Of a stretch of 64,000 bases of DNA, positions 1 to 64,000 are shown in pieces. The translations under genes and the position numbers were made by a program. The stretch comes from Actinomycetes bacterium (GTDB taxonomy: Bacteria; Actinomycetota; Acidimicrobiia; Acidimicrobiales; RAAP-2). Position 1 is the stretch's first letter. Each line of letters opens with the position of its first letter. The stretch covers positions 1 through 64,000 of the forward strand of contig JAKADK010000004.1 of assembly GCA_021820665.1 (NCBI GenBank). Direction: 5' to 3'. The notes beneath the pieces were generated by a model that saw nothing but the letters and a program-made list of their open reading frames with translations, made no database searches and was not told the origin of the DNA.

Positions 1-238
1 CTCGTTAGCCAGCTGTTTGACCTCACCCTCGAAGTGCTCGACTCCGACGATCGCTGGCGCACCCGCTGAAGCCCTCAGGATCCGCGACCAGCGATGCATC
101 ACCGGTCAAGAAAGTGCGAAAGTCCACTTCTACGGCCACCAGGATGGCCCGGTCACCTGACGGTCCGCTATCAAAACGCGCACGCAGCGGCAAGAAGACT
201 TCGGTGACCACACCCGCCAGCCACCGCCAGCATTTCAT
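1..238 (-). other. Left-edge segment, unassigned reading frames
   Basis: Two minus-strand frames are open here and neither resembles a family I recognise. One starts at 238 and stops at 23 (71 codons). The other begins GTG-ATG at 102/99 and stays open to the window edge, so it could be the start of a gene lying mostly outside the window. They may also be frameshifted parts of one decayed gene. Between 239 and 360 there is no gene; a TTGACA hexamer at 279-284 is a possible -35 box for the giant gene that follows. Confidence 0.2.
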
Positions 239-360
239 CCGTCGTTACTGACCGCCAGGTCATGAGACCTCAAAGGACTTGACACGCACCGTGACGATGT
301 GAAAAAGTAATCGTCGCCAATCGGTTTGCTCGCATTTAGCGAGTTGGGTAGGGGGGATCG

Positions 361-3300
361 ATGGGACCTTCGAAGGGTGTCGTGCGCCCAGTTGCCAATA
401 CGATTCTCGCGTTGTCGATCCTGGTTGGGGCTGGCATCGCTGGATCGCTGGCAGTGCCCAGTAGCACCTCGGCTCGGTCGCAGTCTGGTTCGGCAGGCAG
501 CGCCTCTTCTTCGACCCCATCTGGCTCTTCGACCCCATCTGGTTCGGCCAGCACTCGAACTGGAAGTCCTCGTGTAGTTGTCGCGAGTGAGGCTTCCCCG
601 ACGCACAGCGTCATGAGCCAAGTCTCTCCATCGAAGGCGGGGCCGTCGCTGGAGCGCTCTTCAGTTGGTCAGCAGCCCTTCACCCTCTCACTAGGAACTA
701 GCGGAGCGACGATTCACGGCATCCCCACCCCGGCACAGAAGCCCGGACCCACCCAGACCACCACAACGGTGAGGATTCTCGGATCTCACAGTCAAGTCGC
801 GGTTCCGGCGAATGGGACGATCCCGTATGGCGAACTACTCACCGTCGTGGCCGAGGTCGACGAGATACCGGGCAACAAGCCCGTGACCTCGGGGATGGTT
901 GACTTCACCGAGAACGGCGCCTCCGTGAAGCCCGAGTTCTCGAACTCGGCCATCTGCCAGGCGGTCCCGGTCGTGAAGGGCACTGCGTCGTGTGCGATTA
1001 CGGCCTTGGCGGCGAACTCCACCCCGTACCAGTTTGGTGCCTCGTACACCCCAGCCCAAGGGTCTCTCATCGCGAGCAAGGTGGCTTCGGCACAGGGTCC
1101 CGCGGTCACGGTAGTGAAGGCCACCACCACCCTCACGCTCTCCGGGGGACCGGACACGTCTTCTCCGGGCAACGTACGCCTTCAGGCCGTCGTGGCGAAT
1201 CGCTCGGCCGGTTCCAGCCTGGCGCCCACCGGCACCGTGTCGTTTGAGCAGGGGGGCGTCGGGCTCATCTGCGAGCAAGGGCAACCGGTGCTGAGCGAGG
1301 CCACCTCCTCGTCGTCCAGCGTGTTCTGCAATGTGCCGGCGCCGAGCGGGACCACTACCTACACGGCTCTCTACATCCCGGCCAACAGCAGCGACTTCGC
1401 CGCGTCAGGTCCGGTCTCGACGTCAGTGGCGCCCGGTACCGGGAGCGCAACGGCAGGAGGGTCTGGCGCGTCTTCGCCGGAAGCGGCTCCCGCCGGGTCC
1501 TTTGGTCCCTCGATCTTGGCTGGCACTTCCACCACTGCTACGTCATGCTCCAGCATCTTCTCCACCTTGTGGAGCGACGGTCTCTCCGGTCCCACCACTC
1601 TGACCTTCTCGCCGGGGTCGTCCGCGTTGACTTTCTTGGCGAACCTCTCCCTCACCGAGGCCCAGACCTCGGGCCAGTGCTCGCCGTCTACGAGCATCGC
1701 GTTCAGCCAGGCCTCGCTGTCGCTGGCAGGAAGCACACTGAGCGGCACTGGTCTCGGCGGGACCATCACGGACGTGGCATCAACGTCGAGCTCACCCCAA
1801 TTGTGCATCACGTCGGGCAACCTCGGGGGCGAAGCGGTGACCGTCAGCGGGAGCCTGTGCTTCTCGATCTCGACCGCGTCGGCCAGCGGCGGCACGGTCG
1901 ACAACGTGAGTAGTGCATCGCTGAGCCAGGTCGGATCGGTGAGCATCATCCCGTCAGTCCTTACTCTGTCGGGGGTGAGCGTGAACATCAGCAACGGGAC
2001 TCCCCCCTCGACCTGCACGTTGTCCTCGAGCGGTGACTGGTGGCTCTCCGTGAGCGGAAACCTGGCACTGACGCTCTCGCAGCAAAACGTCTCGGCAAGT
2101 GGGACCGCAACAGGCTGCATCGACCTCTCGACGGGTACCTCGGGTACCTTTGAACTGACCTCTGACCTAGGCTCGATATCTCTTGGTTCGACGGTCTCGC
2201 TCCAGAGCTTTGACGTGATCCTTAAATACTCGTCTGGCTCGGGATTCGCGGCACAGGGTACAGCCCTCGTAACGATTAACATGCCGAGTGGCGGACAATT
2301 ATCCACGAGTCTGACGGTCGCTTTCGATAGCTCGGGGGCCCTGGTTGTTGGCGGGCAAGCCGACCTGTCGAGTTTCCTCCCCTCATCCTTAGGGGGCACC
2401 GCGTCTGCGTACCTGTACTACGCCACCGCCGCGTATCCGAGCTTTAATACCGGGGTCAGCGCCATCGGGACAATCGACCTCGTCCCGGGCCTTAATCTCG
2501 CGTTCTCCACGAGCCTTCCGGCTTCCTTTGTTACGTCGATGCAAAACACCGTCCACATCGACATACCTCAAAAAATTCTGGCGGTCGGATCATTCGACAC
2601 CTCGACGGACACCTTTAAGCTTGCCATCACCCTTACGTTCTCCTCTCCGGTCCAGCTGTTCGACAACCAGGGCGTGGCCCTCGATCTGAACTCGGCCAGC
2701 GTGACGCTTTCGGTGAGCCCTGTGCAGGTGAGCATTAGCTTCTCTATGAAGGGGACGTTGTATCCGGACGGCACTTCTGGACAGCAAGTGGCCGTCTCCG
2801 GGACCCTCTCCGCCGTGGTCGGCAGCAGTCCCTCCGTGTCGATCAGTGTCTCGGTGAACGAATCGACGCTGGGCAAATGCGGTAGTGGCAAGGGCTGGTC
2901 CAACGCCTTCAGCGACACTGGGCTCACCGTGAAGTGCGCGGAGCTGACGGTGGGCGTGACGGACGTGTTCCCCTTCGTGAAGGGGTCCATCAACGGAGTG
3001 ATCACCCAGCTACCTACCGACATGGCCAACGCCATCGGCTACCAGCAAAACGCGCCCATCGCCTTCGCCTTCGGCTTCAACCCGTACTACTTGGACTTGA
3101 GCATCGGCACGTACGGCTCCACCACACCCGCCCTGGAACCTCTCGCCTCATTCGATAATGGGAGCTACGCTACGGACCTCCAGGTCACCTACGCGCAGCT
3201 GTGCTTCATGCAGCCTGGTGCTACGCCAGTGTCCCTGGGCGGCGGGCTGACGTGCCGCCCTGGTTACGTCCTTGGATTCTCGGCAACCATCGACGTCTCC

Positions 3301-5664
3301 GTCTTCAAGAATCCGGTCACCGTCAACGTCCTCTCGTCGATGTCGATTGGCAATCCGACGAGTTTCGACTTCAGCGCCAACATCTCTCAGATCACCGTGG
3401 GAAGTGACCTCAACGTCGGCCCGGTGACACTCGTCGTGTGCGCCAGTACGGCGCAGACCTGTGACAACAACACCTCGTACTTCCAGTTCGAATTCGATGG
3501 CTCGTTCTCGTTGAGCGGATCCGCCATCGTTCCTAAATTTGTGGAGTTGAGCGGGTCGCTGTCCATGTCGCTGAACGTGAAACTGTCCACGAGCGGGTTC
3601 ACAGCTCTCGTGTCGGGATCTGGGAGTGGGTCGATAACCTCCTGGAATGCGTTCGCCAACTGTTCGGGGAAGTGGTACAACCCCTTGACCTGGTACTGCG
3701 CCGGGGGCTGGGGAAGCACCACGAGCGTCAGTTTCACACTGGGCTCTACCGGCATCTCGGCGAACTCGACCGGAGTGACGCTGTCGGTGGATGGCACTAA
3801 CATCACCTTCCCGTTCAGCTCTGCTAGTCAGTCGGTAGTTCCCCCTCCCACCACAAGCACCACCCTCTCTTCGTCGGTGAACGGCTCGTCGTCGACCACA
3901 TCGACGTACGGGCAGCCGGTCGTGCTCACGGCCACCGTGTCCGCATCGGGGGCCACGTTCGACGGTGGCGGGTCGGTGTCCTTCTACCTTGACTCAACCA
4001 ACGGCCAATTCGCCATTCCCGGGTGCAGCGGTGCCAACGCGGTGGCGCTTCAAGACAACAGCGGGTCCTACACCGCGACGTGCACGACGTCGACAAACGT
4101 GGTTCCATCGTCGGGTGACACCATGATCCTGCCCGCCGGGTCCGATTCCGTCGTCGCCCAGTACAGTGGCAACTCGAACTTCCCCGTTTCGACGTCGAGC
4201 GCGGTGACCGAGACGGTGAACGCGGCGACCCCCACTCTGGCGATCTCCGCTACTCCGAGTCCCGACTACTACGGCCAATCGTTGACACTCTCGGTAAAAG
4301 TGTCTCCAACCGACGGTGGCGGAACGGTGACGTTCAAGGACAATGGGACGAGCATCACGGGCTGTTCCAGCCTGAAGCTCGCGGGGAACGCCGGGTTGGG
4401 CCTGGGCACCGACGACACCGCTCAGGCGTCGTGTTCCGTCGGGAACTCTTGGAACGCCGGCACGCATTCCATCACCGTCAGCTACTCGGGCGACGTCAGC
4501 GCCCTGAAGGCTCAGTCGAGCGCCGACGTTGTGGTGAAAAAGGACAACACCACGACGAGCGTGTCGGTGTCGCCGACGCAGGCGACCTACGGCAATGAGT
4601 CGGCGTCCGTCTTCACCGTGAACGTCACGACGGCTCACGGCGAGTCGCTGCCCACGACCGACAAGGTGACGGTGCACGTCGGCTCGGCCTCCTGCACGGC
4701 GTCCGTGGCCCCGTCCACCGGCGGCGGGACGGGATCGTGCTCGATCGGCGACACGGCCCTGGGAGCGAGCAGCACCGCCTATGTGGTGACCGCCACCTAC
4801 CCGGGCGACGCCGACCTAAACGCCTCCGCTCAAGCAACGGCTACCACCGGGCTCACCGTGAACAAGGACAACACCGTGACAACGGTCTCCGCCTCGCCAT
4901 CGTCGGCTCCCTACGCTTCCGAGACTGCGGTGATCTTCAGGGTCACCGTCGCCCCTCACTACGGTGAGACCGGCCCGAGTAACGAGAGTGTCACCATCAA
5001 GGTGGGTTCGACGAGTTGTCATGCCACTCTCACCGATGGCGTGGGATCGTGCAGCATCACGCCCGCGGTGCTACCCGTTGGCGGACCGTACTTGGTGTCG
5101 GTCACCTACCCTGGTGACAGCAACTTCTTCAGTTCGAGCGGCACGAACTCCTTCAGCGTGGTCACCAGTTCGATGCCCGACTGCTCGAACTACGCGGGGG
5201 CCAACTTGGCCGGTGCCGACCTGGCCGGCGCCGACCTGGCCGGCTGCAACCTCGCTGGAGCGGATCTGAAGTACGCCGATCTCGAGGGAGCGAACCTGGC
5301 TGGTGCGAACCTACAGGGCACGAACTTGAAAGGGGCCATACTCCAAGGCGACAACTTGGTCGGTGCTGACCTCCAGGGGGCGAACCTCATGGGCGACAAC
5401 GTCGAGTACGCGAACTTGCAGGGCGTCGATATGAAGCAGGCGAACCTGCAGGGTGCAAACCTCTATCTCACCTACGACTTCAGCGGAGCAAACCTTGAGG
5501 GCGTTAACTTCCAATACGCCAACCTCGCCTACGCCAACCTGGAGTACGCCAACCTGACGAATGTGAATTTCCACCACGCCAACCTGGAGTACGCCAACCT
5601 GACGAATGCCGTCATCTCGGGGACGCAGTTCCGAGGAGCCATCCTGACAGGAGTCATTACCTAA
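361..5664 (+). CDS. Giant secreted protein: Ig-like domains, beta-rich core, pentapeptide-repeat tail
   Basis: A 1767-residue exported protein. The start is supported by an AGGGGGG ribosome site 6-7 nt before ATG. Residues about 13-33 are a hydrophobic signal segment, followed by a Ser/Gly/Thr linker. Residues about 130-340 look like two bacterial Ig-like domains (TTTVRI..., TTTLTL... strands). Residues about 385-1150 are a Ser/Gly/Val/Thr-rich beta region of no named family that is clearly homologous to the core of the protein at 59613-64000 (shared YLYYA, GTIDL, SIGT..TPALEP, FEFDGS and FTLG motifs). Residues about 1160-1600 hold four more Ig-like repeats. Residues about 1607-1767 are roughly 30 pentapeptide repeats of A(N/D)LxG type, predicting a right-handed beta-helix tail. 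No LPXTG or C-terminal membrane helix is visible, so it is probably released or held non-covalently. Its base use is less G+C-biased than its neighbours. Function is unknown; adhesion or surface structure is inference. Confidence 0.85.
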   Translation: MGPSKGVVRPVANTILALSILVGAGIAGSLAVPSSTSARSQSGSAGSASSSTPSGSSTPSGSASTRTGSPRVVVASEASPTHSVMSQVSPSKAGPSLERSSVGQQPFTLSLGTSGATIHGIPTPAQKPGPTQTTTTVRILGSHSQVAVPANGTIPYGELLTVVAEVDEIPGNKPVTSGMVDFTENGASVKPEFSNSAICQAVPVVKGTASCAITALAANSTPYQFGASYTPAQGSLIASKVASAQGPAVTVVKATTTLTLSGGPDTSSPGNVRLQAVVANRSAGSSLAPTGTVSFEQGGVGLICEQGQPVLSEATSSSSSVFCNVPAPSGTTTYTALYIPANSSDFAASGPVSTSVAPGTGSATAGGSGASSPEAAPAGSFGPSILAGTSTTATSCSSIFSTLWSDGLSGPTTLTFSPGSSALTFLANLSLTEAQTSGQCSPSTSIAFSQASLSLAGSTLSGTGLGGTITDVASTSSSPQLCITSGNLGGEAVTVSGSLCFSISTASASGGTVDNVSSASLSQVGSVSIIPSVLTLSGVSVNISNGTPPSTCTLSSSGDWWLSVSGNLALTLSQQNVSASGTATGCIDLSTGTSGTFELTSDLGSISLGSTVSLQSFDVILKYSSGSGFAAQGTALVTINMPSGGQLSTSLTVAFDSSGALVVGGQADLSSFLPSSLGGTASAYLYYATAAYPSFNTGVSAIGTIDLVPGLNLAFSTSLPASFVTSMQNTVHIDIPQKILAVGSFDTSTDTFKLAITLTFSSPVQLFDNQGVALDLNSASVTLSVSPVQVSISFSMKGTLYPDGTSGQQVAVSGTLSAVVGSSPSVSISVSVNESTLGKCGSGKGWSNAFSDTGLTVKCAELTVGVTDVFPFVKGSINGVITQLPTDMANAIGYQQNAPIAFAFGFNPYYLDLSIGTYGSTTPALEPLASFDNGSYATDLQVTYAQLCFMQPGATPVSLGGGLTCRPGYVLGFSATIDVSVFKNPVTVNVLSSMSIGNPTSFDFSANISQITVGSDLNVGPVTLVVCASTAQTCDNNTSYFQFEFDGSFSLSGSAIVPKFVELSGSLSMSLNVKLSTSGFTALVSGSGSGSITSWNAFANCSGKWYNPLTWYCAGGWGSTTSVSFTLGSTGISANSTGVTLSVDGTNITFPFSSASQSVVPPPTTSTTLSSSVNGSSSTTSTYGQPVVLTATVSASGATFDGGGSVSFYLDSTNGQFAIPGCSGANAVALQDNSGSYTATCTTSTNVVPSSGDTMILPAGSDSVVAQYSGNSNFPVSTSSAVTETVNAATPTLAISATPSPDYYGQSLTLSVKVSPTDGGGTVTFKDNGTSITGCSSLKLAGNAGLGLGTDDTAQASCSVGNSWNAGTHSITVSYSGDVSALKAQSSADVVVKKDNTTTSVSVSPTQATYGNESASVFTVNVTTAHGESLPTTDKVTVHVGSASCTASVAPSTGGGTGSCSIGDTALGASSTAYVVTATYPGDADLNASAQATATTGLTVNKDNTVTTVSASPSSAPYASETAVIFRVTVAPHYGETGPSNESVTIKVGSTSCHATLTDGVGSCSITPAVLPVGGPYLVSVTYPGDSNFFSSSGTNSFSVVTSSMPDCSNYAGANLAGADLAGADLAGCNLAGADLKYADLEGANLAGANLQGTNLKGAILQGDNLVGADLQGANLMGDNVEYANLQGVDMKQANLQGANLYLTYDFSGANLEGVNFQYANLAYANLEYANLTNVNFHHANLEYANLTNAVISGTQFRGAILTGVIT
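508..543 (+). repeat. 18-bp tandem duplication in the linker of the giant secreted gene
   Basis: The unit TCTTCGACCCCATCTGGC occurs at 508-525 and, with one change, at 526-543. It keeps frame and repeats six linker residues (SSTPSG) just after the signal segment. Confidence 0.85.
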
Positions 5665-5968
5665 CGGGAAACCGCTCCGCACGATACGGCGGGTTGCCCA
5701 TTCGCCGTTCCAGGGTCCAGGTGCAAACGGGCTCCGGGGGTGCTGTGGTCGGTGCCGGCAAGGCGCAGGCGGCACCAAACCCTTGAACCGCAGCCAGATC
5801 TCGGCGCTAACGGAGGCCGTGCGTGCCCTCCTGACGGCTCTGGATGCAGGTGAGGTCGACGCGTCAGCGACGAACCGGGCGCGGGGCGGGTCGAAGGTGC
5901 CCTTGCCACTCTTGAAACGGTGCTGGGCAGCCGTTCCGCCCCTCCGGGTTGAAAGCAAATGACCCTCG
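5665..5968. other. Intergenic stretch without a recognisable gene
   Basis: About 300 bases between the giant gene and the transposase remnant. Frames are open on the minus strand but match nothing I recognise, and the expected C-terminal half of an IS3-type transposase is not legible here. No clear terminator is visible. Confidence 0.4.
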
Positions 5969-6345
5969 TCAGCTACCTACGAGGGCACGGATGTGCCTAC
6001 CAGCTGCGGAAGCCCGGTCTTGGGCCAGGCTCTCGAGGCACCAGACCACGTCGTCGGCGTCGATGGAGCGTTCGACGCCGGTGGCCAGAGCCTCCCTCGT
6101 GCACTCGTCGACGACGTTCAAGAACTTGAGCATCCTTTCGTCGTTGGCCTGGTCAAACTGGAAGTCGCAGGCCCACACGACGTTGGGCCGGATCGGTCAG
6201 AAGGGACCGACCGGGCGCCCGATCCCCCGGAGAGGCTTCTTGCGCTTCCAGTAGGGCACACGCGGCCTTCGGAGATCCAGAGGCGGTGGATCCGCTTGTG
6301 GTTGGCCCGCCAGCTGGCCTTCTTGGCCTCTACGGCCGCTCGGCG
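5969..6345 (-). pseudogene. IS3-family transposase (OrfB) remnant
   Basis: The minus strand encodes a degraded integrase core. In one frame (about 6340-6270) it reads NHKRIHRLWISEGR, typical of the region before the catalytic core. After a frameshift, another frame (6178-5969) reads WACDFQFDQANDERMLKFLN followed by VVDECTREALA, the classic IS3 OrfB stretch around the first catalytic Asp. The frame then stops, so the second Asp and the Glu of the DDE triad are missing. No OrfA and no terminal inverted repeats could be found. This is a dead fragment of a former insertion next to the giant secreted gene. Confidence 0.75.
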
Positions 6346-6410
6346 CTACCCCCCAGCGGGGGCAGGGGGAGAAGTCCCGGAGCCACGCCCATAAGGCGAG
6401 CTCCGTGTCG

Positions 6411-6578
6411 TCAGGCGGCCAGCGACAGACCTCGGCGCTCGTTCCCGTGGGCCCCGAAGCCGCGGGCCGGATCGACGCGCCCGGAACGGGCCCGGACCCA
6501 CTCGATCAGGCGCGCCAACGCCAACTGCAGCCCGACCACGGCAAGCTGAAGGAGCACTCCTTCCACCAGGATCTCCAC
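6411..6578 (-). CDS. Possible 55-residue small hydrophobic protein
   Basis: A GTG-started frame of 55 codons ending at TGA (6411-6413). It is preceded by an excellent Shine-Dalgarno sequence, GAGGAGGG, at 6585-6592, six bases before the GTG. Residues 2-26 (EILVEGVLLQLAVVGLQLAL) form a hydrophobic or amphipathic helix, followed by a basic tail rich in Arg and Gly. It could be a small membrane protein. I recognise no family. Support is only the strong ribosome site and the helix, so it may be spurious. Confidence 0.4.
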   Translation of the reverse strand: MEILVEGVLLQLAVVGLQLALARLIEWVRARSGRVDPARGFGAHGNERRGLSLAA

Positions 6579-6987
6579 AAGGCACCCTCCTCATTCCCGG
6601 CATCGCCTGCCGTCCCGCCCCAGCATGGCAACGTCGGGTGAACGCACGCGAACGACAGCGGTAACGGGAGGTGACCTCCGGGTGAATTCTTCCCTTCACC
6701 CAGCCGACTGCCCCGCCTGGCGGGCTTTACGCCTCGTCGCGGTGGCGAACTGGGAGCTCGGCGGCAGAGCGCAACGCTGCGATATTGGGTCGGATCCCCG
6801 GAGGCTCCGAAGCCACCCGGTCGTGCCATCCGCAAGCCGTACCCCCGTTTGCCCGCGGGCCCGTCAAGGTCCGGGTCAAACTGGTCGATGACGCAATGGC
6901 GCGGTGATCGCAGTCAGTGGCGCCTGTTCAGCGCGGCGACGACCGACAGGATACGGGTACCCCTTGTGGTGGAAGGTGGAGACGAAC
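6579..6987. other. Intergenic region upstream of the NERD gene
   Basis: About 400 bases with no supportable gene. It holds the ribosome site of the small minus-strand frame (6585-6592) and the upstream region of the NERD gene. The NERD frame is open back to an ATG at 6904, but those codons are Arg-rich and unlike the rest of the protein. Confidence 0.4.
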
Positions 6988-8157
6988 GTGGCGACGATCG
7001 GGAGCAGCGAAGGGTGGTGGTTGGCATCCGACGGGAACTGGTACCCACCGGAGCTCCATCCCGACCGGCAACCCACCGCGACGTCCGAGCCCGCCGCAAC
7101 GACTTCTTCTCCCGCGACAGTGGGTACGACTTCGGGTAACAACGGCGAGGCCATCATGGGCCCAGGCTCCCGGTACGAACGGCTGGTCTCCGGCGGCACG
7201 TGCGTGGTGTGTGGAGCGACGCTCCCCCCGGGGGCGCCCGGGTGGCGTGACCCGGAAACCGGCGGCGTCTCGTGCCCGACCTGCCCGCCGACGCAGCCCC
7301 GTGGCCGTTCCGGGGCGGAACCCTTGGGCGCGGCGCCAGGGGAGGAAGCCCGTCCAGGGCCACGAGGCCCCTCGAACCCGGGGGCTGCCAGCGGCTACAG
7401 CCCCTCGAACCCCGAGCTCTGGGGCGAGGCGTCACCCGCATCGAGCCCCTACAGCCCGTATGTCCCGTCGAACCCGGGCGCCGTCGGTGGCTACAGCCCG
7501 CCGAGCACGGGGATTCCGCAGGACGCACTGCCGACATCGAGCCCCTACAGCCCGTCGGCGCCGTTCAATCTGCCCAAGACCGAACCGGGCATCGCCGGTA
7601 CCGCGTCCCCCTCCCCTCCTACGACCGGCACCTGGTTCCGGGGAAGCGGTGGGGAACCGTCAGCGCTCCGCACCGTCCAGGAGGCGTTGGCCGGCCGGGC
7701 CTGCATGCTCACGGACCGGAAGATCCCCGGCGGTCTGGCTCAGCTGGATCTCCTCGTCGTCGCGTCGTCGGGCGTGTGGGTCGTGAGCTCGCGACGTTCG
7801 CACGGGCTCATCGAGTACAAGAACGCTGGCGGGCCCCTGCGTAACGACCGTCGACTGGTCATCGGCGGGACCGACGAGACCGCGTCGGTGGAGCAACTGG
7901 CCGGAGACCTCGTGCCGGTGACGAACATCATCGCCAATCCCACCATTCCCGTTTCCGCCGCCCTCGTCCTCGTCGACGGAGACTGGGGGGGTAAATCCGC
8001 GCTCCGCATGCTGGCAAAGCGACCGTACCGACACCTGGGCGTCTACGTGACGTGGCCCGCAGCCCTCATCAAGATCATCGAACAGCCAGGCCCGTTGAGC
8101 CCGGACGGGATCCAGTCGATGACGGGGATCCTGGAGCGCAAGCTCCCCTCCGGCTGA
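6988..8157 (+). CDS. NERD-domain protein with Trp-rich N-terminal motif and zinc ribbon
   Basis: About 389 residues from a GTG preceded by AAGGTGGAG; an ATG at 6904 would add 28 unlikely residues. Near the start is EGWWLASDGNWYPPE, like the short Trp-rich DUF2510 motif of actinobacterial membrane-associated proteins. Next is a CVVC...CPTC pair spaced like a zinc ribbon. A long disordered Pro/Ser/Tyr segment follows with repeated SSPYSP and SNPGA.GGYSP units. The C-terminal 160 residues (from TVQEALAGRACMLTDRKIPG, with QLDLLVVASSGVWVV) match the NERD domain, a nuclease-related fold often found in DNA-processing or stress proteins. No transmembrane helix is seen. Biochemical role unknown. Confidence 0.75.
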   Translation: MATIGSSEGWWLASDGNWYPPELHPDRQPTATSEPAATTSSPATVGTTSGNNGEAIMGPGSRYERLVSGGTCVVCGATLPPGAPGWRDPETGGVSCPTCPPTQPRGRSGAEPLGAAPGEEARPGPRGPSNPGAASGYSPSNPELWGEASPASSPYSPYVPSNPGAVGGYSPPSTGIPQDALPTSSPYSPSAPFNLPKTEPGIAGTASPSPPTTGTWFRGSGGEPSALRTVQEALAGRACMLTDRKIPGGLAQLDLLVVASSGVWVVSSRRSHGLIEYKNAGGPLRNDRRLVIGGTDETASVEQLAGDLVPVTNIIANPTIPVSAALVLVDGDWGGKSALRMLAKRPYRHLGVYVTWPAALIKIIEQPGPLSPDGIQSMTGILERKLPSG

Positions 8158-8165
8158 TCGATCTC

Positions 8166-8181
8166 CGCCCGGACCCGGGCG
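8166..8181. terminator. Short GC hairpin between convergent genes
   Basis: CGCCCG and CGGGCG form a perfect 6-bp stem around a 4-base loop, just after the NERD stop and before the end of the convergent AhpD-like gene. There is no U-tract, as is common in high-G+C actinobacteria, so this is only a candidate bidirectional terminator. Confidence 0.4.
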
Positions 8182-8234
8182 TCGGGCGGCGCGTCCTCCA
8201 CTCCCCGAGGACCCTTCGAGACGCCTGCCCGGGG

Positions 8235-8594
8235 TCAGCCCCCCTGAGGCTCCACCGGCGTGGCGTACTCGCCGAAGGCCTCCAGGGCCCGGGGACCCCA
8301 GACCGTTCCCGGACCCCCGTTCATCATGATCGCCACCCCCATCGCCTCGGCCACCTCGGCCTCCGTCACCCCGCGGGCGGCAGCACCGCGAGCATGGGCG
8401 GCGACGCACCCGTCGCACTCCCGAGTCACGGCGATCGCCAGCGCAATGAGCTCCTTCGTCGCCGCGCTCAGTGCCCCGTCGGCCATGGCGGCACGGTGGA
8501 GCGAGGAATAGCCGGCGAGGACGTCCGGCACCAGACCCCGTAGCCGGCGTGCCGGCTCCCGGAGCTCGTTTTGCACATCGTGTGCGTGACCCAT
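8235..8594 (-). CDS. AhpD-like / carboxymuconolactone decarboxylase family protein
   Basis: A 119-residue single-domain protein starting at ATG 8594, with GAGGAGAG just upstream as ribosome site. It carries the AhpD-type active site, KELIALAIAVTRECDGC followed by VAAH: a CxxC pair (C60, C63) with His67, preceded by the conserved Glu. Members are alkylhydroperoxidase-like thiol enzymes or decarboxylases acting in the cytoplasm as oligomers. The C-terminal GGPGTVWGPRALEAF is typical of the CMD-type subgroup. It stands alone, convergent with the NERD gene and divergent from the molybdenum island. Whether it is a peroxidase cannot be told from sequence. Confidence 0.85.
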   Translation of the reverse strand: MGHAHDVQNELREPARRLRGLVPDVLAGYSSLHRAAMADGALSAATKELIALAIAVTRECDGCVAAHARGAAARGVTEAEVAEAMGVAIMMNGGPGTVWGPRALEAFGEYATPVEPQGG

Positions 8595-8667
8595 GGGCAC
8601 TCTCCTCGTCTCGGCATCCGGCTGGCCTCGCCGCGCTTGACCGACTGTAACCTCCGTTCTCGTCCCG

Positions 8668-8679
8668 TAGGATCGGCCC
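8668..8679 (+). promoter_or_regulatory. -10 box of a leaderless start
   Basis: TAGGAT at 8668-8673, six bases, then the GTG of the MogA-MoaC gene. No Shine-Dalgarno is present, so transcription probably begins at the start codon. Confidence 0.6.
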
Positions 8680-9735
8680 GTGACACTCACCGCAAAGGTG
8701 CTCACCGTCTCCGACTCCGTCGCCGGCGGGACACGCTCCGACCGCTCCGGAGCCGCACTGGCCGCCCGACTAACGACGCTGGGGTTCGCAGTCGTCGAAA
8801 CCGCGGTGGTTCCCGACGGCATTGCTCCGGTCTCCGAGCGGATCCGGGCGATGGCGGACGGGTTCGATGGCCTGGTCGTCACCACGGGCGGGACCGGGTT
8901 CGGCCCCCGGGACCTCACGCCGGAGGCCAGCGCGCTGGTGATCGAGCGCCAGGCGCCCGGGCTGGCCGAGGCGATCCGCTCGGCGCATCCCCTCGGGGCG
9001 CTGTCCCGGGGCGTTGCCGGAGTCGTCGGTGCGTGCCTCGTCGTAAACCTGCCCGGTTCGCCCACGGCGGTCGAGGAGTCGATCGACGTCGTGGCCCCCT
9101 TGCTGCCCCACATCCTGTCGCTGCTCGCCGGGGAGTCGACCGAGCACCCGGTAGCGGATCACCACACGACCGGTCGCCACGTGGCGCCGCCACACGAACC
9201 GGATGCACGAGCCCACCCCGCGGCCGAACCCGACGTCCCCGGGCAAAAGCGGGGCGGCGGCCTGACCCACGTCGACCCACGAGGCCACGCCCGCATGGTC
9301 GACGTCTCGGGCAAGCCTGCCACCCGGCGCCTGGCGCGTGCCGCCTGCCGGGTCGTGCTCCCCGCCGCTCTCCAGGACTGCCTCCCTCCCGAGACCCCCG
9401 AATCGGAGGTCCTTGGTGAAGCCCGGATCGCCGGGATCCAGGGCGCCAAGCTCACGGCGTCGCTCGTGCCCTTGTGCCACCCACTCGCGCTGTCGGCGGT
9501 CGTCGTCGACCTCACGCCCTTCGAAGAAAGCGTCCTCGTCTCGGCGACCGCCGAGACCGTCGAGCGCACCGGCGTAGAGATGGAGGCCTTGACCGCCTGC
9601 ACGTTGGCAGCGCTCACCGTCGTGGGCGCCTGCCGTTCGAGCGACCCCCCGCCTCACATCGAGGACCTCACGCTATGGGAGAAGCTGGGCGGGCGATCGG
9701 GTCACTGGCGGCGGCCGGGGACGTCGCAGACCTGA
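8680..9735 (+). CDS. MogA/MoaB-MoaC fusion, molybdenum cofactor biosynthesis
   Basis: 351 residues in two domains. Residues 1-150 are a MogA/MoaB domain (VLTVSDSVAGGTRSDRSG, TTGGTGFGPRDLTPEA, NLPGSPTAV), the fold that adenylylates molybdopterin. Residues about 195-345 are MoaC, cyclic pyranopterin monophosphate synthase (LTHVDPRGHARMVDVSGKP, KLTASLVPLCHPL, GVEMEALTACTLAAL). The linker is Pro/His-rich. The MoaC active-site His (LCHP) and the Glu-Met signature (GVEME) are present. One protein thus covers an early and a late step of cofactor synthesis. It heads the plus-strand half of the island; the other moa/moe genes lie on the minus strand at 16.4-20.5 kb. GTG start follows the leaderless pattern. 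Confidence 0.9.
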   Translation: MTLTAKVLTVSDSVAGGTRSDRSGAALAARLTTLGFAVVETAVVPDGIAPVSERIRAMADGFDGLVVTTGGTGFGPRDLTPEASALVIERQAPGLAEAIRSAHPLGALSRGVAGVVGACLVVNLPGSPTAVEESIDVVAPLLPHILSLLAGESTEHPVADHHTTGRHVAPPHEPDARAHPAAEPDVPGQKRGGGLTHVDPRGHARMVDVSGKPATRRLARAACRVVLPAALQDCLPPETPESEVLGEARIAGIQGAKLTASLVPLCHPLALSAVVVDLTPFEESVLVSATAETVERTGVEMEALTACTLAALTVVGACRSSDPPPHIEDLTLWEKLGGRSGHWRRPGTSQT

Positions 9736-9776
9736 CGGGAGGACGGCCACCACGGAGACGTCGCGGCCATAAGCAA

Positions 9777-9785
9777 CCATCAGCA
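9777..9785 (+). promoter_or_regulatory. Candidate LysR-regulator site, copy 1
   Basis: CCATCAGCA lies about 40 bases before the LysR start and is flanked by a direct repeat of CATAAGCA. The same 9-mer recurs inverted at 10761-10769, before the ferredoxin-NrfD gene. A shared operator for the LysR protein is an inference. Confidence 0.3.
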
Positions 9786-9825
9786 GTCATAAGCAGCACT
9801 TGGCCAGCCGGCGCTACCGTTGGTC

Positions 9826-10728
9826 ATGCCGTTGCCGGAGGACGCTCCTGATCTCCGCTCCCTCGACCTGCTGCTCTCCGTTGCCGAGCTGGGCAGCCTC
9901 GGCAAGGCGGCCCGGCGCCACGGGATCTCCCAGCCGGCCGTCAGCCTGCGCATGAACGAGCTCGAGCGTCGCTTGGGGATCACCATCCTGGAGCGGACGG
10001 CGTCGGGCACGACGCTCACCGGTCCGGGGTCCAGCGTCGTCGACTGGAGCAGGTCGGTCATCGAGGCGGCGGACGCGTTCGTGACCGGGACGGCAGCGCT
10101 CCGCGCCGAGACCGGGGTCCGCCTTCGGGTAGCGGCATCCCTCACCGTCGCCGACCATCTCGTCCCTGGTTGGCTGGTCAGCCTGCGCCAGCAGGCCCCC
10201 GACGCTTCGATCAACCTCAGCGTGATGAACTCTGCCGCCGTCGCGGACCAGGTGGAAGCAGGGCTCGCCGACCTCGGTTTCGTCGAGGGACCGGCGCAGC
10301 GGCGCCCACGGATCCGCTCCCGGACGGTCGGCCAGGACCGGTTGGCGATCGTCGTCGCCCCGGGCCATCCGTGGACACGGAGAACGACGCCACTACCCGT
10401 CGAGGCGCTGGCCCGCACGTCCCTCGTCCTCCGGGAGAAGGGGTCGGGCACGCGGCAGGTGCTGGAGGAGGCCTTGGCCCGGCACGGCTACCGCGTCAGC
10501 GCCAACCTCGAGCTCGGCTCCACGTCCGCCATCATCGGCGCGGCGCGACGCGGCGAGGGACCCGCCGTCGTCTCCTCCCTCGCCGTCTTCGACGACCTCG
10601 CCGGCGGACGGCTGGTCGAAGTGGCGGTGGAGGGGGTCTCTCTCGACAGGACGTTCCGCGCCATCTGGCTCTCGGGTCACCGGCCTGCCACCCTGGCACG
10701 CCGATTGATCGCCATCGCCGCCGGCTGA
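9826..10728 (+). CDS. LysR-type transcriptional regulator
   Basis: 300 residues from ATG 9826, placed 5 nt after a TACCGT -10 box (9815-9820). Residues about 8-70 form the winged helix-turn-helix (SLGKAARRHGISQPAVSLRM, then LERRLGITILERT). The remainder is a periplasmic-binding-like effector domain (RLRVAASLTVADHLVPGWL, GSGTRQVLEEALARHGY). Such proteins bind upstream of neighbouring target genes and respond to a small molecule. Its position directly before the ferredoxin-NrfD/oxidoreductase operon, together with the shared 9-mer, makes that operon the likely target. The effector is unknown. Confidence 0.88.
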   Translation: MPLPEDAPDLRSLDLLLSVAELGSLGKAARRHGISQPAVSLRMNELERRLGITILERTASGTTLTGPGSSVVDWSRSVIEAADAFVTGTAALRAETGVRLRVAASLTVADHLVPGWLVSLRQQAPDASINLSVMNSAAVADQVEAGLADLGFVEGPAQRRPRIRSRTVGQDRLAIVVAPGHPWTRRTTPLPVEALARTSLVLREKGSGTRQVLEEALARHGYRVSANLELGSTSAIIGAARRGEGPAVVSSLAVFDDLAGGRLVEVAVEGVSLDRTFRAIWLSGHRPATLARRLIAIAAG

Positions 10729-10760
10729 CGAGAGGTCTCGGGTCCCCGGCTCCCAAGCAT

Positions 10761-10769
10761 TGCTGATGG
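10761..10769 (-). promoter_or_regulatory. Candidate LysR-regulator site, copy 2 (inverted)
   Basis: TGCTGATGG on the plus strand, the reverse complement of the 9-mer at 9777-9785, about 45-50 bases upstream of the -10 box of the ferredoxin-NrfD gene. That distance suits an activator. Confidence 0.3.
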
Positions 10770-10812
10770 GGTCATCAGGAACGGACCCGTGGTTGCCACC
10801 GCTGTGCCGCCG

Positions 10813-10818
10813 TACCCT
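10813..10818 (+). promoter_or_regulatory. -10 box of the oxidoreductase operon, leaderless
   Basis: TACCCT, six bases (GGGAGG), then GTG at 10825. The GGGAGG abuts the GTG, too close to act as a ribosome site, so a leaderless start fits better. It sets the start of the ferredoxin-NrfD protein. Confidence 0.6.
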
Positions 10819-10824
10819 GGGAGG

Positions 10825-12354
10825 GTGAGCACCACTGCCATCGAACCAGCACGCTGGGTGAAGGTCCTGGACCAGAGCCGATGCATCGGGTGCCACGCCT
10901 GCACGACGGCGTGCAAGAGCGAGAACGACGTGCCGATCGGCGTCACCCGGACCTACGTCAAGTCCGTCGACGTGGGGCACTTCCCCAACGTCCGGCGGAA
11001 CTTCCAGGTCACCCGGTGCAACCAGTGCGAGACCGCGCCGTGCGTGGCGGCGTGTCCCACCGGTGCGATGTACCGGCGGCCGGACGGCATCGTCGACTTC
11101 GACAAGCGGATCTGCATCGGGTGCAAGGCCTGTATGGCCGCGTGCCCCTACGACGCCATCTTCATCAATCCCGAGGACCACTCGGCGGAGAAGTGCAATT
11201 TCTGCGCCCACCGCCTCGACATCGGCCTCGAGCCGGCCTGCGTGACCGTCTGCCCCACCGGGGCGATCCTCGTCGGCGATCTCCACGACCCCACGTCGGC
11301 TGTCTCCACCATCGTCCACCGCCAGCCGGTCTCGGTACGCCGGGTGGAGAAGGAGACTCGTCCCGGGGTGTTCTACAAAGGCGCCCACCAGGTCACGTTG
11401 GACCCGCTCGCCGCCCGCCGCCCCGAGGGGGGGCTGTTCGCCTGGGCCACGCAGGGGATCGAGAGCGAACGTCTGGTCGTGTCCGGCCATCCCGGCCACG
11501 CCAACTCCAGTGCCGCCGCCCTCCTCTCCTACGATGTCCCCCATCGAGCCCCGTGGGGATGGCGGGTGAGCCTCTACACCTTCACGAAGAGCGTCGCCGC
11601 CGGCGCCTTCGTCATCCCCCTCGTCCTCGTGCTCGCCGGATGGCTCACGTGGGGCAACTCCCTGGCACGATGGGGGGCGCCGGCGGTCGCGCTCGGCTTC
11701 CTCGCCATCACCGGCGTGCTGCTCATCTGGGACCTGAAGCACCCCACCCGCTTCTACCTGATCTTCACCCGCCACAAGTGGCAGAGCTGGCTGGTGCGAG
11801 GGTCGTTCGTCATCGGCGCGTACGGTGGCGTCGTCACCTTGTACCTGGTCGGCTCGATCGCCAGCTCGCTGGTCCTCCGGCAGGTGATGACCGGGTTCGG
11901 CCTGCCGCTCGCCATCGCCACGGCCTGCTACACCGCCTTCCTCTTCGCCCAGGCGAAGGCCCGGGATCTCTGGCAGAGCCCGCTCCTCGCCCCCCACCTG
12001 GCGGTCCAGGCCGTGCTGGCCGGAGCAGCCGTCGCCCTCCCGCTGGCCGAGTGGCTGAGCCCCCACCGCACGGTGCACGCCGCCGAGGTCCTCCTGCTGG
12101 CGGCGGCGGCGACCCACCTGCTCATGGTCCTCGGCGAGTCGACGCTCACCCACCCAACCGCCCATGCCCACCTGGCCGTCAAGGAGATGCTGACCGGCCG
12201 GTACTTCTACGTGTTCTGGACCGGCGTCGTGCTGGTCGCCGCCAGCGTGGCCGCTCCCTGGATCGGCTGGGCGGCCGCTCCGTTGGCGCTGGTGGGGCTG
12301 CTCGCCCACGAGCACGCCTACGTCCAGGCGGGACAGGCGGTGCCACTTGCCTAG
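10825..12354 (+). CDS. Four-cluster ferredoxin fused to NrfD-like membrane subunit
   Basis: 509 residues. The N-terminal part (about 1-230) has four ferredoxin Cys motifs (CIGCHACTTACK; CNQCETAPCVAACP; CIGCKACMAACP; CNFC..ACVTVCP), as in the electron-transfer subunits PsrB, PhsB and DmsB. The C-terminal part (about 235-505) has about eight hydrophobic helices of the NrfD/PsrC type that exchange electrons with quinones. In most relatives these are two separate proteins; here they are one chain. It lies 9 bp before the catalytic subunit gene, so the two form a membrane oxidoreductase. Since the catalytic subunit lacks a Tat signal, the Fe-S part probably faces the cytoplasm. The start chosen follows the -10 box spacing; a GTG at 10789 would add 12 residues. 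Confidence 0.88.
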   Translation: MSTTAIEPARWVKVLDQSRCIGCHACTTACKSENDVPIGVTRTYVKSVDVGHFPNVRRNFQVTRCNQCETAPCVAACPTGAMYRRPDGIVDFDKRICIGCKACMAACPYDAIFINPEDHSAEKCNFCAHRLDIGLEPACVTVCPTGAILVGDLHDPTSAVSTIVHRQPVSVRRVEKETRPGVFYKGAHQVTLDPLAARRPEGGLFAWATQGIESERLVVSGHPGHANSSAAALLSYDVPHRAPWGWRVSLYTFTKSVAAGAFVIPLVLVLAGWLTWGNSLARWGAPAVALGFLAITGVLLIWDLKHPTRFYLIFTRHKWQSWLVRGSFVIGAYGGVVTLYLVGSIASSLVLRQVMTGFGLPLAIATACYTAFLFAQAKARDLWQSPLLAPHLAVQAVLAGAAVALPLAEWLSPHRTVHAAEVLLLAAAATHLLMVLGESTLTHPTAHAHLAVKEMLTGRYFYVFWTGVVLVAASVAAPWIGWAAAPLALVGLLAHEHAYVQAGQAVPLA

Positions 12355-12363
12355 GAGCTTTCT

Positions 12364-15330
12364 GTGACGGACAACGTGGACCATTCCTCCAGGGACGATC
12401 TCCCCGGGGCCCCGCCGGGTGATCTCGAAGTGCTCGGCCGCCGCGTCTCGGCGGCGCGTGCCGATACAGAAGCTCGCGGCGAGACCTTCTACCCCGGCGC
12501 CAGCCGGATCCACCTGGCGGCGTTCCCCCCGAAGGAGCGGTGGGACGACTGGGTCGAGCTGGACTCACGCTCGTGGCCCGACCGCGTGGAGCACCACTAT
12601 CTCCTGGTTCCGACCACGTGCTTCAACTGCGAATCGGCGTGCGGTCTCCTGGCCTACGTCGACCGGGACAGCCTCCAGGTGAAGAAGTTCGAGGGCAATC
12701 CGGAGCACCCGGGGTCCCGGGGGAGGAACTGTGCCAAGGGGCCGGCCACCATCAACCAGCTGACCGACCCCGACCGGATCCTCTACCCGTTGAAGCGGGC
12801 GGGGGCGCGGGGTGAGGGGCGGTGGGAACGGATCTCGTGGGACGAGGCGCTCGACACCATCGCCGCCCGCATCCGGGCCGCCCTCGTCGAGCACCGGCAG
12901 AACGAGATCATGGTGCACATCGGGCGGCCGGGTGAGGACGGGTTCACCGAGCGGGTGCTGGCCAGTTGGGGCGTGGACGGCCACAACTCCCACACCAACG
13001 TCTGCTCCAGCGGGGGCCGGACGGGGTACCAGTTCTGGATGGGCATCGACCGACCCAGCCCGGACTACGCCAACGCTGAGGTCATCTACCTGATCAGTGC
13101 CCACCTGGAGACCGGCCACTACTTCAACCCCCATGCCCAGCGGATCACCGAAGCCAGGGCCAGAGGGGCGAAGGTCATCGTGATCGACACCCGCCTGTCG
13201 AACACGGCCACCCACGCCGACTGGTGGCTCTCCCCCCAACCGGGGAGCGAGGCCGCCATCAACCTGGCGATCGCCCACCACATCATCGCCACCGGCCGCT
13301 ACGACCGGGAGTTCGTCCGGCGGTGGTGGAACTGGGAGGAGTACCTCGCCGCCTGCCACCCGGAGCGTCCCCAGACCTTCGCCACGTTCGAGGAGATCCT
13401 GGGCGGTCTCTATCACGAGTTCACCTTCGAGTACGCGTCGAGCGAGTCCGGGGTCGACGCCGGTGTCCTGCGCGAGGTGGCCGAGACGGTGGCGGCTGCC
13501 GGCACCAGATTCGCCGCCCACAACTGGCGCTCGGCGGCCGCCGGCAACCTCGGCGGCTGGCAGGTCTCCCGTACGCTCGTGCTGATCTCGGCCCTCCTCG
13601 GAGCGATCGCCACCGAGGGCGGGACCTTCCCCAACGCCTGGAACAAGTACGTGCCCCGGCCCATCCACACCCCTCCGCACCCGGGGGTGTGGCAGGAGCT
13701 GACGTGGCCCATCGAGTACCCCCTGGCGCAGAACGAGCTGTCGTTCCTGCTCCCGCACTTCTTGAAGGAGGGCCGGGGACGGCTGGACACCTACTTCACC
13801 CGGGTCTATAACCCGGTGTGGACGAACCCGGACGGGCTCACCTGGATGGAAGTCCTGACCGACGAGGAGAAGGTCGGGTGCTACGTCGCCCTGACCCCGA
13901 CCTGGAACGAGTCGGCGTTCCTGGCCGACTTCGTCCTCCCGATGGGCCACTCCTCCGAACGCCACGACACCCACTCCTACGAGCAGTACGACGGGCAGTG
14001 GATCGGGTTCCGACAGCCCGTCCTGCGGGCGGCACGGGAGCGGTTGGGCGAGACCGTGACCGACAGCCGCCAGGTCAACCCCGGCGACGTCTGGGAGGAG
14101 AACGAGTGGTGGATCGAGCTGTCGTGGCGCATCGACCCCGACGGCAGCCTGGGCGTGCGCCAGTACCACGAGTCACGCGCCCGCCCGGGGGAGAAGCTGA
14201 CGGTCGACGAGTACTACGGATGGATGTTCGAGCATTCCGTGCCCGGCCTACCCGAGCGCGCCGCGGCCGAGGGGCTCACCCCGCTGGCATGGATGCGACG
14301 CTACGGGGCGTTCGAGATCACCAACCACGTCGGGCCGGTCTACGACACCGAAGTCCCGGCCGCCGAGCTGGAGGGGGCGCACGTCGGTGAGCACGGCCGG
14401 GTCTACACCCCGGTGCCGGCGCCTGTCAGCACGAACGTCGTGCCCCTCGGCGCACCGGCGCCGGACGACGAGGGGAGACGTCCCGTCGGCGTCGACGTCG
14501 ACGGGACCGTGCGCCGCGGCTTCCCGACCCCGTCGGGCCGCCTGGAGTTCTACTCGTCCACCCTGGCCAGCTGGGGATGGCCCGAGCACGCGCTCCCCGG
14601 GTACATCAAGAGCCACGTCCACCCGTCGAAGCTGGCGGACGACCAGATGGTGCTCCTGTCCACGTTCCGCCTCCCGACCCAGATCCACACCCGGTCGGCG
14701 AACGCCAAGTGGCTGGACGAGCTGGCCCACACCAACCCGGTCTGGATCCATCCCTCTGACGCCGTCCGGCTCGGGATCGGCCACACCGGTGACCTGGTCC
14801 GCGTGGAGACCGACATCGGCTACTTCGTGGCCAAGGCGTGGATCACCGAGGGCATCCGGCCCGGCGTCGTCGCCTGCAGCCACCACATGGGGCGGTGGAA
14901 GCTGGCCGGCCAGCCCACCGGCGTCGGGGCCATGATGGCCACGGTCGACCTCCACCACGAGGGGGCTGGGTGGGCAATGCGTCGCACCGCCCCGGTCAGG
15001 CCCTACAAGTCCAGCGATCCCGACACCCAGCGCATCTGGTGGTCAGACACGGGCGTGCACCAGAACCTGACGTTCCCGGTGCACCCCGATCCGATCTCTG
15101 GCATGCACTGCTGGCACCAGGCAGTGCGGGTCCGCCCGGCCGGCCCCGACGACCGGCACGGCGACATCGCGGTGGACACCGAGCGATCGAGAGCGATCTA
15201 CCAGGCGTGGCTGGCCGACACCCGCCCCGCCGGACAGGTGTCACCCGACGGGCTCCGGCGACCCACGTGGCTCATGCGTCCGCTCAAGCCGGCAAAGGAG
15301 CTCTTCGCCATCCCCGGCAGGACGCCGTGA
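12364..15330 (+). CDS. Molybdopterin oxidoreductase, PsrA/PhsA/TtrA-type catalytic subunit
   Basis: 988 residues from GTG, with AGGAG about 7 bases upstream. It is a complete bis-MGD enzyme of the DMSO-reductase superfamily. The N-terminal 4Fe-4S motif is C86-x2-C89-x3-C93-x29-C123 (CFNCESAC...NCAKG). C214 in TNVCSSGGRTG is a candidate molybdenum ligand, as in Cys-type thiosulfate and polysulfide reductases. The C-terminal molybdopterin-dinucleotide domain begins near residue 760 (LLSTFRLPTQIHTRSANAKW). No twin-arginine signal exists: the first 70 residues are polar. This is unusual for the family when paired with an NrfD anchor and suggests a cytoplasmic active site. Its operon partners are the ferredoxin-NrfD protein and the TorD-like chaperone. 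Substrate (sulfur compound, CoA thioester or other) cannot be assigned. Confidence 0.88.
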   Translation: MTDNVDHSSRDDLPGAPPGDLEVLGRRVSAARADTEARGETFYPGASRIHLAAFPPKERWDDWVELDSRSWPDRVEHHYLLVPTTCFNCESACGLLAYVDRDSLQVKKFEGNPEHPGSRGRNCAKGPATINQLTDPDRILYPLKRAGARGEGRWERISWDEALDTIAARIRAALVEHRQNEIMVHIGRPGEDGFTERVLASWGVDGHNSHTNVCSSGGRTGYQFWMGIDRPSPDYANAEVIYLISAHLETGHYFNPHAQRITEARARGAKVIVIDTRLSNTATHADWWLSPQPGSEAAINLAIAHHIIATGRYDREFVRRWWNWEEYLAACHPERPQTFATFEEILGGLYHEFTFEYASSESGVDAGVLREVAETVAAAGTRFAAHNWRSAAAGNLGGWQVSRTLVLISALLGAIATEGGTFPNAWNKYVPRPIHTPPHPGVWQELTWPIEYPLAQNELSFLLPHFLKEGRGRLDTYFTRVYNPVWTNPDGLTWMEVLTDEEKVGCYVALTPTWNESAFLADFVLPMGHSSERHDTHSYEQYDGQWIGFRQPVLRAARERLGETVTDSRQVNPGDVWEENEWWIELSWRIDPDGSLGVRQYHESRARPGEKLTVDEYYGWMFEHSVPGLPERAAAEGLTPLAWMRRYGAFEITNHVGPVYDTEVPAAELEGAHVGEHGRVYTPVPAPVSTNVVPLGAPAPDDEGRRPVGVDVDGTVRRGFPTPSGRLEFYSSTLASWGWPEHALPGYIKSHVHPSKLADDQMVLLSTFRLPTQIHTRSANAKWLDELAHTNPVWIHPSDAVRLGIGHTGDLVRVETDIGYFVAKAWITEGIRPGVVACSHHMGRWKLAGQPTGVGAMMATVDLHHEGAGWAMRRTAPVRPYKSSDPDTQRIWWSDTGVHQNLTFPVHPDPISGMHCWHQAVRVRPAGPDDRHGDIAVDTERSRAIYQAWLADTRPAGQVSPDGLRRPTWLMRPLKPAKELFAIPGRTP

Positions 15331-16292
15331 CTGGACCGGCCGTGACGGCGCCGCTCGACCCACCGGGCATCTCCACCCCGTCGACGTCGAGCACCCGAAC
15401 GCAGATGGAGACCATCCGGGCGCTCGCCGCCATCGCCGATCCCCAGGCGCCGCCGGGACCGGACGTCACCGACGCCCTCGGGTTACCGGTGCTCGATCCC
15501 GCGGACAGCACCGAGGCCTTCGTCCTTTCCTGTCCCCCGTACGCCTCCATCCACCTCGGCGACGAGGGGAAGCTCGGGGGAGACGCCGCCGACCGGATCG
15601 CCGGCTTCTGGCGGGTGCTCGGCCTCGACCCGCCACCGGAGCCAGACCACCTGAGCGTGCTGCTGTCGCTCTACGCCGAGCTGGGTGACGCGGCGATGTC
15701 GACCACTCGCGACGTCGCGGCCCGGCGACTCGAACGGGTCCGCGACGTGCTGCTCTGGGAGCACCTGTGGTCGTGGGTCCCCGGCTACCTCGATGCCGTC
15801 GTCGATCTCGGGACGGCCACGGTCACGCCGTGGGCCCGGCTGGTCGGTCGGGCCCTGTCGGCGGAGGCTCGCCGCGCCACCCCGGCCCCAGGCCTCCCCC
15901 TCGCCCTGCGCCAGGCCACCCGCCCGGTGGACCCGGGCACGACCGAGCTGTTGCTCGACAGCATCCTCTCCCCCGTGCGCTCGGGGATGGTGCTCACCCG
16001 CAGCGCGCTCGGGCACGCCAGCCGCCGCCTCGGCATCGGTTACCGCCAGGGGGAGCGCCGGTTCACCCTCCGGTGCATGCTGGAGCAGGATCCCCACGGC
16101 ACGGTGACCTGGTTGGCCGACGAGGCGACGCGCTGGGCGGAGCGTCACCGGTCACGGCCTCCCGTGGCCGGTGACGACTGCGCGACCTGGTGGAGCACCC
16201 GGGCATCGACGACGGCCGCCGTGCTCCAGGGCCTGGTGACAGGGCCCAGAGCTGGTGGGACCCGGTACCTGACGGCGGGACCCGGTACCTGA
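15327..16292 (+). CDS. TorD/DmsD-like molybdoenzyme chaperone
   Basis: 321 residues. The GTG overlaps the oxidoreductase stop (GTGA), which points to translational coupling. The middle of the protein is helical, with a TorD-family look: ADRIAGFWRVLGLDPPPEPDHL, SVLLSLYAELGDA and LLWEHLWSWVPGYLDAV. TorD/NarJ proteins bind apo-molybdoenzymes and help insert the cofactor. The last dozen codons run into a 20-bp tandem repeat, and the stop codon lies inside it, so the C-terminus (GGTRYLTAGPGT) is probably a recent, dispensable extension. Assignment is supported more by helices and context than by strong motifs. Confidence 0.75.
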   Translation: MTGPAVTAPLDPPGISTPSTSSTRTQMETIRALAAIADPQAPPGPDVTDALGLPVLDPADSTEAFVLSCPPYASIHLGDEGKLGGDAADRIAGFWRVLGLDPPPEPDHLSVLLSLYAELGDAAMSTTRDVAARRLERVRDVLLWEHLWSWVPGYLDAVVDLGTATVTPWARLVGRALSAEARRATPAPGLPLALRQATRPVDPGTTELLLDSILSPVRSGMVLTRSALGHASRRLGIGYRQGERRFTLRCMLEQDPHGTVTWLADEATRWAERHRSRPPVAGDDCATWWSTRASTTAAVLQGLVTGPRAGGTRYLTAGPGT

Positions 16293-16343
16293 CGGCGGGA
16301 CCCGGTACCTGACGGTGGGACCCGGTACCTGACGGTGGGACCC
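16251..16343 (+). repeat. 20-bp tandem repeat, about four and a half copies, over the torD-like stop
   Basis: The unit CCCGGTACCTGACGGYGGGA repeats exactly every 20 bases from 16261, with partial copies on each side. Each copy contains the palindrome GGTACC. It encodes the last residues and stop of the torD-like gene, then continues as spacer toward the convergent moaD. It is one of several 3'-end tandem duplications in this window. Confidence 0.9.
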
Positions 16344-16367
16344 AACGCCCGACGGGGTCAGCGGGCG

Positions 16368-16610
16368 TCAGCCGCCCGACACCGGCGGGAGCACGGCCAC
16401 CTCGTCCTCTTCTGCCACCGGTGTCGACAGGTCAGCCGGTTCCCCGTTCACCCAGATGCGACAGGTGGGCAGGATCCGCACGAGGCCGTCGCCGAACATG
16501 GTGGCCGCCTCGGCCAGTACCGCCCCGACAGTAGTGCCGCCGACGCGCCCTCCCGGGCCGCCGGCTGCCTCCCGGGCCGGTCCGAACAGAGCGATCCTCG
16601 GCACGCTCAC
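16368..16610 (-). CDS. moaD: MoaD, molybdopterin synthase small subunit
   Basis: 80 residues with a ubiquitin-like beta-grasp fold. It ends in the required Gly-Gly (PPVSGG), whose C-terminus carries the thiocarboxylate that sulfurates the pterin. The GTG at 16610 overlaps the moaA stop (GTGA) and gives a normal-length protein beginning VPRIALFGPAREAAGG. It is the last gene of the mobA-moaE-moeA-moaA-moaD operon. Its activating enzyme (MoeB/ThiF type) is not in the window. Confidence 0.88.
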   Translation of the reverse strand: MSVPRIALFGPAREAAGGPGGRVGGTTVGAVLAEAATMFGDGLVRILPTCRIWVNGEPADLSTPVAEEDEVAVLPPVSGG

Positions 16611-17776
16611 CCGCCGATCATCGACATCGAGCGCACCGGAGGCACGAACCCCGGTGCGTTGATCCCGTGCCCGGCGGCCTTCCCCCATACGGAGCGGCGG
16701 AAGACGGTGGCGAGATCCTCGTCGGACCCGCCCGAGCGCATGACGTCACGCACGGACAGCTCGTCGTCCGAGAAGAGGCAGTTGCGCAACGACCCGTCGG
16801 CCGTGAGCCGTAGCCGGTTGCACGTCCCGCAGAAGGGCTGGGTGACACTGGAGACGACCCCGATCTCCCCGCCACCGTCGACGAACCGGAACCGCTCGGC
16901 CGGTGCGTGGTCCACCTTCGAGCCAGGCACCTCCTCCAGCGGCCACCGGGCCGAGATCTCCGCGACCACCCGCGCACCCTCGACCACTCGATCCGGCTGC
17001 CAGGCACCGTCGGCGTCGAGCGGCATGTACTCGATGAAGCGCACGATGCGTCCGGTGCGGCGGGCGAAGTCGGCGAACGCCAGGATCTCGTCGTCGTTCT
17101 CCCCGGGGAGAAGGACGACGTTCACCTTCATCGGTGCCAGCCCTGCCTCCTCGGCCGCGGCCATGCCGGCCAGGACCCGGTGGAGGTCACCGCGCCGGCG
17201 CAGGCGAGCGTAGCGGTCGGCCTGCAGCGAATCACAGCTGACGTTCACTCGCTGCAGCCCGGCGTCGGCCAGCGGTCGGGCCAGGGTTGCCAGACCCATC
17301 CCGTTGGTCGTCAACGACAGGTCGGCGAAGCCGACGGCGGCGAGCATCCGGACCAGGTCGACGATGTCCCGCCGGACCAGCGGTTCCCCCCCGGTGATCC
17401 GCACCGATCGCACCCCCAGCCGGTGAGCCACGGCCGCCGCCCGGACGATCTCCTCGAAGTCGAGCAGCTCCGCACGGGGGAGGAAGGTGAGCCCTTCTTC
17501 CGGCATGCAATAGACGCACCGGAGGTTGCATCGATCGGTGACCGAGATGCGCAGGTCGTCGTGGACCCGGCCGAACGTGTCGACGAGTGGGCCGGCGCTC
17601 GGCATGGCGGTGTCCACCGGCCGTTGGGCCAGGCCCCCCGCCCGGGACCCGGAGAGGACCACCGGCGTCGGCACACCCGCCCGTCCGGGCGGTTCCCGGG
17701 TCGGGCGGGCCGGCTCCCGCTTCCGCTGTCCCCCCGGCCCCCCCGGCGCCCGCTCCTGCGGCGTGACCGAGGTCAT
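16607..17776 (-). CDS. moaA: MoaA, GTP 3',8-cyclase
   Basis: 389 residues. A radical-SAM enzyme making the first intermediate from GTP. The SAM cluster motif is C83-x3-C87-x2-C90 (CNLRCVYC). The second cluster motif is near the C-terminus (FCGTCNRLRLTADGSLRNCL), and the chain ends in the conserved Gly-Gly needed for activity. The ATG overlaps the moeA stop (ATGA). This leaves about 60 Pro/Arg-rich residues before the usual N-terminus (LVDTFGRVHDDLRISVTDRC), so an internal Met58 start is possible. The operon order suggests coordinated translation with MoeA and MoaD. Confidence 0.93.
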   Translation of the reverse strand: MTSVTPQERAPGGPGGQRKREPARPTREPPGRAGVPTPVVLSGSRAGGLAQRPVDTAMPSAGPLVDTFGRVHDDLRISVTDRCNLRCVYCMPEEGLTFLPRAELLDFEEIVRAAAVAHRLGVRSVRITGGEPLVRRDIVDLVRMLAAVGFADLSLTTNGMGLATLARPLADAGLQRVNVSCDSLQADRYARLRRRGDLHRVLAGMAAAEEAGLAPMKVNVVLLPGENDDEILAFADFARRTGRIVRFIEYMPLDADGAWQPDRVVEGARVVAEISARWPLEEVPGSKVDHAPAERFRFVDGGGEIGVVSSVTQPFCGTCNRLRLTADGSLRNCLFSDDELSVRDVMRSGGSDEDLATVFRRSVWGKAAGHGINAPGFVPPVRSMSMIGG

Positions 17777-19065
17777 GCCGTCTCCCCGGTGAGCGCGTCG
17801 ACGACCCCGCCGATCCCGAGGGCACCGGGAAGGTGCTCGACGTCGAGCAGCAGCACGTGGACGGCGTCACCCGCGGCCACGCCCGGCCCATCGGGCAACA
17901 CGGCCAGTGCGTTGGCCTCGGCCATGGCATGGAGCTGGTGGGACTGCTGACCGGGAACCGGCGCCACCGTGATCGATCCCTCCGGCGTCCATCCGGCGAC
18001 GACCCGCGCGAAGTGCACCTTGCCGTCCGGCCGACGGATCAGGTTCGTGGCCGCCCGGGCCCGCACGACCGGCCTGTCGATCCGGTGCCGGCCCGCCATC
18101 CGGCGGAGCGCGGGGCCAGCCAGCAACTCGAAGCTCACCAGGGCCGACACGGGGTTGCCGGGCAGGCCGAAGACAGGAACCCGGCCTTCTCCGAGAAGCC
18201 CGAACGCGAACGGTTTCGCCGGCCTGATGGCGATCTGCATCCACCGCATGGCACCGCCGGTGAGCCCGTCGAGGGTGGCCTTCACGACGTCGCGGTCCCC
18301 CACGCTCACCCCACCACTGGTCACGATGGCGTCGCAGCGCATCGCCGCATCCTGGAGGACGGCGGCGACGCGCTCCTCGTCGTCGGGGACGACGCCGAGG
18401 TCGATCGGGTCGAAGCCGGCCTGCCCCACCAGGCCGAGCAGCATGTGCCGGTTCGAGTCCCGGATCCCGCCTGGGCCGAGAGGCTCGGGCAGCGGTGTGA
18501 GCTCGTCACCGGTGGAGAGCACCCCGACCCGGGGGCGCGGCACCACCTCGACACCATCCACGCCGACGCTCACCAACACGCCGATGTGGGCCGGGCTCAG
18601 GACCGTCCCGGTCGGGACCACCTCCTGGCCGACGACGATGTCGTCGCCGGCCCGCCGGAGGTTCTCTCCCGCCGCCAACGCACGCCCGACACGGATCGCG
18701 CCACCGCTGCCGCCCACTGCGGGGAGCACTTCGACGTCCTCGATCATCGCCACCGCTCCCGTGCCCGCCGGGAGCGGCGCGCCGGTCATGATCCGGATGG
18801 CCTCGCCGTCGCCGAGCACGCGGTCGGTGCTCGTCCCCGCCATCACCGCGGCGACCTCATCCAGCACGACGTGAGCGGTCCTCACGTCGGCGGCGCGCAC
18901 GGCGTAACCGTCCACCGCCGAGTTGTCGAACGGCGGCACCGGGACGGCCGAGACGACGGGGCGGGCGGTGACACACCCGAGTGCGGCGTCGACCGGGGTC
19001 CACACCGGGGGGCGAGGTGGGCAGCGGTCGAGCACGATCGACCGTGCCTCGGCAAGGGGAATCAC
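17773..19065 (-). CDS. moeA: MoeA, molybdopterin molybdenumtransferase
   Basis: 430 residues. It inserts molybdate into adenylylated molybdopterin. Recognised segments are PFDNSAVDGYAVRAADV near the N-terminus, IMTGAPLPAGTGAVAMIED, GVLSTGDEL, IRDSNRHML, TSGGVSVGDRD and FGLPGNPVSALVSFE. These cover the MoeA N-terminal, MogA-like and C-terminal domains at normal length. The GTG start overlaps the moaE stop (GTGA). The reading frame is open far upstream on the same strand through moaE and mobA, but that extension is a shadow of those genes. Confidence 0.92.
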   Translation of the reverse strand: MIPLAEARSIVLDRCPPRPPVWTPVDAALGCVTARPVVSAVPVPPFDNSAVDGYAVRAADVRTAHVVLDEVAAVMAGTSTDRVLGDGEAIRIMTGAPLPAGTGAVAMIEDVEVLPAVGGSGGAIRVGRALAAGENLRRAGDDIVVGQEVVPTGTVLSPAHIGVLVSVGVDGVEVVPRPRVGVLSTGDELTPLPEPLGPGGIRDSNRHMLLGLVGQAGFDPIDLGVVPDDEERVAAVLQDAAMRCDAIVTSGGVSVGDRDVVKATLDGLTGGAMRWMQIAIRPAKPFAFGLLGEGRVPVFGLPGNPVSALVSFELLAGPALRRMAGRHRIDRPVVRARAATNLIRRPDGKVHFARVVAGWTPEGSITVAPVPGQQSHQLHAMAEANALAVLPDGPGVAAGDAVHVLLLDVEHLPGALGIGGVVDALTGETA

Positions 19066-19553
19066 CGGGCGTCCGCTCCGACGGACCGGTCGGGCGGGAC
19101 GATCTCGTGGGAGCACTCGCTCCAGTCCGAGCCACCCGCCCAGGTCTCCTTCTTCCAGATCGGGACCGAGGTCTTCACCGTGTCGATGCAGAACCGGGCT
19201 GCGTCGAATGCCTCGGCACGGTGCGGTGCCGCCACCACGACCACCACCGAGGCCTCCCCCACGGACAGCACCCCCGACCGGTGCAGCACGGCGATCCGCT
19301 CCACCTGCGGCCAGCGAGACCTCGCCGCACGCACCACGGCGTCGAGCTGCGTCACCGCCTGCTCCTCGAACACCTCGTACTCCAGCGACACCACCCCGTC
19401 GCGCCCCGGAGCGTGATCCCGTACCGTGCCCGAGAACGTGACCACCGCACCGCACGACGGCCTCGTCGCCCATGTCAGCATCTCCGCCACGGGGAGCGTG
19501 TCCCCGGTCACCGCCACCCAGTCGTCGGCCTCCAGAGGTGTAGTGGACGTCAC
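19062..19553 (-). CDS. moaE: MoaE, molybdopterin synthase large subunit
   Basis: 163 residues. It is the catalytic subunit that converts cPMP to molybdopterin with sulfur from MoaD. Family segments visible are GAVVTFSGTVRDHAPGRDGV, SLEYEVFEEQA, RIAVLHRSGVLSVGEASV, VVAAPHRAEAFDAARFCID and the active-site stretch KTSVPIWKKETW. The GTG overlaps the mobA stop (GTGA). Length is normal. Confidence 0.93.
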   Translation of the reverse strand: MTSTTPLEADDWVAVTGDTLPVAEMLTWATRPSCGAVVTFSGTVRDHAPGRDGVVSLEYEVFEEQAVTQLDAVVRAARSRWPQVERIAVLHRSGVLSVGEASVVVVVAAPHRAEAFDAARFCIDTVKTSVPIWKKETWAGGSDWSECSHEIVPPDRSVGADAR

Positions 19554-20272
19554 CCCTCCATCGTAGTCGTCGGGCCGTTGCAGCCTCCCGCTCCGGGGGC
19601 CACGCGACCAACGAGCCCCAACCGCTGGATGTCCTCAGGCGTGTCAAGGTCGTCGGGCCCGTCGGGGAGACCGACCCCCTGCCACGCCTCAGGACTGGGG
19701 GTCTCCACGTCGAGCTTGTCGTAGACCTGCCGGAAGGACCGGGCACCGCGTGCGGCAAGCACGGCCATCCGATCCAGGTCGTCGGGGCGCCACCTCGCAC
19801 ACAGCGGTTGGGGCTCGCCGGCCAGCATGGGGACCACCGAGCGGTCACTGCCGTGGGTCGCCAGCCACACCAGGAAGGCCCGGTCCAACAGGGGGAGGTC
19901 ACAGGCGACGACGACGACGGGACGCCGGACCGACCGCACCAGGACGTCCCAGCCGTCGAGGACGGCAAGAAACGGCCCCCCGCCGGGAACCCGCTCGGCG
20001 ACGGTAGCGAGACCACTGCGTCCGGGCCCGACCTCCACCACCGGATCGGCCACCGACGCCACCAGGCGACCGATCCGCTCCGCCAGGGCTTCCCCGTCGA
20101 CACGGAGAAGCGATTTGTCAGATCCCATCCGCCGGCTCCTCCCGCCGGTCAGGACGAGGCCCGAGACGGGTGCCCCCGGGAACCCCGATGTCCTACCTGC
20201 CTGGGTCCGCCCACGCGCCCCGACCGCCAGACCGGGCTGCGGCTCCGGCTCCCCTGACGGCGACCCGGGCAC
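19550..20272 (-). CDS. mobA: MobA-like molybdenum cofactor nucleotidyltransferase
   Basis: 240 residues. It carries the nucleotide-binding start LVLTGGRSRRMGSDKSLL and the family DLPLL segment (VACDLPLLD) and ends at normal length, with DLDTPEDIQRL near the end. It would attach GMP (or CMP) to molybdopterin, giving the dinucleotide form the bis-MGD oxidoreductase needs. From GTG 20272 there are about 37 extra residues before the usual start; no better start codon is seen. Seven bases separate it from the DUF6457 gene upstream, and it overlaps moaE by 4 bases. Confidence 0.88.
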   Translation of the reverse strand: MPGSPSGEPEPQPGLAVGARGRTQAGRTSGFPGAPVSGLVLTGGRSRRMGSDKSLLRVDGEALAERIGRLVASVADPVVEVGPGRSGLATVAERVPGGGPFLAVLDGWDVLVRSVRRPVVVVACDLPLLDRAFLVWLATHGSDRSVVPMLAGEPQPLCARWRPDDLDRMAVLAARGARSFRQVYDKLDVETPSPEAWQGVGLPDGPDDLDTPEDIQRLGLVGRVAPGAGGCNGPTTTMEG

Positions 20273-20279
20273 GGACCGG

Positions 20280-20510
20280 TCAGGTCTCCGCGTCCGGCAC
20301 GGCCATCCTTCGAGCTGCCGCCAGCGCCTCGTCAGGGGTCAGCCCAGACCGGGCCGCCAACCAGCATCCGACCGGGGCGGCAGTGCGCTCCGATGCGTGG
20401 GCAGCGTGGCCGGCTAGGGCGAGCAGGACGTCGATCTCCTCCGGAGTCGGCGGGTCCACGCCGAGCTCCGCCGCGAACCGTGCCAGCCATACCGGAGCAG
20501 TCGTTCCCAC
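20280..20510 (-). CDS. DUF6457-type small protein, first gene of the cofactor operon
   Basis: 76 residues from GTG 20510, placed exactly six bases after a TAGCAT -10 box. It is a small, mostly helical acidic protein (WLARFAAELGVDPP, EIDVLLALAGHAAHASER, TAAPVGCWLAARSGL). It matches the DUF6457 family that commonly accompanies mobA in actinobacteria. Exact function is unknown; a helper role in molybdenum cofactor handling is inferred from its position. Confidence 0.75.
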   Translation of the reverse strand: MGTTAPVWLARFAAELGVDPPTPEEIDVLLALAGHAAHASERTAAPVGCWLAARSGLTPDEALAAARRMAVPDAET

Positions 20511-20522
20511 GGATCCATGCTA
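20511..20522 (-). promoter_or_regulatory. -10 box of the minus-strand molybdenum cofactor operon
   Basis: On the minus strand TAGCAT (20522-20517), then GGATCC, then the GTG of the DUF6457 gene. This is the leaderless arrangement seen across the window and places the operon's transcription start at its first codon. Confidence 0.55.
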
Positions 20523-20599
20523 CCGGAGGGCGATCGGAAGGGGACTATCGGAGGACTATCGGGCCGCCTCCTGCTCCCGGCTCTCCCTCCCGGGCGGCG

Positions 20600-21650
20600 G
20601 CCGGCCTCCGTCGCGCCAGTCACCCGATCGAGATGCACCGGGATCCCGTTCAAGACGGCCATGCCGGACTGCGGGTCCATGGGGTGCTCGTCGGTCAGAC
20701 GGTTGGCGTCGACACCGGCATGCCGGCGGGCGGCACCCATCGCAGCACCAGGTCACCGTGGCCCCACCCGTGGGGGCTGGCGACCCCACGGAGGACGTCG
20801 TCGGTCACCACCACCGGAACCTGACGACGGCCACTGTGGCCGGCTGTCCAAGCTGCGGTGTCCGGGCGACCGGGCACGGGCGCAGCGTCGTAGAGGTCCG
20901 GGACCTGCCCGCCGGTGGGCGGCCGTAGACGGCGGCGGAGGGCGCGGTGGCCACCCCCTTGGCCAACCGCCGGATAGCCGCCGCCGGGATCCCAGTCCTC
21001 CCGGCGACGGCCGCGGTCCGGGTGCGGCGTGGGTCGACGACGACCAGCCGCCCGCCCCGCCGGTGAAGCTCGGCGATCCGGGCCGGCAACCCCGGCGCGG
21101 AGAACAAGCTCCCATTGCTCACCAGGGAATTCGCCCCCAGCACCAGCAGATAGTCGGTCCGGTCGATACCCGGGACCGCCACCGCCAAGCCGTCGCCGAA
21201 CAGCAACCCCGATGCCACCGGCTTGGGCATCTGGTCGACCGTGCTCGCCGAGTAGCGCTGGTCAGTCCCGATCGCCCAGCGGAGCACCCTGTTGTAGGTG
21301 GACGCGGCGTGGTCGTGCACGTTGGGGCTTTCGAGGTACGGCGATGCCGTTGGGCCCGTGGCGGTCACGGATGGAAGCAGGTGGGACTCGATCTCGCCGG
21401 AGGCATCGTCGAACGACACCTCGTGCCATCGGTCAGCGCGCCGCACCTGGGGCTGGCGGAGACGATCCGGATCGTCGTGCAGGGGGAGGAGCGCCAATCC
21501 CTACGGGGAGCGCCAATCCCTACGGACAGACGTACCCGCCAGAGACGACGTCGTCGCGATCACCCCGTACGGCGACGACCTCCCAACCTCGCGTCTCGAC
21601 GGCCAGCCCGCACATCGCCTCGCACGGCGGGCACGTGCGAAACGTCGGTC
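20600..21650 (-). pseudogene. Decayed second molybdopterin oxidoreductase
   Basis: Pieces of a formate-dehydrogenase-like bis-MGD enzyme in several frames. At about 21640-21525 one frame reads TCPPCEAMCGLAVETRGWEV to GGYVCP, the N-terminal 4Fe-4S motif, then TAG where Lys is expected. A 19-bp duplication at the same point shifts the frame. The next frame (21497-20805) carries DQMPKPVASGLLFG, RTDYLLVLGANSLVSNGSLF and LVVVDPRRTRTA. A large part of the middle is missing. Two other frames near 20780-20610 hold the family's C-terminal tail, LRGVASPHGWGHG and NRLTDEHPMDPQSG...AVLNGIPV. The gene is clearly dead by stop, frameshift and deletion. Confidence 0.8.
21488..21525 (-). repeat. 19-bp tandem duplication disrupting the pseudogene
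   Basis: GGAGCGCCAATCCCTACGG at 21488-21506 is repeated at 21507-21525. Because 19 is not a multiple of three it shifts the frame, right after the last cluster cysteine of the molybdoenzyme remnant. Confidence 0.9.
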
Positions 21651-21791
21651 GCGCCGGGGCCACAGGCCACCCCTGAGGGGCAGGTTCGGCATGCCCCGGG
21701 GCGGGAGCCGAGCAACCTTGCCGGGCACCCTACCGCCGGGGACAGGATACCCAACGGGGTCAGCACTGCCGCGGTGGAAACTCCGGTCAGG

Positions 21792-22718
21792 TCACCACAC
21801 CCCGGCAAAGCCGGGGAAGCCGAGCTTGGCCGCGAAGGCGGCCGCGATGACCCAATAGCCCGCGGCATTGGCGTGGATGTTCGGTCCGACCGGCGGAGGC
21901 ACGCACATCCACGTGAGCGAGCACAGCGTCGACACGTCGACAGGCTCGTCGATCACTGGGACCTCGTTCATGTCGTCGGTCTGGAACAGGCCGGCCACGT
22001 TGGCAACCGGCACGCCGAAGTGGGCGTAGACGGCTCCGAGATCCCCGTTGAAGGTGTTCGCCAACGCCAGCGACGCGGTGGCCACGATCCGACCGGTGCT
22101 CCCCTCGAGCCAAGCAGCCAGGAAGGGGTCGTAATAGTTCATCCCGTAGATCGGGACGCCGGGAGCAGCCGCCCGGAGCGCCGAGAGGACGACGGGAAGG
22201 TCACTGACCACGGCGCCGATCCCGCTCTCGACGCATCCGAGGTTGATCGCGGTCCCGGTGACACAGTCGTCGACGTTGTTCGCCCCGATGTCCAGCGTGA
22301 CGAAAGCGACTCGATGCGTCCTCAGGAAGGCGACGGCAGCGGCAAGCTGGCTCCCCTCCGGGTACGAGCAGATCCCCCCATGGACCATGGTCTCCGTCGT
22401 CTCGCCCGGGCACCCGAGCTTCTCCAGATGCAGACCCGGATAGGCAAAGCGATAGAGGTCGTAGAGGTCATTGGCGTACCCCTGATCGGTCTCGACGCTC
22501 TGCCCGGTCGCCGTGGGCTGCACGCCTTGGGCCAGCGAGTCCCCAAGAGACAGATAGTACGGAGGGCCCGGAGGCGACGACGGTCTCGATGGTGGGAGCG
22601 ACGGAGCCCGCACCTGGGCAGCGGAGGCGATCGAGGCGGTCATGGGCACGGCGAAGCCGGCCCAGGCGAGAGCGGTCACGGTGGCAACCACGACGACACG
22701 GCGAAAACGCTTCCCCAT
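21792..22718 (-). CDS. Secreted SGNH/GDSL-family hydrolase
   Basis: 308 residues from ATG 22718, with AGGGGGA a few bases before it. The N-terminus is a signal peptide (basic KRFRR, hydrophobic VVVVATVTALAWAGFAV, then AASA-type cleavage region). A short Pro/Ser linker follows. The SGNH blocks are present: LGDSLAQG (nucleophile Ser), a Gly/Asn block in LDIGANNVDD, and the C-terminal Asp/His block represented by NIHANAAGYWVIA. Several Cys pairs suggest disulfides in an exported protein. It would be an extracellular esterase or lipase; substrate unknown. It is a single gene with its own TACGGT box upstream. Confidence 0.85.
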   Translation of the reverse strand: MGKRFRRVVVVATVTALAWAGFAVPMTASIASAAQVRAPSLPPSRPSSPPGPPYYLSLGDSLAQGVQPTATGQSVETDQGYANDLYDLYRFAYPGLHLEKLGCPGETTETMVHGGICSYPEGSQLAAAVAFLRTHRVAFVTLDIGANNVDDCVTGTAINLGCVESGIGAVVSDLPVVLSALRAAAPGVPIYGMNYYDPFLAAWLEGSTGRIVATASLALANTFNGDLGAVYAHFGVPVANVAGLFQTDDMNEVPVIDEPVDVSTLCSLTWMCVPPPVGPNIHANAAGYWVIAAAFAAKLGFPGFAGVW

Positions 22719-23063
22719 CAGAATCCCCCTGAGCGCAGTGTGCACACCACACCGTACGCCTCGTGTCGTTGTATCGAGTCGGCATGTGCATGTCAATAGA
22801 CACCACGTATAGTGAAGTTGCTATCACTTATACTGGCGAGAAAACACTCCAATTATGATGAAATGGACGCAAAAGTTACTCTCTGGTACAGTACCAATAC
22901 TCCGCGTGGCGGGCACTGCGCCCGACGGGTCGTCGCCGGGCGTCCCATGAGCACCGGGCACGGGCCCCCCGGGGCCCCAGGTACCGGCTGCCAGGGTGCA
23001 GGTGGAGCAGAGTGATCGCCGCGGACGGCGGTCCTCCGCCCGGCCGGCGTCAGACCCGCCGGC
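22719..23063. other. AT-rich island with inverted repeat, no supportable gene
   Basis: About 22800-22905 is strikingly A+T-rich for this genome. It contains the near-perfect inverted repeat GTATAGTGA (22807-22815) / TCACTTATAC (22824-22833) around an 8-base spacer. Short frames exist, for example from GTG 22812 and ATG 22855, but none has a ribosome site and recognisable content. It could be an operator region or the scar of foreign DNA. Confidence 0.5.
22738..22756 (-). promoter_or_regulatory. Promoter and palindrome of the SGNH hydrolase gene
   Basis: On the minus strand TACGGT (22756-22751) is a -10 candidate. A perfect 10-bp palindrome GTGTGCACAC (22738-22747) lies where transcription would begin, so a repressor could sit there. 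This is inference from spacing and symmetry. Confidence 0.35.
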
Positions 23064-23528
23064 TCACCGGCCCGTGCCGTCCCCCGCATGCTGGCGCACA
23101 TGGACGTCGAGGCGGTCGAGCTCGTCGGCGTAGATGCGCTCCATGGCGTTGGGCGCGAACCGCCGCTCGAAGAACCCCCCGATCCCACCCGCTCCCGTCC
23201 AGGTCGTGGTGACGCGCACGCTGCTGGCGTCCCCCCGGGGCTCAACCACGAAGGTCGTCACCAGGCTGGAGTTGGTGTCGGACTCGGTCAACATCCGTCC
23301 GGGCTCCGGCTCCGACACCTCCATCCGGTACTCCCGTTGCCGCCCGCCGGCCGTGACCGTGAACCGCACCACCGTGCCGGCCCCCACCCCACCCGACTCC
23401 ACCTGGAACCCCGAGAACGCCGGAGGGAGGAAGTGGGGATGGTGGTCGCGCATGTCGGCAATGCATCCGTAGACCACGTCAGCCGGCGCGTCCACGAGAC
23501 GCTCGGCAGAGGCTCGTACCGTTCCCAT
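23064..23528 (-). CDS. SRPBCC (polyketide cyclase/START-like) family protein
   Basis: 154 residues. The start VRASAERLVDAPADVVYGCIADMRDHH and the following beta strands (VVRFTVTAGGRQREYRMEVSE, SLVTTFVVEPRGDASSVRVT) fit the helix-grip SRPBCC fold, which binds hydrophobic ligands in the cytoplasm. The C-terminal amphipathic helix is present. It lies 42 bp downstream of the MFS transporter gene on the same strand, so the two are probably co-transcribed. Ligand unknown. Confidence 0.8.
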   Translation of the reverse strand: MGTVRASAERLVDAPADVVYGCIADMRDHHPHFLPPAFSGFQVESGGVGAGTVVRFTVTAGGRQREYRMEVSEPEPGRMLTESDTNSSLVTTFVVEPRGDASSVRVTTTWTGAGGIGGFFERRFAPNAMERIYADELDRLDVHVRQHAGDGTGR

Positions 23529-23570
23529 GGCCCCTGCCTAGCACGATCGTCCGCCGTGACGACGACGCGA

Positions 23571-24980
23571 TCACACGAACCCGGGACGCTCCCCACGCCC
23601 ACCGCCGGCGAGGATCCAGTCGAGGAGCATCCGGCGACCGAGGACGATCGTCAACGCAGCGGCTACGGCGGCCCCCGCCGCCACCATCCAGACCACGGAG
23701 AACGACGCCTGGTCGGAGAGCACCCCGACGCCGAGCGGTCCCACGATGCCGCCGACGAGCACACCGGCCTGGGTGATGCCCGTCGCCTGGGCCACGGCTC
23801 CGGGATGGGCCCGGACCACGGTGTAGTTGAAGAGACCGTTCCAGCCCCATCCCGCGCCATAGGCGAGCAGCGTCGCCGGCACGAACAGCCACCGGTCGCC
23901 GGCAGCAAGGCCGAGATAGCCGACGGCACCCAGCGTGAGCATGAGCGACACGACCCGGAACTGAGGGAACGTCCGGCGATCGGCCATCGCCCCGACGCTG
24001 ATCCGGGCAGTGAGCCCGGCCGCGCTGCCCATCGCGGCGAGGACGCCGGCGGTTGCCGGGTGGAAACCGATGCCAACCGCCGCGGTCACCAGGAAGGCGC
24101 CGAGCCCGTTGGCCGCGCCGGAACCGAGGGCGATGCCCGCCGCGAGCACGACGAGTGCCCGGCGCGCCACCTGGCCTGGCTCCGGCGGTACCGGGCGGCG
24201 GCCGGGCCCGCCGTTCCCCGATGCCAGGGCGTCCGACCCCGCACCGACCCGGGTACCTGTTGGGGATCCAGCGGCCACGACCACGACGCCCCGGGTTGCC
24301 GGCGGCTCGGTCGGCCTTGCTGGTGCTCCCGGTCCAGAGCGATGGAGCAGCGCACGGGCCACCGGGCGTTTCGCCGCGCTCCCGTCCGGCCGCGGGACGA
24401 CAAGCCAGCCCACGACGGCCAGACCGGCGGCGCTGCCGAACCCGTACCTCCACCCGATGGTCAGTGCGATCGCGGGTACCGCAAGACCCCCGAGGAGGGT
24501 GGCAACCGGGATCGCAGCCTGCTTGATGCCGAAGGCCAGGCCCTGGCGTCCCGAGGCCACCCGCTCGGAGACGAACTGGTTCACCGCCGGTTGCATGGCC
24601 CCGTTACCCAGACCAGCTACTCCAAGCAGTACGACCAGCAACAGCGGTGAGCGGGCCAGCAACGCGATGAGCAGGCCCGTCACCGCCTGGAACGCGGCCG
24701 CTGACCGCATCGTCCTCGCCGCGCCCAGGCGCCGGACGATGCGCCCGGCGAAGATCGAGGTGCACGCGGCGGCGGCGAAGGACGCCGAGACGGCGACCCC
24801 GAGCCCGGTCCGGGACAACCCGAGGTCATGGCGGATCTGCACGGCCAACGACCCGGTCAGGAACACCGGGAGCACCCCGACGGTCGTGAGCATGATGGCC
24901 ACCGCCACCGGCACGACCATGCCCGGGCGGCCCGGCCGCGGCATGTCGTCGTCGTGTTCTCGGGCGGTGGGGACGGTCAT
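23571..24980 (-). CDS. Major facilitator superfamily transporter
   Basis: 469 residues. About 12 hydrophobic helices are visible in two groups of six, split by a Pro/Gly-rich cytoplasmic loop (residues about 210-265). Between helices 2 and 3 is a motif-A-like stretch (GRIVRRLGAARTMR), and the second half repeats it as GAMADRRTFPQFR. N- and C-termini are polar. It is a secondary exporter or importer of the inner membrane. The nearby SRPBCC and P450 genes hint at handling of a hydrophobic compound, but the substrate is not evident. Confidence 0.87.
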   Translation of the reverse strand: MTVPTAREHDDDMPRPGRPGMVVPVAVAIMLTTVGVLPVFLTGSLAVQIRHDLGLSRTGLGVAVSASFAAAACTSIFAGRIVRRLGAARTMRSAAAFQAVTGLLIALLARSPLLLVVLLGVAGLGNGAMQPAVNQFVSERVASGRQGLAFGIKQAAIPVATLLGGLAVPAIALTIGWRYGFGSAAGLAVVGWLVVPRPDGSAAKRPVARALLHRSGPGAPARPTEPPATRGVVVVAAGSPTGTRVGAGSDALASGNGGPGRRPVPPEPGQVARRALVVLAAGIALGSGAANGLGAFLVTAAVGIGFHPATAGVLAAMGSAAGLTARISVGAMADRRTFPQFRVVSLMLTLGAVGYLGLAAGDRWLFVPATLLAYGAGWGWNGLFNYTVVRAHPGAVAQATGITQAGVLVGGIVGPLGVGVLSDQASFSVVWMVAAGAAVAAALTIVLGRRMLLDWILAGGGRGERPGFV

Positions 24981-25219
24981 CGGAGCGCATCGTTACCCGC
25001 GGTCCGGTACTACCCCCCTCGGAGCAGGTCCCGGTCCACGCGTCAGGCGCACCCTACCGGGGGTGGGACCCAGCCCGGCACATCATCTCCTCCGCCGTGG
25101 GCGCCCCCAGTCCACCGGCCGCCGCTCCCACCGCCGGCCCGGCCTGGCGCGTACGCCGGTCCGTCCCGGTCCGGTCGTCACCTGCATCGTCGAAGCCCCG
25201 TCCCGGGCTCAGCCTCCGC

Positions 25220-26485
25220 TCATCCGCGCACCGGGGGACCCGGAGGAAAGACCACGGGGAGATGCTTCACCCCGTTGATGAACGCCGACCGGAGCCGGCG
25301 CACCTCCCCTCCTGGTGCCAATCCCGGCATCCGGTGGACAAGATGCTCGAACATGACGCGGGCCTCCATGCGGGCGAGGTTGGCACCGAGGCAGAAGTGG
25401 GGGCCGCCGCCGCCGAACGCCAGGTGCGGATTGGGATCCCGGGTGACGTCGAACCGTTGGGGCTGCGTGAACACCTCCTCGTCGCGGTTGGCCGAGACGT
25501 GGAAGAAGACCACCTTGTCATCCTCCTCGATCCGTTGCCCCCCGAGGTCGACCGTCCGCGTCGCCTGGCGCCGGAAGTGCATCACCGGCGTGACGAACCG
25601 GAGCATCTCCTCCACGGCGGTCGGGACGAGGAAAGGACGGTCGACGACGAGCTGCCACTGGTCAGGGTGGTCGAAGAAGGCGGCCATCCCCCCGGAGACC
25701 AGGTTCCTCGTCGTCTCGTTCCCCGCCACCATGAGCAGGAGGAAGAAGAGCTCGAGCTCGACGTCCGACAGCTTCTCCCCGTCGATGTCCACCTCGGCCA
25801 GCATGCTCAAGAGGTCGTCGCCGGGCCGCTTCCGCTTCTCGGCGAACAGCTCGGAGGCGTAGACGTAGAGCTCCATCGCCGACCGGTGGACAAGCCCCTC
25901 GGAGGTCTGGTACTCCGGATCGGCACTGCCGACCAACGCGTTCGACCACTCGAACATCTGGCGGCGGTCCTCACCGGGGATCCCGAGCAGCTCCGCGATC
26001 ACCACCAGGGGCAGCTCGGCGGCGAGGTCCGTCACGAAGTCCGCCTCACCCCGCTCGACCACCCGGTCGATGATCTCGTCGGCGATCTGGTGGACCCGCC
26101 GCACCAGGGCGGCCACGATGCGGGGCGTGAAGGCCCGATTGACCAGCCGGCGGTAGCGGGTGTGGACAGGGGGGTCCATGTTGAGCATGATCAACCGTTG
26201 CTGGGCCAGGACCATCTCGGGAAGCTCCCGGGCCAACGTCCCCCTCCGGTACGACGAGAACGACTCCCAGTCCCGGTTCACCCGCACGCAGTCGGCGTAC
26301 CGCGTCACCGCCCAGTACCCCGGACCGTCCTGCTCGTCCTGCCAGGCCACCGGTGCCTGGCGGCGCAGCTCGGCGAACCGGTGATGGGGCACTCCCTCGG
26401 CAAAGGCCGCCGGATCGGTGAGTTCAGGGCGTCCGTCGGCGGGAACGGGCGGACCATCGTCACCCGCCGTGCTGGCCAGCGGCAT
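25220..26485 (-). CDS. Cytochrome P450
   Basis: 421 residues from ATG 26485, preceded by a strong GGAGGAG site; the frame is open further upstream but with Arg-rich, unlikely codons. Hallmarks: I-helix AGNETTRN (about residue 253), ExxR helix EEMLRF, and heme-binding FGGGGPHFCLGANLAR with the Cys ligand near residue 365. The VMHFRRQATRTVDLGGQ segment and overall length resemble the actinobacterial CYP124/125/142 group that hydroxylates sterol or branched-lipid side chains. That substrate guess is weak. A separate ferredoxin and reductase would be needed and are not adjacent. Confidence 0.9.
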   Translation of the reverse strand: MPLASTAGDDGPPVPADGRPELTDPAAFAEGVPHHRFAELRRQAPVAWQDEQDGPGYWAVTRYADCVRVNRDWESFSSYRRGTLARELPEMVLAQQRLIMLNMDPPVHTRYRRLVNRAFTPRIVAALVRRVHQIADEIIDRVVERGEADFVTDLAAELPLVVIAELLGIPGEDRRQMFEWSNALVGSADPEYQTSEGLVHRSAMELYVYASELFAEKRKRPGDDLLSMLAEVDIDGEKLSDVELELFFLLLMVAGNETTRNLVSGGMAAFFDHPDQWQLVVDRPFLVPTAVEEMLRFVTPVMHFRRQATRTVDLGGQRIEEDDKVVFFHVSANRDEEVFTQPQRFDVTRDPNPHLAFGGGGPHFCLGANLARMEARVMFEHLVHRMPGLAPGGEVRRLRSAFINGVKHLPVVFPPGPPVRG

Positions 26486-26709
26486 CCCGAGCTCCTCCCT
26501 CCTACCCTGCTTCTCGGGCTCCGGCCCTGTCGCCGCGTGCCTGCCCCGACCCCGGTTGCGCCCGAGCAAGCCGGCAGGAGGGCAACGCACGCCGAGAACC
26601 CCCGCTGCCGATGCTACGCCGCCCACGCCGGCCACCCCGTCACGTGCGGCCAGCGAGCAGCTCCGACCACGGGCCACGCCATCGAACGGTTCCAGTAGCG
26701 TCGCGGGAC

Positions 26710-27513
26710 ATGCAGGTCGACCCGCTCCGGAACACCGCCGACGACGGCGCTCCGACCCGAACCCGGTCCGCCAGCCGGGGTTGGGGGTACCTCCGGGGAC
26801 CCGTGCGCCACCGGATCGCAAGCAGGCTGATCGGGAAAGGGTGGGACTGGCTCGTGGTCCACGGCGCCGCCGGGCCGTCCGACGAGCGCACGCAACGGTT
26901 CGGGTCGTTCGGGGAGGGCAGCTGCCTCTCCTTCCCACCCGGGGCGGTGTTCGGCGAGCGGTGGATCCACGTCGGCCGGAACACCCTCATCGGGCCGTTC
27001 GCCAGCATCTCCGCCGGGATGCTCCCGGGACAGACCATGGTCACCGACCCGGTGGTGCGCATCGGCGACCGATGCATGATCGGGCGAGGGAGCCATATCG
27101 TCGGGCATTTCTCGATCGACATCGAAGATGATGTCCACACCGGGCCGTACGTGTACATCACGGACCAGAATCACGGCTACGAGGACCCGACGCGGGTCGT
27201 CCACGAGCAGTGGCCCTCGGACAAGCCGGTCAGGATCGGTGCGGGCAGCTGGCTGGGGACCGGAGTCGTAGTCCTTCCCGGCAGCCAGCTCGGCCGGAAC
27301 GTCGTCGTGGCGGCGGGGGCCGTGGTCCGGGGGTCCTTCCCCGACCACTCGGTCATCGCCGGCGTGCCGGCCCGCGTCGTCCGTCACTACGCAGACGGCC
27401 AGGGGTGGCGCTCCGGACCGGCCGAGAGGTCCGCCGCCGATCAGCCCGGAGAAGCCCCTGGGGTCCCCACCGCCTCCGGAGGGTGGGGATCCCTTCCCGC
27501 CCCGCCCGCCTGA
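26710..27513 (+). CDS. Hexapeptide-repeat (left-handed beta-helix) acyltransferase
   Basis: 267 residues from ATG 26710, eight bases after TAGCGT (26696-26701). Repeated V/I-G-x-x triplets run through IHVGRNTLIGPFASISAG, VRIGDRCMIGRGSHIVGHFS, VRIGAGSWLGTGVVVLPGSQ and LGRNVVVAAGAVVRGSFPDH, ending in SVIAGVPARVV. This is the maltose/chloramphenicol O-acetyltransferase type. A conserved His in ITDQNHGYED is the likely catalytic base. Trimeric cytoplasmic enzymes of this class acetylate sugars or antibiotics; the acceptor is unknown. Its 3' end overlaps the convergent patatin gene by 73 bases. Confidence 0.88.
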   Translation: MQVDPLRNTADDGAPTRTRSASRGWGYLRGPVRHRIASRLIGKGWDWLVVHGAAGPSDERTQRFGSFGEGSCLSFPPGAVFGERWIHVGRNTLIGPFASISAGMLPGQTMVTDPVVRIGDRCMIGRGSHIVGHFSIDIEDDVHTGPYVYITDQNHGYEDPTRVVHEQWPSDKPVRIGAGSWLGTGVVVLPGSQLGRNVVVAAGAVVRGSFPDHSVIAGVPARVVRHYADGQGWRSGPAERSAADQPGEAPGVPTASGGWGSLPAPPA

Positions 27514-28718
27514 CGTCGGGCCCGGCCCGGGCGAGCTCTCCCCGGACGTGCGTCCGATCCCGGCTCCGCAGGGAGATCACCCCCGTGGCCGGCAGCCGCG
27601 GACCCCGATGGCCCGGGAGCGGCCCGTGAGCCAACCGGCGGTTGGAGCGATGCGTCGGGATCGGGGTGGCCGCCCTGATCGTCGCCAAAGGACTCCGGTC
27701 GCAGGCCGAGGACCGGACCAAGGTGGTGGCGACGCAGGACCTCGATCGCCTCGGCCCGCCCGGCCTCGATCAGCGCCTCGGTCTCCGAGAAGTCCGTGTA
27801 GTCCCGCGAGCCGTTGCCGCCGGCACTCATCACGATGACGTCGACGCCCCGAGGAAGTCGGGCCAGGTCCTGGGCGAAACGGGCGTGGATGGCGATGAAG
27901 AGCGCGTTCAACATCGCCTCGACCGGGCGCTTCGACTCGGGCGGGATGTAGTCGAGCGGTCCACACAGCAGGACGACGATCTTCGTCGCTCCGGCGTCCA
28001 CCGCCCGCATGATGGGGACGTTGTCCACGACGCCGCCGTCGATGAGGAGATCGCCGCCCACCTCCACGGGAGGGAAGATGGCCGGGATCGCCGCCGAAGC
28101 CAGGATCGGCTCGACGGCCGGCCCGGAAGAGAACCAGCGCTCCCGACCGTCGACGAGCGAGGTGGTGACGACCTCGAACGGCACTCGCGCCTCCTCCAGG
28201 CGCTCGAAGGTGATCCCCTCCTCGATCACACGCCGGAGCCCGTCGTTGGGGTGCACCGACTCTCGCTGCTGCAGGAAACGCCACGGACCGTGGATCCGTT
28301 TCTGCGGGTACACCTCGGGCCCGCGAAGCCCGCGCCAGACAGCGGCGAGCCTCGCCACGCCTTCCGGCGTCGGATCACCGGCGAACGCCGCCCCGTTGAT
28401 GGCCCCCACCGAAGCACCGAGCACAAGGTCGGGGAGGAAACCCCGCTCGGCCAGCACCTCGAGCATCCCCACCTGGGCGGCACCTCGGGTGCCGCCGCCG
28501 GCCAGCACCAAAGCGACCTTCTCCCGCCCGGGAGGGGTCGGGCCGTCCCCGTCACCGTCCGACCCGTTCACACCGAGCGCCCCGCTGCGCCACCGCCGTC
28601 GGAGCGTGGCGTCCCGGCGGAACGTCCACCGGAGCGTCAACACGATCAGCACCGCCGTCCCGACGACGAAGAAGCCGAAGACCACCACGAAGGCCGGCGT
28701 CACCGTTGCGAGCTGCAT
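27441..28718 (-). CDS. Patatin-like phospholipase with N-terminal membrane helix
   Basis: 425 residues. Residues 8-30 (FVVVFGFFVVGTAVLIVLTL) form one transmembrane helix, followed by a basic patch. The patatin domain spans about 68-330: oxyanion loop VLAGGGTRGAAQVG, nucleophile motif GASVG, and DGG (LLIDGGVVDN) with the catalytic Asp. These are bacterial RssA-like serine lipases. The last 80 residues are Pro/Gly/Arg-rich and read across the end of the convergent acyltransferase gene, so this tail may not be functional. A TAGCCT box lies 8 bases before the ATG, again close to leaderless spacing. Confidence 0.87.
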   Translation of the reverse strand: MQLATVTPAFVVVFGFFVVGTAVLIVLTLRWTFRRDATLRRRWRSGALGVNGSDGDGDGPTPPGREKVALVLAGGGTRGAAQVGMLEVLAERGFLPDLVLGASVGAINGAAFAGDPTPEGVARLAAVWRGLRGPEVYPQKRIHGPWRFLQQRESVHPNDGLRRVIEEGITFERLEEARVPFEVVTTSLVDGRERWFSSGPAVEPILASAAIPAIFPPVEVGGDLLIDGGVVDNVPIMRAVDAGATKIVVLLCGPLDYIPPESKRPVEAMLNALFIAIHARFAQDLARLPRGVDVIVMSAGGNGSRDYTDFSETEALIEAGRAEAIEVLRRHHLGPVLGLRPESFGDDQGGHPDPDASLQPPVGSRAAPGPSGSAAAGHGGDLPAEPGSDARPGRARPGRARRQAGGAGRDPHPPEAVGTPGASPG

Positions 28719-28785
28719 GTCCCGTCAGGCTACCGGCGGACGGAGAGCGCCCGATACACCCGGCTGTCACACTCGCCCCGTGGTC

Positions 28786-29940
28786 ATGACGAGCGAACCG
28801 GCATCGGCACAGCGGGAGGCGACCTTCATGCACGCTCCCCGCCGGGCGGCTCCCCTACCCGCTGCAGGACACGGCATTGCTCCGTGGCACCCACTGGCCG
28901 GAACCGTTCTGCTGGACCGGTTGCGCGAGACGGGCGTGCGCCGTCCGGAGGTCAGCCCCGAGAGGGTCCACGGGCTCGTGCGCCGCATCGAGCAGGAGGT
29001 GACGGCGACGCTCGTCGAGCTGCCCACAGCCGATGCTCCGCTCGTGGTCACGAGCCACCTCCTGCGCTCCGCCGCCCACCATCGACACGTTGCTCCCCAC
29101 ACCGACGGCCCGTGGTCCCCTGAGCACGGACCTGGTGCGCGTGGACGGGAACGGGGAGGCGATGTCACCTACGCAGCGGCACGCGACGCGTTGGTCGGCA
29201 TCTCGTTTCGACGGTTCATCTCGACCGGCACCGTCGGCCAGCCCTTCGCCGATGGGATGGCGGCGCTGGAGACGTGCGGGCGGCTCGGAGTTGTCGGGTG
29301 GGTCAGGCAGCTCGCTCCATCCCGGTACACCGAGCTGCGCGTCGAAGTCGACCGCCTGGGACGCGATCTGGCAGACCGGTGGCCCCGGCTCGACCCTCGC
29401 TGGCTGCCCAGGACGGCGGTCCCCATGCGCGTGCGCCTGCTCGGCGGCGCGGTCGTGCTCGCGTGCCGGCCCGACCTCCTCGTCGGTTGGCCAGACGGGC
29501 AGGAGGGAGGCGTCGGGCTCGTCGAGCTCAGCGCAGGTGAGCGGCAGGCGCTCGACCGAACCGTGCTGTCGTTCTCGGTCCTGGTCGAGACGCTCCGCAG
29601 CACGACACCTCCGTTCGTGGGCGCCACCTACTACGCCCAAACGGGAGAGATCGAGGTCGTGCCGATCACCTACGAGGTCGTGGAAGATGCCGCGGATGAG
29701 CTGGTGCGCGCCATCTCGACCACCGTCGGCCCGGGGCCGAGCCTGACCGGGCCGCTGACCGGGCCGCTGCCCGCTCGCCAGGTTCAGGGCCACCGACCCG
29801 AGCCCGGGCGCTCCGGGACGCCCACGAGCCGCTGTGCCCGTGGAGCGGCTCACCGGACCCGGACGAGCACGGCGCCACCGCCACCGGGCGATCTCCGGCC
29901 TCCAGCGGAACCACCGTCCCCCCGTCAGAGCCGACAGTGA
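28786..29940 (+). CDS. Unknown protein A of an overlapping pair
   Basis: About 384 residues; GTG at 28780 is an alternative start. I do not recognise the family. Residues about 10-245 are mixed alpha/beta. Residues about 210-320 contain RVRLLGGAVVLACRPDLLVG, GLVELSAGE, SFSVLVETLRSTTPPF and VGATYYAQTGEIEVV, an order that loosely recalls PD-(D/E)XK nuclease folds but lacks the catalytic Lys. The C-terminal 70 residues are Pro/Arg-rich and probably disordered. Its stop overlaps the next gene by GTGA. The next protein looks like a diverged copy of its C-terminal half. It diverges from the patatin gene. Confidence 0.6.
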   Translation: MTSEPASAQREATFMHAPRRAAPLPAAGHGIAPWHPLAGTVLLDRLRETGVRRPEVSPERVHGLVRRIEQEVTATLVELPTADAPLVVTSHLLRSAAHHRHVAPHTDGPWSPEHGPGARGRERGGDVTYAAARDALVGISFRRFISTGTVGQPFADGMAALETCGRLGVVGWVRQLAPSRYTELRVEVDRLGRDLADRWPRLDPRWLPRTAVPMRVRLLGGAVVLACRPDLLVGWPDGQEGGVGLVELSAGERQALDRTVLSFSVLVETLRSTTPPFVGATYYAQTGEIEVVPITYEVVEDAADELVRAISTTVGPGPSLTGPLTGPLPARQVQGHRPEPGRSGTPTSRCARGAAHRTRTSTAPPPPGDLRPPAEPPSPRQSRQ

Positions 29941-31007
29941 CCGTCCCGGCCCGCGGCGCCGCGCCTCCTCCGGCCGCTTCCCCGATGTCACGGACTTCAC
30001 GGACTTCACGGACTTCACGGTCGATGCCGTCGGCGGCGCCGTCGACGCGGAGTACACCTACCGCCCGCATGCCGGCACCCTGGCGATCCCACCCGACTTC
30101 CACAGCCGCGAACTTCACGGCGCTCCTGGCCGCTCCGGTTGCCGAGCCTGCCCCGAGTGCGAACGATCTCATGCTCCGCTCACGTGTGGCGGCCAGGTTG
30201 GAGGATCTCGCCGGCGCCCCGTCGGGCGGCGGCGTGAGGACCGTCTCACCGGAGCTCTTGCACCTCATCGCGGTCCCGGTCCGACCGCCAGCGGGTTCTG
30301 GCACCCCTTTCTCCTGGCGACCCGCTCGCGTCCGGCGTTCACTCGGGCTCCTGGCGGTGGCGCGCCACCTCCAGGGAAGTGCCGGGTCTCTCCCCGAGGC
30401 CGTGGAGCACGCAGCGGATCTGGCGGAGGCGGCATGGCGCCGGTCAGGGCGGGATCAGCACCACTGGGAGCCGTGGTTGGCGGCGTGCGACCCGGCGACC
30501 CGCGCCGAGGTCCTCGCCCAGGCGACGACGTGGGCGGCCGGGCTCGTGACCTCGATCGACTGGCCGGCGCTCCACTCCGGGTACGAGCTCGGGCCGCACG
30601 ACAGCCTGTGGGCCGTCCCCCCCGACCGCCAGGTTCGACTCAAGAGCAGAACCGACGTGCGGATCGCTCTACCACTGGGCCAGCGTGCCCGACGCCTGCT
30701 CGGCTGGGGCACGCCCGACCCGCAGCGCCACGTCGCCCTGGTCGTCGTCTTGAACGGGTGCCCGACGCCGGTCGCCGAAACGGCGATCGCCTACGCCGCC
30801 CTGGTCGAAGGACTGCGCCATCCGGCACGCCCGCTGCCGGTTCGCGTCGGCGGGATCTGGCCGGACGCCGGAGAGGTCCGCGTCGTGGACATCGACGACT
30901 CCACCCTGACACAGGCGATCGATCTCGGCATGGCGTTCTTGTCCACCGGACCAGCCGAGGCGGTGCGCCCTTGCGATCCAGCCGACCGCGCCGCAACACC
31001 GTCCTGA
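29937..31007 (+). CDS. Unknown protein B of an overlapping pair
   Basis: 356 residues starting at a GTG that overlaps the stop of gene A, so it is probably translationally coupled. The first 60 residues are Ser/Arg/Pro-rich and include a 9-bp DNA repeat (SRT-SRT-SRT). The rest is helical then alpha/beta. The segment RTDVRIALPLGQRARRLLGW, VALVVVLNG, AYAALVEGLRHPARPLPVRV and GGIWPDAGEVRVVD lines up in order with the end of protein A. I infer tandem duplication or an old two-subunit family. No catalytic motif is evident. Confidence 0.6.
   Translation: MTVPARGAAPPPAASPMSRTSRTSRTSRSMPSAAPSTRSTPTARMPAPWRSHPTSTAANFTALLAAPVAEPAPSANDLMLRSRVAARLEDLAGAPSGGGVRTVSPELLHLIAVPVRPPAGSGTPFSWRPARVRRSLGLLAVARHLQGSAGSLPEAVEHAADLAEAAWRRSGRDQHHWEPWLAACDPATRAEVLAQATTWAAGLVTSIDWPALHSGYELGPHDSLWAVPPDRQVRLKSRTDVRIALPLGQRARRLLGWGTPDPQRHVALVVVLNGCPTPVAETAIAYAALVEGLRHPARPLPVRVGGIWPDAGEVRVVDIDDSTLTQAIDLGMAFLSTGPAEAVRPCDPADRAATPS
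29989..30020 (+). repeat. 9-bp tandem repeat, three and a half copies
   Basis: CACGGACTT repeats every 9 bases at the low-complexity start of unknown gene B. It keeps frame and encodes three SRT-type triplets. Confidence 0.9.
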
Positions 31008-31093
31008 GCGCGGCCACGGCCTGCCCGCCCGGGAGTCGGCGAGCCCGGGCGGACGCCAGCAGGCAGCGCCGGGGACCACCGCGACGGCGCGGC

Positions 31094-31723
31094 TCACTCC
31101 AGAGAACGAGATGCCAGACCGGGTAGACCGGGTAGACCGGGTAGACCGTCGATGCTGCGGGCGTTGTGCTCCTCCTGATAGGCAGCGATGCCCGGACGAC
31201 CCTTACGCTCCGCCCACTGGTCCATCGTGGGGCGGTGACCGGCGAACGTCAGCAGCGGAACGCCGTAGCCGCAGGAGTCCGATACCCGTTCCACGTGCAC
31301 GACCACCACGCAGCGGGCACCCACCGGGGGACCGGGTCGGCCCATCGGGTCTTGGGCAACGTCGTCGACCGCGGCCATCGCCGGGAACGAGGGGGAACGC
31401 GTGGCGAGCTCGGGGTCGTCGAGCCGAACGACCCGACCCGTGCCGTGCACCCGGACGATGCGGGGTGGGCCTTCGAACGCCGCCCACATGATGACGATCC
31501 GCCCGTTCTCCCGCAGGTGGGCGACGGTCTCCACCCCACTCCCCGTCTGGTCGAGGTAGGCGATGGTCGTCGGGTCCGGCACCACGAGCTCGCCCCGGTT
31601 GCCTTTCGGCGAGCAGTTGACCCGACCCTCGCGGGCCAGTGGGGCTGTCGCCACGAAGAACACCGGTTGTGCGACGAGCCATCCGGCCAGCCGCTCGTCG
31701 ATGCTCTCGACCACCCGTCCCAC
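31094..31723 (-). CDS. Pyridoxamine 5'-phosphate oxidase-family protein
   Basis: 209 residues from GTG 31723, six bases after a GATACT -10-like box. The split-barrel flavin fold is indicated by [44 protein letters not shown] and [23 protein letters not shown]. Such proteins bind FMN or F420, or act as general flavin-dependent reductases. The extreme C-terminus has a GLP-GLP-GLP tail created by a 9-bp tandem repeat. It lies 55 bp from the start-distal end of the luciferase-like gene on the same strand, and both could belong to F420 redox metabolism. Confidence 0.82.
31117..31148 (-). repeat. 9-bp tandem repeat at the PNPOx 3' end
   Basis: GACCGGGTA repeats every 9 bases for three and a half copies. 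On the coding strand it adds repeated Gly-Leu-Pro triplets a few codons before the stop. Confidence 0.9.
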
Positions 31724-31778
31724 GCCAGCAGTATCGTCCGTGGCACGTCCACGGCGCCACCGCCCGGCGCCACCGCCG

Positions 31779-32666
31779 TCAGGTCTGGAGATCTCCGACC
31801 GCTGCCGCCAGACGTTCGAGCTCGCTCGGCCAGTCGGCGGGCGGGACAAGGGGGCGGACGACGAACTTCGAGAAGCCGACGTCCACGAACCGGTGCACGA
31901 GGTCCCGGAGCGCACCGGCGCCCACGGCCACGACGTCGGCGACGGGGTTGCCCCGGCTACGAGCCGCGATCGACGCCGCCACCCGATCGTCGAGCGGCTC
32001 GAAGGAGTACCCGAGGCTGATGCCGAAGTGCTCGGGGTCGATCTGCCGGCCCGACCTCTCGGCGACCCGGTCGATGATCTCTCTGCCCGCCGCCACCTCG
32101 GCGGGGGTGCACAGCGACGGCAGCCACCCGTCTCCCATCCGGCCGCACCGCTCCAGCGCTGCCGGCGCCATCCCGCCGAGCCAGAGCTCCAGGGGCTGCT
32201 GGACCGGCAACGGGGACAACGTCACCTCCTCCATCGTCACCGCCGAACCCCGGTAGGTGACGGTGTCGCCCGACCACAGCCGGCGGAGGAGCGGCATCGT
32301 CTCTTCCATGACGCGCCCCCTCTCGGCCGGCGGAACCCCCACCGCCTCCCGCTCGGGCGAGCGGGCGAGCCCGGGCACGAAGGTGACGAGGAGCCGACCG
32401 TCGGAGAGAGCGTCGATCGTGGCCAGTTGCTTGGCCAGGCGGAGCGGGTGGTGCCCGGGGAGCAGCATGGTCGTTCCCAGCTTCAGCCGGGGATGACGTC
32501 CGGCGGCGAAGGCCAGTCCCGCCAACGGGTCGGGAACCGCTCCCGTCAGCACCTCCGAGAGCCACAAGGAGTCGAAGTGCAGGCCGGCAATGGCATCGAT
32601 CGCGGCGCCGAACCCGGCGGCATCGGTCAGCCCGCCGGTGTACCCCACGCCGATCCGGATCTTCAT
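31779..32666 (-). CDS. Luciferase-like (LLM) F420-dependent oxidoreductase
   Basis: 295 residues forming a TIM barrel. Typical segments are [11 protein letters not shown] at the first strand, [43 protein letters not shown] and [26 protein letters not shown]. This is the TIGR03854-like F420 LLM pattern common in mycobacteria and Acidimicrobiia. It would use F420 or FMN for a hydride transfer; substrate unknown. ATG 32666 sits five bases after TACCAT, part of the divergent promoter shared with the aldo/keto reductase gene. Confidence 0.87.
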
Positions 32667-32687
32667 GCCCGATGGTACCGTGACCGC
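32667..32687. promoter_or_regulatory. Divergent leaderless promoters sharing GGTACC
   Basis: Only 21 bases separate two divergent start codons. TACCGT (plus, 32676-32681) is six bases from ATG 32688. TACCAT (minus, 32677-32672) is five bases from ATG 32666. The two -10 boxes overlap in the palindrome GGTACC at 32674-32679, so both promoters would compete for the same polymerase contact. Confidence 0.6.
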
Positions 32688-33665
32688 ATGGAGAGCCGCA
32701 CCTTGGGATCATCGCTCGTCGTCTCGTCGCTCGGGCTCGGGTGCATGGGAATGAGTGAATTCTACGGGGAGGGCGACCCCGACGAGTCGATCCGTGTGGT
32801 CCACCGGGCCATCGACCTCGGCTGCACGTTCCTCGACACCGCCGACATGTACGGCCCGTTCACCAACGAGCAGCTGGTCGGCAAGGCCATCGCCGGGCGC
32901 CGCGACCGCGTCGTCCTGGCCACGAAGTTCGGGAATCAGCGTCGCGAGGACGGTACCCGGATCGGCGTGAACGGCTCGCCGGAGTACGTGCACGCAGCGT
33001 GCGACGCCAGCCTGCAGCGGCTGGGCGTGGACCATATCGACCTCTATTACCAGCACCGGGTGGACACGACGGTACCGATCGAGGAGACGGTCGGAGCGAT
33101 GGCCGAGCTGGTCGAGGCCGGAAAGGTGCGGTTCCTCGGGTTGTCGGAAGCCGCCCCGGAGACCATCAGGCGCGCCGCCGCCGTCCATCCGATCGCCGCC
33201 CTCCAGACGGAGTACAGCCTCTGGTCCCGTGATCCCGAGGACGGGATCCTCCAGACGGTGGCCGAGCTCGGGATCGGCTTCGTCGCCTACAGCCCGCTCG
33301 GCCGGGGGTTCCTCACCGGGCAGATCCGCTCGCTCGACGACCTGGAGCCGGGGGACTTCCGGCGGATGAACCCCCGGTTCACCGGTGACAACTTCCAGCG
33401 GAACCTCGACGTCGTCGACCGGGTCCGGGAGCTGGCACGGGAGAAGGGCTGCACCCCCGGGCAGCTCGCCCTGGCATGGCTCCTCGCCCAGCGTGACGAC
33501 ATCGTGCCCATCCCGGGGACGAAGCGGGTGTCCTACCTGGAGGAGAACCTGGCAGCCGTCGACGTCACCCTGGACGCCGGCGACCTGGCCCGTATCGATG
33601 AGGTGTCCCCGAAGGGGTTCGCTGCCGGCGACCGCTACGCAGACATGAGCTCGGTCAACCGCTGA
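32688..33665 (+). CDS. Aldo/keto reductase
   Basis: 325 residues, TIM barrel. The family pattern is clear: [12 protein letters not shown] near the start, then [20 protein letters not shown] with the catalytic Asp/Tyr, [10 protein letters not shown] with Lys, and DLYYQHRVD with His. The C-terminal NADPH-binding segment reads [20 protein letters not shown]. This is the AKR11/AKR13-like group of soluble NADPH-dependent carbonyl reductases. Its stop lies inside a 32-bp tandem duplication. The gene diverges from the LLM gene with overlapping promoters. Confidence 0.92.
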
Positions 33666-33712
33666 CGGCCCACAGCGCCGGCTCGGTCAACCGCTGACGG
33701 CCCACAGCGCCG
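33649..33712 (+). repeat. 32-bp tandem duplication over the aldo/keto reductase stop
   Basis: The 32-base unit starting GCTCGGTCAACCGCTGACGG occurs at 33649-33680 and identically at 33681-33712. The first copy contains the last four codons and the TGA; the second is non-coding spacer just before the next promoter. Confidence 0.93.
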
Positions 33713-33737
33713 GCCCGGCCGGCACTAGCGTGGCGCC

Positions 33738-34622
33738 ATGCCGAGGATCGACGCCAACGGGATCACCCTGGAGTACGAGACAGAGGGCCTGCCTACGGAT
33801 CCACCGCTCCTCATGATCAGCGGGCTGGGCGGGCAGCTCATCAACTGGGACCACAGGTTCGTCGACGCGCTCGCCGACCGGGGGTTCTTCGTCGTCCGGT
33901 TCGACAACCGCGACGTGGGGCTCTCGACGTGGTTCGACGAGTCCGGACCGACGGACGTCCACGGGGCCACGTCGGGCCGGGCCCAGCCGGCGTACCTCCT
34001 GGCGGACATGGCGGAGGACGCCGCCGCGCTGCTCGGCGGGCTCGGGCTCCCGTCCGCCCACGTCCTCGGCGTCTCCATGGGAGGGATGATCGCCCAGTCG
34101 TTGGCGATCGCCCACGCCGACCGGGTGGACAGCCTGGTCTCGATCATGTCCACCACCGGCGATCGGAGTGTCGGCCAGGCCCAGCCCGCTGCGGCAGCGC
34201 TCCTCGTGCGCCCGCCGGCACGCGATCGGGACGAGGTCATGGACCAGGCCATCGAGTCCCGGAAGATCTTCGGCTCCCCCGGGTTCCCTCTGCACGAAGA
34301 CCAGGTCCGTGCCCAGGCGTCGGCGGCGTTCGACCGGGCGTTCCACCCGGAGGGCACCGCCCGGCAGCTCGCCGCCATCGTGGCGTCCCCCGACCGGACG
34401 GCGGAGCTCTCCCGGCTGGACTGCCCGACGCTGGTGATCCACGGCGAGGCGGACACCCTGATCGACCCGAGCGGCGGGCGGGCCACGGCGGCAGCCGTGC
34501 CCGGGGCCGAGCTGTGGGTCGTGCCCGGCATGGGCCATCACCTGCCGCCCGAGCTCTTCGACGAGCTCGCCGACCGGATCGCCACTCACGCCCACGCCCA
34601 CGACGGGCGCACGCGGCCGTAG
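33738..34622 (+). CDS. Alpha/beta-fold hydrolase
   Basis: 294 residues from ATG 33738, six bases after TAGCGT (33726-33731). The oxyanion region is MISGLGGQLINWD, the nucleophile elbow GVSMGG (Ser), the acid is in HGEADTLID, and the catalytic His in MGHHLP. The FDNRDVGLST stretch matches the group related to aclacinomycin methylesterase RdmC and other small-molecule esterases. It is a cytoplasmic single-domain enzyme; substrate unknown. It is convergent with the ABC exporter operon. Confidence 0.9.
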   Translation: MPRIDANGITLEYETEGLPTDPPLLMISGLGGQLINWDHRFVDALADRGFFVVRFDNRDVGLSTWFDESGPTDVHGATSGRAQPAYLLADMAEDAAALLGGLGLPSAHVLGVSMGGMIAQSLAIAHADRVDSLVSIMSTTGDRSVGQAQPAAAALLVRPPARDRDEVMDQAIESRKIFGSPGFPLHEDQVRAQASAAFDRAFHPEGTARQLAAIVASPDRTAELSRLDCPTLVIHGEADTLIDPSGGRATAAAVPGAELWVVPGMGHHLPPELFDELADRIATHAHAHDGRTRP

Positions 34623-34644
34623 CCGTCGGATCCCGGCCCGGGGC

Positions 34645-35583
34645 TCAGTCGGTGCGCGAGAACTGGAGAATGGCCACGAAGAGCATCACGCCCGCCGCCA
34701 CCGCCACCATGGCCAGCTCCAGCAGGGTTGGCAGCCGCCATCCGTTCCACGTCACTCCCGGGTTCAACAGCGCGTTCAAGCGGGGAGAGAGGGCGATCTG
34801 GGAGAAGACGGTGCGCCGGAGCGGGTCCACCGCGTAGGAGAGCGGGTCGATCTTCGTCAGGACGGCGAGCCACTGGGGGAGCTTGCTGGTCGGGAAGATG
34901 GCGCCGGACAGGAAGAACATCGGGAGCACCACCATCTGGGTGACGACCTGGAACGCCTCGATCTGTGAGATCCGGGACGCCATCAGCACGCCGAAGACCG
35001 TGAGCGCGAACGCCGTCAGTGCGATCTCCCCGATCAGGATGAGGAGCATCAGCGGGTGGTAGGGGACGCCGACCGCTCCGGCCAGGGCCAGCATGATCGC
35101 TCCCTGGATGGTGGCCACGGTCGCCCCTCCCAGGCACTTCCCGAGGACCAGCGCGCTCCGGTGCACCGGGGCCACGAGCATCTCCCGCAGGAACCCGAAC
35201 TCCCGGTCCCAGACGATGGAGATGGCAGAGAAGATGGCCGTGAAGAGGACCGTCATCCCGATGACGCCCGGGAACATGAACGTCCGGAAATTGAAGTGGT
35301 CGCTCCCCGACAGGATCGGCGACAGGCCGGTCCCGAGGACGAAGAGGAACAAGATGGGCTGGACCAACGACGTCACGATCCGGATCCGGTTGCGACTGAA
35401 CCGGATCAGCTCCCGCTTCCACACGACCCTGATGGCCCGCAGGTCGTCGTTGAGGGTTCCTCCGGCGACCCGCACACCGACCACCGACGCCGCCGGGGCG
35501 CTGGCCCCGGCCCGCGGTGCCGGGCGACCACCGGGAGCGAGCGCGCTCCCGGCCCCGACCTGCTGGCCCTGATCGTCGACCAT
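34645..35583 (-). CDS. ABC-2 type exporter permease (DrrB-like)
   Basis: 312 residues. A 45-residue polar N-terminus precedes RVVWKRELIRFSRNR, the amphipathic start of ABC-2 permeases, and six hydrophobic helices. FREF-type signature: VWDREFGFLREMLVAPVHR; FLSGAIFPTSKLPQWL and IDPLSYAVDPLRRT are also typical. It forms the membrane half of a drug- or lipid-exporting ABC transporter with the ATPase gene that ends 2 bases upstream of its ATG. Confidence 0.92.
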   Translation of the reverse strand: MVDDQGQQVGAGSALAPGGRPAPRAGASAPAASVVGVRVAGGTLNDDLRAIRVVWKRELIRFSRNRIRIVTSLVQPILFLFVLGTGLSPILSGSDHFNFRTFMFPGVIGMTVLFTAIFSAISIVWDREFGFLREMLVAPVHRSALVLGKCLGGATVATIQGAIMLALAGAVGVPYHPLMLLILIGEIALTAFALTVFGVLMASRISQIEAFQVVTQMVVLPMFFLSGAIFPTSKLPQWLAVLTKIDPLSYAVDPLRRTVFSQIALSPRLNALLNPGVTWNGWRLPTLLELAMVAVAAGVMLFVAILQFSRTD

Positions 35584-35585
35584 TG

Positions 35586-36620
35586 CTATCCCCTCCTCGC
35601 CCGCATGAACGGGGACGACCGCAGGCGGTCCCCCGACGACGCCTCCGCGTCCCGGATGGTCCGACCGGTGTAGGTCATGAACACGTCGTCGAGGGTCGGA
35701 CGGGCGACGCGGATCGACGTGATGCCCACCCCGAGCTCGGCGAAGAGACGGGGGACGAACTGCTCGCCGGCGGCGACGTGGAAGGCCACCGCTCCCTCCG
35801 AGACGGAGGCGTCGATCCCGAAGCGGTCGGCGAGCGCGGCGATGGCGGCGGTGTCGTCGGCGGTGTGCAGCTCCACCCGGTCCTCGCCGATGCTCGCCTT
35901 CAGCGCCTCCGGCGTGTCGATGGCCACGATGGACCCGTGGTCCATGATGGCGATCCGGTCGCAGTACTCGGCCTCGTCCATGTAGTGGGTGGTCAAGAAG
36001 AGCGTGATGCCCTCACGACGCTTCAGCTCGGTCACGTACTCCCAGATGTTCGAGCGGGTCTGGGGGTCGAGACCCACGGTCGGTTCGTCGAGGAACAGGA
36101 CCCGCGGCGAGTGCAGCAGCCCCCGTGCGATCTCCAGCCGCCGCTTCATCCCGCCCGAGAACGTCCGCACGAGGCTGTCCGCCCGGTCGGCGAGCCCGAC
36201 CATCTCCATGACGTCGGCCAGCCGGCGGGCGACGGATGCTCGCGGCACGCCGTAGAGCTCCGCGTGGAACTTCAGGTTCTCCGCAGCTGTCAGGTAGTCG
36301 TCGAGCGTGGTGTCCTGGAAGACGAGGCCGATGTGCTGGCGCACCGACGACCGCTGGGTCACCACGTCGAAACCGGCGACCGTCGCCCGGCCGGAGGTGG
36401 GATCGACCAGGGTGCAGAGCATCGAGATCGTGGTGGACTTCCCTGCTCCGTTGGGGCCGAGGAACCCGAACGTCTCACCGGCGTCGACGTTGAAGGTCAC
36501 TCCCTTCACGGCGACCAGGTCGCCGTAGGACTTGGCCAGGCCCTCCACCGCGATCGAGTGCTGACCTGCCGTCCCGGACGCGTCGACCACCGCCTGGCCC
36601 TGAGGTTCCGTCCGGCTCAC
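35586..36620 (-). CDS. ABC exporter ATP-binding protein (DrrA-like)
   Basis: 344 residues. Walker A GPNGAGKSTT, Q-loop VFQDTTLD, signature FSGGMKRRLEIARGL, Walker B VLFLDEPTVGLDP and H-loop TTHYMDEAE are all present. The C-terminal about 90 residues are the DrrA-type regulatory tail (DDVFMTYTGR). Its GTG overlaps the marR stop (GTGA), and the permease follows after 2 bases. The pair resembles daunorubicin-type resistance exporters; real substrate unknown. Confidence 0.94.
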   Translation of the reverse strand: MSRTEPQGQAVVDASGTAGQHSIAVEGLAKSYGDLVAVKGVTFNVDAGETFGFLGPNGAGKSTTISMLCTLVDPTSGRATVAGFDVVTQRSSVRQHIGLVFQDTTLDDYLTAAENLKFHAELYGVPRASVARRLADVMEMVGLADRADSLVRTFSGGMKRRLEIARGLLHSPRVLFLDEPTVGLDPQTRSNIWEYVTELKRREGITLFLTTHYMDEAEYCDRIAIMDHGSIVAIDTPEALKASIGEDRVELHTADDTAAIAALADRFGIDASVSEGAVAFHVAAGEQFVPRLFAELGVGITSIRVARPTLDDVFMTYTGRTIRDAEASSGDRLRSSPFMRARRG

Positions 36621-37237
36621 GGCGTCGCTCCTTCCGGTACGTCAGCGGCACGCCGGGCTCCCGACCCCGCCTCTGGCTCATGCCCTGTCCGCCGGCCCCG
36701 TCGGCGTTCCCGCTGCTCGGCGCCCAGCCCCGTCGGCGCCTCGGCACTGCCCGGCCGATCCATCCCGCGCAAGAGGGTACGGAGCATGCCGGCGAGCTCC
36801 GCCGGATCGATGGCGTCACCGGCCCTGCTCCGGGCCATGGCTCTCTCGAGGCGCGCCCGCATGTCAACCTCCACCGAACGCAGGACGGCGCTCCCGGTTG
36901 GCGTGAGGCTGATGCTCACGCCCCGGCGGTCGTCCTCGACGGAACGACGCTCCACCAGACCGGCCCGATCGAGGCTGTCGATGATCCCGCTCAAGGTCGG
37001 GCGGCGTACCCCCATCTCTCCGGCCAGCGCGGCGGCGCGCCACGGCCGGAGTGCCACGAAGAGCAGCGCCCGGTACTGGGCGAGCGTGAGCCCCGCCGCC
37101 ACACAGCTGTCGTCCAGGGTCCGCGACAGCATGGCCAGGCTACGAGCGATCCCGACGACCGGGTCGCCGGTGACGATCGCCGCCGGCTCGGGCACGGACG
37201 GAGGGTCGGGACGGCGACCGACCAGGACCCGGCTCAT
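36617..37237 (-). CDS. MarR-family transcriptional regulator
   Basis: 206 residues. The winged helix domain spans about 45-140: LTLAQYRALLFVAL, LAGEMGVRRPTLSGIIDSLDRAGLVERR, and the wing EDDRRGVSISLTPTG. The C-terminal 60 residues are Arg/Pro-rich and unusual for the family. Being first in the operon with a DrrAB-like exporter, it probably represses its own operon and is released by the exported compound. The ATG overlaps the stop of a 14-codon upstream frame, so its translation may depend on that frame. Confidence 0.9.
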   Translation of the reverse strand: MSRVLVGRRPDPPSVPEPAAIVTGDPVVGIARSLAMLSRTLDDSCVAAGLTLAQYRALLFVALRPWRAAALAGEMGVRRPTLSGIIDSLDRAGLVERRSVEDDRRGVSISLTPTGSAVLRSVEVDMRARLERAMARSRAGDAIDPAELAGMLRTLLRGMDRPGSAEAPTGLGAEQRERRRGRRTGHEPEAGSGARRAADVPEGATP

Positions 37238-37278
37238 ACCGGTCGACGTCCCCGAGACAACGACAGCGGGCCGACCAT
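37234..37278 (-). CDS. 14-residue leaderless leader peptide before marR
   Basis: ATG at 37278 follows a TACCCT -10 box by six bases, the same spacing as the leaderless genes here. The frame reads MVGPLSLSRGRRPV and its TGA overlaps the marR ATG as ATGA. No ribosome site precedes marR itself. The simplest reading is that ribosomes start on this micro-ORF and re-initiate on marR. The Arg-Gly-Arg-Arg-Pro run near the end could slow ribosomes. Function is inferred from layout only. Confidence 0.5.
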   Translation of the reverse strand: MVGPLSLSRGRRPV

Positions 37279-37284
37279 GTGGTT

Positions 37285-37290
37285 AGGGTA
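37285..37290 (-). promoter_or_regulatory. -10 box of the marR-exporter operon
   Basis: TACCCT on the minus strand, inside TGAGGTACCCTAACC. The surrounding GGTACC-centred partial symmetry is a plausible MarR operator, which would place repressor over the -10 box. Confidence 0.45.
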
Positions 37291-37425
37291 CCTCATCAGC
37301 TGTGGGGCTCGCCGGCATCGCCGCGGCGCCATGCGCCCACGTCCACCGCGGGCGCGCTGGCACCCAGAAGATCGTCGGGGACGCGTCGGGGATCAACGGG
37401 GACGCGCCGGAGATAGCCTCGGTCG

Positions 37426-38073
37426 GTGGCCACGAGACCGACGAACGAGCGAGACCGGGCAGCCCACTGGAGCTCGGTCTACGAGCGGAACCGGCCGGAC
37501 ACCGTGAGCTGGTACCAGCGTGATCCGGCGATGTCCCTGGCGCTCGTCGAGGCGCTCGGCCTGGAGCCCGACACGGCGGTCCTCGACGTCGGCGGGGGAA
37601 CCTCTCCCCTCCTCCCCGCCTTGCTCGACCGGGGCTTCGTCGACGTCACGGTCCTCGACATCGCCGAGGCCGCGTTGGCGCAGAGCCGGGCGGTCGTCGG
37701 CGAAGATCCCCGGGCCCGCTGGATCGCCGCCGACCTCCTGACCTGGGTCCCGCCTCGGCGGTACGGGCTGTGGCACGACCGGGCCGTCCTCCACTTCTTC
37801 ACCGGGGACGAGGTCCTTGCCTACCGCCGCATCCTCGACGCCGCCCTGTCTCCCGGGGGCGCGGTGGTGCTTGCCACGTTCGCCCCCGACGGTCCGGAGC
37901 AGTGCTCGGGACTACCGGTCACACGGTATGGGCCGCAGGCGCTGGCCGGGCTCCTCGGAGAAGGCTTCGAGCTGGCAGACGCGCGGGTGGAGGATCACAC
38001 CACGCCCGGCGGTGCCGTCCAGCGCTTCACCTGGATCGTCGCCCGTCGGTCCGGGAGCGCTCGCATGGCCTGA
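37426..38073 (+). CDS. Class I SAM-dependent methyltransferase
   Basis: 215 residues from GTG 37426, six bases after TAGCCT (37414-37419). N-terminal HWSSVYERNRPDTVSWYQ and motif I AVLDVGGGTSPLLPALLDRG, then VTVLDIAEAALAQSR and the acidic AADLLTW, define a SAM-binding Rossmann fold close to the thiopurine/tellurite-type group. C-terminal GGAVVLATFAPDGPEQCSGL fits the same group. Small soluble enzyme, methyl acceptor unknown. It is convergent with the SpoIIE-type phosphatase gene. Confidence 0.88.
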   Translation: MATRPTNERDRAAHWSSVYERNRPDTVSWYQRDPAMSLALVEALGLEPDTAVLDVGGGTSPLLPALLDRGFVDVTVLDIAEAALAQSRAVVGEDPRARWIAADLLTWVPPRRYGLWHDRAVLHFFTGDEVLAYRRILDAALSPGGAVVLATFAPDGPEQCSGLPVTRYGPQALAGLLGEGFELADARVEDHTTPGGAVQRFTWIVARRSGSARMA

Positions 38074-38195
38074 GCTGAGCTCCCAGGCCGACAGCCACAT
38101 CGGCCCGCGGCGGCGGGCCGAGCGGGGACGCGCGTCCTCCCCGGCCGACGCGTCGGGTGCTCCCGGGTGCTCCCCGGCCCTCCCCTCACGACGCG

Positions 38196-39377
38196 TCACC
38201 GTGGCGGGCCGTGCCACGTGCACATCACGAGCGTGGCGTCGTCACGGAGATCGTCGCCCTGGTGGTCGAGAACGCTCCGGACGAGCCGGCGGACGGTCTC
38301 CTCCGGGTCGAGCCCGGCGGAGAGGTGCTGGCCGAGCAGGTCGACCAGACGCTCGATCCCGAACTGCTCGCCTCCGGGGAGGTGTGCTTCGACCACCCCG
38401 TCCGTGTAGAAAAGGACGCCGTCCCCGGGCTCCAAGGGTTCGGATGCCAGCGGCACCTGCACCTGGACGCCGTCGAGAGCCCCCAGACCCCACGGGAGCG
38501 TGGCCGGGCACGGTAGCTCCCCGATCACCTTCCCGTTCCGGATGAGCAGGGGCAGCGGGTGACCGGCGTTCGTCCACTCCATGGCACCGGTCTCGCCGTC
38601 GATCCGGGCGAGCTGACCGGTGGCGAACGCCTGGGGGAACTCGCGAGCCACGGCGGCGTCGAGGTCGCCGTGGACCCGATCGAGCGCCAGCCGGTCCCGC
38701 CGACCGTGGCGGTAGGTACCGACGCACATGGCGGCGAGGAGCGCCGAGCCGACGGTATGCCCGAGCGGGTCGAACACCCCGACATCCAGCTCGACGCCGT
38801 TGATCGCGTAGTCGAAGCAGTCACCGGCCACCTCGTAGGCCGGTTCGAGGATCCCGGCAACGGTGAACCGTTGCGTCTTCACCACCAGTGGCGGGAGGAG
38901 GTCCCACTGCATGCTCGCCGCCTGGGAGAGCGAGCGGCGCCGGCGTTGCCGATGGTAGAAGTCGGTGACGCGCGACTGGACGGCGACGAGGTAGCCGACG
39001 AACATCCCGAGCTCCTCGCACGCTCGCACCACGTCCTCTCCCGCGTCGGGCACCGTCACTGCCAGCACGCCGCTGCGGTCCGAACCCTCCATGATCGGCA
39101 CCCAGATCCGCACCCCCTCCGGTCGCGCCGCGAGGACCGCCCGCCGGTCGGTGAAGGCCCGACCGGCCATGGTCGTCGCCACCTCCTCGCTCAGGGGTGC
39201 GGTGGAACCCCCCGCAGCCGGCACGGCCTGGAGGACCGACTGGGCGTAGTCGACCAGGTAGACGACGACGTCGGTGGCACCCAACCCCTCGGCGGCAACC
39301 TGCGTCACGCCGGTGAGCGATCCGGGCTCCGCGCCCCTGGCACGGCTGAGCGCATCACCGAGATCGAGGGGCATCAC
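38196..39377 (-). CDS. GAF-SpoIIE (PP2C-type) serine phosphatase
   Basis: 393 residues. Start GTG 39377 is six bases after TACCGT on the minus strand; the next codon is ATG. Residues about 10-130 look like a GAF sensor domain (GATDVVVYLVDYAQSVLQAV, RIWVPIMEGSDRSGVLAV). A basic linker (YHRQRRRRSLSQAASMQWDLLPP) leads to the PPM/SpoIIE phosphatase domain: EVAGDCFDYAINGVELDVGV, DPLGHTVGSALLAAM, GDGVLFYTDGVVEA and LRDDATLVM with its metal Asp residues. Such proteins dephosphorylate anti-sigma antagonists in partner-switching stress control. No anti-sigma gene is adjacent. Confidence 0.9.
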   Translation of the reverse strand: MMPLDLGDALSRARGAEPGSLTGVTQVAAEGLGATDVVVYLVDYAQSVLQAVPAAGGSTAPLSEEVATTMAGRAFTDRRAVLAARPEGVRIWVPIMEGSDRSGVLAVTVPDAGEDVVRACEELGMFVGYLVAVQSRVTDFYHRQRRRRSLSQAASMQWDLLPPLVVKTQRFTVAGILEPAYEVAGDCFDYAINGVELDVGVFDPLGHTVGSALLAAMCVGTYRHGRRDRLALDRVHGDLDAAVAREFPQAFATGQLARIDGETGAMEWTNAGHPLPLLIRNGKVIGELPCPATLPWGLGALDGVQVQVPLASEPLEPGDGVLFYTDGVVEAHLPGGEQFGIERLVDLLGQHLSAGLDPEETVRRLVRSVLDHQGDDLRDDATLVMCTWHGPPR

Positions 39378-39557
39378 CGGGTGACGGTACCACCGGCGAA
39401 CGCCCGGAGCCTCGGGGATATCGGAGGAACGGGTGCCGTGAGGCCCGCCGGGTCGGCGACCAGCCGGCCGAGGAACGGCGTCCGATCCGGGGAGAGGCGT
39501 CCGCGTCGGGGTGATGCACCAGGGGCCTGGACAGGCGGACTGGGATAGCGTCACGCC

Positions 39558-40427
39558 ATGCGCTCGCGGCTCCCCACGATCGTCTTCGTCGCAGCCGTCG
39601 CAGCCGCGCTCTGCGCCTGCTCGTCGGGGCGCACCGTGGCGGCGCGGAGCGCCCGGGCTGCCGTCCGCCCCACTCCCACCGGCGCCGGCCACCGTGGGAC
39701 CACGAAACCGGCCGCGCCGGCTGGGACCCCGACGGCTCACCACTTCGGCGGGAGCCCGCCCGTCGGGGCGCTGTTCCCCCCCGGCCTGTCGGTCCACGTC
39801 TGCACGGCGAGCGTCGTCGACAGCCGGTCCGGTGACCTGCTGCTCACCGCGGCGCACTGCATCGTGGGCACGGGGAAGGGCTACGTCTTCGCGCCCGGCT
39901 ACCACGACGGCATCGAACCCTACGGCACCTGGACCGTGACGGCCGCCTACGGGGCGCCGGCGTGGATCTCCCGACAGGCACCCGCCGCCGACTACGCGTT
40001 CCTCGTCGTGGCTCCCCACCTGCGCGACGGCCACCCGGAGCCGATCGAGGACGCGACCGGCGCCTACCGGATCGGAGCGGCCCCGCGCCCTGGCACCCGG
40101 GTCACCGTTCCCGCCTACGTCATCGGCTCCCACGACGACCCCATCACCTGCACCGCTCCCACCTACGACCACTCCGACACCCCCGCCTTCAACTGCAACC
40201 TCTACGCCGACGGCACGAGCGGGGCACCGTGGTTGGAGCGGGCCGGTCACAGCTGGGAGGTGGTCGGCGTCATCGGTGGCCTCCACCAGGGAGGGTGCTA
40301 CCCGTGGACCTCCTACACGGCGCCGTTCGGTGCCGCCACGCAACGTCTCGCCGCGCGGGCCGCGTCCGGGCAGGCGGCCTCCACGTTCCCGACGCCCGGT
40401 GGCGACGGCTGCCCGAACGGGAGCTGA
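39558..40427 (+). CDS. Secreted trypsin-like serine protease, possible lipoprotein
   Basis: 289 residues from ATG 39558, six bases after TAGCGT (39546-39551). The N-terminus (VFVAAVAAALCACSSG) is a signal peptide with a possible lipobox, so it may be membrane-anchored by lipid. After a Pro/Thr/Gly linker comes a chymotrypsin fold with His in LLTAAHC (about residue 100), Asp in ADYAFLVV (about 144) and Ser221 in GTSGAPW. Extra cysteines suggest disulfides. It resembles the small secreted trypsin-like proteins of actinobacteria. Target unknown. Confidence 0.87.
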   Translation: MRSRLPTIVFVAAVAAALCACSSGRTVAARSARAAVRPTPTGAGHRGTTKPAAPAGTPTAHHFGGSPPVGALFPPGLSVHVCTASVVDSRSGDLLLTAAHCIVGTGKGYVFAPGYHDGIEPYGTWTVTAAYGAPAWISRQAPAADYAFLVVAPHLRDGHPEPIEDATGAYRIGAAPRPGTRVTVPAYVIGSHDDPITCTAPTYDHSDTPAFNCNLYADGTSGAPWLERAGHSWEVVGVIGGLHQGGCYPWTSYTAPFGAATQRLAARAASGQAASTFPTPGGDGCPNGS

Positions 40428-40588
40428 GACGGCGACGATCGGGGACGGGGGACGGGGGACGGGGACCGGCGACGGTCGGCGGCAGCGAACCAGGGACCGG
40501 CGGCGGTCGGCGGCGTCCAGCGGGCAGCAACCCGCTAGGTTCGCTCCCAGCACACACGACGACCGACGGACGAGGGAGATGAGCAGCG

Positions 40589-41743
40589 ATGGCAGGAGAG
40601 ACGACGACAGGTGACCTCCCGGATCGAGCGCTCGAGCTGCGCTCGCTCGTCACGGCCGACCGGACCGTGGAGATCTCGCTGGAAGAGGTGGACGTCCCCC
40701 GGCCCGGCGCGGACCAGGTCGTCGTCCGGGTCGAGGCGTGTCCCGTGAACCCCTCCGATCTGGGACTGCTCTTCGGCGGTGCCGACATGACCACCGCGGT
40801 GGCAACCGGTTCGCCCGACCGCCCCGTCGTGACCGCCACCATCCCCGAGGCCGCCATGCGGACCGTGGCAGCTCGGGTGGGCATCTCCATGCCCGTGGGC
40901 AATGAAGGTGCCGGAACGGTCGTCGCCGCCGGATCGTCGTCCGGCGCCCAGGCGCTCCTCGGCAAGACGGTCTCGCTGGCAGGAGGCGGCATGTACAGCC
41001 AGTACCGCTGCGTGAACGCCGCCATCTGCCTGGAGCTGCCCGAGGGCGTCGGTGCCGCCGCCGGGGCCTCGTCCTTCGTGAACCCCATGACGGCGCTCGG
41101 GATGGTGGAGACGATGCGGCTGGAGCACCATCGCGCCCTCGTCCACACGGCCGCCGCCTCCAATCTCGGGCAGATGCTCAACCGGCTCTGCATCGAGGAG
41201 CACGTCCCGCTGGTCAACATCGTGCGCCGGCCCGAGCAGGTCGAGCTCCTCCGCTCGGCAGGCGCGACCCACGTGTGCGACACGAGCTCGCCCGCCTTCC
41301 TCGACGAGCTCGTCTCCGCCCTTGAGGCCACCTCCGCCACCCTGGCGTTCGACGCCATCGGTGGCGGCACGTTGGCGAGCCGGATCCTCACCTGCATGGA
41401 GTCGGCAGCCAGCGCCGCCGAAGGCGGCTACAGCCGGTACGGATCGTCGACCCCGAAGCAGGTCTACATCTACGGGTCGCTCGACCGAGGGCCGACCGAG
41501 CTCACCCGGAATTTCGGGATGGCATGGGGCGTCGGGGGGTGGCTCCTCACCCCGTTCCTGCAACGGATCGGACGGGACGGCACAGAGCGGCTCCGGCGCC
41601 GGGTGGCAGACGGGATCACCTCCACCTTCGCCAGCACCTACGCGGGCCAGACGTCGCTCGCAGGCGCGCTCGACCCCGAGGTCATCGCCCGCTACGGCCG
41701 GATGGCCACGGGAGAGAAGTACCTGATCACGCCCAACGGGTGA
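40589..41743 (+). CDS. Zinc-binding-dehydrogenase-type MDR oxidoreductase
   Basis: 384 residues from ATG 40589, with GAGGGAG about 10 bases upstream. N-terminal GroES-like part: DQVVVRVEACPVNPSDLGLL, MPVGNEGAGTVVAAG. The nucleotide-binding part is atypical: ALVHTAAASNLGQMLNRLC replaces the usual Gly-rich loop. No zinc-ligand Cys cluster is seen, as in quinone-reductase-like members. C-terminal QVYIYGSLDRGPTEL and YLITPNG are typical of a subgroup annotated as NADH/quinone oxidoreductase-like. Cytoplasmic redox enzyme, substrate unknown. Confidence 0.87.
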   Translation: MAGETTTGDLPDRALELRSLVTADRTVEISLEEVDVPRPGADQVVVRVEACPVNPSDLGLLFGGADMTTAVATGSPDRPVVTATIPEAAMRTVAARVGISMPVGNEGAGTVVAAGSSSGAQALLGKTVSLAGGGMYSQYRCVNAAICLELPEGVGAAAGASSFVNPMTALGMVETMRLEHHRALVHTAAASNLGQMLNRLCIEEHVPLVNIVRRPEQVELLRSAGATHVCDTSSPAFLDELVSALEATSATLAFDAIGGGTLASRILTCMESAASAAEGGYSRYGSSTPKQVYIYGSLDRGPTELTRNFGMAWGVGGWLLTPFLQRIGRDGTERLRRRVADGITSTFASTYAGQTSLAGALDPEVIARYGRMATGEKYLITPNG

Positions 41744-41790
41744 CGGCCGAGCCCATTCGAGCTGGAGGACCGTTCCCGGGAGGCCAACGG

Positions 41791-42975
41791 TCAGCCGAGG
41801 GCGACCGCGGCGTGCAGGGCGATGCCGGTCACCATCGCCGCCTCGTCGATGACCATCCGATTGGAGTGGTTCGGTGCCGGGCGCTCGACGCCCGGGGGCG
41901 CCGCCCCCAGGAACACCATCGAACCGGGGACACGCTGGAGCACGAACGACCAGTCCTCGGCCCCCATGACGGCGCTGGGCATCCGAACGACCCGTTCCTC
42001 CCCCATGAGCTGCCCGGCGAGCCCGAGCACCCGCTCCACCGCGGCGGCGTCGTTGACCGTGACCGGGTAGCCCCGGGCGACGGGGACGACCTCCGCCGAG
42101 CACAGGTGGGCCGCCGCCACGTGAGCGGCGACCCGCTCGACGCCGTCCAGCGCGAGCTTCCGGCTGGCCTCGGAGTGCGCTCGCACCGTCCCCTCCAGCA
42201 CCGCAGACTCGGGGATGACGTTGTTGGTCGTCCCGGCGTGGATGCTGGCCACGGTCACCACCGCCGGGTCCGCCATGGGAACACGGCGGGTGACCATCGC
42301 CTGGAGGGCACCGACGATCTCGCACGCCACGGGAACGGGGTCGATGGCGTCGTGCGGCATCGATGCGTGGCCACCCCGACCCCCGACGACGATGCGGAAC
42401 GCGTCGGCCGAGGCCATCAGCGCACCGGCCTTGGCCGCCACCAGGCCGGAAGGGATGACCGGCGTGACATGGATGGCGAACGCCCGGTCGACGGGCCCGA
42501 AGCGATCGAGCAGACCCTCGTCCATCATGGCCTGCGCGCCAGCGTAGCCTTCCTCGCCGGGTTGGAACATGAGCACGACGCGACCGGCGAGCACGGCGCG
42601 CCGGTCGACGAGCAGGTGGGCCGCTCCGACGAGCATGGCCACGTGGGCGTCGTGACCGCAGGCATGCATGGCTCCGTCCACCTGCGACGCGAAGGGAAGC
42701 CCGGTGTCCTCGGTCATCGGCAGGGCGTCCATGTCGGCGCGCAACAAGGTGGTGGGCCCGGGCTCGCCACCGTCGAGCACCGCCACCACCGAGGTGACCC
42801 CTGTCCCGGTCGTCACCTCCAATGACAGCCCGTCGAGTGCGCCGAGCACGGCCTCTTGGGTGCGGGGAAGGTCCAGGCCGACCTCCGGATGCTCGTGGAG
42901 GCGACGGCGGAGGGCGACCGCCAGCTCGAGCAGCGAGGCGGCGTCCTCACACAGGTTCTCCGTCGCTCCGGTCAT
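41791..42975 (-). CDS. M20-family amidohydrolase
   Basis: 394 residues from ATG 42975, preceded by GAGAGG at suitable distance. Features of the IAA-amino-acid hydrolase/hippurate hydrolase (M20D) group: RRRLHEHPEVGLDLPRTQ, TLLRADMDALPMTEDTG, MHACGHDAHVAMLVGAA (metal ligands C, H, D, H), VVLMFQPGEEGYAGAQAMM (Glu) and the dimerisation insert. It removes N-acyl groups from amino acids using two metal ions. Stands alone, convergent with the MDR gene. Confidence 0.92.
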   Translation of the reverse strand: MTGATENLCEDAASLLELAVALRRRLHEHPEVGLDLPRTQEAVLGALDGLSLEVTTGTGVTSVVAVLDGGEPGPTTLLRADMDALPMTEDTGLPFASQVDGAMHACGHDAHVAMLVGAAHLLVDRRAVLAGRVVLMFQPGEEGYAGAQAMMDEGLLDRFGPVDRAFAIHVTPVIPSGLVAAKAGALMASADAFRIVVGGRGGHASMPHDAIDPVPVACEIVGALQAMVTRRVPMADPAVVTVASIHAGTTNNVIPESAVLEGTVRAHSEASRKLALDGVERVAAHVAAAHLCSAEVVPVARGYPVTVNDAAAVERVLGLAGQLMGEERVVRMPSAVMGAEDWSFVLQRVPGSMVFLGAAPPGVERPAPNHSNRMVIDEAAMVTGIALHAAVALG

Positions 42976-43132
42976 GGCCCATCCTCTCCGATCCCGACCG
43001 CCACAGCCACAGCCGTAGCCGCCGCCGGCCTCGGAGCGCCGGGGCCGTCTGGGCCGCAGACCCCCCCGCAGCGTAGACCGGGAGCTCGGTCGGGCCCTAC
43101 GCGCTCCATGGCACGTTCGGGGGACGCCGCCG

Positions 43133-45163
43133 TCAGACCCTCTGCCCCATCGGCTCCCAGCTCGCCTCGAGCACCGAGGGCGCCACGGGGCGGCCGAGGA
43201 GGAAGCCCTGGACGACGTCGTAGCCGAGCGACTGGACGATGGCGAGCTCAGCATCGGTCTCGATGCCCTCGGCCACGACCTCCATGCCCAGATCGTGGGC
43301 CAACCTGACCACGGCCTCCATGATGCGGGTGTCCCCGTGCTCCGCCACGTCCTGAACGAAGCTCCGGTCGACCTTCAACTGGTCCACCGGGAACCGGCGC
43401 AGGTAGGCGAGCGAGGAGTACCCGGTCCCGAAATCGTCGATCGACAGGCGGACCCCGAGCTCCCTCACCTCGCGAAGGACCACGGCGAAGTCGTCACGAC
43501 GATCCTGGCCGCGACGCGCCGCCGGATCACCGAGCAGCGCGCTCTCGGTGATCTCGAGCACGAGCGACCCCGGCGGCATTCCGGTGCCGGCCAGGATGCC
43601 GGCGACCTTCCGGACGAAGCCACGTCCCTCGAGCTGACGGCCCGAGACGTTCACGGAGATCTGCGGCACCGAGCCCAGGCAGGCGCTCCACTGGACCGCC
43701 TGCCGGCACGCCTCCTCCATGACCCAGCTCCCGACGGCATCCATGAGCCCGGACTCCTCGGCCGCCGGGATGAAGTCGAGGGGAGGGATGGCACCGTGCT
43801 CGGGGTGGTCCCAGCGGAGCAACGCTTCGAACCCGACCACCTCGTGGCCCAGCGGGCGGCACAGAGGCTGGTAGGCGAGCCGGAGCTCCGACTCCTGCAG
43901 CGCTCGGCGGAGATCGCTCGCCACGACGAAGCGGACGGGCGCCTGGGCTTCGTCGGCCAGTACCACGGCCACGCGGTCCCGGCCGGCCCGCTTGGCCGTG
44001 TACATCGCCTCGTCCGCACGAGCGAGGACCTCCTCGGCGCTCCGCCCCGGCTCGGAGACGACGGCCACCCCGAGACTGGCCGTCGCGTAGAGGACCTGCC
44101 CGTCGATGTCGATCGGCGCGCTGATCGCCTGGTGGAGCCGGTTTGCCAGGAGGTCGGCCTGGGCTGCCGCCGGACCGATCCGCTCGAAGAGGACGACGAA
44201 CTCGTCCCCGCCGAACCGGGAGACCAGGTCGCCGGGCCGGATCTGCTCCACGAGGCGGTCGGCTACGGCGCGCAGCAGGCGATCACCCGTGTGGTGGCCG
44301 AGGACGTCGTTGATGGCCTTGAAGTTGTCGAGATCCACGAACATCACGGCCAGCCGGTTCGAGCTGTTGCCGAGGTGCGCCACTGCGCGCTCCAGCCGTT
44401 CCGTCAGCACCGACCGGTTGACGAGATTGGTGAGCGGGTCGTGGGATGCCAGGTAGTGGAGGCGTTCGTTCAGCTCGGCCAGCTGGTCGTCGTAGCGCTT
44501 GGCCATCCCGACCAGTGCCGAGTCGCAGCTGGCCCGCACCACGGTGAGAGCCTCGGACAGGACGCCCGGCGAGACACCGAGCCGTCCTGCCTCCTCGGCC
44601 AGCACCGAGCAGGTGGTGTCCCGCCACCACAGGTTCAACTTGGTGAGCAGGGTGACCGAGAGCCGGCCCCCGCCGGCAGCCGGGCCCGTGGCCGGTTCGC
44701 CGCTCGGAGCTGCGTTCCCCGGTGGCGGTCCGCCGTCAGGTCCGGCCGGCACCCCGGTCCGCTCCGGCACCCCGCGCGTGCCCTCGCCCGCACGGGCGTT
44801 CCGGGTGGCGGCGTGGTCCTGCTCCCTCACCGCTTGGGTCCCCAGCGAGTCGATGTACTCCCGCTCCCGCCGATCGGCGCTCTCGCCGGTCCGGAGCCAG
44901 TGGACGATGGCGTGGACGGCCAGCTCCGTGACATCCCAACCGGCCACCATCCCCGAGTCCTGCGTTGCCGAGATCCCGGTGGCCCGCTCGTAGCGGTCCT
45001 TGCATCGTGCGAGGATGTCGGCGGTGCGCGCTGCGAGGGCGTCGCCGAGGAGCACCCGTTCCCGGGTGATCACCTCAGAGGCGGCCAGACTCCCGCCGTC
45101 GCCGCCGTCGCCGTCGCTGGTGGCCGCCGTGTCCTCTCCCGGCATGCTTGCCACTGCGTTCAC
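43133..45163 (-). CDS. GGDEF-EAL cyclic-di-GMP protein
   Basis: 676 residues from GTG 45163 (GGAGGGGGTG upstream; ATG 45145 is an alternative). Residues about 20-285 are helical, with an unrecognised, possibly sensory region broken by a Gly/Pro linker. The GGDEF domain (about 290-420) has the intact motif RFGGDEFVV and HDPLTNLVNRSVL. The EAL domain (about 425-670) keeps FEALLRW, EITESALLG, IDDFGTGYSSLAYL, KVDRSFVQD, EGIET and QGFLLGRP. Both a diguanylate cyclase and a phosphodiesterase activity are possible. No transmembrane helix is visible, so it is likely cytoplasmic. Confidence 0.92.
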   Translation of the reverse strand: MNAVASMPGEDTAATSDGDGGDGGSLAASEVITRERVLLGDALAARTADILARCKDRYERATGISATQDSGMVAGWDVTELAVHAIVHWLRTGESADRREREYIDSLGTQAVREQDHAATRNARAGEGTRGVPERTGVPAGPDGGPPPGNAAPSGEPATGPAAGGGRLSVTLLTKLNLWWRDTTCSVLAEEAGRLGVSPGVLSEALTVVRASCDSALVGMAKRYDDQLAELNERLHYLASHDPLTNLVNRSVLTERLERAVAHLGNSSNRLAVMFVDLDNFKAINDVLGHHTGDRLLRAVADRLVEQIRPGDLVSRFGGDEFVVLFERIGPAAAQADLLANRLHQAISAPIDIDGQVLYATASLGVAVVSEPGRSAEEVLARADEAMYTAKRAGRDRVAVVLADEAQAPVRFVVASDLRRALQESELRLAYQPLCRPLGHEVVGFEALLRWDHPEHGAIPPLDFIPAAEESGLMDAVGSWVMEEACRQAVQWSACLGSVPQISVNVSGRQLEGRGFVRKVAGILAGTGMPPGSLVLEITESALLGDPAARRGQDRRDDFAVVLREVRELGVRLSIDDFGTGYSSLAYLRRFPVDQLKVDRSFVQDVAEHGDTRIMEAVVRLAHDLGMEVVAEGIETDAELAIVQSLGYDVVQGFLLGRPVAPSVLEASWEPMGQRV

Positions 45164-45368
45164 CCTGCCCACCCCCTCCACTTTCCCGCCTCCCGCCGGA
45201 TGCCCACACCCGGCGCCCTCGGACGTTCCCGGCGCCCGATGTCTTCGTGAGGACCGATGACCTGTCACGAGGGACATCGGCATCTGAGGCGATGAACTGA
45301 AGGCTCGGCCATGCCTGCGCGGGCGCGGGCGCGGGAAGCCGAAGCGGCTCGCTGGCGTTGCACTGCCC

Positions 45369-46448
45369 ATGGTGCCTCTCTCCGTCCTCGAGCTCTCGAC
45401 CATCGTGGCGGGGTCGACGCCGGCCCAGGCGCTGGCCGAGACGACCGAGCTGGCCCGTGTCGTCGAGCGTCTGGGCTACCGGCGACTGTGGGTGGCAGAG
45501 CACCACGGCATGCCGGCGGTCGCCAGCTCCGCACCTCCCGTGCTCATCGCCCACCTGGCGGCGGCCACGTCGTCGCTGCGGGTCGGATCGGGTGGCGTCA
45601 TGCTCCCCAACCATGCGCCACTGGTGGTCGCCGAGCAGTTCGGCACCCTTGAGGCCCTCCACCCAGGCCGGATCGACCTCGGGCTCGGGCGGGCCCCCGG
45701 CACCGATCCGGCAACGGCCCGCGCGCTCCGGCGCCGCGCCGACCTGGACGTCGACAGCTTCCCCGAAGACGTGGTCGAGCTCATCGGGTACCTGATCGAC
45801 GCCGAACCGGTCCCCGGTCGCCCGGTGTCCGTCCCCGGTCGCGGGTACCTCCCGGAGGTCTGGCTCCTCGGGTCCTCCCTCTACAGCGCCCAACTGGCCG
45901 GCATGCTGGGCCTGCCGTTCTCCTTCGCCTACCACTTCAGCCCGAAGCAGCTCGACCCTGCACTGGCCACCTACCGGGCGTCGTTCCGACCGTCGGTCCT
46001 CCTCGACACGCCGCGAGCCATGGTGGCGGTGTCGGTCCTGTGCGCGCCCGACACCGACGAGGCGCGGTGGCTGTCGGGTCCGGCCGCCCTGGCCATCCTC
46101 CAGATGCACCAGGGCCGGCGGGGACCGCTCGTCACCCCGGAGGAAGCGGCAGCGTACCCGTTCACCCGGGCCGAGACCGAGCTGGTCGAGGGCGTGATGG
46201 CCACCCACGTGATCGGTGATCCCGACGCCGTCGTCCGCGGGCTCGCCGATCTGGTCGACCGCACGGCGGCCGACGAGCTCATGGTGTCGACCCGCGCCCA
46301 TTCCCTCGACGTCCGGGCCCGCTCGCTCACGCTCGTGGCGCAGCAGTGGGAGCGGTGCCAGGAGTCGCGACAGGGCCAGACCGGAGCCGGGGTCGGGACT
46401 GGCACGGAGCGGACCGGGGACACTGCGGTACGCGTCCCCACCCCGTAG
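45369..46448 (+). CDS. Luciferase-like monooxygenase, MsnO8-type
   Basis: 359 residues. The start [13 protein letters not shown], then [39 protein letters not shown] and [17 protein letters not shown] are the markers of the MsnO8 LLM group of flavin-dependent monooxygenases. The [20 protein letters not shown] end is typical. The last 30 residues are Gly/Thr/Arg-rich and end inside a tandem duplication. Cofactor (FMN or F420) and substrate are not determined by sequence. Confidence 0.88.
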
Positions 46449-46523
46449 AGCCCGGCGTTCCCGCCCCGTAGAGCCCGGCATTCCTGCCCGGTGCACCCGG
46501 CGGCACCCGGCGGCACCCGGCGG
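46441..46523 (+). repeat. Two tandem repeats between the luciferase-like gene and the helicase gene
   Basis: A 23-bp unit beginning CCCCGTAGAGCCCGGC occurs at 46441-46463 and 46464-46486, the first copy containing the stop codon. A 10-bp unit CACCCGGCGG follows three times at 46494-46523 and directly abuts the helicase -10 box. Confidence 0.88.
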
Positions 46524-46535
46524 TACGGTGGCACG
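46524..46535 (+). promoter_or_regulatory. -10 box of the UvrD-like helicase gene
   Basis: TACGGT (46524-46529), six bases, then ATG 46536. It fixes the helicase start over a GTG 45 bases upstream that would read through the 10-bp repeat. Confidence 0.6.
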
Positions 46536-49361
46536 ATGACCATCCCCGGTCCTCCGTCCCTCGGCCGCGGTGTGGTCGTGAGGCCGGGGGCGCCGGCGCC
46601 GAGCCCCTGGGCCCGCTGCCCCCGGATCTCCGTCGGTGAGACCGAGCTGGCCGTCCCGGGCCCGGTCATCGACCAGCTCCACCAGGCATGGACGGCCCGG
46701 CGGGCCGTGGTGGTGGAGCTTGGCGTCGACGATGCAACGCTGCGGGCACCCGAGCGCTGGTCGGGGGAGCCCCACCTCCTCGACCCGACCTTCGAGCTCG
46801 GCCGCGAACGGCTGCACTTCCTCGTGTGGGCCAACAACTACGACGGTCGGCCACGCGAGCCCCGGTGGTGGCATGCCACCAAGGCGGCAAGGGCGTGGGC
46901 CCGGTACGGCGCCCGTCCCGGCGGTCCGGCAGACCTCCTCCTCGCCGACGGGACGGCGGTGCTTGTCGACGGTGGCCCGTCATCGGTTCCCCTGGTACCC
47001 CCGGGGGTGGTGGTCCGCCACTGGTGGGCCCGGTCCCCCGGCACCGGAGCACGTGGTGCCCCCCGAGCATCCCTCGCCCCGGAGCGCACCGGGTTGGATG
47101 TGCCGGGGCCAGCAGGGATACGCCTGGCACCCGATCAGCTCCGGACGGTGCTCCACGACGGAGGCGCGGTCCGCGTCATCGCCCCGGCGGGCTCGGGAAA
47201 GACGACCGTCCTGACCGAACGGCTCCGCCATCTCGTGTCAGAGCGGCACGTCGACCCGGAGTCGATCACGGTCCTGGCCTACAACACGAAGGCCGCCGAC
47301 GAGCTGCGCTCGCGGTCCGCCGACCTCCTTCCCGCCCCGAAACGCACGATCCGGACCATCCACAGCTTCGCCCTGGAGGTCTGCCAGCTCGCTGCGCCTT
47401 CGGCCATCCGGGTGGTCGACGAACCGCACGCCCGTGCCCTCGTCGAGGAGGTCTTCGACGTCCGGCACCATGCCAACACGGACACGATCGCCCCCTACCT
47501 CGCTGGGCTGGCGGCGATCCGGCTCCAGCTCGCCGACCCGGGCGCCGTCGAGGCCGACCTCCCCGACGCGCCGGGCCTAGCCGCCGGGTTCGGCCACTAC
47601 CGGGAGGCGCTGGCCGCCCGGGGACTGGTCGACTACGACGAGCAGATCTACCGGGCGATCGCCGTACTGCTCGCCGATCCCGACCTCCGGAGGCGTGCTC
47701 AGGAGCGATGCCGTCTGCTGCTCGTCGACGAGTTCCAGGACCTGAACCCCGCCCACCTGCTGCTGATCCGGTTGGTGAGCGCCCCCGCCTACGAGTGCTT
47801 CGGCGTCGGCGACGACGACCAGGTGATCTACGGCTATGCCGGTGCGACCCCCGAGTTCCTCCTGCACTTCGACCGGTACTTCCCCTGCGCCGCCGAGCAC
47901 GCGCTCGAGGTCAACTACCGGTGCCCTCCTGCCGTCGTCGACGCCGCTCGGCACCTTCTCTCCTATAACCGGCGGAGAGTCCCGAAGACCATCCGGGCCA
48001 CCAAGGACACCCCCGACGCCGAGGCGATGCCCGGAGCCGGCGGCCGCCCGCTCGTCGTGCACCTCGAACCGGGTACCGAGCTCGCCCCCGCTGCCGTGGC
48101 TCAGATCCGGTCGTGGCTCGTCGACGACGGGATCGCTCCCGACGACGTGGCCGTGCTCGCCCGCGTGAGCTCCGTGCTCCTTCCGGTCCAGCTCGGTTGC
48201 GCCGAAGCGGGGATCCCGACGACCAGGCCGCTCGGTCCGGACGTCCTCCGCCGGACCGGGATCCGCACCGCCTTGGCCTACCTCCGTATCGGGATGGCTC
48301 CGGGTGCGATCGCGCCCGACGATCTCCGGGAGACCATCCGGCGGCCGTCGCGGGGTCTCTCCCCCCGGACGGTGGACTCCGTGGCCCGCCGTCCCACGAC
48401 GAGCCTCCCCGAGTTGCGCCGGCGCGCCGGCCGCATGCCGGAGAAGGACGGCGCCAAGCTGGCCGGCTACGTCTCCGACCTGGAACAGGTGGCCGCCGCT
48501 TGCAGGCGGTCGACGCCAGAGGCACTGGAGGTCGTCTGGCGGGGGATCGGCCTCGGTGACTCGCTCGACGTCCTCGACGCCTCACGAAACGATGCCGACC
48601 GCTCGACGCACGTCGACGACCTCGTGGCGTTGGCCTCGGTGGCCGCTTTGCACCCGGACGTCGGCACGTTCGAGTCGTGGCTCCGGACAGCACTCGGCAG
48701 CAGGGACGCCGCCGGTGACACGGTGGGCCGTGCCAGGGACGCCGCCGGTGACACGGCGGGCCGGGTCCATCTCTCCACAATCCACCGAGTGAAGGGCAGA
48801 GAATGGCCTCGAGTCGTGGTCTACGGGGTGTCCGCCGGGATCCTGCCGCACCGGCAGGCCCAGGACGTGGAAGAGGAGCGTCGGATCTTCCACGTAGCGA
48901 TCACACGCGCCCGGCACCAGGTCGTGGTCATGGCCGACCGCGAGGCACCCTCGGCGTTCCTGGCGGAACTGGACGGATCGCGAGCCCGGCCGCCGGCGGC
49001 CGCACCCGGCGAGGGCGGTCGCCCTCCTCCGGCCGGCACGAGGCGGACCTCCGACCCGCGTCGATCCTCCGGGTCGGGCCGGTCCAGCGCCGACGGGCGG
49101 CGACGCGCCGCCGGAACGGTCTCCGGCGACCGACCGTCGGAGTCCGGTGAGGCCGGAGCGGCACTGCGGGCGTGGCGCCGGGAGGTGGCCCGGGCCGCCG
49201 GCCTCCCCGCCTACGTGGTGCTGAACGACGGCGAGCTCGACGGCATCGCCTCCCGACGGCCGACGACCATGGCCGAGCTAGCTGCCTGCCGGGGCATGGG
49301 CCCCATCCGCCTGGAGCGCTGGGGGGACGAGATCCTGGCCGTCCTGGCCGGATGCGGCTGA
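46536..49361 (+). CDS. UvrD/PcrA-type DNA helicase with C-terminal HRDC domain
   Basis: 941 residues. An N-terminal region of about 190 residues of unknown fold (ERLHFLVWANNYDGRPREP) precedes the helicase. Walker A APAGSGKTTVL (about 216), motif II LLLVDEFQDLNP, motif III-like GDDDQVIYGYAGATPEF, motif IV EVNYRCP, motif V STIHRVKGREWPRVVVYGV and motif VI IFHVAITRARHQVVVM are intact. A disordered Arg/Ser/Gly linker leads to an HRDC domain (LPAYVVLNDGELDGIASRRP). It is a 3'-5' SF1 helicase for DNA repair, of the actinobacterial UvrD2 type (UvrD2 also has HRDC). An in-frame 33-bp duplication repeats RDAAGDTxGRx. Confidence 0.92.
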   Translation: MTIPGPPSLGRGVVVRPGAPAPSPWARCPRISVGETELAVPGPVIDQLHQAWTARRAVVVELGVDDATLRAPERWSGEPHLLDPTFELGRERLHFLVWANNYDGRPREPRWWHATKAARAWARYGARPGGPADLLLADGTAVLVDGGPSSVPLVPPGVVVRHWWARSPGTGARGAPRASLAPERTGLDVPGPAGIRLAPDQLRTVLHDGGAVRVIAPAGSGKTTVLTERLRHLVSERHVDPESITVLAYNTKAADELRSRSADLLPAPKRTIRTIHSFALEVCQLAAPSAIRVVDEPHARALVEEVFDVRHHANTDTIAPYLAGLAAIRLQLADPGAVEADLPDAPGLAAGFGHYREALAARGLVDYDEQIYRAIAVLLADPDLRRRAQERCRLLLVDEFQDLNPAHLLLIRLVSAPAYECFGVGDDDQVIYGYAGATPEFLLHFDRYFPCAAEHALEVNYRCPPAVVDAARHLLSYNRRRVPKTIRATKDTPDAEAMPGAGGRPLVVHLEPGTELAPAAVAQIRSWLVDDGIAPDDVAVLARVSSVLLPVQLGCAEAGIPTTRPLGPDVLRRTGIRTALAYLRIGMAPGAIAPDDLRETIRRPSRGLSPRTVDSVARRPTTSLPELRRRAGRMPEKDGAKLAGYVSDLEQVAAACRRSTPEALEVVWRGIGLGDSLDVLDASRNDADRSTHVDDLVALASVAALHPDVGTFESWLRTALGSRDAAGDTVGRARDAAGDTAGRVHLSTIHRVKGREWPRVVVYGVSAGILPHRQAQDVEEERRIFHVAITRARHQVVVMADREAPSAFLAELDGSRARPPAAAPGEGGRPPPAGTRRTSDPRRSSGSGRSSADGRRRAAGTVSGDRPSESGEAGAALRAWRREVARAAGLPAYVVLNDGELDGIASRRPTTMAELAACRGMGPIRLERWGDEILAVLAGCG
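48701..48766 (+). repeat. 33-bp in-frame duplication inside the helicase gene
   Basis: Two copies of a 33-base unit starting CAGGGACGCCGCCGGTGACA (48701-48733, 48734-48766). It inserts a second 11-residue RDAAGDTxGRx block just before helicase motif V, a rare coding-region case among the tandem duplications here. Confidence 0.88.
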
Positions 49362-49511
49362 CCCGCACACGAGCCGACCGATAGCGGGTCGCGGCGGGTC
49401 GCCGACCACCCTCGGGGCCGCGGACTGGCTAACGTGCCTCCCGGCCGGTGGGGAAGGTGATACGACCGCCGCCTGCCCACCAGGATCCGACCGACAACGA
49501 AGGAGCTCGTG

Positions 49512-50774
49512 ATGAGTCGAAGCGCCGGCCTGCGCTTTCGTGCGACGCCGGCACACCACTGGGTGAGATGGATCGTGCTCACCGTGTGTGCCCTCGTCGT
49601 CATCGTCGTCGTCTTCGGGGCCGTCCAGCTGGCGGGGGGGACACCCAAGCCGAAGCTGAGCGGCGCACTGCCGGCGTCCCTCACGAAGGTACCCGAGCCG
49701 CCAGGCGGGGCGCTCCCGTGGCCGACGACCGGTGAGGCCGGGATGGAGATCCCCGGCGTCGTGACGTTCCCGCCGGTCGGGCCCACCTCGCCAGTGCCCA
49801 TCGCCAGCATCACGAAGTTGATGACCACGTTGGTCCTGCTCAAGGACCACCCGTTGCAGCCCGGACAACAGGGTCCGACCATCACGGTCACAGCGCCCGT
49901 GATGACGGAGTACGCGGCCGACCTGGCCAACCACGACTCCTTGATCCCACTCACCCTCGGCGAGCAGCTGACCGAGTACCAGGCCATCGAAGCCATGCTC
50001 GTCCCGTCGGCCGACGACGTCGCCCAGCTCGTGGCCCAGTGGGATGCGGGCAGCGAAGCCGCCTTCATCGCGAAGATGAACGCCCAGGCCAAGAGCTGGG
50101 GGATGAGCGGCACCACCTTCGCCGGCGTGAGCGGCGTCGCCACCGGGTCGGTGAGCACCGTTCCCGACCTGCTCGAGCTGGGCCAAAAGGCCATGGCGAA
50201 CCCAATCATCCGGTCGGTCGTGGCCCTGCCGTCGGTCACGCTGCCCGGCTCGCCGAAGCCCTATCCGACGTACAACTTCGCCCTCGACGAGGACGGCATC
50301 GTCGGGATCAAGACCGGCTCGGACGCGGCGGCTGGAGGATGCTTCCTCTTCGCCGCCAACGTGAAGGTCGCCGGGTCCTACAAGCTCGTCTACGGCGTGG
50401 TCCTCGGCCAGCAGAGCAGGACAAGCACCCTGGACAAGGCGCTGTCGGTCGCCACCAACCTGATCGTCGCCCTCCGCCGGGTGCTGGGCGGGATCACCCT
50501 GCTCCACACCGGCCAGCACGTCGGGGAGCTGCGGCCCGCCTGGACGTCGCCGGTGCCCCTGGAGACCACGGGAGGAGTGACCGTCATCGCCGCTCCCGGC
50601 ACGCGGGTGAAGACCTCCCTGCACGTGGTCAAGCTCCCGAGCGGGGTCATTCCGACCGGCTTCGCCGTTGGCCAGCTGGTGATCCACGCGGGGCTCCAGA
50701 CCGCCCGGGTGGACGTCGTCACCACTCGTTCACTCTCTCCCCCGTCGCTCACCTGGCGCCTCCTTCACGGCTAG
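49512..50774 (+). CDS. Membrane-anchored D-alanyl-D-alanine carboxypeptidase-like protein
   Basis: 420 residues from ATG 49512, with AAGGAG seven bases upstream. Residues 19-41 are a single membrane helix (WIVLTVCALVVIVVVFGAVQ), so the enzyme faces the outside. The S11 peptidase domain has SxxK as SITK (Ser99, Lys102) and KTG as IKTGSD. The third motif, normally S-x-N, reads S-A-D (PSADDVAQ), an Asn-to-Asp change. It would trim peptidoglycan pentapeptides if active. The C-terminal 120 residues form a beta-rich domain. Classified by PBP5/DacB similarity. Confidence 0.85.
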   Translation: MSRSAGLRFRATPAHHWVRWIVLTVCALVVIVVVFGAVQLAGGTPKPKLSGALPASLTKVPEPPGGALPWPTTGEAGMEIPGVVTFPPVGPTSPVPIASITKLMTTLVLLKDHPLQPGQQGPTITVTAPVMTEYAADLANHDSLIPLTLGEQLTEYQAIEAMLVPSADDVAQLVAQWDAGSEAAFIAKMNAQAKSWGMSGTTFAGVSGVATGSVSTVPDLLELGQKAMANPIIRSVVALPSVTLPGSPKPYPTYNFALDEDGIVGIKTGSDAAAGGCFLFAANVKVAGSYKLVYGVVLGQQSRTSTLDKALSVATNLIVALRRVLGGITLLHTGQHVGELRPAWTSPVPLETTGGVTVIAAPGTRVKTSLHVVKLPSGVIPTGFAVGQLVIHAGLQTARVDVVTTRSLSPPSLTWRLLHG

Positions 50775-50780
50775 ACCCCC

Positions 50781-50810
50781 CGGGTCATCCGGGTCATCCG
50801 GGTCATCCGG
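50781..50810 (+). repeat. 9-bp tandem repeat just after the carboxypeptidase stop
   Basis: CGGGTCATC repeats three times plus a partial copy, beginning 6 bases after the TAG. It is non-coding and might lie in the 3' untranslated region. Confidence 0.88.
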
Positions 50811-50877
50811 CGGCTCGGCCGCGCCTCCCACCGTGCCGGCCGTCATCGACGGGACCTGCAGGCGCTACCGTGGGGCG

Positions 50878-51603
50878 ATGTCCTGTGACTGGGGTACCCT
50901 GGCCGCCACCATCACCGAGGCGCTCCATCTCGAGGTGCCGCCTGTGGCGATCACCTTTGCCGACGAGGTCCCAGACGGCGTTCCCTCGTTCGATGCGCCG
51001 ATGAGCGAACCCGCGGCGGACGGTCGTCGCGGCAGGGTGCCCGCCGGTTGCGTGTTCTGGGTGCACGCGCTGGCAACGACGTTCTCGACTGCGCCGGAGG
51101 ACCACGGCAACTGCAGTGTGGGATCGCTCACCCATGGCGTGAAGAGCGTCGACGAGGTCGCCGGGAACGACGACGTCGCGGCGTTGCTCAGTTCGGGATG
51201 GGTCACGATGGAGATGGTCCCGGGGATCCCGACGGTCACGGAGAGGCCGACGTCGATCGTCTACGGGCCACTGGCAGAAAGCCCGCTCGACCCCGATGTC
51301 GTGCTCCTGCGGGTCAACGGGCGCCAGCTGATGGTCCTGTCCGATGCCATTCCCCACCTCCAGATCGAAGGGAAGCCGCAGTGCCACATCGTCGCCGTCG
51401 CCAAGGAGCACGGCGTCTCGGCGGCGAGCGTCGGTTGCGCGCTGTCGCGGGCCCGGACGGGGATGCAGGCCCATGAGATGACCTGTGCGATTCCCGCCGG
51501 GGAGCTACCCGAGGTTGTCCGGCGGGTGGTGGCCACGGCCGAGGTCGACACGACGGTGGCACGGTACGCAGCGCGGGACGCGCGAAGGTTCGCCCCGTCC
51601 TGA
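50878..51603 (+). CDS. DUF169-family protein
   Basis: 241 residues from ATG 50878, six bases after TACCGT (50866-50871). Family features are LHLEVPPVAITFADEVPDGV near the start, AGCVFWVHA, GNCSVGSLTHG, IVYGPL, PQCHIVAVAKEH and a GCALSRARTGM segment. Conserved cysteines in these blocks suggest metal or cluster binding, as discussed for the DUF169 family, but the activity is not known. It is a stand-alone gene between the carboxypeptidase and the convergent acyl-CoA synthetase. Confidence 0.82.
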   Translation: MSCDWGTLAATITEALHLEVPPVAITFADEVPDGVPSFDAPMSEPAADGRRGRVPAGCVFWVHALATTFSTAPEDHGNCSVGSLTHGVKSVDEVAGNDDVAALLSSGWVTMEMVPGIPTVTERPTSIVYGPLAESPLDPDVVLLRVNGRQLMVLSDAIPHLQIEGKPQCHIVAVAKEHGVSAASVGCALSRARTGMQAHEMTCAIPAGELPEVVRRVVATAEVDTTVARYAARDARRFAPS

Positions 51604-51783
51604 CCGCCAGCCCGCGCGAGGTCGCCCGACGGGTCTTGCTCCCGGGTCGCCGCCACTCCCGCCTGGCCCCGCATGGTGACCCCACGGCAGACCAGGGCCC
51701 GGACGTCCTGGCCCGAGCACGGGGTCGGTGGCGGGAGATCCTCGAACTGTTGCCGCCCCCCGCAGCACAACCCAACCGGGCAG

Positions 51784-53436
51784 CTAGCCCGGAGCCGACC
51801 GCTGAGATCCGGCCCCGAAGCGACGTCGAAGCTCGGCCTTGGCCACCTTGCCGGCCGGGGTGAGCGGCACGTCTGACACGATGGTGACGTAGCGCGGCAC
51901 CTTATAGTCGGCGAGACGGGCCGCGCACCAGGCGCGCAGCTCGTCGGGATCGGCCTCGGCGCCCGGGCGCGGCACCACGACGTAGGCGCCGACCTCACCG
52001 TAGACGGGGTCGGGGACGCCGAAGCCGGCGGCCAGCGCCACCGCCGGGTGGGTGGCGAGCACCGCCTCGACCTCGGCCGGGTACACGTTGAACCCGCCCT
52101 GGATGTACAGCTCCTTCTTGCGGCCCCGCACGGCGAGGTGGCCGTCGGCCTCGGCTTCGACCATGTCACCGGTCGCCAGCCATCCTCCGGGGAGGAAGGT
52201 CTCCGCCGTCTCCGCGGGCATCTCCCAGTAGCCGGCGGCGACACACGCTCCGCGCAGCTGAAGCTCTCCGACGGTCCCCGGCGCCACCGGGTCACCCGCG
52301 TCGTCGACGACACGTCCTTCGAAGTCGCCGATCACGACCCCGATGCTACGGGTGACCGTGTCGAGGTCGTCATCCGCGGCCGACAGCACCGACGCACCCG
52401 AGCTCTCGGAGAGCCCGTAGAGGTTCACCAGCCGGGCGTGGGGCCACGTGGCAGCCACCTGCCGGGCGAGCGACGGGTCGAGGATCGAGCCGCCCACGAT
52501 GACCTGGCGCAGCGAACTGGTGTCGACCGGGTTGGCGGCGAGAGCTTGCAGCAACATGAGGAACATCGTCGGCACGCCCGACAACACGGTGGTGTGGTGC
52601 TCGCTGGTGGCAGCCAGCACGGCGGTCGGAGAGAAGGCGGGCAACAGCACGACGGTCCCCCCGGCCACCAGCAGTGAGAGGATGCCGCAGGTCAGCCCGC
52701 CAACGTGGTTGAGAGGCAGGGAGCCGACGGTCGACGTGTGCTCGTCCCAGCCCAGGTGGGCGACCTGAGCCCGGGCGGAGGCGAGCAGGCTGGCGTGGGT
52801 GAGCACGGCCCCGCGGGGCTGCCCGGTCGTGCCGGACGTGTAGAGGATCACGGCGGGGTCACCCGGGCCCGGACCGTCAGTAGCTCCCGGCGCCCGGCCG
52901 CCTGCCCTTGCCCCGGACCCGGCTGCGACGAGCTCGTCGAAGGTGGTGGCCCCGTCGAAGCAGCTCTCCTCGGTGGGCGGGTCGAGGAAGACGTAGCGCT
53001 CGACGGTCGGCACCTCGGTGCGGAATCCGGCGAAGAAGGTGGCGAAGTCGAGCTCCGGGGTCGCCGCCGGGCACAGCAGCAGCCGGGTGCCGGACTGGTT
53101 GAGCATGTAGCGGAGCTCCTGCTCGCGGTAGCGGGGGTTGAGGGTCACGAGCGCCGCCCCCAACCTGGCCGCACCGAAGAACAGCCCGAGCCATGGCAGG
53201 CCATTGGGTGCGGCGACGGCCACCCGGTCTCCGGGGCGGATGCCCCAGGAGCTGAGGCCCGCCGCGACGCAGGTAGCCAGGCGGTCGAGGTCGCCGAACG
53301 TGACGGGCTGGCCGTCGACGACGAGGAACACCCGCTCCGCGCCGTGGGCGGCTCGCCAGGCGAGCAGCTCGGCGATCGTGACGGGCGCGCCGCCATGCCG
53401 CGGGCCCGCCGTCCGTGGGTCCTCCGGCGATGGCAT
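51784..53436 (-). CDS. AMP-dependent acyl-CoA synthetase/ligase
   Basis: 550 residues from ATG 53436. Core ANL motifs: VILYTSGTTGQPRGAVLTH (P-loop), YGLSESSGASV, GWLATGDMVEAEADG, RKKELYIQGGFNVYPAEVE and the C-terminal TPAGKVAKAEL with catalytic Lys. Its SLPLNHVGGLTCGIL and length match the fatty-acid/aryl-acid-CoA ligase group. It activates a carboxylic acid with ATP and transfers it to CoA in the cytoplasm. It is convergent with the DUF169 gene and downstream of the rmlD-like gene on the same strand; no pathway link is evident. Confidence 0.92.
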   Translation of the reverse strand: MPSPEDPRTAGPRHGGAPVTIAELLAWRAAHGAERVFLVVDGQPVTFGDLDRLATCVAAGLSSWGIRPGDRVAVAAPNGLPWLGLFFGAARLGAALVTLNPRYREQELRYMLNQSGTRLLLCPAATPELDFATFFAGFRTEVPTVERYVFLDPPTEESCFDGATTFDELVAAGSGARAGGRAPGATDGPGPGDPAVILYTSGTTGQPRGAVLTHASLLASARAQVAHLGWDEHTSTVGSLPLNHVGGLTCGILSLLVAGGTVVLLPAFSPTAVLAATSEHHTTVLSGVPTMFLMLLQALAANPVDTSSLRQVIVGGSILDPSLARQVAATWPHARLVNLYGLSESSGASVLSAADDDLDTVTRSIGVVIGDFEGRVVDDAGDPVAPGTVGELQLRGACVAAGYWEMPAETAETFLPGGWLATGDMVEAEADGHLAVRGRKKELYIQGGFNVYPAEVEAVLATHPAVALAAGFGVPDPVYGEVGAYVVVPRPGAEADPDELRAWCAARLADYKVPRYVTIVSDVPLTPAGKVAKAELRRRFGAGSQRSAPG

Positions 53437-53581
53437 GCTCCTACTCTGCGGCAGGTGCCGCCACGGACGCAAGCGCGCGGGACGACGGACGGGACGGCGG
53501 ACGGGACGGAGCGGAGAACGGCGAGAAGCCGCTCGCAGGCTCCATCACCTGATGGCCACCGACCTGTGGACGCCACTGTTC

Positions 53582-53629
53582 CTCCGGCGTGCCATGTGCC
53601 ACCGTCTCCGGCGTGCCATGTGCCACCGT
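53582..53629 (-). repeat. 24-bp tandem duplication after the rmlD-like stop
   Basis: CTCCGGCGTGCCATGTGCCACCGT in two copies (53582-53605, 53606-53629). On the minus strand it starts about 28 bases past the rmlD stop, in the spacer before the acyl-CoA synthetase gene. Confidence 0.9.
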
Positions 53630-53657
53630 CTCGCCGAGCCGACCGCGGCAGGGCCCG

Positions 53658-54689
53658 TCACGGGCGATGGAGACGTCGCGCGACGAGGGCGTCCACGAGG
53701 CGACCGAGACCATCCTCCCAGGCTGGTAGGAGGGACAACCCCGACAGCGCGAGCGCCATGTTGGCCAGGGCGGAGTTGGCGGGGCGGCGCGCCGGCCTTG
53801 GCGGGTGCTGGTCCGCGGTTGCCATCGGCTCCACCCGGCCGGGGTCGCCGCCCGAGGCGTCCAGGACGGCACGGGCGAAGTCGAACCACGACGTCACGCC
53901 CTGGTTGGTCACGTGGAAGATGCCGGGGCGGCGCTCGATCGCCAGGTCTGCGAGGACGCCCACGACGTCTGACGTGAACGTGGGGCAACCGGTCTGGTCG
54001 TCGACGAAGTGAAGCGTCCCGGGTGTCGAAGCCAACCGGAGGATCGTCTTCACGATGTTCGCCCCGTGGAAGCCAGAGAGCCACGAGACGCGCACCACCG
54101 TCGCTCCCGGGCAGGCACCCAGCACCTCGATCTCTCCGGCCCGCTTGGAACGCCCGTACACCGACACCGGATTGGGATGGTCCCACTCGACGTACGGGCA
54201 CGGCGACGTTCCGTCGAACACGTAGTCAGTGGAGATGTAGCACACATGTGCACCTGCCCTGGCGGCGGCCTCGGCGATGTGGCGGGTCCCCAGGGCATTG
54301 ACGGCGAAGGCCGTGTCGGGCTGCGCCTCGCACACGTCGACGGCAGTGACGGCGGCGCCGTGGATGATGACGTCGGGGCGAGCGCCCGCCACGAAGGAGA
54401 GCACCGCCTCCCGGTCGGTGATGTCGAGCTCGGGGAGGCCCGTGGCCACGACCTCCACCGGTGCGCGCCTGCCCAGGTTCCCGGTACGCGGGTCGCCCAC
54501 CAGACCGGCGACCGGGACCTTCCCCCGAAGGGCGTCGACCAGGTCGGTGCCGAGCTGGCCACGCGCGCCGGTCACCATCACCTTGGTGCCCGCCGAAGGC
54601 AGGGTCACCGCCTGCACGGCTCCGTCGGACCGCCCTCCGTCCCCCGCTGACCGAACATGGCGTTCTCCGTGCGGGGTGGCGAGCTCCAC
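53658..54689 (-). CDS. rmlD: dTDP-4-dehydrorhamnose reductase-like protein (RmlD type)
   Basis: 343 residues from GTG 54689; a GTG at 54608 would give the more usual N-terminus just before KVMVTGARGQLGTDLV. SDR-type Rossmann motif GxxGQLG, then DVIIHGAAVTAVDVCEA, the active site STDYVFDG and YGRSK (Tyr/Lys), and NPVSVYGRSKRAGE. It reduces a 4-keto-6-deoxyhexose to complete dTDP-L-rhamnose. It follows the glycosyltransferase-methyltransferase gene by 10 bases, probably as one operon. RmlA and RmlB are not in the window. Confidence 0.86.
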   Translation of the reverse strand: MELATPHGERHVRSAGDGGRSDGAVQAVTLPSAGTKVMVTGARGQLGTDLVDALRGKVPVAGLVGDPRTGNLGRRAPVEVVATGLPELDITDREAVLSFVAGARPDVIIHGAAVTAVDVCEAQPDTAFAVNALGTRHIAEAAARAGAHVCYISTDYVFDGTSPCPYVEWDHPNPVSVYGRSKRAGEIEVLGACPGATVVRVSWLSGFHGANIVKTILRLASTPGTLHFVDDQTGCPTFTSDVVGVLADLAIERRPGIFHVTNQGVTSWFDFARAVLDASGGDPGRVEPMATADQHPPRPARRPANSALANMALALSGLSLLPAWEDGLGRLVDALVARRLHRP

Positions 54690-54699
54690 CGGGCCGTGG

Positions 54700-56196
54700 T
54701 CAAGCCGGCTCCAGCTCGAAGACGTACTGGTAGGAGAAGAGCTTCGGGAGGATCGCCAGGCCCAGCCGGTCGAGCACGCCTGCGGTCCTCAGGACCTTGG
54801 AGGGGACAGGTCCACCCCGCTTCGCCACCTCGAGCGGGAGCCCGGTGTTGCTCACGCTCCGCACACGTGTTCCCGCCCGTCTGGCCATGCGGGCGAAGCT
54901 CTTGTCGGTGAAGAAGCGCATATGCCCGACGTCGAGCACGCCTCGGACGTCGTAGTCGAAGGTACCCGTGGCCATGCGGAACCGGGGATACCAGTGCGCG
55001 ATGTTGGGGACCGTGGCGATGATCACGCCCCTCGGAGCGAGGATGCCGACGAGCTCGGAGAGCAGCTGGTCCGGTTTGGCCAGATGTCCGAACACGTCGG
55101 CTGCGACCACGACGTCGAAGTCTTGACCCACCTCGGTGGGAAGCCCCTGGTTCAAGTCGGCTTCCACGAACGTGTCGAGGCGGTCGCCAACCCCGTCGAC
55201 CTTCTCAGCGTCCACACCCACGACCGTGTGACCCTGCAGGCGCAACATCTCGCCGAACCGGCCGTGCGAGCAGCCGAGGTCGAGGATCTTCTTCGGCTTC
55301 TCTCCGGGTTTCGTCTCCCCGATCATGGCGAGGATCTTCAGATGCGAGGAGACGCTGAGGACGCTCCGGTCGTACCCCTGGTCGGCGAACGCCAGCTCGC
55401 CCGAACCGAACCCCATCTTGTGCGCACGGTAACGAGTGGTGTACCAGACGACGTCCTTGGCGTACTGCATGCCATTGACGTAACAGATCTCGTCCCCGTA
55501 GTAGGTCGGGATCGGGATCTCCGTGATGGTCTTCCCCGCCTCGTGTAGCTGCACGATGATCTCCGTGTCGAAATCGAAGCCTTCTGAATTCGATTCGAAG
55601 GGGATCTCCTCCAGGGCGCTCACCCGGTACGCACGGTACCCGCTGTGCCACTCGGTCAGGTTCAGACCGACCACGGCGTTCTCGTACGTGGTGAGGATGC
55701 GGTTGCCGACGTACTTGTAGAGCGGCATGCCGCCCCTGCGGGCAGCGCCCGGCACCATCATGCGGGAACCGAACACCGCGTCGCACCGGCCTGCCTCGAG
55801 GGGGGCGACGATGTCCTCGATGATCTCCGGGGCGTACTGGCCGTCGCCGTGGAGCATCACGACGATGTCGATGTCGTGGTCGATGGCCCATCGGTACCCG
55901 GCCTTCTGGTTGCCGCCGTACCCGCGGTTCTTCGCGTTGCGGATGATCGTGACCGGGAGGTCGTCCGTCTCTCCGTACTCCTCGGCCAGCTCGTAGGTAC
56001 GATCACTGCTGGCGTCGTCACAGATGACCACCGCCGCTACCCGCTGACGGAACGACTGAGGGATACGGTCGAGCGTGGGGGCCAGTGTGGCGGCCACGTT
56101 GTACGCGGTGACCACCACGGCGATCCGTTCGCCCACCTCCGTACCGGCGTCCAACGGATCGCCCTTCGCGTCGCCTGGTCCTCTGTTCTCCTTCAC
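54700..56196 (-). CDS. GT2 glycosyltransferase fused to SAM methyltransferase
   Basis: About 498 residues from the GTG at 56196 (AAGGAGG upstream); a GTG at 56232 would add 12. Residues about 20-265 are a family-2 glycosyltransferase of the dolichyl-phosphate mannose/undecaprenyl type: AVVVTAYNVAATL, VICDDASSDRTYELAEEYG, NRGYGGNQKAGYRWAID and HGDGQYAPE, whose DGQ motif is the metal and sugar-nucleotide site. From about 290 on is a class I methyltransferase: KILDLGCSHGRFGEMLRLQG, VGVDAEKVDGVGD, DFDVVVAADVFGHLAKPDQL. No transmembrane helix is seen. The fusion suggests that one protein both makes and methylates a glycan or lipid-linked sugar. Confidence 0.87.
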   Translation of the reverse strand: MKENRGPGDAKGDPLDAGTEVGERIAVVVTAYNVAATLAPTLDRIPQSFRQRVAAVVICDDASSDRTYELAEEYGETDDLPVTIIRNAKNRGYGGNQKAGYRWAIDHDIDIVVMLHGDGQYAPEIIEDIVAPLEAGRCDAVFGSRMMVPGAARRGGMPLYKYVGNRILTTYENAVVGLNLTEWHSGYRAYRVSALEEIPFESNSEGFDFDTEIIVQLHEAGKTITEIPIPTYYGDEICYVNGMQYAKDVVWYTTRYRAHKMGFGSGELAFADQGYDRSVLSVSSHLKILAMIGETKPGEKPKKILDLGCSHGRFGEMLRLQGHTVVGVDAEKVDGVGDRLDTFVEADLNQGLPTEVGQDFDVVVAADVFGHLAKPDQLLSELVGILAPRGVIIATVPNIAHWYPRFRMATGTFDYDVRGVLDVGHMRFFTDKSFARMARRAGTRVRSVSNTGLPLEVAKRGGPVPSKVLRTAGVLDRLGLAILPKLFSYQYVFELEPA

Positions 56197-56373
56197 CACC
56201 CCTCCTTCTCGCCGTGCTCCATAGAGCGTCACCGCGTCCGGTCTCCGACAGTCCCGGCCGCATCGTCACGCCGGACGCAACCGTCGCAACGGCGACCGCA
56301 TGATCTCGGCGCCGCCCCGGAGACGCGCGGGCTCTGCCCGCATCTCTCCGGGCCTCTGCGCGCAGCCCAGTGG

Positions 56374-56425
56374 ATCATATGATAGGTCATCAACTTGACA
56401 TAGAGTCAAGCACCCAACATAGAGT
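56374..56425. promoter_or_regulatory. Divergent regulatory region with nested symmetric elements
   Basis: Between the two halves of the sugar locus lies an AT-rich patch. It contains a perfect 10-bp palindrome ATCATATGAT (56374-56383), an inverted repeat CTTGAC/GTCAAG (56394-56399 and 56405-56410), and a direct repeat ACATAGAGT (56398-56406, 56417-56425) spaced 19 bases. TTGACA at 56395-56400 could be a -35 box, with TAGAGT (56420-56425) as -10 at a long 19-base spacing. The 350 bases from 56197 to 56550 hold no gene. Confidence 0.45.
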
Positions 56426-56550
56426 GTACAACCAAGATCGGGCGGCCGGTGCAACCTCCGTGTGGCCGGGAGCGAGGCGCGGGAGCGGCTGGCCGGCACG
56501 GGGGAGCCCGGGCCTGCGCGACGGACCCGTCGGGAAGAGAGGGGGGGGCT

Positions 56551-57576
56551 GTGCGAGAGAACCGAGTGCTCATCACGGGCGGTGCCGGGCTCGTGGGGTC
56601 GACCTTGGCAGACCAGCTCGTGGACCTGGATGTGGGCGAGATCATCGTGGTCGACGACTTCACCCGCGGCAGCTGGGAGAACCTGGCAGGTGCCCGAGCG
56701 GCCGGTCGGGTCAGCGTCGTCGAAGGCGATGTCGCCGACCGGCACCTCATGGCCAAGCTCATGGAAGGCATCGACTTCGTCTTCCACCAGGCCGGCATCA
56801 AGATCAAGCAGTGCGCCGAGGACCCGGCAGCCGCGATGCACGTCATGGTGGACGGGTCGTTCTGCGTGCTCGAAGCTGCCCGGCACGCCGGAGTGCAGAA
56901 GGTGATCGCGGCCTCGACCGCGTCGATCTACGGGGCGGCAGAGGTCTTCCCGACCGACGAGCGGCACCATCCCTACGGCAATCGCACCCTTTACGGTGGA
57001 ACGAAGCTGTTCCTGGAGCAGCTCCTCCGGAGCTACAACGACAGCTACGGCCTGCCGTACGTCGCGCTGCGCTACTTCAACATCTACGGTCCCCGGATGG
57101 ACACCTACGGTGCGTACACCGAGGTCTTGAGCCGATGGATCGAACGCATCGAGCAGGGCATGCCCCCGGTGGTCCATGGCTCCGGAGCACAGACGATGGA
57201 TCTCGTCTATGTCGAGGACGTCGCCCGTGCGAACATCCTCGCCGCCCAATCGGATGTCACCGACGACGTGTTCAACGTGGCCAGCGGCACCGAAGTGAGC
57301 CTCGTCGATCTGGCGAACCTGTTGCTCCGGGTCATGGGCTCCGACCTCACCCCCCAGCACGGTCCCGATCGGGCGCTCCCTGCGGTACCCCGGCGGCTGG
57401 CCGACACGTCCCGCTCCGCCGACCGGCTCGGCTTCGAGGCGAAGATCGACCTCGAGGACGGGTTACGGCGGCTGGTGTCGTGGTGGACGACGCGGCCGGG
57501 ACGGTCGAGTGGCTGTCCGACGGCCGGATCACGGAACGGCCACGCGCCGAAACCTGCAGGTCACGCCAATCCCTAG
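56551..57576 (+). CDS. NAD-dependent sugar-nucleotide epimerase/dehydratase
   Basis: 341 residues from GTG 56551, with GAGAGGGGGGG upstream. Extended-SDR pattern: VLITGGAGLVGSTLADQLV (NAD loop GxxGxxG), IIVVDDFTRGSWENL, DFVFHQAGIKIKQCAEDP, ASTASIYGAAEVF, and the active-site TLYGGTKLFLEQ (Tyr-x3-Lys), then ALRYFNIYGPRMD. It resembles UDP-glucose 4-epimerase and GDP-sugar enzymes. With the RmlC-like gene 11 bp downstream it forms the plus-strand arm of the divergent sugar locus. The exact sugar nucleotide is undetermined. Confidence 0.9.
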   Translation: MRENRVLITGGAGLVGSTLADQLVDLDVGEIIVVDDFTRGSWENLAGARAAGRVSVVEGDVADRHLMAKLMEGIDFVFHQAGIKIKQCAEDPAAAMHVMVDGSFCVLEAARHAGVQKVIAASTASIYGAAEVFPTDERHHPYGNRTLYGGTKLFLEQLLRSYNDSYGLPYVALRYFNIYGPRMDTYGAYTEVLSRWIERIEQGMPPVVHGSGAQTMDLVYVEDVARANILAAQSDVTDDVFNVASGTEVSLVDLANLLLRVMGSDLTPQHGPDRALPAVPRRLADTSRSADRLGFEAKIDLEDGLRRLVSWWTTRPGRSSGCPTAGSRNGHAPKPAGHANP

Positions 57577-57587
57577 GAGGTCAGCCG

Positions 57588-58139
57588 ATGCCCCGTATCG
57601 AGCACGCAGAGAAGATCATCGGCGTGGTCCTCGTCGAACCCGAGGTCCACGGGGACGACCGCGGCCGGTTCGTCGAGACCTACCGGCGCTCGTGGCTTCC
57701 CTTCGCGAGGGAAATGGTCCAGGGGAACCGCTCCGAGAAGCGGGCCGGTGCGGTGGTCGGGCTGCACTACCACGTCCACCAGGCTGACTACTGGTACCTC
57801 CTGAGAGGAAGCGCTCGGGTCGTGCTCCACGATCTGCGGCTCGGATCACCGACCGACGGGAGGACGATGCACATCGACCTCGACGGCCAGGTGGAGCGAG
57901 GGTTGTTCATCCCGCCCGGGGTCGCCCACGGGTTCGCATCGCACACCGACCTGCTCTTGTCCTACCTGGTCGACAACTACCACAATCCCGCCGACGAGCT
58001 GGGCGTGGCCTGGGACGACCTCGATATCGCCGCCGACTGGGGGGTGACCGACCCGGTCCTCTCGGACCGCGACAAGAAGAACCCCAGCCGAGCAGACATC
58101 CCCGACCACCTCCGGCCCCGCTACGGCCTCCGAACGTGA
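57588..58139 (+). CDS. rmlC: dTDP-4-dehydrorhamnose 3,5-epimerase-like protein (RmlC type)
   Basis: 183 residues, ATG 57588 with a perfect AGGAGG (57575-57580) overlapping the previous stop region. Cupin segments of RmlC: DDRGRFVETYRRSWLP, GAVVGLHYHVHQADYWYLLR with the active-site His, VERGLFIPPGVAHGF and LLSYLVDNYHNPADELGVAWDD. It epimerises C3 and C5 of a 4-keto sugar. Length and motifs are normal, although the family's usual RGIHY reads GLHYH here. Paired with the SDR epimerase and, across the divergent promoter, with the rmlD-like gene. Confidence 0.86.
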   Translation: MPRIEHAEKIIGVVLVEPEVHGDDRGRFVETYRRSWLPFAREMVQGNRSEKRAGAVVGLHYHVHQADYWYLLRGSARVVLHDLRLGSPTDGRTMHIDLDGQVERGLFIPPGVAHGFASHTDLLLSYLVDNYHNPADELGVAWDDLDIAADWGVTDPVLSDRDKKNPSRADIPDHLRPRYGLRT

Positions 58140-58218
58140 GCTGCGAAAGATCGCCGAACGGCTACGACTCCACGCCGCTGGGACATCTAGCGGGCCAGTG
58201 CCCGCGGGCTGTCGCCGT

Positions 58219-58262
58219 CGCTTCGCCGGTCGCCGTGGCTCCGCCCGAAGCCGGGCGAAGCG
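58219..58262. terminator. Long hairpin between rmlC-like and the convergent secreted gene
   Basis: CGCTTCGCC (58219-58227) and GGCGAAGCG (58254-58262) form a perfect 9-bp stem with a 26-base loop. It is a candidate bidirectional terminator between convergent genes. The same spacer (58140-58414) also carries a 16-bp direct repeat CGCCGGTCGCCGTGGC and no gene. Confidence 0.4.
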
Positions 58263-58414
58263 AACACCGCCGGTCGCCGTGGCCGTTCCCGGCAGCCGGG
58301 AGGCCCGGGCGACATGTCGGCTCCTTGGTCAGCCAGCTCGGCAACAGAGAGCAGACGCACAAGACCCGAGGCGACGGAGCGTCCGAGACGCGTGCAGACG
58401 CTCCGGGCACCCCC

Positions 58415-59374
58415 TCAGCAGGCGTAGTCGCCGTCGTCCGGATGACCGAACCACTGCGTCACCGTGACCTTGCCGCCGGTGAACGACGCCTGAGCACAGT
58501 TGGCCTCCGCTCCGGAGAGATCCCGTGCTCCGGGGATCCAGTTGGGGATCTGGAACAGCGTGCCCGATGCGGAGTTGGTGCCACCCGTGATGCTGTCCCA
58601 CTGGCTGGACGTCGAGTACGCGCCCACCGAGGTCGCCCCGGCTGCCTCCAGTCCGGCGATCATGCCCTGGAGGTCGGCGACGTTCATCGTCAGATCGGAC
58701 TGCCAGGTGTTCGCGGTCTCCACGTCCAGCCACCACGGGTAGCTTCCCGCTCCACCGGACACTGGCACCGGCGGCGATTGGGCGTCGATGGCCGATGCCG
58801 CTTCGGCAAGCCAGGTGACGTCTTGGGCCGCCTTGTTGTCCCCGTACTGCCAGGCGCAGGCGTCGGAGTTGGCGCCCACCGTGTACGTGCCCCCGTTCAC
58901 CGTTACCGTGGTCGTCAGGCAGTCGCCATATGGGGTGCTCCCTGAGGTGGGCCAGTCGGCGATCACCGTGCTACCGGAGACGTTTCCCGGGTCCGCGGTG
59001 TTGACGTACAGGGACGCTTTGGGCTGGCTGGTCCCCCCTACGGTAGAGGCGACTGCCCAGTACAGCTCGCTCGCGGTGTAGGCGGGGTAGGCCGACGACG
59101 GCCCAAAGCACGGGTTCAGATCGTTGGCCAGTCCACCGGTCACGCCGACGATGCCAAAGGCAGGGCTTGCGGGGAGATTGCTTCCGCATTGCGGATATGA
59201 CACGTCGTTGCCGGTCGGCGTCACGGTTCCGCCGCCACCGCCGCCGCCACCCCCGCCATGACCCGACGGTTTCGCAGCGAAAGCCGGGGTGGCACTCCCG
59301 ACGATGACCGCGACGACGATGACCAAGTGGAGCACGACGCGAGTAGCCCGTCTCCCGACCGTTCGCTTGCCCAT
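58415..59374 (-). CDS. Secreted GH25/DUF1906-like TIM-barrel protein
   Basis: 319 residues from ATG 59374, with GAAGGAG upstream. Signal peptide (KRTVGRRATRVVLHLVIVVA... ATPAFA) followed by a run of ten glycines as linker. The domain begins GNDVSYPQCGSNLP and shows NPCFGPSSAYP, ELYWAVAST, ASLYVNTADPGN, WWLDVETANTWQSDL, VGAYSTSSQWDSIT and a C-terminal TVTQWFG. These resemble lysozyme-like (GH25-type) or DUF1906 hydrolase folds, where Asp/Glu of LDVE would be catalytic. It is the immediate neighbour of the giant Kelch protein gene, so it might act on the cell wall around it; that link is inference. Confidence 0.72.
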   Translation of the reverse strand: MGKRTVGRRATRVVLHLVIVVAVIVGSATPAFAAKPSGHGGGGGGGGGGTVTPTGNDVSYPQCGSNLPASPAFGIVGVTGGLANDLNPCFGPSSAYPAYTASELYWAVASTVGGTSQPKASLYVNTADPGNVSGSTVIADWPTSGSTPYGDCLTTTVTVNGGTYTVGANSDACAWQYGDNKAAQDVTWLAEAASAIDAQSPPVPVSGGAGSYPWWLDVETANTWQSDLTMNVADLQGMIAGLEAAGATSVGAYSTSSQWDSITGGTNSASGTLFQIPNWIPGARDLSGAEANCAQASFTGGKVTVTQWFGHPDDGDYAC

Positions 59375-59405
59375 GTCGTTCGTCTCCTTCGTGGGAAGTG
59401 GCCCG

Positions 59406-59411
59406 ATAGTA
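59406..59411 (-). promoter_or_regulatory. -10 box of the secreted TIM-barrel gene
   Basis: TACTAT on the minus strand, about 30 bases before the ATG. With the GAAGGAG site this gives a normal leadered mRNA, unlike the leaderless genes. The 240-base spacer (59375-59612) holds no supportable gene. Confidence 0.45.
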
Positions 59412-59612
59412 GACGAGCGTCGCCGGTCGATGCCTTGGCGACCGCCACTACGGAGACCACGGGCAGGCGCCGGGCTGCCGCCGTCATCACGGCGGTGTCA
59501 ACGGTCTGGCCGAAGAGGTCGTCGGCGTCGAGGAAACCGGAGGCCGAGTGTGAGCCTGCCAGCGTTCCTCCGGAGCCTGCCAGCGCTCCCCCGAAGGGGC
59601 CAGCGGAGACCG

Positions 59613-62600
59613 TCAGGACTGCCGGGCCCGGCGGAGGCGGCGGCGATAGCCGACCACGTTGGCGACCACCAAGCCGAGGAGGGCTGCTCCGGCCAGGGAC
59701 CCGAAGAGCAGGGCGAAGCCTCCTGCCCCGAAGCCTCCTGCCCCGAAGCCTCCTGCCCCGAAGCCTCCTGCCCCGGAGCCTCCTGGCCCGGAGCCTCCTG
59801 CCCCGAGCCTGCCCGACCCGGCGACCGGCGGTGTCCCGACCGGCAGTGCGACCTGGTCGGTGGCGGTCGCCGTGTAGAGCTCGGACGAAGTCGGCGTCGC
59901 CAGGGAGCCGGACCCTTCGACGACGCCCCCGGTGACCAGCACCTGCCCGTTCGAGAGGGCCACCACGGCGGCACCTGCCCGGGCGGTCGTCAGCGAGCCC
60001 GCGCTCGTCCACGCGCCGGTGGCCGGGTCGTAACGCTCGACCGAGGCCAGGGCGCGGCCAGCGGTTTGCCCGCCGACTGCCAGCACCTCTCCGTCGGCCA
60101 GCGTGACGACGCCGGGGAGAACCGGGGCGGTCGCCATCCCGTTGGTGGCGCGCCACGAGTTCGTCGTCGGGTCGTACCGGTCAGCGGCATTCCCGTCGCC
60201 GACCACCAGCACGTCGCCTCCGTGCAGGACCGTGGCCACGGCCAGCAGCCTCGGTACGCTCATGGTCCCAGCGGGAGACCACCGGCCCGTCGTCGGGTCG
60301 TAGCGCTCGGCCGTGGCCAGGGCGCCGCCGCCGTCGAAGCCGCCCGCCACCAACGCTCCGCCGTCGGGCAGCGGGGCCGCGGCAGCCGTCACGCGAGGCG
60401 TCGCCAGCGAGCCTGTCCGCGCCCACCGGCCCGTCACCGGGTCGTAGACCTCGGCGCTGGCGAGCGGTCGGTGACCAGCGCCCTCACCGCCGGCAACCAG
60501 CACCCGGCCGCCGGCGAGGACGACGACCGAGGCGAACGCCCGGGCGGTGGCGAGCGAGCCGACGGCCGACCACGAGCCGGTGGCCGGGTCGTAGACCTCG
60601 GCGGACGCGAGCGGTTGGTGGTCGGAGCCGAGCCCACCGGCGACCAGCACGTCACCACCGGGCAGCCTGGCCGTCGCCGCACCGACCCGCGGCGTACCGA
60701 GCGACCCCGTCGCCGACCAGCGGCCCGTCACCGGGTCGTAGACCTCGGCGGAGGACACGGCGGCACCGGTCGAGCCGACGCCGCCGGCGACCAGCACGTC
60801 ACCACCGGGCAGCCTGGCGACGGCACCGAACCCGTGTCCACCGGCCAACGACCCGGTCGGAGACCACGTCCCCTGGGGCACGCCCGCTCCGGTAGAGGCC
60901 GGCGACCCGCCATTCGGCACTACCTGGGCGGCAGGGTCCTGTGGGGCGACGATCACCCGTTGGACAGGCGACGAGGGGCTGCCCGGGGTGCCGCCCTGTG
61001 CACCGGTACCCCCCGAGGCTCCAGGACCGGGTGGCGGGAAACCGAGAGACGGAGCAGTGACGAGGACCGCCCGGCCGGCGCGCCGCACGCGAGCCACCAC
61101 GTGGATGGGCCCGGCCGGCGCCGGCTCCCCTGTGCCCGCAGGCATCCGGTAGGCGACGAGGGCCACGGATGACGGCATCCCCCTGCCCGCCCCGCCGGCC
61201 GGACCGATCCGATCGACGAGCACGGGGGCGGTTGCTCCGGCCGGCATACCGCGCTCCGATCGGGTGGTCCGGCCTCCGCTGACGTCAGCGGTGACGACCG
61301 ACACCGAACCGCTGTAATCGAAGGTGATGGAGTAGCCGTCGGCCTCGAGCGTCACGCCGCTCCCGTCGACCGAGAACCCGGTCTTACCGAGCGTGAAGGA
61401 GGACGAGGTCCCCTCCCACTGGTAGTCGCACGGTTTGGGGATCCACCCGTCGATGTAGCAGACCTGCGTGGCCACGTAGGACGCCACCTCGACGGAGACG
61501 CTTCCCCAGATGAAGGCGCTGATGCCGCTCGTGCTGACCTTGATGGAGACCGACGCCGACAGCGAGCCCCCGACCTCGAGGTCGGGACCGATCTGGGTGC
61601 TGCCCGGGCCGAGGGAGAGGGAGCCGTCGAACTCGAACTTGAACGTGGTCGCCGACGCCTCGAGCGTGATGCTGACCGGTCCGATGCTCAGGCCGCCCAC
61701 GCTGATCTGGGACACCGATCCCGTGAAGTTGATGCTCGGCGGAGACAGCCCGATGTTGGCGAGCACCGAGATCTGGATGCCCTCGACGCTGCCCTGGAAC
61801 CCGAGCCCCAGGCCCGCCGGGTACGTGGTGGTCCCGATCGTGGCGCCCTCGGGGGAGATGTAGAGCGACGCGTAGTCGACCTCGAGCAGGCTGGCCTGCC
61901 CGAAGTCCTTGAACGGCTCGAGGGCCGGCGTGCCCGAGTTCTTCGTACCGATGCTGAGGTCGAGGAGGAACGGGTTGAAGTTGAAGGCGAAGGTGATCGG
62001 GGCGCCCTCGAGGTAGCCGATGGTGGTCGCCACGTTGCTCGGCAGGGCGGTGATCGTGCCGTCGAGGCCGACGTTGGGAAGCGGCACGCCGTCGCCGATG
62101 CTGATCCCTCCCTGGAGACCCGCGCACTCGATGGTGAGCCCGCTGATCCCGAAGGCGTCCTGCCATGCCGTGGACGGGTCGCCGCAGGTCCCGAACGACA
62201 GGCTCACGTTGATCCCCGTGTCGCTCACGGTCAGCTCACCGGTCAACTGGTGCGACGACGACGCACCGATCGAACCGGGTGAGGCGACGTTGAGCGTGGC
62301 GGTCATGCCCACCGAGAAGGTCGGCCCGGCCGGGCTCAGCTCCACCTGGAGAAAGCCCGAGTCGAGCTTGAGCGAGCTGCCGCCGGTCGAGAAGACGGTG
62401 AGGCCCGAGCTGAGGGAGGTCGAGATCCGGAGCGTGTAGGTGTTCGTCTGGAAGTCGGCGGTGCCGACGGCGACGAAGTCCGCCGCCGACAACACGTCGA
62501 TGCCGATGGCCGAGAGGCCCGAGGTGACCGACCCGGGCAGCGAGATGTTGAGGGCGAAGTCGAGCCCCTGGTTGAGGTCGATCGTCCCCAGCGTCGGGTC

Positions 62601-64000
62601 ACCCGTCTGGAAGGCGGGCACGGCGGCGCTCGCGTAGTAGAGGTACGCCGTGTCGCCGCTCGAGCCGAGCCACTGCGAGAGGTTGGCCTCGGTGCCCACC
62701 ACGAACGTCCCACCCGTGCCGATCTGGAGGGCGGCGTTCAAGACGAGGGACCCGCCCCCGGGCATCTGGACCGTGAGGACGAGGTGCGCGGCGACCTGGT
62801 AGGACCCCTTGGACTCGCTCAGAGTGAACGTCGGCGCACCAAGCTCGACGGCGCCCCCGGCGACGCTGGCGGAGAGCTGGCTCAACGTGGCCGAGAGCGA
62901 AAAGCTCCCGGCGGTGAGGTCGAAGCACCCGCTGGCCGCCGCCGAGCCGGAAAAGCCGGTGAGCGAGACGCCGAGCGACCCCGACACGGCGAGCCACAGG
63001 TCTCCGGCTGCGGCGATGGTGCACCCCGACGGGGGCGCGGCGTCCCCCAGCTGGACGGAGTCGACGGCGAGCGACACGCCACCGGTGGCCAGTGAGAACA
63101 GTGGGTTGCTGCCGGCGCCTGTCGCCGACAGGGCGAAGGTGACCACGCCGCTGGTGTCGCTGATCGTCCCCGACAGCGCGGCGTCGATGGTGACCGACGG
63201 GGCCGGTTGCCACACCTGGGCCTGGGCGGCGGCCACGGTCAGGCTCCAGGTTTCGAGTGACGAGAGCGTCCCGTCCAGCGACAGCGAGCCGAGGCCGTCC
63301 ACCGACAGGGTGCCGGTGACCGCGAGCCCGGAGGTACCCAGCGAGAGCCCGACGTCGGTCAGGGTGACCGGGACTCCCGGGAACGGCGTGAAGGGTCCGG
63401 CGATGGGGCCGGGCGTGCATGACGACCCCGACGGCTGGCACGTCGTGACGTCCGCGGTCACCGATCCCTGGGCGCTCCGCGACACGGTGCCCTGGAGGCC
63501 GACGGCGACGCCGAAGACGACGAGGCCGCTGACGGTCGCCTTGCCCGAGAAGGACCCGTCGGCGAGCCCGATGTCGGCGTCGAGGGCGACGGTGGCCGGT
63601 GCCTGCCCGGGGACGGGGATCACCCCCGACACGGCGAGCGACAGTTCGCCCGACGAGAAGGACAAGGTGGCGCCGGTCAGGGCGGCGCCGTCGGGGAGCG
63701 TGAGGAAGGGGAAGCCGGACGGCGCCTGGAGGTCGGCCGTGAAGGTGGGCGACGAGCCCGGGTTCCAGCTCCCGCTGAAGGTGATCGTCCCTCCGGAGGG
63801 CAGGGTGAACCCCGCTGTCTCGAGCGTCGAGACGACCCCTGCCGACGGGGCGTAGGCGGCGTCTGCGTTGAACCCCTGGGCCAACGACACCGTGCCGATT
63901 GCCGTGTCGCCGGTATCGAAGGTGGCGACGGGCGCCGACGAGTACGCGAAGAAGCCCTGGAGGGGGACGCCGAGCTTGGAGAGGTCGATGCCGGCGACGG
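59613..64000 (-). CDS. Giant surface protein: beta-rich core, Kelch propeller, C-terminal membrane anchor (partial)
   Basis: The frame is open to the right edge, so the start lies outside the window; at least 1462 residues are present. An internal GTG at 63890 is not a credible start, because the upstream codons encode an FFAYSSAPVATFDTGD motif that recurs about 400 residues later as YLYYASAAVPAFQTGD. The region 64000-61300 is homologous to the core of the protein at 361-5664. A Pro/Gly linker (about 61290-60890) is followed by seven Kelch-type repeats (LPGGDVLVAGG..., AEVYDPVTGRWS), about 60890-59870, which would close a seven-blade beta-propeller. The tail has GAGGF repeats, one membrane helix (LLFGSLAGAALLGLVVANVV) and a basic end (RRRLRRARQS). 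No LPXTG is present, so it is probably anchored by the helix itself. Role unknown. Confidence 0.85.
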   Translation of the reverse strand, partial: VAGIDLSKLGVPLQGFFAYSSAPVATFDTGDTAIGTVSLAQGFNADAAYAPSAGVVSTLETAGFTLPSGGTITFSGSWNPGSSPTFTADLQAPSGFPFLTLPDGAALTGATLSFSSGELSLAVSGVIPVPGQAPATVALDADIGLADGSFSGKATVSGLVVFGVAVGLQGTVSRSAQGSVTADVTTCQPSGSSCTPGPIAGPFTPFPGVPVTLTDVGLSLGTSGLAVTGTLSVDGLGSLSLDGTLSSLETWSLTVAAAQAQVWQPAPSVTIDAALSGTISDTSGVVTFALSATGAGSNPLFSLATGGVSLAVDSVQLGDAAPPSGCTIAAAGDLWLAVSGSLGVSLTGFSGSAAASGCFDLTAGSFSLSATLSQLSASVAGGAVELGAPTFTLSESKGSYQVAAHLVLTVQMPGGGSLVLNAALQIGTGGTFVVGTEANLSQWLGSSGDTAYLYYASAAVPAFQTGDPTLGTIDLNQGLDFALNISLPGSVTSGLSAIGIDVLSAADFVAVGTADFQTNTYTLRISTSLSSGLTVFSTGGSSLKLDSGFLQVELSPAGPTFSVGMTATLNVASPGSIGASSSHQLTGELTVSDTGINVSLSFGTCGDPSTAWQDAFGISGLTIECAGLQGGISIGDGVPLPNVGLDGTITALPSNVATTIGYLEGAPITFAFNFNPFLLDLSIGTKNSGTPALEPFKDFGQASLLEVDYASLYISPEGATIGTTTYPAGLGLGFQGSVEGIQISVLANIGLSPPSINFTGSVSQISVGGLSIGPVSITLEASATTFKFEFDGSLSLGPGSTQIGPDLEVGGSLSASVSIKVSTSGISAFIWGSVSVEVASYVATQVCYIDGWIPKPCDYQWEGTSSSFTLGKTGFSVDGSGVTLEADGYSITFDYSGSVSVVTADVSGGRTTRSERGMPAGATAPVLVDRIGPAGGAGRGMPSSVALVAYRMPAGTGEPAPAGPIHVVARVRRAGRAVLVTAPSLGFPPPGPGASGGTGAQGGTPGSPSSPVQRVIVAPQDPAAQVVPNGGSPASTGAGVPQGTWSPTGSLAGGHGFGAVARLPGGDVLVAGGVGSTGAAVSSAEVYDPVTGRWSATGSLGTPRVGAATARLPGGDVLVAGGLGSDHQPLASAEVYDPATGSWSAVGSLATARAFASVVVLAGGRVLVAGGEGAGHRPLASAEVYDPVTGRWARTGSLATPRVTAAAAPLPDGGALVAGGFDGGGALATAERYDPTTGRWSPAGTMSVPRLLAVATVLHGGDVLVVGDGNAADRYDPTTNSWRATNGMATAPVLPGVVTLADGEVLAVGGQTAGRALASVERYDPATGAWTSAGSLTTARAGAAVVALSNGQVLVTGGVVEGSGSLATPTSSELYTATATDQVALPVGTPPVAGSGRLGAGGSGPGGSGAGGFGAGGFGAGGFGAGGFALLFGSLAGAALLGLVVANVVGYRRRLRRARQS
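59715..59805 (-). repeat. 15-bp tandem repeat encoding the Gly-rich tail
   Basis: GAAGCCTCCTGCCCC repeats four times exactly (59715-59774), then as variants. On the coding strand it encodes GAGGF units directly before the membrane helix, a flexible stalk at the cell surface. Confidence 0.9.

Follow-up and report, generated by a model that had tools for sequence, protein, structure and literature searches.

The window, a stretch of 64,000 bases that makes up the first part of the 72,037-base contig G000:C8, holds at its right edge a giant gene on the reverse strand, whose product we term P0003, and near its left end a gene on the forward strand for a protein with part of the same core, the left protein P0002. 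Completed from the contig past the window edge, the right-edge ORF has a stop-to-stop frame of 3,211 residues; we read P0003 as 3,128 residues from a provisional start codon, its size being ~3,130-3,200 residues depending on that codon. From the N-terminus, P0003 displays a hydrophobic segment, a glycine-rich region, Big_3_5 Ig-like repeats (six stretches by Pfam), the core, Kelch repeats, a glycine-rich linker and a C-terminal helix (~3095-3116 by eye), with an Arg-rich tail at its end. A similar hydrophobic C-terminal segment with a basic tail is seen by eye in 9/9 long orthologs, and from these hydrophobic ends, read by eye, P0003 is probably an exported protein with a C-terminal membrane anchor. 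Its closest named record is the Actinomycetes metagenome bin HSP2.bin32, with 89% identity across the C-terminal half of the core. At the DNA level, a 15-base tandem repeat of 6.5 copies (59714-59810, reverse strand) codes for the glycine-rich linker before the C-terminal helix, and the Kelch-coding DNA (60551-60866, reverse strand) has a tandem period of 147 bases with ~80% matches, so that, in contrast to the core units, these repeats seem to have been copied recently.

We divide the core into N0 (P0003 residues 1174-1315), B1 (1316-1560), A1 (1565-1750), B2 (1755-1990), A2 (2000-2185), Ct1 (2186-2340) and Ct2 (2341-2574), which are followed by the Kelch repeats (2705-3055). The parts encoded in the window are collected in Table 1.

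Table 1. Core parts and adjoining features of the left and right-edge proteins, in window positions
Feature	Position	Strand	Basis
N0 of left protein P0002	1546..1962	+	profile match
Single A of left protein, motif YLYYATAAYPSFNTG	2035..2604	+	profile match
Ct1-Ct2 of left protein	2608..3846	+	profile match
C-terminal hydrophobic helix, then Arg-rich tail (probable membrane anchor)	59652..59717	-	by eye from sequence
Kelch repeats	59835..60887	-	Pfam Kelch_1 E 1.3e-46
Ct2, unduplicated, most conserved core part	61278..61979	-	mean pairwise identity 0.64, nine orthologs
Ct1, unduplicated, conserved	61980..62444	-	mean pairwise identity 0.60, nine orthologs
A2, second half of unit copy 2, motif YLYYASAAVPAFQTG	62445..63002	-	A1/A2 hhalign; unit model match 62445-63710
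B2, first half of unit copy 2, ~236 aa	63030..63737	-	B1/B2 hhalign
Unit copy 1, in-window end (second half of A1, motif FFAYSSAPVATFDTG)	63750..64000	-	unit model match G000:C8:63753-65054

The sequence-only reading of the window had noticed a motif that recurs in the right-edge protein, and both copies lie where it placed them: FFAYSSAPVATFDTGDTAIGT is encoded at 63953-63891 and YLYYASAAVPAFQTGDPTLGT, 436 residues from it, at 62645-62583, both on the reverse strand. It had also proposed a self-dotplot, in which off-diagonals at about 400 residues would speak for a duplicated domain and a lone motif match against it. When the 1,401-residue core is compared with itself, the best diagonal is indeed at offset 436 (62 residues ungapped, score 78), above the maxima of 49-70 in ten local shuffles and of at most 67 in 20 controls. 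The longer gapped self-alignment of the single sequence is borderline: its score of 161, compared with a shuffle mean of 117, is matched by 4/300 local shuffles and 1/300 full shuffles, and the dotplot test is thus unsettled with one sequence.

With ortholog profiles, the evidence for a tandem repeat becomes decisive, and these comparisons confirm that the core of P0003 carries two head-to-tail copies of one ~430-residue unit, B1-A1 followed by B2-A2, with offsets of 436-447 residues between the copies and a gap of ~14 residues. Two separate internal homologies, A1/A2 and B1/B2, emerge from profiles of six orthologs. With nine orthologs, hhalign aligns A1 with A2 (short-form A included) at probability 98.6 and E 1.2e-15 over 171 columns and B1 with B2 at probability 98.8 and E 1.4e-16 over 207 columns; 0/100 column shuffles attain either score, and the reversed-profile controls score 19.9 vs 99.8 for A1/A2 and 29.4 vs 111.2 for B1/B2. 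The strictest test of homology was a copy-2 model made from other genera only and searched against copy 1. In P0003, it yields a single alignment from model position 15-423 to residues 1-433 of copy 1 (E 2.8e-16 in a 1,000-sequence search), and such models match copy 1 end to end in 4/4 proteins tested (E 2.8e-16, 5.8e-17, 8.8e-14 and 1.9e-12), with reversed sequences and 50/50 shuffles per protein all negative. An A2-Ct model free of any copy-1 sequence likewise finds A1 here (E 7.1e-11) and in the genome G389 (E 4.2e-14; G390, G392 and G510 were left out of the full reading of this search). Further confirmation of the doubling comes from outside: a profile made from the 85-residue repeats of distant relatives (see below) aligns with the B profile at E 5.5e-10 and hits the nine-ortholog core twice, at E 2e-4 and 3e-4, in places ~433-441 columns apart. 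Within one protein, the copy-1 unit is 24-31% identical to its own copy-2 unit.

The sequence-only reading had the whole core built of ~400-residue repeats; the tandem duplication of a long domain holds, with the spacing given above, whereas N0 and Ct1-Ct2 are not detectable copies. Its suggestion that the missing 5' part may hold more copies did not survive, as the unit model has exactly two matches in the complete gene (Table 1). Copy 1 runs on beyond the window edge, its model match reaching contig position 65054; the 5' part thus completes this copy, and further towards the N-terminus come N0 and then the Ig-like and glycine-rich regions. The unit-model counts give the number and borders of the units and not their homology, because the model contains the copies. 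The unduplicated N0 has ~140 residues, and Ct1-Ct2, also unduplicated, ~390 residues after A2. N0 was considered as an extra B and rejected, as it scores under its best shuffles against the unit model in both proteins and has an hhalign probability of 1.7 against B; the score of that N0/B comparison, 20.1, is slightly higher than the 60-shuffle maximum of 18.1, and there may be a very remote link between the two. A reading of Ct1-Ct2 as a third copy was likewise not supported, with hhalign probabilities of 0.9-16.9 against A and B. Weak cross-similarities between B and A (probability 44) and between Ct1 and Ct2 (probability 41) are stronger than in the corresponding reversed and shuffled controls and may reflect an older common sub-repeat.

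The left protein was said to have one clear copy of the motif, and YLYYATAAYPSFNTG is located there once, at 2410-2454 on the forward strand. No B half was detected in its core between N0 and A, which lie ~25 residues apart. Such short forms, with N0-A-Ct1-Ct2 and no match to B, number eight proteins from seven genomes, the left protein included; the set also includes L043, which is truncated by its contig end. They differ from the long orthologs in having no B, not in another count of units. Short-form A scores higher with the A2 model than with the A1 model, and its branching point in the tree has low support. At its C-terminus, the left protein has a pentapeptide-repeat domain (window 5185-5658, forward strand), a feature common to several short-form relatives.

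Among 172 genomes of the family, 21 gave matches in a protein search; these relatives lie at 24 places, 22 of which were read as whole ORFs (G130 and G126 were left out). The nine long orthologs come from four families: six belong to the source family, and three further families in the order contribute one each. The order N0-B1-A1-B2-A2-Ct1-Ct2-Kelch is conserved in 9/9 (with a partial N0 match in L074), each with exactly two units. The unit model matches twice in each of the genomes G324, G331 and G389; across wider samples, it matches 8/397 genomes of the order, four of them with two whole units, and 6/395 of the class (G1082 was left out of the full reading). In the trees, copy 1 stands apart from copy 2, with support of 1.000 for the A1 clade and for the B1/B2 split; each copy follows its own tree, and the duplication therefore predates the nine orthologs. 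Mean pairwise identity climbs along the core, from 0.37 in N0 through 0.47-0.49 in unit 1 and 0.56 in unit 2 to 0.64 in Ct2.

Beyond these, 21 distant proteins were compared with the core parts at E < 0.01: Ct1 and/or Ct2 is matched in 20, B in 14 and A in two, and 0/21 have two B matches ~430 residues apart. To judge from their profile matches, the stretch duplicated in P0003 is extended in another way in some distant relatives, through tandem repeats of 85 residues that correspond to one part of B. The B matches recur every 85 residues in L076 and L077, L044 and L049 display arrays of 85 and 92 residues, L051 and L047 have internal offsets of 98 and 140-150 residues, and a DNA array of period 255 is found in some of these relatives. 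An offset of 366 residues in L081 scores 111 vs controls of at most 52; that of 429 residues in L087 scores 70 vs controls of 73 and is thus not above them. The lineage-specific repeats in or near the core lie at 1019-1269 of the core region in L047 (140-150 residues) and at 1928-2371 in L081 (366 residues). In a relative in the same order (L079 and L080, G507:C21), the open frame spans 8,231 residues, of which the first 3,462 include 28 fn3 stretches.

In composition, the core is rich in glycine (14.1%), serine (13.4%) and threonine (12.1%), with 20 K+R vs 89 D+E and a hydrophobicity period of ~2.0-2.2 residues. Its 14 cysteines form seven close pairs. Cysteine is found in 9/9 orthologs at nine of these columns (P0003 residues 1174, 1544, 1555, 1993, 2025, 2272, 2292, 2514 and 2524) and in 8/9 at three (1217, 1260 and 1287, for one of which the residue of the ninth ortholog is unread); both members of the pair 1854/1861 are present in 6/9 and absent in 3/9. 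An all-beta structure is predicted for the core, whose cysteine pairs are conserved. No Pfam or NCBIfam family convincingly matches it across 18 aligned members (best Pfam E 0.0075 in one member, best NCBIfam E 0.008 in two of the 18 scanned). The search of PDB sequences with the core gave 0 matches, phage and plasmid records gave none, and no published account of the core was found in the open-licence PMC full text searched. By these comparisons, the duplicated core belongs to a family absent from the public domain libraries searched. AF2 models are beta-meanders with strands linked by short turns, and by their confidence (pLDDT 43 for B2-A2-Ct and 61 for A alone) they are too weak to name a fold. 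With these low-confidence models, Foldseek found no match against PDB at E <= 0.001, and Foldseek and VIA together gave no significant neighbor, only generic antiparallel sheets, an absence that does not in itself establish a new fold.

We consider it rather probable, taking the whole reading together, that one old in-frame B-A duplication became fixed at two in an exported and anchored protein, whose core serves as a stalk or scaffold rich in beta structure and stapled by disulfides. Of this reading, the history is shown by the data: the second unit arose by a single in-frame tandem duplication before the split of the four ortholog families, and since then the copy number has remained constant at two with each copy diverging separately. 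Because the copies are just ~24-31% identical, they may now do different things. A stalk or scaffold is the most likely role of the core, as far as models and composition go; the doubled unit would lengthen the stalk and keep the arm of Ig-like and glycine-rich regions at a distance from the cell, and the most conserved task would fall to the membrane-proximal parts, Ct1-Ct2 and the Kelch repeats. Fibrillar adhesin-like proteins are described as long multidomain surface proteins in which Ig-like domains recur and the C-terminus holds an anchor region (PMC8286594). P0003 resembles them in being long and multidomain with repeated stalk-type domains, given its ~3,130-3,200 residues, six Big_3_5 stretches and doubled 430-residue unit, and its probable C-terminal anchor would fit the same description (PMC8286594). 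It differs from that description in a core domain found in no family library searched and in Kelch repeats that adjoin the probable anchor (PMC8286594). No known adhesive domain was identified in P0003, whose Pfam matches above cut-off are of the Kelch-type and Big_3_5 families only.

A broader reading, which we advance tentatively and at somewhat less than even chances, is that N0-B-A-Ct1-Ct2 constitutes an undescribed family of beta-rich modules of actinobacterial giant surface proteins, lengthened by lineage-specific nested duplications. The levels of such nesting would be the B-A unit copied once for good, an 85-residue piece of B copied 4-5 times and, in proteins of the left-protein type, B absent. 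If true, the core would be a rod whose length depends on which nested level gets copied.

The main rival to the stalk, which we regard as unlikely, is a binding module in the form of an amphipathic, open beta-sheet (a beta-belt or groove) for a hydrophobic ligand or glycan, doubled to gain surface. The strong two-residue hydrophobic alternation and the long antiparallel meander of the AF2 models are consistent with it, as are the best structural neighbors, which are open or barrel-like sheets: the apolipoprotein B belt, autotransporter barrels and LptD share with the low-confidence model a long antiparallel beta-meander with tight turns, but there is no significant structural or sequence match to any of them. 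The best Foldseek match (E 1.5e-3, TM-score 0.14) is not significant, the VIA match (Z 8.3, rmsd 6.5 over 157 aligned) is about at the level typical of a best match, the models themselves are of low confidence and hydrophobic alternation is found in almost all beta proteins. Neither AsmA nor chorein, of the AsmA/TamB/VPS13-like repeating beta-groove lipid bridges, is among the Pfam matches, and the structure model is weak.

Far less probable is a length-varying device in the manner of Periscope Proteins, in which the unit number would change quickly to alter reach. Periscope Proteins are characterized by highly similar tandem repeats of changing number (PMC8201768). P0003 shares with that description tandem domain repeats within a surface protein, and differs from it in a repeat number fixed at two and in strongly diverged copies (PMC8201768). 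The 85-, 92- and 98-residue repeats by which some distant relatives extend the same stretch, with the 255-base array period, would fit such a device, which may apply to the 85-residue arrays of other lineages. For the 430-residue unit the idea fails because the number is fixed (two in 9/9 long orthologs) and the copies have diverged; their 24-31% protein identity and separation in trees also make recombination between them unlikely. The doubling, judged across the orthologs, is thus a fixed structural duplication and not a length-varying device. Finally, that there is no true repeat, and that two unrelated G/S/T-rich beta stretches share a motif through chance or composition, has a negligible probability: G+S+T make up 40% of the core and 4/300 local shuffles equal the gapped single-sequence score, but this is contradicted by the profile tests with their reversed and shuffled controls, refuted by the copy-2-model test and at odds with the outside 85-residue profile, which hits both copies at the correct spacing.

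With these results, an anonymous 1,400-residue stretch becomes a defined module with borders, copies, an age and conserved cysteine pairs, and can therefore be cut into expressible pieces. Duplication of a unit is in itself an ordinary event in proteins like P0003; here, an old fixed duplication can be told apart from the fast length variation of some repetitive bacterial surface proteins, and duplication can be compared within one family at two nested scales.

Gene neighborhoods gave no functional clue among the eight loci compared. For two ORF regions among the window neighbors at 48,000-59,600, relatives lie next to the L031 copy; the seven other loci, several of which have little flank, show none. 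About 1.5 kb past the end of the giant gene and convergent with it lies a 589-residue ORF with a dTDP-4-dehydrorhamnose 3,5-epimerase domain (window 56370-58139, forward strand). Upstream of the giant gene lies an ankyrin-repeat ORF (L003:10507-11481, reverse strand), which overlaps a longer ORF on the opposite strand.
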